From IMG/VR virus record IMGVR_UViG_3300009071_000096, positions 1-20,807 of that record: a DNA stretch of 20,807 nucleotides. One strand, written 5' to 3'. The position numbers and the translations under genes were made by a program. Source of the stretch: a virus. The notes below the pieces were generated by a model. That model saw only the letters and a list, made by a program, of their open reading frames with translations. It did not search any database and had not been told where the DNA came from. Shown here piece by piece: positions 1 through 20,807 of this stretch. The stretch's first letter is position 1, and each line of letters opens with the position of its first letter.

Positions 1-11
1 CGGCATAAACT

Positions 12-29
12 GGGGAGACGCATCTCCCC
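12..29 (+). terminator. Possible terminator hairpin of an upstream gene
   Basis: A 7-bp perfect stem, GGGGAGA at 12-18 pairing with TCTCCCC at 23-29, closes a 4-base CGCA loop. A stop codon (TAA, 6-8) just before it could end an upstream gene cut by the window. The T-run after the stem is poor (ACCCAATCTTTA), so an RNA-processing or mRNA-stabilising hairpin is equally possible. Confidence 0.4.
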
Positions 30-46
30 GACCCAATCTTTATATG

Positions 47-76
47 TTGACAAGGAGGCTTTATGCCAGGTATTAT
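47..76 (+). promoter_or_regulatory. Weak sigma70-like promoter candidate
   Basis: TTGACA at 47-52 is followed after 18 bases by TATTAT at 71-76; an alternative TATAAT at 74-79 has a 21-base spacer. If active it would start transcription near 83-86, inside the small ORF at 63, and would serve the sulfotransferase gene at 244. The overlap with a well-formed ribosome binding site and start codon makes it doubtful. It is listed because three better copies of the same promoter type follow within 3 kb. Confidence 0.25.
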
Positions 77-212
77 AATCGCAATGATCTTAGTAGGAAC
101 TGTACTTGTAAAAGACAGTAACCGAAAATTAGACGAAAGATGTGCACAAGAAGTTTTAGATGGGATCGCAGAATCCCACCAAGAATGTCGTAGGTACTAC
201 ACGTCTAAATAA
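63..212 (+). CDS. Small membrane-anchored protein, 49 aa
   Basis: The family is not recognised. The ORF starts at ATG 63, four bases after a strong ribosome binding site (AAGGAGG, 52-58), and ends at TAA 210-212. Residues 3-16 are uninterrupted hydrophobic (GIIIAMILVGTVLV), enough for one N-terminal membrane segment or an uncleaved signal anchor. The rest is charged and hydrophilic, with two cysteines (27 and 42). With no positive residue before the hydrophobic stretch and lysine/arginine after it, the C-terminal part probably stays in the cytoplasm, which is an inference. Such tiny membrane proteins are common among early phage genes acting on the host envelope. The clear ribosome binding site is the main support for it being real. 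Confidence 0.55.
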   Translation: MPGIIIAMILVGTVLVKDSNRKLDERCAQEVLDGIAESHQECRRYYTSK

Positions 213-243
213 ATTAAGGTTCATGTGAGATCAGGACTTTATT

Positions 244-978
244 ATGAGACGAAATAATATTTTTTATGTGTTTGGTTTGCAACGAACCGGCACTGTGTTT
301 GTGGAAGAGTCGTTCAAGGCAAACAATCAGCATTGGAATATGGGCAATAAAGAATTTGCAGATGTACAAAACTGGGGCAAACCTTGGAAACATTTGATAG
401 ATTTAGAAGTCCTTAAGCCAGAAGAATGGAAAACTGTTCCAACCCTTGTGGTAATTAAAAATCCGTATACATGGATCGAATCTATTGTATACAGAGAACC
501 TATAGATTTCTTTGATACTCAACCAAGATATGACGAATTAAAAACCGATGATGAATCTTGGCACGTTGAGGGTATCGACGTGGGAGCTTTAGCAACTATC
601 TGGAATGAGTTTTATAAGAAATGGGTCATCAAAGATATTCCATGGCTAGATTTCGAAAATGTATGGATATTTAAATATGAGGATTTGATTACCGAGGGCA
701 CCGGTGAAGTTATTTTCAAAATGATGTTGGACAAATTTGAAGTGCCGATGTCAGCACCAATGTGGAGAAAAAGCTTGGCAGCCATTCGTCCTATGGACCA
801 AGTGTTGTTAATCCCACCTGGCTTTTTGGCTCACCAATTTGCAGCTGATTTCACATGGGAGAGAGCACAATACTACAGGAATCAATTCCCAATGCAATTA
901 CCCCAAGAAATAGTTAAAATGATTTCAACAAAATTAGATACCGAATTAATGATCAAGTCAGGATATCATATAATATAA
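244..978 (+). CDS. Sulfotransferase-like protein
   Basis: The 244-aa product looks like a P-loop-like sulfotransferase, which moves the sulfuryl group of PAPS onto a hydroxyl or amine of a glycan or small molecule. Visible marks are the 5'-phosphosulfate loop analogue GLQRTGT at residues 11-17 directly after a hydrophobic beta strand, the 3'-phosphate-binding region around VIKNPYTWIESIVYR (70-84), and the late strand-helix VWIFKYEDLI (140-149) typical of the family. The start ATG 244 has AGGA seven bases upstream (233-236). The gene lies before the gp33 promoter and is separate from the replication operon. A second, distinct sulfotransferase-like gene lies at 11631. The acceptor cannot be told; the family assignment is fairly sure, the activity is inferred. 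Confidence 0.65.
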   Translation: MRRNNIFYVFGLQRTGTVFVEESFKANNQHWNMGNKEFADVQNWGKPWKHLIDLEVLKPEEWKTVPTLVVIKNPYTWIESIVYREPIDFFDTQPRYDELKTDDESWHVEGIDVGALATIWNEFYKKWVIKDIPWLDFENVWIFKYEDLITEGTGEVIFKMMLDKFEVPMSAPMWRKSLAAIRPMDQVLLIPPGFLAHQFAADFTWERAQYYRNQFPMQLPQEIVKMISTKLDTELMIKSGYHII

Positions 979-986
979 TAAATGTC

Positions 987-1015
987 TTGACATTCAGGTC
1001 GCCACCTGATATAAT
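987..1015 (+). promoter_or_regulatory. Consensus sigma70-type early promoter (gp33-gp59)
   Basis: An exact TTGACA (987-992) and exact TATAAT (1010-1015) are separated by the ideal 17 bases. The expected start of transcription is near 1022, only about nine bases before the ATG at 1031. The ribosome binding site AGGAA (1019-1023) would therefore lie at the very 5' end of the message. The spacer holds an inverted repeat, TCAGGT (994-999) and ACCTGA (1004-1009), which could be an operator or part of a hairpin for transcripts arriving from upstream. Confidence 0.85.
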
Positions 1016-1030
1016 AACAGGAATAACCAA

Positions 1031-1288
1031 ATGACCGACGAGGATCCCTATAATATGGTAGTAGCAATGACGCCCGAAAAAATACATCACGCGATATCTA
1101 ATATGATATCAAATGGTGTTCCTTATATTGATGCTCTGTGCGAGTATGCAGAAAGAAATAACTTGGAGATCGAATCAGTAGCCGACGTGGTAAAAAAATC
1201 TTCTATTCTAAAAGAAAAGCTTAGAACAGAGGCGGTTAAATTACGTATGGTACAAAAAGATGAAGCCGATATCACCGACATATGCTAA
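1031..1288 (+). CDS. 33: Late-transcription co-activator gp33-like
   Basis: This 85-aa protein resembles T4 gp33, the RNA-polymerase-binding co-activator that links host polymerase and the sliding clamp to gp55 at late promoters. The resemblance is in the central part: an NMISNGVPYIDALCEYAERN helix-turn pattern (about 24-43), then LEIESVADVV and an ILKEKLRTEAVKL helix (about 59-71), which follow the gp33 layout of a fixed-spacing helical bundle. Gene neighbourhood supports it, since genes 33, 59 and 32 are adjacent in T4 too. The start ATG 1031 has AGGAA seven bases upstream. The C-terminus ends EADITDIC and has no obvious hydrophobic clamp-binding tail of the T4 kind. It overlaps gp59 by 29 bases. 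The call rests on recalled similarity and context. Confidence 0.7.
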   Translation: MTDEDPYNMVVAMTPEKIHHAISNMISNGVPYIDALCEYAERNNLEIESVADVVKKSSILKEKLRTEAVKLRMVQKDEADITDIC

Positions 1289-1865
1289 TGAAGAAGCGTA
1301 TTCTGCGTATATCAGATATCTCGCTCTTAAAAAACATTTTACGACAGATCAATACGATTTTCATAAATATAATGGCAAAGTCAAGGCGTCTTACGAGACG
1401 TTTCGAACGCGCAATGATACATTCTACTTTCGGAAGTTGACAAAACATCCCGACTGGCAGAACGTTTTACTGGCAAACCTTTTGGTGAAACCAGACACTT
1501 GGATTAGAGATATAGTAGAGCCTGAAGGGGCTCGTATCTATACCGAATGGCTCAAGAGAATTGAATCACTCGGGTATCTATTCCAATCCGACCTGAAGTC
1601 GCTCAATGAGGACTACAGGGAGAACTTTATATCACATGAAGGACAACACCCCTACATTATGACACTATTCTTACAGAAGAAGATATCGTTAGAGACATTT
1701 ACGATATTAGCTCATCTGGCGAAAATATTTACGTATTGGGACGAGAAAGTGGTTGACAAGTTCGTAGCTTCTGATATAATAAGAAAATCAAGAAAGTATA
1801 AACCCTTCCTTGATTTTGAACCAAAGCGATTCTCTGACTATGTCAAGAATCACTTTTTATTATGA
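1260..1865 (+). CDS. 59: Helicase loader gp59-like
   Basis: At 201 aa the product is close to T4 gp59 (217 aa), the all-helical protein that binds fork DNA and gp32 and loads the gp41 helicase. It shares the family's pattern: an N-terminal helix with YLALKKHF (20-27), the KYNGKV segment (36-41), RNDTFYFRKLTKHPDW (51-66), and the LLVKPDTWIRDI motif (74-85) corresponding to the conserved 'NLV...WI.DI' of gp59. It has a basic, aromatic-rich C-terminal half. The start at ATG 1260 overlaps gp33 by 29 bases and has no strong ribosome binding site, suggesting translational coupling. The promoter for gp32 lies inside its 3' end. Confidence is high because of both sequence pattern and gene order. Confidence 0.85.
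   Translation: MKPISPTYANEEAYSAYIRYLALKKHFTTDQYDFHKYNGKVKASYETFRTRNDTFYFRKLTKHPDWQNVLLANLLVKPDTWIRDIVEPEGARIYTEWLKRIESLGYLFQSDLKSLNEDYRENFISHEGQHPYIMTLFLQKKISLETFTILAHLAKIFTYWDEKVVDKFVASDIIRKSRKYKPFLDFEPKRFSDYVKNHFLL
1753..1780 (+). promoter_or_regulatory. Consensus sigma70-type promoter for gp32
   Basis: Exact TTGACA (1753-1758) and exact TATAAT (1775-1780) are spaced by 16 bases. The promoter is inside the gp59 coding sequence. Transcription would start near 1787, giving gp32 a leader of about 128 bases. Together with the terminator at 2842-2866 it defines a one-gene unit for the ssDNA-binding protein. Confidence 0.8.
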
Positions 1866-1914
1866 AATAAAACGCAATACTAAAAATACATCGCTATACG
1901 AAGGAGAACAACCT

Positions 1915-2835
1915 ATGGCACTTAACGACTTTTCAGCACTGAAAAAGAATCGTACAAAATCACTTGATAAGCTCAATGCCGAGCTAGACAAGTTATCCTC
2001 AAAGACCTATTCAGATCCAAATGAAGGTAAATTCTGGAAACCCCAACGAGACAAGGCTGGTAATGGATTTGCAATCCTGCGCTTCTTGCCTGCTCCTAAG
2101 GGTGAAGAAATGCCATTCGTACGTATCTGGGACCACGGCTTTCAAGGCCCTACTGGTTTATGGTATATTGAGAACTCCCTAACCACTCTGAATCAAGATG
2201 ATCCGGTATCAGAATACAACTCTAAGTTGTGGAACACTGGACTGGAATCAGACAAAGAAGTGGCTCGTAAACAAAAGCGTCGTCTCAAGTACATCGCCAA
2301 TGTTTATGTGGTAAAAGATTCTGCAAACCCGCAGAATGAAGGACAGGTATTCTTGTATCAATTTGGCAAGAAGATCTTCGATAAGTTGAATGATTTGATG
2401 AACCCATCTTTTGAAGATGAGGCTCCAGTGAATCCTTTTGATTTTTGGGAAGGTGCAAACTTCCGATTGAAGATTCGTCAATTTGAAGGATACCCCAATT
2501 ATGACAAGTCAGAGTTTGATGCTCCTGAAGCCTTGTCTGATGATGATGATGTCTTAGAAGATATCTGGTCAAAGCAACATTCTCTCCAAGAATTGCTTGA
2601 CGAGAAAAACTTCAAGAGATATGATGAATTGAAGCAGAAATTATATCGTGTACTCGATCTTGGTAATGCTCCATCTGCCGATCCTTTCAATGAAGAGCAA
2701 GATGATGTGCTTGATCTGTCTTCGTCTATGAAATCAGAACCAGCTCCGGTGATGGTCGAAAGTGTAGCCACATCTGTCGTCGATGATGACGATGATGACG
2801 ATCTTTCTATCTTCAAGGAATTGGCCAAAGGCTAA
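1915..2835 (+). CDS. 32: Single-stranded DNA-binding protein gp32
   Basis: The 306-aa product is the T4-type ssDNA-binding protein that coats replication and recombination intermediates and binds gp59, UvsX and polymerase. Recognisable parts are a basic N-terminal arm with KKNRTKSLDKL (10-20, the cooperativity region), an OB-fold core with WYIEN and SKLWNTG, the conserved NEGQVFLYQFGKKIFDKLN and PFDFWEGANFRLKI stretches, and an acidic tail ending in a run of seven Asp before LSIFKELAKG. ATG 1915 is chosen because AAGGAG (1901-1906) precedes it by eight bases and the protein then starts MALNDFSALKK; a longer reading from 1810 has no such support. T4 gp32 binds zinc through His and three Cys; this protein has no cysteine at all, so the zinc site is lost. 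It is flanked by its own promoter and terminator. Confidence 0.95.
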   Translation: MALNDFSALKKNRTKSLDKLNAELDKLSSKTYSDPNEGKFWKPQRDKAGNGFAILRFLPAPKGEEMPFVRIWDHGFQGPTGLWYIENSLTTLNQDDPVSEYNSKLWNTGLESDKEVARKQKRRLKYIANVYVVKDSANPQNEGQVFLYQFGKKIFDKLNDLMNPSFEDEAPVNPFDFWEGANFRLKIRQFEGYPNYDKSEFDAPEALSDDDDVLEDIWSKQHSLQELLDEKNFKRYDELKQKLYRVLDLGNAPSADPFNEEQDDVLDLSSSMKSEPAPVMVESVATSVVDDDDDDDLSIFKELAKG

Positions 2836-2841
2836 CCTGAT

Positions 2842-2866
2842 GGGGGCAGCAATGCCCCCCTTTTTT
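2842..2866 (+). terminator. Intrinsic terminator after gp32
   Basis: A perfect 7-bp GC-rich stem, GGGGGCA (2842-2848) and TGCCCCC (2853-2859), encloses a GCAA loop (GNRA type) and is followed by CTTTTTT (2860-2866). It begins seven bases after the gp32 stop codon and ends one base before the next gene's ribosome binding site region, so it can separate gp32 from the uvsX unit. Confidence 0.92.
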
Positions 2867-2880
2867 AAAGGAGAATCACT

Positions 2881-3165
2881 ATGGCTATTGTCAACGATCC
2901 CTTGACGTTTGATTTTGGCTTCACTGCTGTTGATGAAAATGAACTGGAGGCAGTTCGTGTTGCACAACAATCTGCAGAAAGTTTGTCATCACAGCTGGAA
3001 ACGGTTGACAACCGCGCGAAAATGTTATATGATAGTATCATACCTTTAATCAATAATTTGAAGAACAATCCTGAAAAGGACTACATTTATTGGCCAAATC
3101 GGTATGAGAAGTTGGATGCTTTCGCCGACCGACTATATGAAATCATGAACGGAGAGAATACATGA
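2881..3165 (+). CDS. Conserved T4-like phage protein between gp32 and UvsX, 94 aa
   Basis: Function is unknown. The protein has an acidic N-terminal third, a helical middle (about 20-62, likely coiled coil) and a conserved-looking C-terminal core, NPEKDYIYWPNRYEKLDAFA (63-82), a pattern I recall from small proteins found at this spot in marine T4-like phages. AAAGGAGA (2867-2874) gives a strong ribosome binding site and supports ATG 2881. Its stop overlaps the uvsX start by four bases (ATGA), so the two are translationally coupled, which suggests a role with the recombinase or with ssDNA. A strong internal promoter candidate (3005-3033) lies within it. Confidence 0.8.
   Translation: MAIVNDPLTFDFGFTAVDENELEAVRVAQQSAESLSSQLETVDNRAKMLYDSIIPLINNLKNNPEKDYIYWPNRYEKLDAFADRLYEIMNGENT
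3005..3033 (+). promoter_or_regulatory. Sigma70-type promoter for uvsX with palindromic -35
   Basis: TTGACA (3005-3010) and TATGAT (3028-3033, one mismatch) are spaced by the ideal 17 bases inside the 94-aa gene, about 129 bases before the uvsX ATG. The -35 is embedded in a perfect palindrome, CGGTTG-A-CAACCG (3002-3014), which may be a repressor or activator site. Because the gp32 terminator lies upstream, this promoter could be what feeds uvsX and gp41. Confidence 0.6.
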
Positions 3166-4220
3166 GTCTAATGGACAAAATGCTCAAAGCAGGAACTGTC
3201 AAACACTCAGCTGTATTATCTAAATCAAGTTTCTTTAATGAAAAACAACCAATCAAGACTGATCTGCCTATTCTGAACCTCGCGTTCAGTGGATCACTTG
3301 ATGGTGGCTTGATTCCAGGTCTTACAGTGTTTGCTGGTGCCTCTAAGAGTTTCAAGACCCTTTTGGGTCTATATTGCATGAAGGCATATCTGGACAAATA
3401 CAAAGATGGTATTGCATTATTGTATGATTCAGAATATGGCATCACGCCTGACTACCTAGAAAGTTATAATATCGATACTGATCGTGTTTTGCACGTACCC
3501 ATCGAAGATGTCGAACAGTTAAAATTCGACATCACTCAGCGTATGGAAGACATTGGCAAAGGTGATCGTATCTTCATTATGATTGATTCGATTGGCAACC
3601 TTGCTTCTAAGAAAGAGGTCGAAGATGCTTTGAATGAGAAGTCTGTTGCAGACATGACTCGTGCAAAACAATTGAAATCACTCTTTCGAATCATTACACC
3701 TAAACTAACCACACGAGATATTCCGTGTATTGCTATCAACCACGTTTACCAAGAGATAGGTCTATTTCCGAAAGCAATCGTGTCTGGTGGTACCGGAATC
3801 ATGTACTCTGCCAATCAAGTGTTCATCATTGGTAAATCACAAGAAAAGGATGGCAAAGATCTCGAAGGGTTTAAATTTACTATTAATATTGAAAAATCTC
3901 GATATGTCAAAGAGAAGGCTAAACTACCATTTAGAGTCTTATTTGAGACCGGCATCCAGAAATGGTCTGCGCTGTTCGATCTTGCACTTGAATCAGGTCA
4001 TCTGGCCAAAGGTTCGACACAAGGTTGGTACAACGTAGTCGATATGGCTACCGGTGAGATGGTCGAACCCAAGCGTCGACTTAAAGACATCGAGAATGAT
4101 GATGAATTTTTTGAAAAATTGTGTGAAGATGCAAAATTCAAGACCTTTGTCGAAAATAAATTTAAATTAGGAACGGGTGATGCTAGAGAAGACGATACTG
4201 TCGAATCTGATACTGAATGA
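3162..4220 (+). CDS. uvsX: UvsX-type RecA-like recombinase
   Basis: The 352-aa product is the phage strand-exchange recombinase, which forms ATP-dependent filaments on ssDNA for recombination-dependent replication. The Walker A motif is GASKSFKT (59-66), matching the distinctive S-K-S-F-K form of T4 UvsX. Walker B is IFIMIDSIG (137-145). The DSEYGITPDYLE segment (89-100) and the DNA-binding loop region near FPKAIVSGGTG (202-212) follow the family. It is somewhat shorter than T4 UvsX (about 390 aa), mainly at the C-terminus, which here ends in an acidic tail. Its ATG overlaps the preceding stop by four bases, and its 3' end overlaps gp41 by about 41 bases. Confidence 0.95.
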   Translation: MSLMDKMLKAGTVKHSAVLSKSSFFNEKQPIKTDLPILNLAFSGSLDGGLIPGLTVFAGASKSFKTLLGLYCMKAYLDKYKDGIALLYDSEYGITPDYLESYNIDTDRVLHVPIEDVEQLKFDITQRMEDIGKGDRIFIMIDSIGNLASKKEVEDALNEKSVADMTRAKQLKSLFRIITPKLTTRDIPCIAINHVYQEIGLFPKAIVSGGTGIMYSANQVFIIGKSQEKDGKDLEGFKFTINIEKSRYVKEKAKLPFRVLFETGIQKWSALFDLALESGHLAKGSTQGWYNVVDMATGEMVEPKRRLKDIENDDEFFEKLCEDAKFKTFVENKFKLGTGDAREDDTVESDTE

Positions 4221-5598
4221 GAATTATTACCGCAAGGTTTATCCTTATTTAAAACAAGAATACTTTGAAGATAATTATCACCAAAAGGTATATTCGACTA
4301 TCTGTGAGTACGTCGAGAAATATCAGGAGCCTCCGTCTAAGGAGGCTTTATCTCTTTCTTTAGATAAGAGAAAAGACCTTAATGAGGATGCTTATCAAGG
4401 TGTACAAGATCTAGTAAAGGAACTTGCACTTGACGTAGATACGAACACAGACTTTCTTATCGATGAGACAGAGAAATTCTGCCAAGATAGAGATCTGTTT
4501 AATTCGGTTCGTAAATCGATTATGATTCTAGAAGGCGAGGGTGGTGACCTAGATAAAGGTGAGATACCGAAGCTTCTATCTGATTCTTTGGGCGTGTCTT
4601 TTGATTCAAGTGTCGGCCATGATTTCCTTGAGCAGAACGATGATCGATACGATTACTATCATAGAAAAGAAGAAAGAATTCCTTTTGATATTGAATTATT
4701 GAATCGAATCACCAAGGGTGGATTACCTCGTAAATCGATGACTGTTTTATTGGCTACGACCGGTGGTGGTAAATCACTGGTTAAGTGTCATATGGCATCA
4801 TCGATGTTGATGCATGGTAAGAATGTTCTATTCATTACTATGGAATTGGCTGAGGAAGAAGTTGCTCGAAGGATTGATGCTAATATTATGGATATCACTC
4901 TTGATGAAGTTGGTGAGATACCTCGTGATGTTTTTGAAAAGAGAATGGCTCGATACAAATCAAAAACCCCTGGCAAGATGATCATTAAAGAATATCCTAC
5001 GGGAAGTGCTCACGTGGGCCACTTCCGACATCTATTGAATGAACTCAAAATGAAGAAGAACTTTGTACCAGATGTCGTGTTTGTGGATTATCTGAATATC
5101 TGTGCTTCTTCTCGGGTGAAAGGTGCTGCAGCTGCCAATTCATACACGTTGGTGAAATCAATCGCAGAAGAAGTTCGTGGTTTGGCCATGGAATTCAATT
5201 GTTCTGTGGTGACATCATCTCAGTTCAATCGTGACGGATATGGTAACTCCGATGTCGATCTAACCAATACATCTGAATCAATGGGTATCACCCATACAGC
5301 AGATTGTATTCTTGGTTTGATTACATCTGAACAGCTAGACTCTATGAATCAATTGATGATCAAACAGCTAAAGAATCGATGGGGTGATCTCAGTTATTAT
5401 CGACGGTTCCTTGTTGGAATTGAACGGGCCAAGATGAAGATCTACGACCTAGAAGAAAGTGTACAACAAACTATTCACCAAGATTCCGGTGATATCAAGA
5501 AACAAGAAGATGACCGCCCAGTGTTCGATAAATCCCAGTTTGGCCAACGGCAGACTGGAGAGAAAGTTTCGAAATTCTCAATAGGAGGCTTGATATGA
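4180..5598 (+). CDS. 41: Replicative DnaB-like helicase gp41
   Basis: The product (472 aa) is the T4-type hexameric 5'-3' replicative helicase, loaded by gp59 and working with the primase. An N-terminal helical domain (1-150) starts MLEKTILSNLI, as in gp41. The RecA-like motor has Walker A ATTGGGKS (192-199), the TMELAEEEVARR helix region (220-231), Walker B VVFVDYLN (299-306), the sensor segment SSQFNRDGYGN (346-356) and a KNRWGDLSYYRR motif (398-409). ATG 4180 is preferred to GTG 4177 because AGGA (4169-4172) is then seven bases away; it overlaps uvsX by 41 bases. The last 40 residues are polar and probably disordered. The stop overlaps the next gene by four bases. Confidence 0.95.
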   Translation: MLEKTILSNLILNENYYRKVYPYLKQEYFEDNYHQKVYSTICEYVEKYQEPPSKEALSLSLDKRKDLNEDAYQGVQDLVKELALDVDTNTDFLIDETEKFCQDRDLFNSVRKSIMILEGEGGDLDKGEIPKLLSDSLGVSFDSSVGHDFLEQNDDRYDYYHRKEERIPFDIELLNRITKGGLPRKSMTVLLATTGGGKSLVKCHMASSMLMHGKNVLFITMELAEEEVARRIDANIMDITLDEVGEIPRDVFEKRMARYKSKTPGKMIIKEYPTGSAHVGHFRHLLNELKMKKNFVPDVVFVDYLNICASSRVKGAAAANSYTLVKSIAEEVRGLAMEFNCSVVTSSQFNRDGYGNSDVDLTNTSESMGITHTADCILGLITSEQLDSMNQLMIKQLKNRWGDLSYYRRFLVGIERAKMKIYDLEESVQQTIHQDSGDIKKQEDDRPVFDKSQFGQRQTGEKVSKFSIGGLI

Positions 5599-5870
5599 TA
5601 AGCGAAACAGATTTTGACTCTTTGATAGACAGCGTAGAGGAAATGGACCAGATCATTCGTGGGGAGAAATCCCCCGGCCGTGTGACAGAGTTCGAAGATG
5701 AGATAGAAGAAGAAGTCATTGTACTTGGATCTGCAAAAGCAACAAGAGCTGAGAAGTCTGCTCGCGCTAGGGCTAGGAGACACCAACGTAAATTAATTGT
5801 GGCAAAAAGGTGGTCCAATATCTTTGCAAAGTTGCACCGCATGAAAAAGAGTCTCAAGAAGCATAGGTAG
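5595..5870 (+). CDS. Small charge-segregated protein, 91 aa, unknown
   Basis: The family is not recognised. The start ATG 5595 overlaps the gp41 stop by four bases and has a strong AGGAGG (5583-5588), so it is surely translated with the helicase. Residues 1-45 are acidic (FEDEIEEEVIVLG near 33-45) and residues 46-91 are strongly basic (ATRAEKSARARARRHQRK, then RMKKSLKKHR at the end), a bipolar layout expected of a nucleic-acid-binding adaptor whose acidic half mimics DNA or binds a protein. It could be an accessory factor of the helicase/primase complex; that is inference from position. It is the last gene before the late promoter. Confidence 0.7.
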   Translation: MISETDFDSLIDSVEEMDQIIRGEKSPGRVTEFEDEIEEEVIVLGSAKATRAEKSARARARRHQRKLIVAKRWSNIFAKLHRMKKSLKKHR

Positions 5871-5884
5871 ATCTGCTGGGATAT

Positions 5885-5892
5885 TATAAATA
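5885..5892 (+). promoter_or_regulatory. T4-type late promoter (TATAAATA)
   Basis: An exact match to the T4 late promoter -10 octamer TATAAATA, recognised by gp55-type late sigma, lies in the 45-base gap after the last replication gene. Transcription would start around 5898, with GGAG (5907-5910) and ATG 5916 just downstream. No sigma70 -35 accompanies it. It marks the start of the late block. Confidence 0.8.
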
Positions 5893-5915
5893 ACTTTATC
5901 GCATACGGAGTTATC

Positions 5916-7346
5916 ATGAAAAGTTTCACTATTTTTTTAGAATCATTATCCCCTGCAGATGAGAATCGCTTGGCTCTGGAGATTACTACAGAGATTGATA
6001 ACGCCATTGGCTCAATTCCCACAGAGATTTCTATCGACGATAGACCTAAGAAATCTAACAGCGCTAAGCTCGGGATTTCTCAGTTGATGGCGGATAAAGA
6101 TAGAACCAAATATGCTCCGTTAGCAAATGACTTCATATCCTCTCACCCAGACTTAGAGAATGTTTCGGTACCGCCTGCCCGGCGTGAGAAAGATTATGCC
6201 TTCAAGCACAAGGACATGGATCGAATTGTCTATGTGAATGTTAGACCGGATGGCAAGCGTTCTGGTGCTGGTGATGACCCACATGAATTGATGACTGCGG
6301 CTCTCATGCTGAAATCAAGCATCACTAATCCTACAAACTCGGATGAGATGGATGCTCTGATTGAAGAGGTTCGTGGTAGCTTGGATAAAGTCAAAGGATA
6401 TAAACAAGGACAGGTTGACAGTCTCGCAGGAGATTATTCAAATCTGGCCAAAGCAGTTTCTGCGGCCCAGGCAATTCATGCTGCTGGTTATGGTGGTGCT
6501 GATATGGTCTATCTCACCGGCCAAGCTTGGGACGACGATGTGAAACAATTCCAAATCTCTAAGTACGGCATGAATGACTTTAATTCTTCTGATTTTATCA
6601 TTAGAAAAGGCAACAAGCACTTGGGTGTCTCTCTGAAGAAAAAGATTCGACTCACCGAAACTGATCCTACTTTAATCAACAAATCATTTTCCACGCTCTT
6701 TGCAGACAAGAAGTTTGAAAAGATGATGAAGGATATCGATAAGAAAGCAGGCCTGTTCTATCTTAAAGTCATTGCAAGGGCTAAGAAGAAAGGTGAATTA
6801 TCTGATGCAATCTTAGCAGACATGAAAAAAGTACGACCCGATACAAAGAACTGGAAACAATATGTTCAACGTATCAACAATGAGATTATCAATGCCGAAT
6901 TGAGAACATCTCGATCACTCTTTGATCCGATTGCCAAATCGATCATTGCAAATAAAGAGATGATTGGTAACCAGTTAGTACAATTGATTTTCAAAGCAGA
7001 TTTAAAAGACTTGCAGAAAGTCGATTTCGATTTTACTCTTGTGACAGGTATCGGTGATTATGGCCCCAAGAAAGGTGTTGTAATCGAGAAGGGTGAATAC
7101 AAAGACATCGATACTGTATCAGAAAAAATAGAAAACCTCGCCTCCAAAGGTGGTGTCGAATTAGATTACACACCAGGCAGTGTACAGGCATTTGAACCTG
7201 GATCCACTGCTGCAATGCTACAATTTGACTTGAAACTAGGTGGTGTGGTATTATGTCATATTAAATTGCGATATAAAGGGAACTTTAGATCTGCGCCTTC
7301 ATTTACTGCAGTGATGAGTGATGAGTTTAAAAACATATACAAGTAA
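5916..7346 (+). CDS. Conserved late phage protein with capsid-targeting-like start, 476 aa
   Basis: Function is unknown. ATG 5916 has GGAG at 5907-5910 and follows an exact late promoter, so the protein is made with the virion parts. It starts MKSFTIFLESL, close to the T4 capsid-targeting sequence of internal head proteins. Other visible parts are a GDDPHELMTAALML stretch (119-132), recalled from hypothetical proteins of marine T4-like phages, and SSDFIIRKGNKHLGVSLKKK (224-243). The last has the beta-strand, Asp and Lys spacing of a PD-(D/E)XK nuclease core, but with Ser instead of the second acid, so a nuclease fold is only a weak suggestion. The middle (265-345) is Lys-rich and helical; the C-terminus is beta-rich. 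It may be an internal head protein or packaged DNA-binding enzyme. Confidence 0.8.
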   Translation: MKSFTIFLESLSPADENRLALEITTEIDNAIGSIPTEISIDDRPKKSNSAKLGISQLMADKDRTKYAPLANDFISSHPDLENVSVPPARREKDYAFKHKDMDRIVYVNVRPDGKRSGAGDDPHELMTAALMLKSSITNPTNSDEMDALIEEVRGSLDKVKGYKQGQVDSLAGDYSNLAKAVSAAQAIHAAGYGGADMVYLTGQAWDDDVKQFQISKYGMNDFNSSDFIIRKGNKHLGVSLKKKIRLTETDPTLINKSFSTLFADKKFEKMMKDIDKKAGLFYLKVIARAKKKGELSDAILADMKKVRPDTKNWKQYVQRINNEIINAELRTSRSLFDPIAKSIIANKEMIGNQLVQLIFKADLKDLQKVDFDFTLVTGIGDYGPKKGVVIEKGEYKDIDTVSEKIENLASKGGVELDYTPGSVQAFEPGSTAAMLQFDLKLGGVVLCHIKLRYKGNFRSAPSFTAVMSDEFKNIYK

Positions 7347-7389
7347 AAAATGTATCATTAAATATACAATGTAAAGGATAAGAAACAAA

Positions 7390-8139
7390 ATGAAGCCATT
7401 TAGTTATGATTTGTTTGAGGCAATAAAGGGTAAAGATTTGCGGCACAATTTTGAAGGATGGGATACATTAGAAAAAAATTATTCAGAATGTTTGCAAGAT
7501 GTATATGTGATGTCCATGGTCGATGGTAAAAAGAACGGAACATATTTAGAGGTAGGAAGTGACCATCCTACATTTAGGAGTAATACTGCTCTGCTTCAAG
7601 ACAATGGATGGACTGGAATCAGTTTTGATATTAATGAAGAAGCAGTAAAAGAATGGAATTTGGTACGAGGGACTGGTGATGGCGTTGATCTTCCGGTGGG
7701 AGGAACCAATAGAGCTTACGCAATGGATGCCACCAAGATAAATTATGATACATTGATGCATAGACATTATGGGGAGCATTGTAGATTTACTCAAAATAAT
7801 GTGATAGATTATCTTCAATTAGATTGCGACCCACCTGAAGTATCTTATCAGGCAATGCTTAAGATACCTTGGAATTTTTATCAGTTTCGGGTAATTACAT
7901 ACGAACACGATGATTACTTCTATGATGATCAAGATTATAGAACATTGTCGAGAGAATTTTTAACGAAGCGAGGCTATGTATTGGTCGCTCCGAATATATC
8001 ACCGGATGAAGATAGGTCTAGAGCTTTTGAAGATTGGTGGGCGCATCCCCAGCTTATAGATAAAGAGATTCTAAGAAAAATGACTACATATAATGATGGA
8101 AATAAAACACCTATAGAGTATATACTGGGAAACATTTAA
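7390..8139 (+). CDS. FkbM-like SAM-dependent methyltransferase
   Basis: The 249-aa product fits the FkbM-type methyltransferases, which O-methylate sugars and other small or polymeric substrates. The SAM-binding loop is GTYLEVGSDHPT (50-61), the acid at the end of the next strand is D80 (GISFDIN), and the later conserved strand pair is IDYLQLDCDPPE (139-150) and VITYEHDDY (168-176). The ATG is preceded by AAAGGA (7373-7378) eleven bases away. The first ten residues, MKPFSYDLFE, followed by Ala resemble a head-targeting tag with an L-x-E cleavage site; this piece precedes the catalytic domain and is not part of the usual fold. It overlaps the next gene by one base. Substrate unknown; it may belong functionally with the glycosyltransferases downstream or be head cargo. 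Confidence 0.7.
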   Translation: MKPFSYDLFEAIKGKDLRHNFEGWDTLEKNYSECLQDVYVMSMVDGKKNGTYLEVGSDHPTFRSNTALLQDNGWTGISFDINEEAVKEWNLVRGTGDGVDLPVGGTNRAYAMDATKINYDTLMHRHYGEHCRFTQNNVIDYLQLDCDPPEVSYQAMLKIPWNFYQFRVITYEHDDYFYDDQDYRTLSREFLTKRGYVLVAPNISPDEDRSRAFEDWWAHPQLIDKEILRKMTTYNDGNKTPIEYILGNI

Positions 8140-9371
8140 TGGGCACATTCAAGGATTTTCTTCTTACCGAAGCTAAGAACTTGCATATGACACACCTCGA
8201 AGATGCTGTGATCGATGGTGGTGTTAATGGCACTCGCAACGTTATCTTGTATCTCCGTGCTCTCCGAGATATGTTAGCTGGTAATACTAGCGCTGCTGTT
8301 TCTATTACAACTAAATGGGACGGTGCCCCTGCTATATTTGCTGGTATTGACCCGTCTGATGGCCGGTTCTTTGTGGCTAAAAAGGGTGTCTTCAATAAGA
8401 ATCCGAAGCTTTATAAATCAAATGAAGACATTGATAATGATTTGAGTGGTGAATTAAATGATAAATTTAAAGTCGCGCTCGTTGAATTCTCCAAATTGGG
8501 GATTGAAGGAGTTGTACAAGGTGATTTCCTCTATACGTCGGACGATATCAAAGCACAAAACATTGATGGCGAACCGCATCTTACTTTCCATCCTAATACC
8601 ATTGTTTATGCGATACCGGTCGATTCAGACCTCGCTAAAACAATATCAAGATCAAAGATCGGTGTGGTCTGGCACACAACATACCGAGGAGCAGATCTTG
8701 AATCAATGTCAGCAAGTTTTGGAAAGGCGATTGTCCCAAACCTCAAAAAAGTAAGTTCTGTGTGGAACGTAGATGCTGTCTTTGAAGACAAATCAGGTAC
8801 CGCCACATTTACTGCCCAAGAAACAAAAGAATTCACTGCCCTATTATCTAAGGCAGGCTCTCTATTCAAAACATTAAAGAAAGATGTGTTGGAAGGTCTC
8901 TATAAAGATTCGGAATTGAATATGAGAGTAAATACTTTCATTAATTCAAAGGTAAGAGAAGGAGCTCCTGTCGGTGATCCTAAGTCCTTTGTTATTGGCT
9001 TACGCCGTTTTATTGATGACTATTACAACAAAGAGGCATCTAAACGAGCCTCTCCGAAGGGTAAACAGACACAAGTAGATAAAAAGAATAGTGTCCTTTC
9101 TTATTTTAATAAATATAAGGATAAAGACATCGAAAAAGTTTTTGAGTTATATAATATGTTAGTCGATGCCAAACACATAGTGATCGATAAACTGAATACT
9201 GTACAGGGTATCAAGACTTTATTGAAGACTTCGAAAGGGTTCGAGGTTACTGGTCAAGAAGGTTTTGTTGCTATTGATCATACTGGTAAGAATGTTTTAA
9301 AATTGGTAGATAGAATGCAATTCAGCAGAGCCAATTTCTCTCCAGATTACATAAAGGGATGGCAAAAGTAA
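8139..9371 (+). CDS. Predicted ligase/capping-type nucleotidyltransferase, 410 aa
   Basis: The motifs of the covalent nucleotidyltransferase superfamily (DNA/RNA ligases, capping enzymes) can be read in order: motif I TTKWDGAPAIF with the candidate nucleotidyl lysine K59 (KWDG, 59-62), a RFFVAKKGVF strand (76-85), motif III-like EGVVQGDFLY (123-132, GD in place of GE), IIIa-like TIVYAIP (154-160), motif IV EGFVAI (374-379) and motif V VLKLVDR (386-392). A roughly 200-residue helical, Lys-rich insert separates IIIa from IV. T4-like marine phages carry such proteins as conserved hypotheticals. It begins MGTFKDFLLTE followed by Ala, a head-targeting-like tag with an L-T-E site. The start overlaps the previous stop by one base. 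Likely chemistry is AMP transfer and nucleic-acid joining; an inactive structural homologue is the alternative. Confidence 0.65.
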   Translation: MGTFKDFLLTEAKNLHMTHLEDAVIDGGVNGTRNVILYLRALRDMLAGNTSAAVSITTKWDGAPAIFAGIDPSDGRFFVAKKGVFNKNPKLYKSNEDIDNDLSGELNDKFKVALVEFSKLGIEGVVQGDFLYTSDDIKAQNIDGEPHLTFHPNTIVYAIPVDSDLAKTISRSKIGVVWHTTYRGADLESMSASFGKAIVPNLKKVSSVWNVDAVFEDKSGTATFTAQETKEFTALLSKAGSLFKTLKKDVLEGLYKDSELNMRVNTFINSKVREGAPVGDPKSFVIGLRRFIDDYYNKEASKRASPKGKQTQVDKKNSVLSYFNKYKDKDIEKVFELYNMLVDAKHIVIDKLNTVQGIKTLLKTSKGFEVTGQEGFVAIDHTGKNVLKLVDRMQFSRANFSPDYIKGWQK

Positions 9372-9374
9372 CTC

Positions 9375-10763
9375 ATGGCTCAATGGAATAAAAAAACTCA
9401 ACAGTTTTTACCCAACGGTACTTCATTATTTGAAGCGGTTACCTTGGCAGATCGCTTTGGCGCACAGGCCGACTGGAGACCCTCATTTACTTCTAAGAAT
9501 CGTCTCAAGGTTTCCAATCCTAAGACGATGTTTCACCACACATTTTCACACGTGGTTGAAGATGATTCCTGGCTCCAAGAGTTGGGTGGTACAGCTGTAA
9601 TCTATATTGCTAACGATAGCCCAACTCCTGAGACGTTTGATCCTCTTAACCCAGGCATCTACAAAGTCACAGAAAACACTGCTGTAGCCGTAGTCAAAGC
9701 TGCAAATGATTTTATTCGAAGAGAAACATCAAACGTTATTTCTTATATTCCAGGCAAAGAACAATTTGTCACAATGGCATGTAGATTCGATATTCCTGTT
9801 GCAGACATCACTCGTCGAATCGGTATCTATAATGACGAAAACGGAGCTTTCTTTGAGGATGATGGTACTGGCGATTACTTTCTTGTCATTAAAAAGAATG
9901 GCGTCGAGACTGTTCGAGTAGGTAGAAATGCTGGAGAATGGAATGGCGATGCGCTTACCGGTGACGGTAGATCTCAAATTATAGCTAATCCTATTACACA
10001 ACAATTGCTTGGTATCGAATACGAATGGTATGGATCGGGTCAAGTGAAGTTCGGTTACGTGATCGACGGCGAGTTTCATGTTATCCATACTGTAAATAAC
10101 GCCAACTACACCGTGGGTACTTGGACAAAGACTCCATTTTTACCATTGAGACAAGAATTAATTGCATCTGGTACCTATACTGGGCCATCTCAGTATTTCT
10201 ATCTGTCCTCTAGTTCTGTAATTGCAGAAGGTGGTATTGAAGATATTGGTTCAATTCATAACGCAGAAAATGGTTTAGATTTTGTGTCTAGTTCACCTCT
10301 AGTAGAAATCGATACCACAACAAATAATTTAATCAATGCAAAAACCTTCTATCCGTTAATTTCTCTTCGGCTAAAACCTATTGCACTTGCAGCCGCTGTA
10401 AGAATTATGGAACTGCAAGTATCTTCTGTAGATAATACGAATCTCTATTTCATGATGATTCGTAATGGTACTCTTACTGGAGCAACTTTTACAGATCCAG
10501 GTGAAACGTATAGTGCTGTAGAAATTGATACTGCTGCTACTGATGTATCTTTTACGAAAGACAATATTATATTTTCCGGAGCAGCACTATCTGGAAGTAG
10601 TAGTCCAATACAGTTTCTTGAAAGCGCACGTTATCAGCTTAAAAGAAAATTTGCGACAAACACTTTTTCTGCTTTAGAATCAGATACAGTAACAATTGTA
10701 GCTGCAGCGACATCTCCTTCCAAGACGGGCATCGGCCAGGTATCATGGTCTGAATTATATTAA
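9375..10763 (+). CDS. Virion structural protein, beta-rich, 462 aa
   Basis: The sequence resembles structural (fibre or decoration) proteins of marine T4-like phages. The N-terminus MAQWNKKTQQFLPNG...TSLFEAVTLAD (1-26) is a recurring start among such virion proteins. A long beta-rich domain (about 110-270) with ISYIPGKEQFVTMACRFD, GIYNDENGAFFED, VRVGRNAGEWNGD and FGYVIDGEFHVIHTVNNANY looks like a lectin- or jelly-roll-type sandwich. The C-terminal 180 residues are Ser/Thr-rich and beta-rich. It begins three bases after the ligase-like gene. No enzyme motif is seen. A capsid fibre, baseplate or tail-fibre role cannot be separated from sequence alone. Confidence 0.75.
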   Translation: MAQWNKKTQQFLPNGTSLFEAVTLADRFGAQADWRPSFTSKNRLKVSNPKTMFHHTFSHVVEDDSWLQELGGTAVIYIANDSPTPETFDPLNPGIYKVTENTAVAVVKAANDFIRRETSNVISYIPGKEQFVTMACRFDIPVADITRRIGIYNDENGAFFEDDGTGDYFLVIKKNGVETVRVGRNAGEWNGDALTGDGRSQIIANPITQQLLGIEYEWYGSGQVKFGYVIDGEFHVIHTVNNANYTVGTWTKTPFLPLRQELIASGTYTGPSQYFYLSSSSVIAEGGIEDIGSIHNAENGLDFVSSSPLVEIDTTTNNLINAKTFYPLISLRLKPIALAAAVRIMELQVSSVDNTNLYFMMIRNGTLTGATFTDPGETYSAVEIDTAATDVSFTKDNIIFSGAALSGSSSPIQFLESARYQLKRKFATNTFSALESDTVTIVAAATSPSKTGIGQVSWSELY

Positions 10764-10769
10764 TAAATT

Positions 10770-10991
10770 ATGGGCAACATTTTATTACTGACTGACATTC
10801 TTGAACAAAAAATTCGAAAAGAAAAAGAATTAGAATATTATCAGCAAGAATTAGAAAAGCTACAACAAAAGATGTGGTGGCTTAATAAAGAAATAGAGAT
10901 CACGAATCTCTGTATTGAAGTGATAGAGACCGAAAAGGCAGATCTCGTCTCTGGTAGATTATTGAGTAATAATGAGAATAATGAACATTGA
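10770..10991 (+). CDS. Small coiled-coil phage protein, 73 aa
   Basis: Function is unknown. Almost the whole length (10-58) is a heptad-like, Lys/Glu/Gln-rich helix, with YYQQELEKLQQKMWWLNKEI in the middle, so a coiled-coil oligomer is likely. I recall small proteins with a similar 'ELEKLQQKM' core in marine T4-like phages. It starts six bases after the structural gene and its last 20 bases overlap the glycosyltransferase start, so it is read in the same late message. It may be a linker or assembly helper for the neighbouring virion protein; that is inference. Confidence 0.75.
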   Translation: MGNILLLTDILEQKIRKEKELEYYQQELEKLQQKMWWLNKEIEITNLCIEVIETEKADLVSGRLLSNNENNEH

Positions 10992-11631
10992 AAAGAAAAT
11001 CATACAGATATGGATAGGACCTAATCCTGCTCCTATCAAATGGATTCAGACTTGGAAAGATAAACATCCAGATTGGAATCATATCCTTTTTACCGATGAA
11101 ATGCTTAAAGCCCGTAAATGGAAAAATCAGCATTTAATTGATCAATACTATCAAATGAAAAAGTGGCCTGGAGTATCTGATTTAATTAGATACGAATTGC
11201 TCTATGAGCAGGGTGGATTCATGCCAGAGGCAGATTCTCAGTGTTTGGAAAGGGTCGATGAGCTATTCACATCACCACCCGAACACGCTTATACCTGCTG
11301 GGAAAACGAAAAGGCAAAGCCTGGGTACGTGTGTCCTGTCTTAGCAGCAAATCCCGGTAATAAATTCTTAAAAGATATCATTGATATACTACACGCAACG
11401 AAACCCGAACACTTAAAACCTGAACCATTCCGATCTACTGGTAATCTATTCCTAGCAGGATTGATTCCAAGATATAGACACATGCTTACAATTTGGCCTT
11501 CTCATTTCTTTGTTCCTCAATGGTACGTTGGGCCTAGATATGATGGACCAGGTAAGATTTATGCCGATCAATTCTGGGGTTCTACAGGCCTTTTTAAGAA
11601 TGTCAAAACCTATGATAAAGGAACTACATAA
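10972..11631 (+). CDS. GT32-like glycosyltransferase
   Basis: The 219-aa product matches the glycosyltransferase family with the 'DXD sugar-binding' region found in Och1- and capsule-type enzymes. It has KKIIQIWIGPNPAPIKWIQTW (8-28), HPDWNHILFTDE (32-43) and the hallmark PGVSDLIRYELLYEQGGFM (66-84). The metal/nucleotide-sugar acidic motif that follows is PEADSQ: E86-A87-D88 in place of the usual D-x-D. The start is uncertain between ATG 10972 and ATG 10981; the family pattern begins right after the second. It overlaps the coiled-coil gene upstream and, by one base, the sulfotransferase downstream. It probably adds a hexose to a glycan; donor and acceptor are unknown. Confidence 0.75.
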   Translation: MRIMNIEKKIIQIWIGPNPAPIKWIQTWKDKHPDWNHILFTDEMLKARKWKNQHLIDQYYQMKKWPGVSDLIRYELLYEQGGFMPEADSQCLERVDELFTSPPEHAYTCWENEKAKPGYVCPVLAANPGNKFLKDIIDILHATKPEHLKPEPFRSTGNLFLAGLIPRYRHMLTIWPSHFFVPQWYVGPRYDGPGKIYADQFWGSTGLFKNVKTYDKGTT

Positions 11632-12374
11632 TGTATCTTTCAAAAAAACACAAAGTCATTTTCATAAGATCACCAAGATCCGCCGGAAGTTCGGTTATGG
11701 AATTTTTAATCGAAAATTTAAAAGACGATGAGGCCATTCACACAGGTTGTGAAGATGGGAATCAAATAGCCGATACACTACCGAGCAGTATAAAAAAAGC
11801 TATGATTGTAAACGGGACTAAACCTATGGAAATCAAATTCATGGGTCTGGATGATATTCTAGCTTATATCAACATTGTAGATGAAGACAATTTAGAAGAC
11901 TACAGAGTGTTCACGATACTGAGAGATCCTGTCGACAGACATCGTTCGATGTACAACTCTCTAAAAGAAACATGGAGCAGAGATATCCCTACCATGCTGG
12001 ACGAATATCATTACTTGGCCGGGTCACCAGGCGGAATTGCAAGTCATTTTAAAAATGATACAGGTGGTTCTATCAAGGTAACAGACCAAATGTCGTACAG
12101 GGGACAATTATATGGTCGTGTTTATCTATTACCTTTTCTTGAAGACCACTTACGTGATTTACTCGAAGATTTAGGTTTACCGTTAGTGCACGAATTGCCT
12201 AAATACAAAAAAGAAGAAAATGAATATTCTCCGTTACCGTTTGATTATGAAACGATAATGGCAATGAAAAAATATTTCAAGAATGATTTCAATCTCTATT
12301 CGAGATTAAGGATTACAGCGGATGAAACCAACAAAGACTTTTATTCTAAGACATTCAAACGAAAAGAGTCATGA
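11631..12374 (+). CDS. Sulfotransferase-like protein (cassette)
   Basis: This 247-aa protein has the two PAPS-binding marks of carbohydrate sulfotransferases: VIFIRSPRSAGSSVMEFL (9-26), with the 5'-phosphosulfate loop PRSAGSS (15-21), and VFTILRDPVDRHRSMYN (93-109), with the 3'-phosphate-binding R98 and Ser107 region. The layout is that of the family acting on sugars in glycans. It shares one base with the glycosyltransferase before it and 53 bases with the GT25-like gene after it, so the three are probably made in fixed proportion. It is not a close duplicate of the sulfotransferase at 244, whose loop is QRTGT. PAPS would have to come from the host. The acceptor is unknown. Confidence 0.7.
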   Translation: MYLSKKHKVIFIRSPRSAGSSVMEFLIENLKDDEAIHTGCEDGNQIADTLPSSIKKAMIVNGTKPMEIKFMGLDDILAYINIVDEDNLEDYRVFTILRDPVDRHRSMYNSLKETWSRDIPTMLDEYHYLAGSPGGIASHFKNDTGGSIKVTDQMSYRGQLYGRVYLLPFLEDHLRDLLEDLGLPLVHELPKYKKEENEYSPLPFDYETIMAMKKYFKNDFNLYSRLRITADETNKDFYSKTFKRKES

Positions 12375-13038
12375 ATATGCGGCAGTCGCAGCCAAATCTT
12401 GTGACGATGTCGGAATAAAATGGGAATATTTTAACGGTTATACAAATATGATCGGTAAGGATGCTTGGGTAGCAACTGGCATTCCTATGAAATGGAAATA
12501 TTCTGGTGGTGATAAGCCTCTATGGGTAAACAACGAAGATATGCTTGAAGCCCATAAAGCGAACTGCGCAAGCGCCGGTCATGCTGCTATGTGGAAAAAG
12601 ATTTCTCATGGAACAGATGAAGCTGTGATCATTCTGGAGCACGATGCCTTATTATTGAATTCGGTCGATATCGATGTACCTGATTATCACATTGGTGTTT
12701 TGGGCTATAAGGTAAAGGATCCTAAGAAATACGACCACGTTAAGGCCGGATCTCCAGATAAATGGGTATCGATTGATGGTCATGAAGGTGCCCATGCATA
12801 TACAATCACAAAGAAAACTGCTTCATATTTGGTCGAAGAAATAGAACAAAAAGGAGTTCTAGGAGCTGTCGACAACGCATATTTCATTAGAGGACAAAGA
12901 AAAACAAGAATGCCTCTTTTGATAGCATCATCACCACCAGCTATAGGTTGGCTCAGAGAGTCGACAATATGGAAATCTGGTTCTGCTAATTCAAATTATA
13001 AATTTATTGATGGATTCCAGAGGTTTTACAAGGAATAA
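12322..13038 (+). CDS. GT25-like (LPS-type) glycosyltransferase
   Basis: The 238-aa product follows the pattern of glycosyltransferase family 25, which builds lipooligosaccharide sugars and glycosylates proteins. The visible parts are an N-terminal 'FILRHSNE...' strand (7-14), KANCASAGHAAMWKKI (79-94, the family's 'kaC..SH..lW'), VIILEHDALLL (102-112, with EHD where the family has EDD), GHEGAHAYTITKKTASYLV (153-171, the 'g..aY.i...A..l' strand) and VDNAYF (183-188). ATG 12322 lies 53 bases inside the sulfotransferase gene; AAGGA (12308-12312) nine bases before it supports this start. A conserved aspartate is changed to His in the EHD motif, but the flanking acids remain. Confidence 0.7.
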   Translation: MKPTKTFILRHSNEKSHEYAAVAAKSCDDVGIKWEYFNGYTNMIGKDAWVATGIPMKWKYSGGDKPLWVNNEDMLEAHKANCASAGHAAMWKKISHGTDEAVIILEHDALLLNSVDIDVPDYHIGVLGYKVKDPKKYDHVKAGSPDKWVSIDGHEGAHAYTITKKTASYLVEEIEQKGVLGAVDNAYFIRGQRKTRMPLLIASSPPAIGWLRESTIWKSGSANSNYKFIDGFQRFYKE

Positions 13039-13045
13039 ATAAAGG

Positions 13046-13053
13046 TATAAAAA
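13046..13053 (+). promoter_or_regulatory. Late promoter candidate (TATAAAAA)
   Basis: TATAAAAA differs from the late octamer TATAAATA at one position and lies in the 31-base gap between the glycosyltransferase and the large multidomain gene, with the ATG 17 bases downstream. Being one of the few true intergenic gaps in the late block, it is a sensible promoter site, but a one-mismatch AT-rich octamer is weak evidence. Confidence 0.4.
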
Positions 13054-13069
13054 CATTTAAGTGGTTCAT

Positions 13070-15607
13070 ATGTCATATCTAGAAGAAGTTCGCAAAAAGA
13101 AATATCGAGAAGCTAAAGCTGTAGTGGTCAATAAAGAAGATGATCACGACGATACCGAGCTTGACGCCGACGATAGCGATACTAAAAAAGAACCTAAGGC
13201 TGAAAAACCTAAGAAGGGTGATAAAAAGAAGAAAGGCAAGAAAACAATTGCCTTCAAAGAATTTGATCCAGCCAAATACATCGAAATAAATCCTGTTACT
13301 GAAGCCACAGAAGGTGATAAGGCAGTAGTTACTACATTTGGTAGGATGAACCCACCTACTAACGGTCACGAAAAACTTGTGTTCGCAATGAAAAAGCAAG
13401 GCCGTAAACGTAAGGCGGATGTAGCAATCTACCTATCCCACTCACAAGACGCTAAGAAGAATCCTTTAGGTTATAAGGACAAAATAAAATATACTCAGCA
13501 GGCGTTTGGTGATATCATACAGAATTCTAAGGCAAGAAATATAATCGAAGTTCTGAAAGAGCTCGATTCCAAATACGCATTGGTCACAATTGTTGTAGGT
13601 TCTGATCGTGTGAAAGAATTTGATACTCTTGCCAACAAATATAACGGTAAAGAATATAATTTCAAATCAATTGAAGTTGTCTCTGCTGGCGAACGCGATC
13701 CAGACTCCGAAGGTGTTGAGGGTATGTCTGCATCTAAGATGCGCAAACTTGTCGCTGATGATAACTTCCCTTCATTCCACATGGGTCTGCCAGACCGTAT
13801 AGTCAGAACGCCAAAAGTTGCAAGAAAGATGTTCAACACCATCCGTGATGAGATGGGCCTCAAAAAAGAAGAGTCAATTGATTTTGATGAATTGCTTAAG
13901 AGTGTTCGTGAAATGGATGACATCGTCAACGAAGAAGAGGTTGATGAAGCTTTGAATCCGGCTCAACGCCGAGCCCGAAGTCTCCAGATGAAGAAGATGT
14001 CCAAACAGATTGCGCGTAAGAGAAAGCAATCAATGAAGAAGCAGGCCTCTCCCGAAAAATTGAAGGCACGTGCAGAAAAGGCAGCAAGAAACTTGCTAAA
14101 GAAAAAGATTGCTGCTGGTAAAGACACAGGTGATTTGTCATTTTCCCAGCGACAAAAGATTGACGATAAAGTTAAAAAGATTGGGGGAGCTAAATTAAAG
14201 ACTCTTGCCAAGAAGTTATTGCCTCAGATTAAGACAAAAGAAAAAGAACGAATTAAAGCAATGCGTTCGAAAAAAGAAGAAGTCACAGAACTGATGGATG
14301 CAGTAGAACATTATATGTCTACTGAGATGCTCGAAGAACATCGTCATGCCAAGATCTACACAAGACCGCACCAATTGATGAAACAAGATCATTCGGTGAA
14401 AATCGATTACCGCTTCAAAACATTTAGAAAATGGAAGCCCGTTGTCGAACCCGCACCTAGTACAGATCAGGTCGACTCTCCCGAGCCGGAACTTGATGAA
14501 GAGGATCCTTGTTGGGATGGATATCAGCAAGTAGGCATGAAGAAAAAGAACGGCAAGAAAGTTCCTAATTGTGTCCCCGAAGAACTCGAAGAAGGGGTCA
14601 ATGTCGAAGAAGGGGTCAATGATCCAGCGATATTCAAAGCAATATTCTTGGCTGGCGGCCCCGGTTCTGGCAAATCATTTGTCGTAGGTAAGACTGCCTT
14701 ATCCGCCCTTGGAATGAGGGTAGTCAACGTTGACGATGCATTTGAATTGGCAATGAAAAAGGCAGGACTTTCTTTAAAGACCGATACTTTTACTGATAAA
14801 GGTCAAGAGCTTCGAGGTAAGGCTTCAGATCTTACCGGCAAGAAACAAGAAATGTTCTTAAAGGGTCGCCTAGGACTGGTCATTGATGGTACCGGAAAAG
14901 ATTATAAAAAAATCAAAGAACAAGCTGATATCCTTAAAGAATTAGGTTATGATGTAGGTATGATCTTTGTTAATACGGATAGAGATACTGCATTAAAGAG
15001 AAACGCTCAAAGAGAGCGATCCCTGCCACCAAAAGCAGTGGACAAGATGTGGCAGGATGTTCAGAAAAATCTGGGCCGATTCCAAGGTTATTTCAGAAAA
15101 AATTTCATCATTGTTGATAACAGTGTGGGCGCTAATTGGGAAGCTGGAACTCAAAAGGCGTACAAATGGGCTAATAAGTTCACGCGTACGCCTCCTACCA
15201 GCCCAGAAGCAACCAAATGGATCAAACAAAGAAGTGAGTCCATAGAAGAAGATTTTGGCGCTGATGGTCTCTTGATGAAGCTTGTTCCTTGGATCGCAAG
15301 ATGGGCTGATACAAAAACACACAAGAAACAATATGCTCGAGCAGTTCGTACATTCCTAGATTTACGAAAAAAGAATCCGAAACATGCAAGACAAAATCTT
15401 GTGAAGGCAGCCCAGATCAACAATGTGGATACAAGAGCCCTTGATAAATTCTTTAGAGCAATGGTTGACAAAGGACTCATGCCTGCTCATTTAATTAACT
15501 ACCATCCGACATTCATGACAAAAGCATGGACTGAAGAAGGTGGGGCAGGAGAAGAAGGCACGGATAAATTAGTAAAAAGATATAAATCCGACACGCCTGG
15601 AGAATAA
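13070..15607 (+). CDS. Multidomain protein: HIGH-type nucleotidyltransferase plus P-loop kinase
   Basis: Numbering is from ATG 13070 (845 aa; GTG 13061 is less likely). After a charged leader, residues 85-265 form a cytidylyltransferase/NMN-adenylyltransferase-like domain: FGRMNPPTNGH (90-100, the HxGH equivalent), IVVGSDRVKEF, and GMSASKMRKL (218-227, the ISxTxxR equivalent). Residues 290-400 are extremely Lys/Arg-rich, starting ALNPAQRRARSLQMKK, as in head-core proteins of marine T4-like phages. CWDGYQQVGMKKK (481-493) is a short motif I recall from the same phages. A P-loop kinase domain of zeta-toxin/polynucleotide-kinase type follows (520-695): Walker A GGPGSGKS (529-536), VVNVDDAFE, GLVIDGTGKDYKK and RNAQRERSLPP lid. 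A helical C-terminal domain (728-845) is unknown. Products may be a NAD- or nucleic-acid-metabolising enzyme; a NadR-like pairing is possible. Confidence 0.75.
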   Translation: MSYLEEVRKKKYREAKAVVVNKEDDHDDTELDADDSDTKKEPKAEKPKKGDKKKKGKKTIAFKEFDPAKYIEINPVTEATEGDKAVVTTFGRMNPPTNGHEKLVFAMKKQGRKRKADVAIYLSHSQDAKKNPLGYKDKIKYTQQAFGDIIQNSKARNIIEVLKELDSKYALVTIVVGSDRVKEFDTLANKYNGKEYNFKSIEVVSAGERDPDSEGVEGMSASKMRKLVADDNFPSFHMGLPDRIVRTPKVARKMFNTIRDEMGLKKEESIDFDELLKSVREMDDIVNEEEVDEALNPAQRRARSLQMKKMSKQIARKRKQSMKKQASPEKLKARAEKAARNLLKKKIAAGKDTGDLSFSQRQKIDDKVKKIGGAKLKTLAKKLLPQIKTKEKERIKAMRSKKEEVTELMDAVEHYMSTEMLEEHRHAKIYTRPHQLMKQDHSVKIDYRFKTFRKWKPVVEPAPSTDQVDSPEPELDEEDPCWDGYQQVGMKKKNGKKVPNCVPEELEEGVNVEEGVNDPAIFKAIFLAGGPGSGKSFVVGKTALSALGMRVVNVDDAFELAMKKAGLSLKTDTFTDKGQELRGKASDLTGKKQEMFLKGRLGLVIDGTGKDYKKIKEQADILKELGYDVGMIFVNTDRDTALKRNAQRERSLPPKAVDKMWQDVQKNLGRFQGYFRKNFIIVDNSVGANWEAGTQKAYKWANKFTRTPPTSPEATKWIKQRSESIEEDFGADGLLMKLVPWIARWADTKTHKKQYARAVRTFLDLRKKNPKHARQNLVKAAQINNVDTRALDKFFRAMVDKGLMPAHLINYHPTFMTKAWTEEGGAGEEGTDKLVKRYKSDTPGE
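14586..14621 (+). repeat. Perfect 18-bp tandem duplication, two copies
   Basis: TCGAAGAAGGGGTCAATG occurs twice head to tail (14586-14603 and 14604-14621). It adds exactly six codons, so the product reads LEEGVN then VEEGVN just before the kinase domain. The reading frame is kept. The absence of any substitution suggests a recent slippage event or selection for a doubled linker/cleavage site. Confidence 0.9.
15581..15588 (+). promoter_or_regulatory. Late promoter candidate (TATAAATC) before the fibre genes
   Basis: TATAAATC matches seven of eight bases of the T4 late octamer and lies 22 bases before the ATG of the first fibre gene, within the last codons of the multidomain gene. The spacing to the start codon is close to that of the exact promoter at 5885, which supports it moderately. 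Confidence 0.4.
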
Positions 15608-15610
15608 CCA

Positions 15611-15748
15611 ATGGCATCTACATTTAAACTTTACGCAGATAAAATGGGGGCTACAGATCCTACCACATATATCGGTAGAGAGGGAGATATTTTCTACAAC
15701 CCAGAGCTCGGTTCTTTAAGACGATCTGATGGCACAACACCTGGTGGT
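15611..15748 (+). repeat. Fibre N-terminal module, copy 1 of 3
   Basis: Codons 1-46 of fibre gene 1. At the protein level it matches copy 2 at 41 of 46 positions and copy 3 at 35 of 46, counted by eye. The downstream parts of the three proteins do not align obviously. Confidence 0.85.
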
Positions 15749-16969
15749 GTGTCGGTCACCGAGGCCGGTTTAGATGTACAAGATGATACGCTGACTAATG
15801 AATATTACATATATGTCGGCAACCCAGTTAATAAATTATCAGCTATCCAAGATTATCGTCAGGCAAATACTGGGTTGGTTTATGACCAAGAATTTGCGTA
15901 TTTAGATCAAGCGTTTAAATTTGTTATGGAAAATCCTATAGATGAAGTTGGTACTATAGATCCTAGTTATGGAAACACTCAACGTAAGGCGGTTTGGGTT
16001 ATCGCCTTAGAAGAAAGTGTTACCCACATTCCCAATCCAACCACTGATTACGATAGTTTTGATCTATGGAATGTAAATCATCAAATATTGTTGCTCAATC
16101 AGAATGCGTTAAATCCAACACCTGCAACAGCAGAATGTTATGCTGTCATAGACGCTACCCTTAAATTGTGGGGGATACCTCTGTTTCAACCCGCAACAAA
16201 AGATCTAAAATTTGCTAAGAGGTTAAGTGCAACGGATTGTCATATTAGAACTGCTAATAATAGTCAAGGGTTTGCCCCAACGATTTTCGAGCATGATGTC
16301 CATACATATCATGGCTATTCACAATTATATAATTGTGAGTTTAAACCTACTGCCCCAGGCGGGCGGTCTATCAGCGCTTTGGATAATTCAATGGTGGATG
16401 TTGAGGTTGCCGCTCTTGATGAAACAAACGGCAGCCTGCAAGTTTTTGCCAACTCTGGATCGGTAATAACGGTTGATTCGAATAATAACAATCTTTCATT
16501 GAACGGAGTGAATTGCTGGGACAATTCGATGATTAAGTTTAGTGATGCTATAACTACTAGTAACAGCATCACTGTCAGAAATAGTGAAATTCATATATTA
16601 AGTAGTTTAACATTTAATGGAGCTTCAGCACGTTTTAATTTAGGACAAGGTAGTAAAATAACATATGGATCCGTGAATGCGGTACTAAGCACATCTCATA
16701 TTATGGGTGGAGATTCTATATCGCACCCTGATGCTCAGCCATTCCTAGATTTATCAGAAGCAAGCTGGAAAGATGGCGTCAAAACTATTAACGCTGGAGC
16801 TGGATATAATCAAATAGGCCAATATAGAGGCACCTTTAGATTACCTAACATTGACACTACCGCTCGTAATTCACTAACAGCCGCAAATGGTGATATGATT
16901 TACAACACCACTGTCGGTAGATTGCAGGGCTATCAATCCGGTGCTTGGATTAACATAGACGGAACCTAG
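15611..16969 (+). CDS. Tail-fibre/adhesin-like protein 1, 452 aa
   Basis: The first of three tandem paralogues. Residues 1-46 are the shared N-terminal module with GDIFYNPELGSLRRSDGT (25-42), which resembles the fibre-attachment N-terminal domains of phage receptor-binding proteins ('G.i.....g.l...DG.tpGG'). The middle (about 90-400) alternates short hydrophobic strands and Asn/Ser/Gly turns, for example SGSVITVDSNNNNLSLNGV, as expected for a right-handed beta-helix. The C-terminus carries ARNSLTAANGDMIYNTTVGR (417-436) followed by LQGYQSGAWI, a common phage fibre ending. It starts three bases after the multidomain gene. Likely role is host attachment or glycan binding; no catalytic residues can be named. 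Confidence 0.75.
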   Translation: MASTFKLYADKMGATDPTTYIGREGDIFYNPELGSLRRSDGTTPGGVSVTEAGLDVQDDTLTNEYYIYVGNPVNKLSAIQDYRQANTGLVYDQEFAYLDQAFKFVMENPIDEVGTIDPSYGNTQRKAVWVIALEESVTHIPNPTTDYDSFDLWNVNHQILLLNQNALNPTPATAECYAVIDATLKLWGIPLFQPATKDLKFAKRLSATDCHIRTANNSQGFAPTIFEHDVHTYHGYSQLYNCEFKPTAPGGRSISALDNSMVDVEVAALDETNGSLQVFANSGSVITVDSNNNNLSLNGVNCWDNSMIKFSDAITTSNSITVRNSEIHILSSLTFNGASARFNLGQGSKITYGSVNAVLSTSHIMGGDSISHPDAQPFLDLSEASWKDGVKTINAGAGYNQIGQYRGTFRLPNIDTTARNSLTAANGDMIYNTTVGRLQGYQSGAWINIDGT

Positions 16970-16976
16970 GACTAAA

Positions 16977-17114
16977 ATGGCAACAACGTTTAAGCTTTAT
17001 GCAGATAAGATGGGCGCGACCGATCCTACAGCCTACATCGGTAGAGATGGGGATATTTTCTATAATCCAGACACGGGCTCATTAAGACGATCCGATGGAA
17101 CAACGCCTGGTGGT
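16977..17114 (+). repeat. Fibre N-terminal module, copy 2 of 3
   Basis: Codons 1-46 of fibre gene 2, the closest relative of copy 1 (41 of 46 residues). The DNA differs mostly at third codon positions, so the protein sequence has been kept by selection and the duplication is not very recent. Confidence 0.85.
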
Positions 17115-18155
17115 GTCGCGATAGCTACCGGAGGTGGTGGTGGGGATCTCGTTGATGATCTCACTCCTCAATTAGGTGGCACTCTTGATATCAATGGACA
17201 AGAAATCACTGGCGGTTTAATTCCATCTGCAGATGTTACTTATGATCTCGGCTCGAACACAAATCGATGGAAAGACCTTTATCTTTCAGGTAGCTCGATT
17301 GATTTGGGTGGTGTCACCATTTCATCAAGCGCCGGGAAAATTGATCTTCCTGCTGGCAGTACAATCGGTGGGTCTGCTGCAGATCCTATTGTTCATGGTC
17401 TTGCAGCCACAATTGCTCAAGATGGTGTCGTACCGTTAAATTTAACTCCCGAATTCCAAGGCGGAATTAAAGTAAATTTATTCGAAGAGCCAAGCCCAGG
17501 TATTCCTATTGAGGTTGATGGGAATCTCAATGTAAACAATTCAATATCTGTAGTAGGTACAATAGATCTTCCCAATTCTACACTAACAGCTAATAATGTC
17601 GTGTCTTCATTCACCTCTGCTGGTGATTTGACAGCCACTGCGTTGAATACACATACGGTCCCGGCTGGAACATCAACACTAGCATTAACATCTGACATCC
17701 CTGTGACACCCAATGAGGATTACGTCATTATTGCGCCAGGTGTGTCGAGTATCGATGTCGCTGCTGCTACAATTGCCCACGGTTCTTTTGTCACAACTGA
17801 TGAAACTGTTCCGGTTGTTATCAATCCTTCCGTTACAGTAACTTCTGGATTCACGGGCATTAAAATTGAAATCTCTATGGTAGGATGGGATCCAAACAAC
17901 GGTGCAGACGAAATTTATCTACATCTTGAAAGAGAAGTCAATGGTGCAAGTACCACCAAATTAAAAGAACTCTTATTTCCAGCTGCGAACCAATTTTTCG
18001 GACCAGTTAATTTTGTTCATATTGATGTACACGGTGCCACTGCTGGTGATACTGTATCGTATAAATTAAAGGTAAGTACAGTCAGCGGCAGTAGTTCATT
18101 TAGATTGGTCACTGGTGTCTCAGGTGATTCGGTTTATATTAAAGAAATTCCATAA
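16977..18155 (+). CDS. Tail-fibre/adhesin-like protein 2, 392 aa
   Basis: The second paralogue begins seven bases after the first. After the shared 46-residue module comes a Gly-rich hinge (GGGGGD, about 52-57) and DDLTPQLGGTLDINGQEI, then YDLGSNTNRWKDLYLSGSSI (84-103) and DLGG, a repeat unit common in phage and prophage fibre shafts. Strand-turn repeats continue to about 235. A separate beta-sandwich-like C-terminal domain (about 240-392) has a pattern of alternating hydrophobic strands and probably forms the receptor-binding head. No protease or chaperone motif is seen. The stop overlaps the next start by one base. Confidence 0.78.
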   Translation: MATTFKLYADKMGATDPTAYIGRDGDIFYNPDTGSLRRSDGTTPGGVAIATGGGGGDLVDDLTPQLGGTLDINGQEITGGLIPSADVTYDLGSNTNRWKDLYLSGSSIDLGGVTISSSAGKIDLPAGSTIGGSAADPIVHGLAATIAQDGVVPLNLTPEFQGGIKVNLFEEPSPGIPIEVDGNLNVNNSISVVGTIDLPNSTLTANNVVSSFTSAGDLTATALNTHTVPAGTSTLALTSDIPVTPNEDYVIIAPGVSSIDVAAATIAHGSFVTTDETVPVVINPSVTVTSGFTGIKIEISMVGWDPNNGADEIYLHLEREVNGASTTKLKELLFPAANQFFGPVNFVHIDVHGATAGDTVSYKLKVSTVSGSSSFRLVTGVSGDSVYIKEIP

Positions 18156-18292
18156 TGGCTTCTACCTTTAAAATTGCAGCCGATAAGATGGGGGCCACAG
18201 ACCCCTATTCTTATATCGGCAGAAAAGGTGATATCTTTTATGATCCAGAATTCGGTGAGCTCCGTATAAGTGATGGTGACACACCTTATGGC
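18155..18292 (+). repeat. Fibre N-terminal module, copy 3 of 3
   Basis: Codons 1-46 of fibre gene 3, the most diverged copy (35 of 46 residues shared with copy 1). The core GATDP, YIGR.GDIFY and SDG.TP positions are kept in all three copies and probably make up the particle-binding surface. Confidence 0.85.
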
Positions 18293-19378
18293 CTAGGTCT
18301 GCAGGCTGGTATAGGAGCATCAACACCGACAATCAATCAAGTATTACAAGTAAATAATACAGCCTCACTCGAAGCATTATTTGCTGGCGGCATTCGATTT
18401 GAATCAGTCGAATCTCTCGAAGGATTAAACCCGATCTCATTCGATGCTGATGTGACCATTGAACCTGGTCGAACCTTATCCGCTGATACAACATCATTTA
18501 GTAATCTGAATGGATTGACAATTCCAACCGGTCCGGGCACGGTAGCACTTCTATCTAATATTGCGGGATCCGGTACTGTGTTAGAGGCTGTCTCTGACGA
18601 TCCTGCTCCTATTTTGGGTGGTAACCTATCACCAGATCAATATAAAATTAAAAATTTATCGTATGGTGTTTCTGGTGTCATCATAGAACAAAATGGTGTA
18701 GGAAATCCAGGTCTTGTTGTGAACAATTCAGCTGGAAATCCAGTGTTGACAACCTCTGATGAATCTGTTATAATAAAGGATAATTCTTGGCCTACTACAG
18801 ATGGTGCTGCAAAACAAATATTGACCACCAATGGAGCTGGACAGTTATCTTGGGAATATCGTAATCCGTTCACAAAATTTTACTTTCATTACGGAACTAC
18901 CCCAGGCACTTCTGTATTGGATTCAGACACTTTAGGTGTGGCAGTAGGAGCGTGGCAAGAGATCAATTTCGCCAATGCTGGTGGAAGTGGCAATATAGGA
19001 GATCACGCACCCAGTTCTGCCGATTTTGATCCAACATTATCCGGCGTGAATATTAATGGAACCACTGGTGTATTCTCAGGTTTCACTAAAGGCACATATG
19101 AGATATCATTAGAACTTAGAACCTATAATGCAACTTCTCAGGCTGAATTAAGAACTGTTGAGATACAATCCGGTACTAAAACCATACAAGGAACCTATTT
19201 CTACCCAGGTCAAACAACAAGTAATTATAATGATCCAATAATTATAAATATTAGAGGATTATTTACATTCGAAGATAACAATTCTGCATCTAATAATTTT
19301 CAGATAAATCTTCCGAGTGAACAAAGTTTTGGGTTCTATATAATAGAATCTATTTTATCGATCGTTCGATTAACATAA
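18155..19378 (+). CDS. Tail-fibre/adhesin-like protein 3, 407 aa
   Basis: The third paralogue, overlapping the second by one base. The N-terminal module is more diverged (FKIAADKMGATDPYSYIGR, GDIFYDPEFGELRISDGDTP). It then has SDDPAPILGGNLSPDQYKIK (about 145-164), the 'PQLGG.LD.ng' linker type of phage fibres, and WPTTDGAAKQILTTNGAGQL (about 212-231), a frequent boundary before the head domain. The C-terminal part (about 235-407) has strands such as GVFSGFTKGTYEISLELRTY typical of C1q/TNF-like trimeric jelly-roll heads. Different C-terminal heads on a common anchor suggest different receptors. Confidence 0.78.
   Translation: MASTFKIAADKMGATDPYSYIGRKGDIFYDPEFGELRISDGDTPYGLGLQAGIGASTPTINQVLQVNNTASLEALFAGGIRFESVESLEGLNPISFDADVTIEPGRTLSADTTSFSNLNGLTIPTGPGTVALLSNIAGSGTVLEAVSDDPAPILGGNLSPDQYKIKNLSYGVSGVIIEQNGVGNPGLVVNNSAGNPVLTTSDESVIIKDNSWPTTDGAAKQILTTNGAGQLSWEYRNPFTKFYFHYGTTPGTSVLDSDTLGVAVGAWQEINFANAGGSGNIGDHAPSSADFDPTLSGVNINGTTGVFSGFTKGTYEISLELRTYNATSQAELRTVEIQSGTKTIQGTYFYPGQTTSNYNDPIIINIRGLFTFEDNNSASNNFQINLPSEQSFGFYIIESILSIVRLT
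19243..19250 (+). promoter_or_regulatory. Late promoter candidate (exact TATAAATA)
   Basis: A second exact late octamer in the window, inside the 3' end of fibre gene 3 and 139 bases before the ATG of the next gene. It could add transcription of the Lys/Glu-rich gene. Its distance from a start codon and the AT-rich codons around it (isoleucine, asparagine) make chance occurrence possible. Confidence 0.35.
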
Positions 19379-19389
19379 CGGAGAATATA

Positions 19390-20807
19390 ATGAACGAACT
19401 AGAAACAGCTTTCATGGAGAAGCTCTCAGATAAAGCTGCTAATATGTCACCCGAAGAAAAGAAGGCAATGGAGGTCATTCAAAAAGCGTGGTCTGGTCTT
19501 TCTTCTTCTGAGAAGTCTAAATTCATCATGGCATATGCCAAGAATCCCTCTCAGGCTATAGATCATATTATGAAGGGACTGAAGAAAGAAGATTTGGAAT
19601 TGGGTGAAGATAAAGAAGATTTGGAAGAGATTATTGGTAAGATTATTAAAAGATTCTCCACATCAGGTCGTGCTGACGCTGCTGAAAAGAAAGCAAATGC
19701 ACTCGAAAAGAAGGCAAAAGACAGAGAACGTCTGAAGAAGGCCAAGGAAAGAATTGCAGCTTCTAAGAAGGCTGAACGTGAACGTAAAATGAATAAAGAA
19801 GACCTTGATGAAGCTAAGAAGCCTTCAGATGATGAGATGATCGATGTAATGGGTCTTGCAAAGAATTCTAAAGAGGCAGTTAAGCTCATTCAGAAGAAAT
19901 ATAAGATGGATGCTAAAACCGCTGAGGCAGAAGTTAAGCGACTGTTAAAGAAACTTCTTGGTGAATCACTCAGGAAAGATATTGCTCAATTATCTGCTAA
20001 GTTCCCTGAAGGGTCTGAGGTCACTATGAAGCATAATGGCAAGAAAGGCAAGGTTCTTTCTGTCGGCAAAGATCATGTGATCGTGGGTGTTGGTAATAAG
20101 ACACATACTCATAAGCCCGACGAGCTGATTCCAGAATCATTAGACGAATATGCAAAAGAAAATCCAATGATCATGAAGCTGAAAGGTAAGAAGGTCGAAC
20201 TCTTAAAGACCGGCAGTTCATTTAAACCAACATTTACCCTCACTGTTGATGGAAAAGAAGAAGGTAAATTCGGTTCTGAAAAAGATGCTATGAAGCATTT
20301 TGCTAAAATGACTAAAGAAGATGTAGAAGAGTCTTCATCACAATACGGCAAGTCAGTTGAGCGTATTAAGGATAACAAGAAGAAGTCAAAAATCAAGCCT
20401 GGTGAGTTGGATAAACTATCTCGCTTAAGAGATATGATGAAAAAAGCTAATGAAGAACTTGAAGAAGCGCGTGTTGAAGCTGTTCCTCAAGATGCTCCCC
20501 TAAAGGTTAAGAAGGATCAACAGGTTCTTTCCTATACCACCCGAGGTGGTCAGAAAATGAAGGTCGCCGTAGCCAAGGACAAGGCTTTTGCTGCTCTGGG
20601 TCATTATCGCAAGATGGGCATGACTAATGTTCAATTAGAATCCACAGAATATGAAACCAAAAGTTTCACTTCCTTTATTGAAGGCACTGTAGATCGAGAG
20701 AAGTTAGTCAAAGTATTTGACAAATTGAAAAAAGGTTCAACCGTCAAAATCAAGTCTAATGACTCCATCAAGAAGGGTGATGACTACATTGAATTTGTTG
20801 TTAAATC
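19390..20807 (+). CDS. Lys/Glu-rich late phage protein, 3' end cut by the window
   Basis: ATG 19390 has GGAG six bases upstream (19380-19383); 472 codons are open to the window edge with no stop. The N-terminal 95 residues are helical, 95-140 is a Lys/Ala/Glu coiled-coil segment (AEKKANALEKKAKDRERLKK), and 205-245 is a small beta-barrel-like unit (GSEVTMKHNGKKGKVLSVGK) of KOW/SH3 flavour. Another beta unit spans 262-295, and a further module begins near 424. Candidate prohead-protease sites of L-x-E form occur as LDE/A (139-142) and LEE/A (357-360). An embedded KSFTSFIEG (424-432) repeats the tag that starts the protein at 5916. Prohead core or internal head protein is the likeliest role; no enzyme motif is visible. 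Confidence 0.75.
   Translation, partial: MNELETAFMEKLSDKAANMSPEEKKAMEVIQKAWSGLSSSEKSKFIMAYAKNPSQAIDHIMKGLKKEDLELGEDKEDLEEIIGKIIKRFSTSGRADAAEKKANALEKKAKDRERLKKAKERIAASKKAERERKMNKEDLDEAKKPSDDEMIDVMGLAKNSKEAVKLIQKKYKMDAKTAEAEVKRLLKKLLGESLRKDIAQLSAKFPEGSEVTMKHNGKKGKVLSVGKDHVIVGVGNKTHTHKPDELIPESLDEYAKENPMIMKLKGKKVELLKTGSSFKPTFTLTVDGKEEGKFGSEKDAMKHFAKMTKEDVEESSSQYGKSVERIKDNKKKSKIKPGELDKLSRLRDMMKKANEELEEARVEAVPQDAPLKVKKDQQVLSYTTRGGQKMKVAVAKDKAFAALGHYRKMGMTNVQLESTEYETKSFTSFIEGTVDREKLVKVFDKLKKGSTVKIKSNDSIKKGDDYIEFVVK

Follow-up and report, generated by a model that had tools for sequence, protein, structure and literature searches.

Probable T4-type capsid-targeting sequences on two of three flagged N-termini in a marine T4-like phage

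Three similar N-termini in one phage fragment

The question raised by this locus is whether neighboring genes of a marine T4-like myovirus encode proteins of different folds that share an N-terminal tag for loading into the phage head. The DNA analyzed, referred to here as the window, is a 20.8-kb fragment (20,807 nucleotides) with about 18 main ORFs. A sequence-only reading had proposed T4-style capsid-targeting tags on three consecutive products, named here by the start positions of their genes, and these ORFs and their N-termini are indeed present in the DNA (5916, MKSFTIFLESLS; 7390, MKPFSYDLFEAIK; 8139, MGTFKDFLLTEAK; Table 1). The three proteins do belong to different folds: a candidate pol-beta-type nucleotidyltransferase, an FkbM-like methyltransferase and a DUF6267 protein with ligase-like motifs, respectively. 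In T4, the genetics of internal protein IPIII assigns positions 4 and 7 of the tag to head targeting and positions 8 and 10 to processing by the prohead protease gp21, and Asp at position 10 results in targeting without processing (PMC9026906). The T4 rule used here derives from these genetics and consists of an aromatic residue at 4 and 7, Leu/Ile at 8 and Glu at 10. Both 5916 and 8139 have F4 and F7, and 7390 has F4 and D7. The cleavage rule (L/I)-x-E is followed exactly by 7390 (L8-F9-E10/A) and 8139 (L9-T10-E11/A) and approximately by 5916 (F-L-E), as originally read. The analysis presented below makes it very probable that the 5916 and 8139 proteins begin with T4-type capsid-targeting sequences of 9–11 residues, for which a load, cut and deliver route is proposed, and it speaks against including 7390 in this set.

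Table 1. Positions in the window of the tags, protein bodies and candidate processing sites discussed in the text.
Feature	Position	Strand	Evidence
TATAAATA box, T4-type late promoter motif	5885..5892	+	Upstream of 5916 gene; suggestive by position only
Tag MKSFTIFLE, variant spacing, F-L-E/S	5916..5942	+	pLDDT < 50 for residues 1–11; family leader pattern
5916 body, phrog_3060, fold resembling pol-beta-type nucleotidyltransferases	5943..7346	+	AlphaFold and Foldseek
FkbM-like methyltransferase gene	7390..8139	+	tblastn to annotated FkbM methyltransferase in a glycosyltransferase cluster
N-terminus MKPFSYDLFE of FkbM-like methyltransferase, judged not a tag	7390..7419	+	Letter conservation, Asp at 7
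Tag MGTFKDFLLTE (MGTFKDFLLTEA) of DUF6267 protein	8139..8171	+	pLDDT < 50 for residues 1–17; homologous leaders
DUF6267 body, ligase/nucleotidyltransferase-like motifs KxDG, EGxV and C-terminal Lys	8172..9371	+	PF19782, E 4.8e-106
Fused protein: cytidylyltransferase-like, basic domain, P-loop kinase, C-terminal domain	13061..15607	+	Pfam CTP_transf_like, AAA_33/Zeta_toxin
Candidate gp21-type site VTE/A, directly before cytidylyltransferase domain	13295..13306	+	Separate homologues begin here, tagged
Candidate gp21-type site VDE/A, cytidylyltransferase/basic domain border	13940..13951	+	C48C1 split homologue starts MLSFKQFVSE
Candidate gp21-type sites LEE/G and VEE/G, directly before kinase domain	14585..14614	+	N-terminal leader at this border in eight split kinases
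Tag-like segment KSFTSFIE/G in last, incomplete ORF (19390 onward)	20659..20682	+	Resembles 5916 tag MKSFTIFLE/S

Modular leaders outside the folded proteins

Neither of the two leaders is part of a folded domain. In the AlphaFold models of the 5916 protein (mean pLDDT 79.1) and the 8139 protein the low-confidence residues at the N-terminus precede bodies that are folded, and the PF19782 match of the latter begins at residue 14. The leaders also change independently of what follows them, since comparison of the window with the related locus L003 gives 4/10 identical tag letters against 69.5% body identity for 5916, and 3/10 against 88% for 8139. The pattern itself is kept in both families. Among 43 distinct DUF6267 leaders the least variable (lowest-entropy) columns are 4, 5, 7, 8 and 10, and F4, Y/F/H7, L/I8 and E10 are retained, with an [LIVMF]xE motif in 43/43. 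Nearly all of the 28 distinct leaders of the 5916 family have F4 and, at variable spacing, [LIVMF]xE, the aromatic residue at 7 being shared; relatives contain exact (L/I)-x-E forms (e.g., LKE in L003) where the window has FLE. In some leaders of both families [LIVMF]xE lies several residues away from position 10. Compared with the T4 tag, that of 8139 has one additional residue. DUF6267 homologues in S-PM2, P-SSM2, S-SM1 and two further loci (L294 and L306) are missing the leader and begin at the conserved body (MKNTHIEHPED in P-SSM2, MAVKNLHLEHLED in L294), and because the homologues of isolated cyanophages have no tag, packaging of DUF6267 proteins is not universal.

The DUF6267 body is ligase/nucleotidyltransferase-like as judged from its motif residues, of which K59-D61-G62, E374-G375-V377 and the motif-V residue K388 are invariant in 33 sequences. 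Its structure matches a phage RNA ligase in BFVD (E 6e-4), with PDB RNA ligases appearing only at E > 0.2, and a sequence search against solved structures returned chance matches only. The modeled 5916 body resembles pol-beta-type nucleotidyltransferases, its Foldseek match to TUT7/Tailor having an E-value of about 2e-3 and a probability of 1.0 but TM-scores below 0.25.

A proposed route into the head and the question of cleavage

In the proposed route, the protein would bind late in infection to the prohead scaffold core, formed by gp22 and associated proteins, through its aromatic residues at 4 and 7. Cleavage behind the Glu of (L/I)-x-E by the gp21 prohead protease would next leave the mature enzyme in the head, and in the following round of infection this enzyme would exit together with the DNA, as the T4 internal proteins do. 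The tag is a swappable module: in this phage group and in numerous other environmental T4-like phages, the proteins that carry it are otherwise unrelated and range from nucleotidyl-transferring, kinase and ligase-like enzymes to effector-type ones. Packaging of the tagged enzymes in the head is well supported, and cleavage after Glu is likely. Scaffold binding, cleavage in the window phage itself and ejection into the host are steps that we infer, delivery by analogy with the T4 internal proteins.

The gp21 gene was not found on the 20.8-kb window and is seen only in longer relatives, among them G001, G002, C48C1 and HTVC008M. It is present on 11/40 contigs with tags, which total 1.68 Mb and would hold about 10 copies if there were one per 170 kb, and on 0/10 control contigs. 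The gp22 proteins of gp21-encoding relatives contain 5–11 [LIVMF]xE per 100 amino acids, compared with about 2 genome-wide, and gp23 of G001 and C48C1 has LSE/A and LTE/T at the position of the T4 site LTE/A. These gp22 and gp23 sites suit gp21 and argue against the reading that the leaders target the prohead core but remain uncut in all or some of the proteins. The F-L-E of 5916 and the off-position motifs would fit such uncut leaders, as would the behavior of the T4 Asp-10 tag (PMC9026906), but the [LIVMF]xE found in every distinct DUF6267 leader is not needed for targeting alone, and we regard this reading as unlikely.

The N-terminus of the FkbM-like methyltransferase

The claim of a three-tag set stands for 5916 and 8139, with their modular leaders outside the fold and residues at the T4 positions, and fails for 7390, also on alignment of the first residues with those of homologues. 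Between the window and L003 the 7390 N-terminus has 9/10 identical letters with a body identity of 54.4%, the sole change being E10 to Asp, and Asp also replaces Glu at position 10 in the relative L005. The homologue scan of viral contigs recovered only near-identical copies of 7390. Letter conservation, Asp-7 and the change of Glu-10 to Asp are the grounds on which this N-terminus is rejected as a capsid-targeting tag. That all three N-termini are tags, the 7390 version being degenerate yet functional, is accordingly quite improbable: L8-F9-E10/A obeys the cleavage rule, F4 is present, and homology to other FkbM-type proteins starts at residue 15–17 or later, making the N-terminus an extension, but its letters were kept while the tags of its neighbors were rewritten, position 7 is Asp and the scissile Glu is lost in both close relatives.

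A tagged virion protein and a fused protein with candidate processing sites

Virion proteomics bears on packaging through a neighboring enzyme. The cytidylyltransferase T4-GC190 of S-SM1 was detected by mass spectrometry in purified virions (PMC3037559), a detection that concerns the family of this neighboring enzyme and in which the N-terminus of the protein was unmapped. T4-GC190 starts with MKKFSAFLNE/AERSF and is homologous to the cytidylyltransferase domain of the fused 13061 protein, whose PHROG matches are cytidyltransferase and polynucleotide kinase. In S-SM1 this is a separate gene with its own tag, whereas in the window the domain lies inside the fusion with VTE/A before it. Nine of the ten LxE sites of the 13061 protein fall between its domains (P 3e-4 for manually assigned borders), an excess of which acidic linkers may be a partial cause. 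Fused proteins have no general excess of internal tag copies (4 observed, 1.65 expected, maximum 4), so the copy at 20659 is treated as a single case.

Rarity and spread of the tag pattern

The strict T4 pattern is rare away from protein starts. At loci selected for DUF6267 it occurs at 113/1,886 Met residues among the first 25 and at 2/6,688 internal ones; these counts take in related sequences, and the Fisher P calculated from them is therefore not a true probability. The tag is confined to phages with gp21 among the genomes compared, ten gp21-encoding genomes having 15 strictly tagged ORFs and one internal match and five phages without gp21 having none. The tagged ORFs of the isolate C48C1 include those at 61824, 63080, 63448, 64854 and 68091. 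The same pattern recovers T4 IPII and IPIII. A relaxed version occurs by chance at 0.23–0.39% of internal Met and in 1/497 ORFs of the five phages without gp21; its presence on two of the approximately 18 main window ORFs has a P of about 0.002, a rough value because the pattern was relaxed only after the tags had been seen. A motif scan of IMG/VR gave at least 120 stretches, with 120/128 of the matches listed at ORF starts, against 13 stretches in all for the reversed motif. In the DNA sampled here, the motif is found on 92 BLAST-unrelated families, defined as BLAST clusters because 3-mer clustering had merged unrelated proteins, and the wider tagged set includes ART-PolyVal proteins. In the search for late promoters before the three genes, TATAAATA was found only at 5916, and the window has 2 matches in total against 1.5 by chance.

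Short amphipathic N-terminal peptides and helices serve many uses, and in a rival reading the pattern has no role in the head but either docks the protein to a different partner of phage or host origin or favors expression as a feature of the translation start. This is very unlikely, since the pattern coincides with the four positions that are functional in a peptide proven to target the head, finds T4 internal proteins, tracks gp21 and is present on the virion protein of S-SM1, and its conserved amino-acid positions (4, 7, 8 and 10) lie away from the start codon. Chance likeness in a lineage with Lys/Phe-rich N-termini is barely credible: relaxed patterns do give false matches (a P1 ORF and probably uvsW.1 of RB49), but the internal Met rates are low (0.2–0.4% relaxed, near 0.01% strict), and conservation of the pattern across homologues leads us to reject chance for 5916 and 8139.

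Comparison with known systems and possible significance

As capsid-targeting sequences, the leaders resemble those of T4 IPI, IPII and IPIII in their length of about ten residues, aromatic residues at 4 and 7, hydrophobic residue at 8 and Glu at 10, and in preceding unrelated mature domains as a common tag in gp21-encoding phages. They differ in that the distance from the aromatic pair to LxE varies, and in their cargo, because IPI, the sole internal protein with a described role, is a small restriction-enzyme inhibitor of a T-even coliphage and the proteins here are large marine-phage enzymes. The T4 ADP-ribosyltransferase Alt is also a large head-packaged enzyme that is trimmed by gp21 and injected, although its fold differs from those of the window proteins. 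The ejection proteins of phiKZ and SPN3US are likewise packaged in the head and cut after Glu by a gp21-like protease. Their propeptides are far longer. The phiKZ cleavage motif is S/A-x-E (PMC9026906), unlike the tags described here. Polyvalent proteins are multi-domain proteins with effector-type domains that are thought to be co-delivered with DNA (Iyer et al., 2017; PMC5512222). In the parts of that work consulted they are not linked to a gp21-type tag, whereas many tagged proteins here are single-domain and, in the fused ones, gp21-like sites lie where domains meet.

Because the tag is found on dozens of unrelated proteins of environmental T4-like phages, a varied enzyme kit is probably carried in the particle. 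We tentatively extend this to the possibility that environmental T4-superfamily phages use one ten-residue tag as a general loading system for dozens of families, some of them gp21-cut polyproteins. If so, the cargo would include ligase-like, nucleotidyltransferase, polynucleotide-kinase, ppGpp-hydrolase-like and ADP-ribosyltransferase proteins, and in the window phage the packed set would act within minutes of the start of infection, for instance in RNA-end repair or in NAD restoration against host defenses. For the majority of genes in marine T4-like phages no role is known. A tag readable from sequence would indicate which proteins ride in the particle and may act immediately, providing a testable prediction for each. 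It would also extend a T-even coliphage mechanism to ocean phages and large enzymes, account for the cytidylyltransferase that was reported from cyanophage virions without explanation, and supply natural examples of enzyme loading into phage heads. No description of the motif in cyanophages or metagenomes, or outside T-even phages, was found in a literature search whose scope left out preprints and most subscription journals. Tags within a contig are at most weakly more alike than tags of different contigs (permutation P 0.04).

Conservation of the candidate targeting tags

The 20,807-base record carries the T4-like myovirus genes gp59, gp32, uvsX and gp41 followed by a late-looking cluster, and among annotated phages its closest relatives belong to the Kyanoviridae (phage C48C1, Pelagibacter phage HTVC008M and cyanophages). 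The ORFs starting at 5916, 7390 and 8139 encode a member of phrog_3060, an FkbM-methyltransferase-like protein and a DUF6267 protein (PF19782, E 4.8e-106; match beginning at residue 14), respectively. Their N-termini (MKSFTIFLE/S, MKPFSYDLFE/A and MGTFKDFLLTE/A, the slash marking the proposed cut) agree exactly with the sequence-only reading, in which all three were capsid-targeting-like tags. In T4, the first ten residues of the internal protein IPIII are sufficient to direct it into the head. Targeting involves positions 4 and 7, and processing by the prohead protease gp21, whose cleavage follows (L/I)-x-E, involves positions 8 and 10 (PMC9026906). T-even internal proteins have been described as diverse, with this tag as their sole common feature (PMC3012670). 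IPII and IPIII were retrieved from the T4 genome by the regular expression used here.

Two of the three tags stood. DUF6267 homologues whose start could be recognised (n = 77) gave 43 distinct leaders, all 43 containing [LIVMF]xE, with lowest entropy at columns 4 (F, 35/43), 10 (E, 35/43), 5 (K), 8 (L/I) and 7 (Y/F/H) and a conserved KN(L/T)HM block directly after the leader. Some leaders hold two cleavage-like elements (MLRFKNFITEDFITEEKN in contig L008, MKRFKNYIAEEILTEDKN in L012), and the homologues of P-SSM2, S-PM2, Syn9, S-SM1 and contigs L294 and L306 have no leader. The AlphaFold model of the 8139 product has a mean pLDDT of 84.9, with residues 1-17 below 50. Between the window and L003, a sister contig that has all three genes, the 8139 product keeps 3/10 first letters at 88.0% body identity. 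The pattern is held while the letters change, as expected of a tag. The same applies to the 5916 product (51 homologues with a readable start, 28 distinct first-20 sequences): most starts share F4, an aromatic close to position 7 and, soon after, [LIVMF]xE, with varying spacing, residues 1-11 have pLDDT < 50, and 4/10 letters are kept in L003 at 69.5% body identity. In homologues from contigs L271 and L272, a putative PAP2-phosphatase-like stretch lies between tag and body.

The 7390 terminus was rejected as a tag because its letters are conserved (9/10 in L003, body identity 54.4%), the sole change converts the scissile Glu to Asp, and position 7 is Asp; it acts instead as a letter-conserved extension.

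Specificity and breadth of the tag

At DUF6267 loci, the strict T4 pattern fits 113 of 1,886 Met in the first 25 positions versus 2 of 6,688 internal Met (counts from a redundant sequence set). It occurs on 15/2,454 ORFs and one internal Met of ten gp21-encoding genomes, and on 0/497 ORFs of five phages without gp21. A degenerate DNA form of MK[ST]FKxF(hydrophobic)xE found at least 120 stretches in IMG/VR, with ORF starts in 120/128 among the matches listed; the reversed residue order found 13 across the entire collection.

Tagged ORFs in the fetched DNA form 92 BLAST-unrelated families, a count of diversity and not frequency since the set is partly motif-selected, and one that will include a few chance matches. 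Aligning 74 tagged proteins gave the consensus MKxFKxFIxE and almost nothing shared beyond. Pfam domains among them include ART-PolyVal, Zeta_toxin/AAA_33, HD_4, RNA_ligase, GNAT, phage lysozyme, a DPBB lytic-transglycosylase-type domain and cytidylyltransferase.

One tagged protein is documented in the particle: the cytidylyltransferase T4-GC190 was detected in purified S-SM1 virions (PMC3037559). Its gene, as read here, encodes a product beginning MKKFSAFLNE/AERSF, the sole tag-like ORF start within the 96 kb of S-SM1 scanned. The T4-GC190 family and the cytidylyltransferase domain in the window 13061 protein are homologous (P-SSM2 and Syn9 members compared; the former is annotated T4-GC 190).

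Prohead protease and domain borders

The gp21 family (PF03420) was found in C48C1, HTVC008M, three cyanophages, T4, KVP40, RB49 and two long contigs, G001 and G002 (DUF6267 identity to the window 68% and 53%); P-SSP7, HTVC010P, N4, SPO1 and P1 gave no match. It occurs 11 times on 40 tag-found contigs (1.68 Mb), about the expectation at one gene per 170 kb, and on 0/10 reversed-motif contigs. In relatives, scaffold gp22, beside gp21, has 5-11 [LIVMF]xE per 100 aa versus about 2, and gp23 has LSE/A and LTE/T in G001 and C48C1 near the position of T4 LTE/A (both proteins named by gene order and resemblance).

Where cytidylyltransferases (about 40 distinct starts) or kinases (8) are encoded on their own, the tag mostly sits immediately before the domain; fused versions usually have [VIL]xE/[AG] at the corresponding border (VTE/A, INE/A, VEE/G, LEE/G). 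In the 13061 protein, 9/10 such sites lie in linkers. We infer that gp21 cuts the fused polyproteins.

Function

Packaging into the head is the best explanation of the 5916 and 8139 tags, and a highly probable one; their cleavage is likely, and the enzymes would be delivered into the host. DUF6267 retains the ATP-dependent ligase motifs KxDG, EGxV and Lys, with weak structural support, and the 5916 body weakly resembles pol-beta nucleotidyltransferases. Polynucleotide-kinase-like and cytidylyltransferase-like domains are encoded near these ligase-/nucleotidyltransferase-like proteins. Together they may form a packaged kit that repairs RNA ends or salvages NAD, which is no more than a reasonable guess. 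The mechanism is shared with T4, whereas the setting differs (marine phages, large enzymes, many families) and appears undescribed in the literature searched.

Coordinates of additional features in the window, reference phages and environmental viral contigs
Record	Position	Strand	Feature
Window	244-978		Candidate sulfotransferase, from sequence; no match in Pfam or PHROG
Window	11631-12374		Second candidate sulfotransferase
Window	9375-10763		phrog_1645 virion structural protein, immediately 3' of the DUF6267 gene
Window	15611-19378		Neighbouring genes 15611, 16977 and 18155; near-identical N-termini MA(S/T)TFK(L/I)(Y/A)ADKMGATDP
KVP40 (NC_005083)	37733-39834		KVP40.0065 and 0066, adjacent hypothetical genes after gp24 and late sigma gene 55; tag-like starts MLGNFDSFLSE, MKQFCNFLAE
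T4 (NC_000866)	18966-19130	-	Gene 61.1; gp61.1 (54 aa, no function assigned) has CTS-like start MKTFKEFIKE/D and may be an unrecognised head-packaged protein
L365 (14-kb contig)	about 3,400-9,400		Seven clustered tagged genes, one an ART-PolyVal ADP-ribosyltransferase
L062	20033-20662		Tagged HD_4 protein, SpoT-like look, possible ppGpp hydrolase; similar in L040, L339
L314	1588-2433		Product begins MKTYQEFISEA, differing from the IPIII tag of T4 at a single letter
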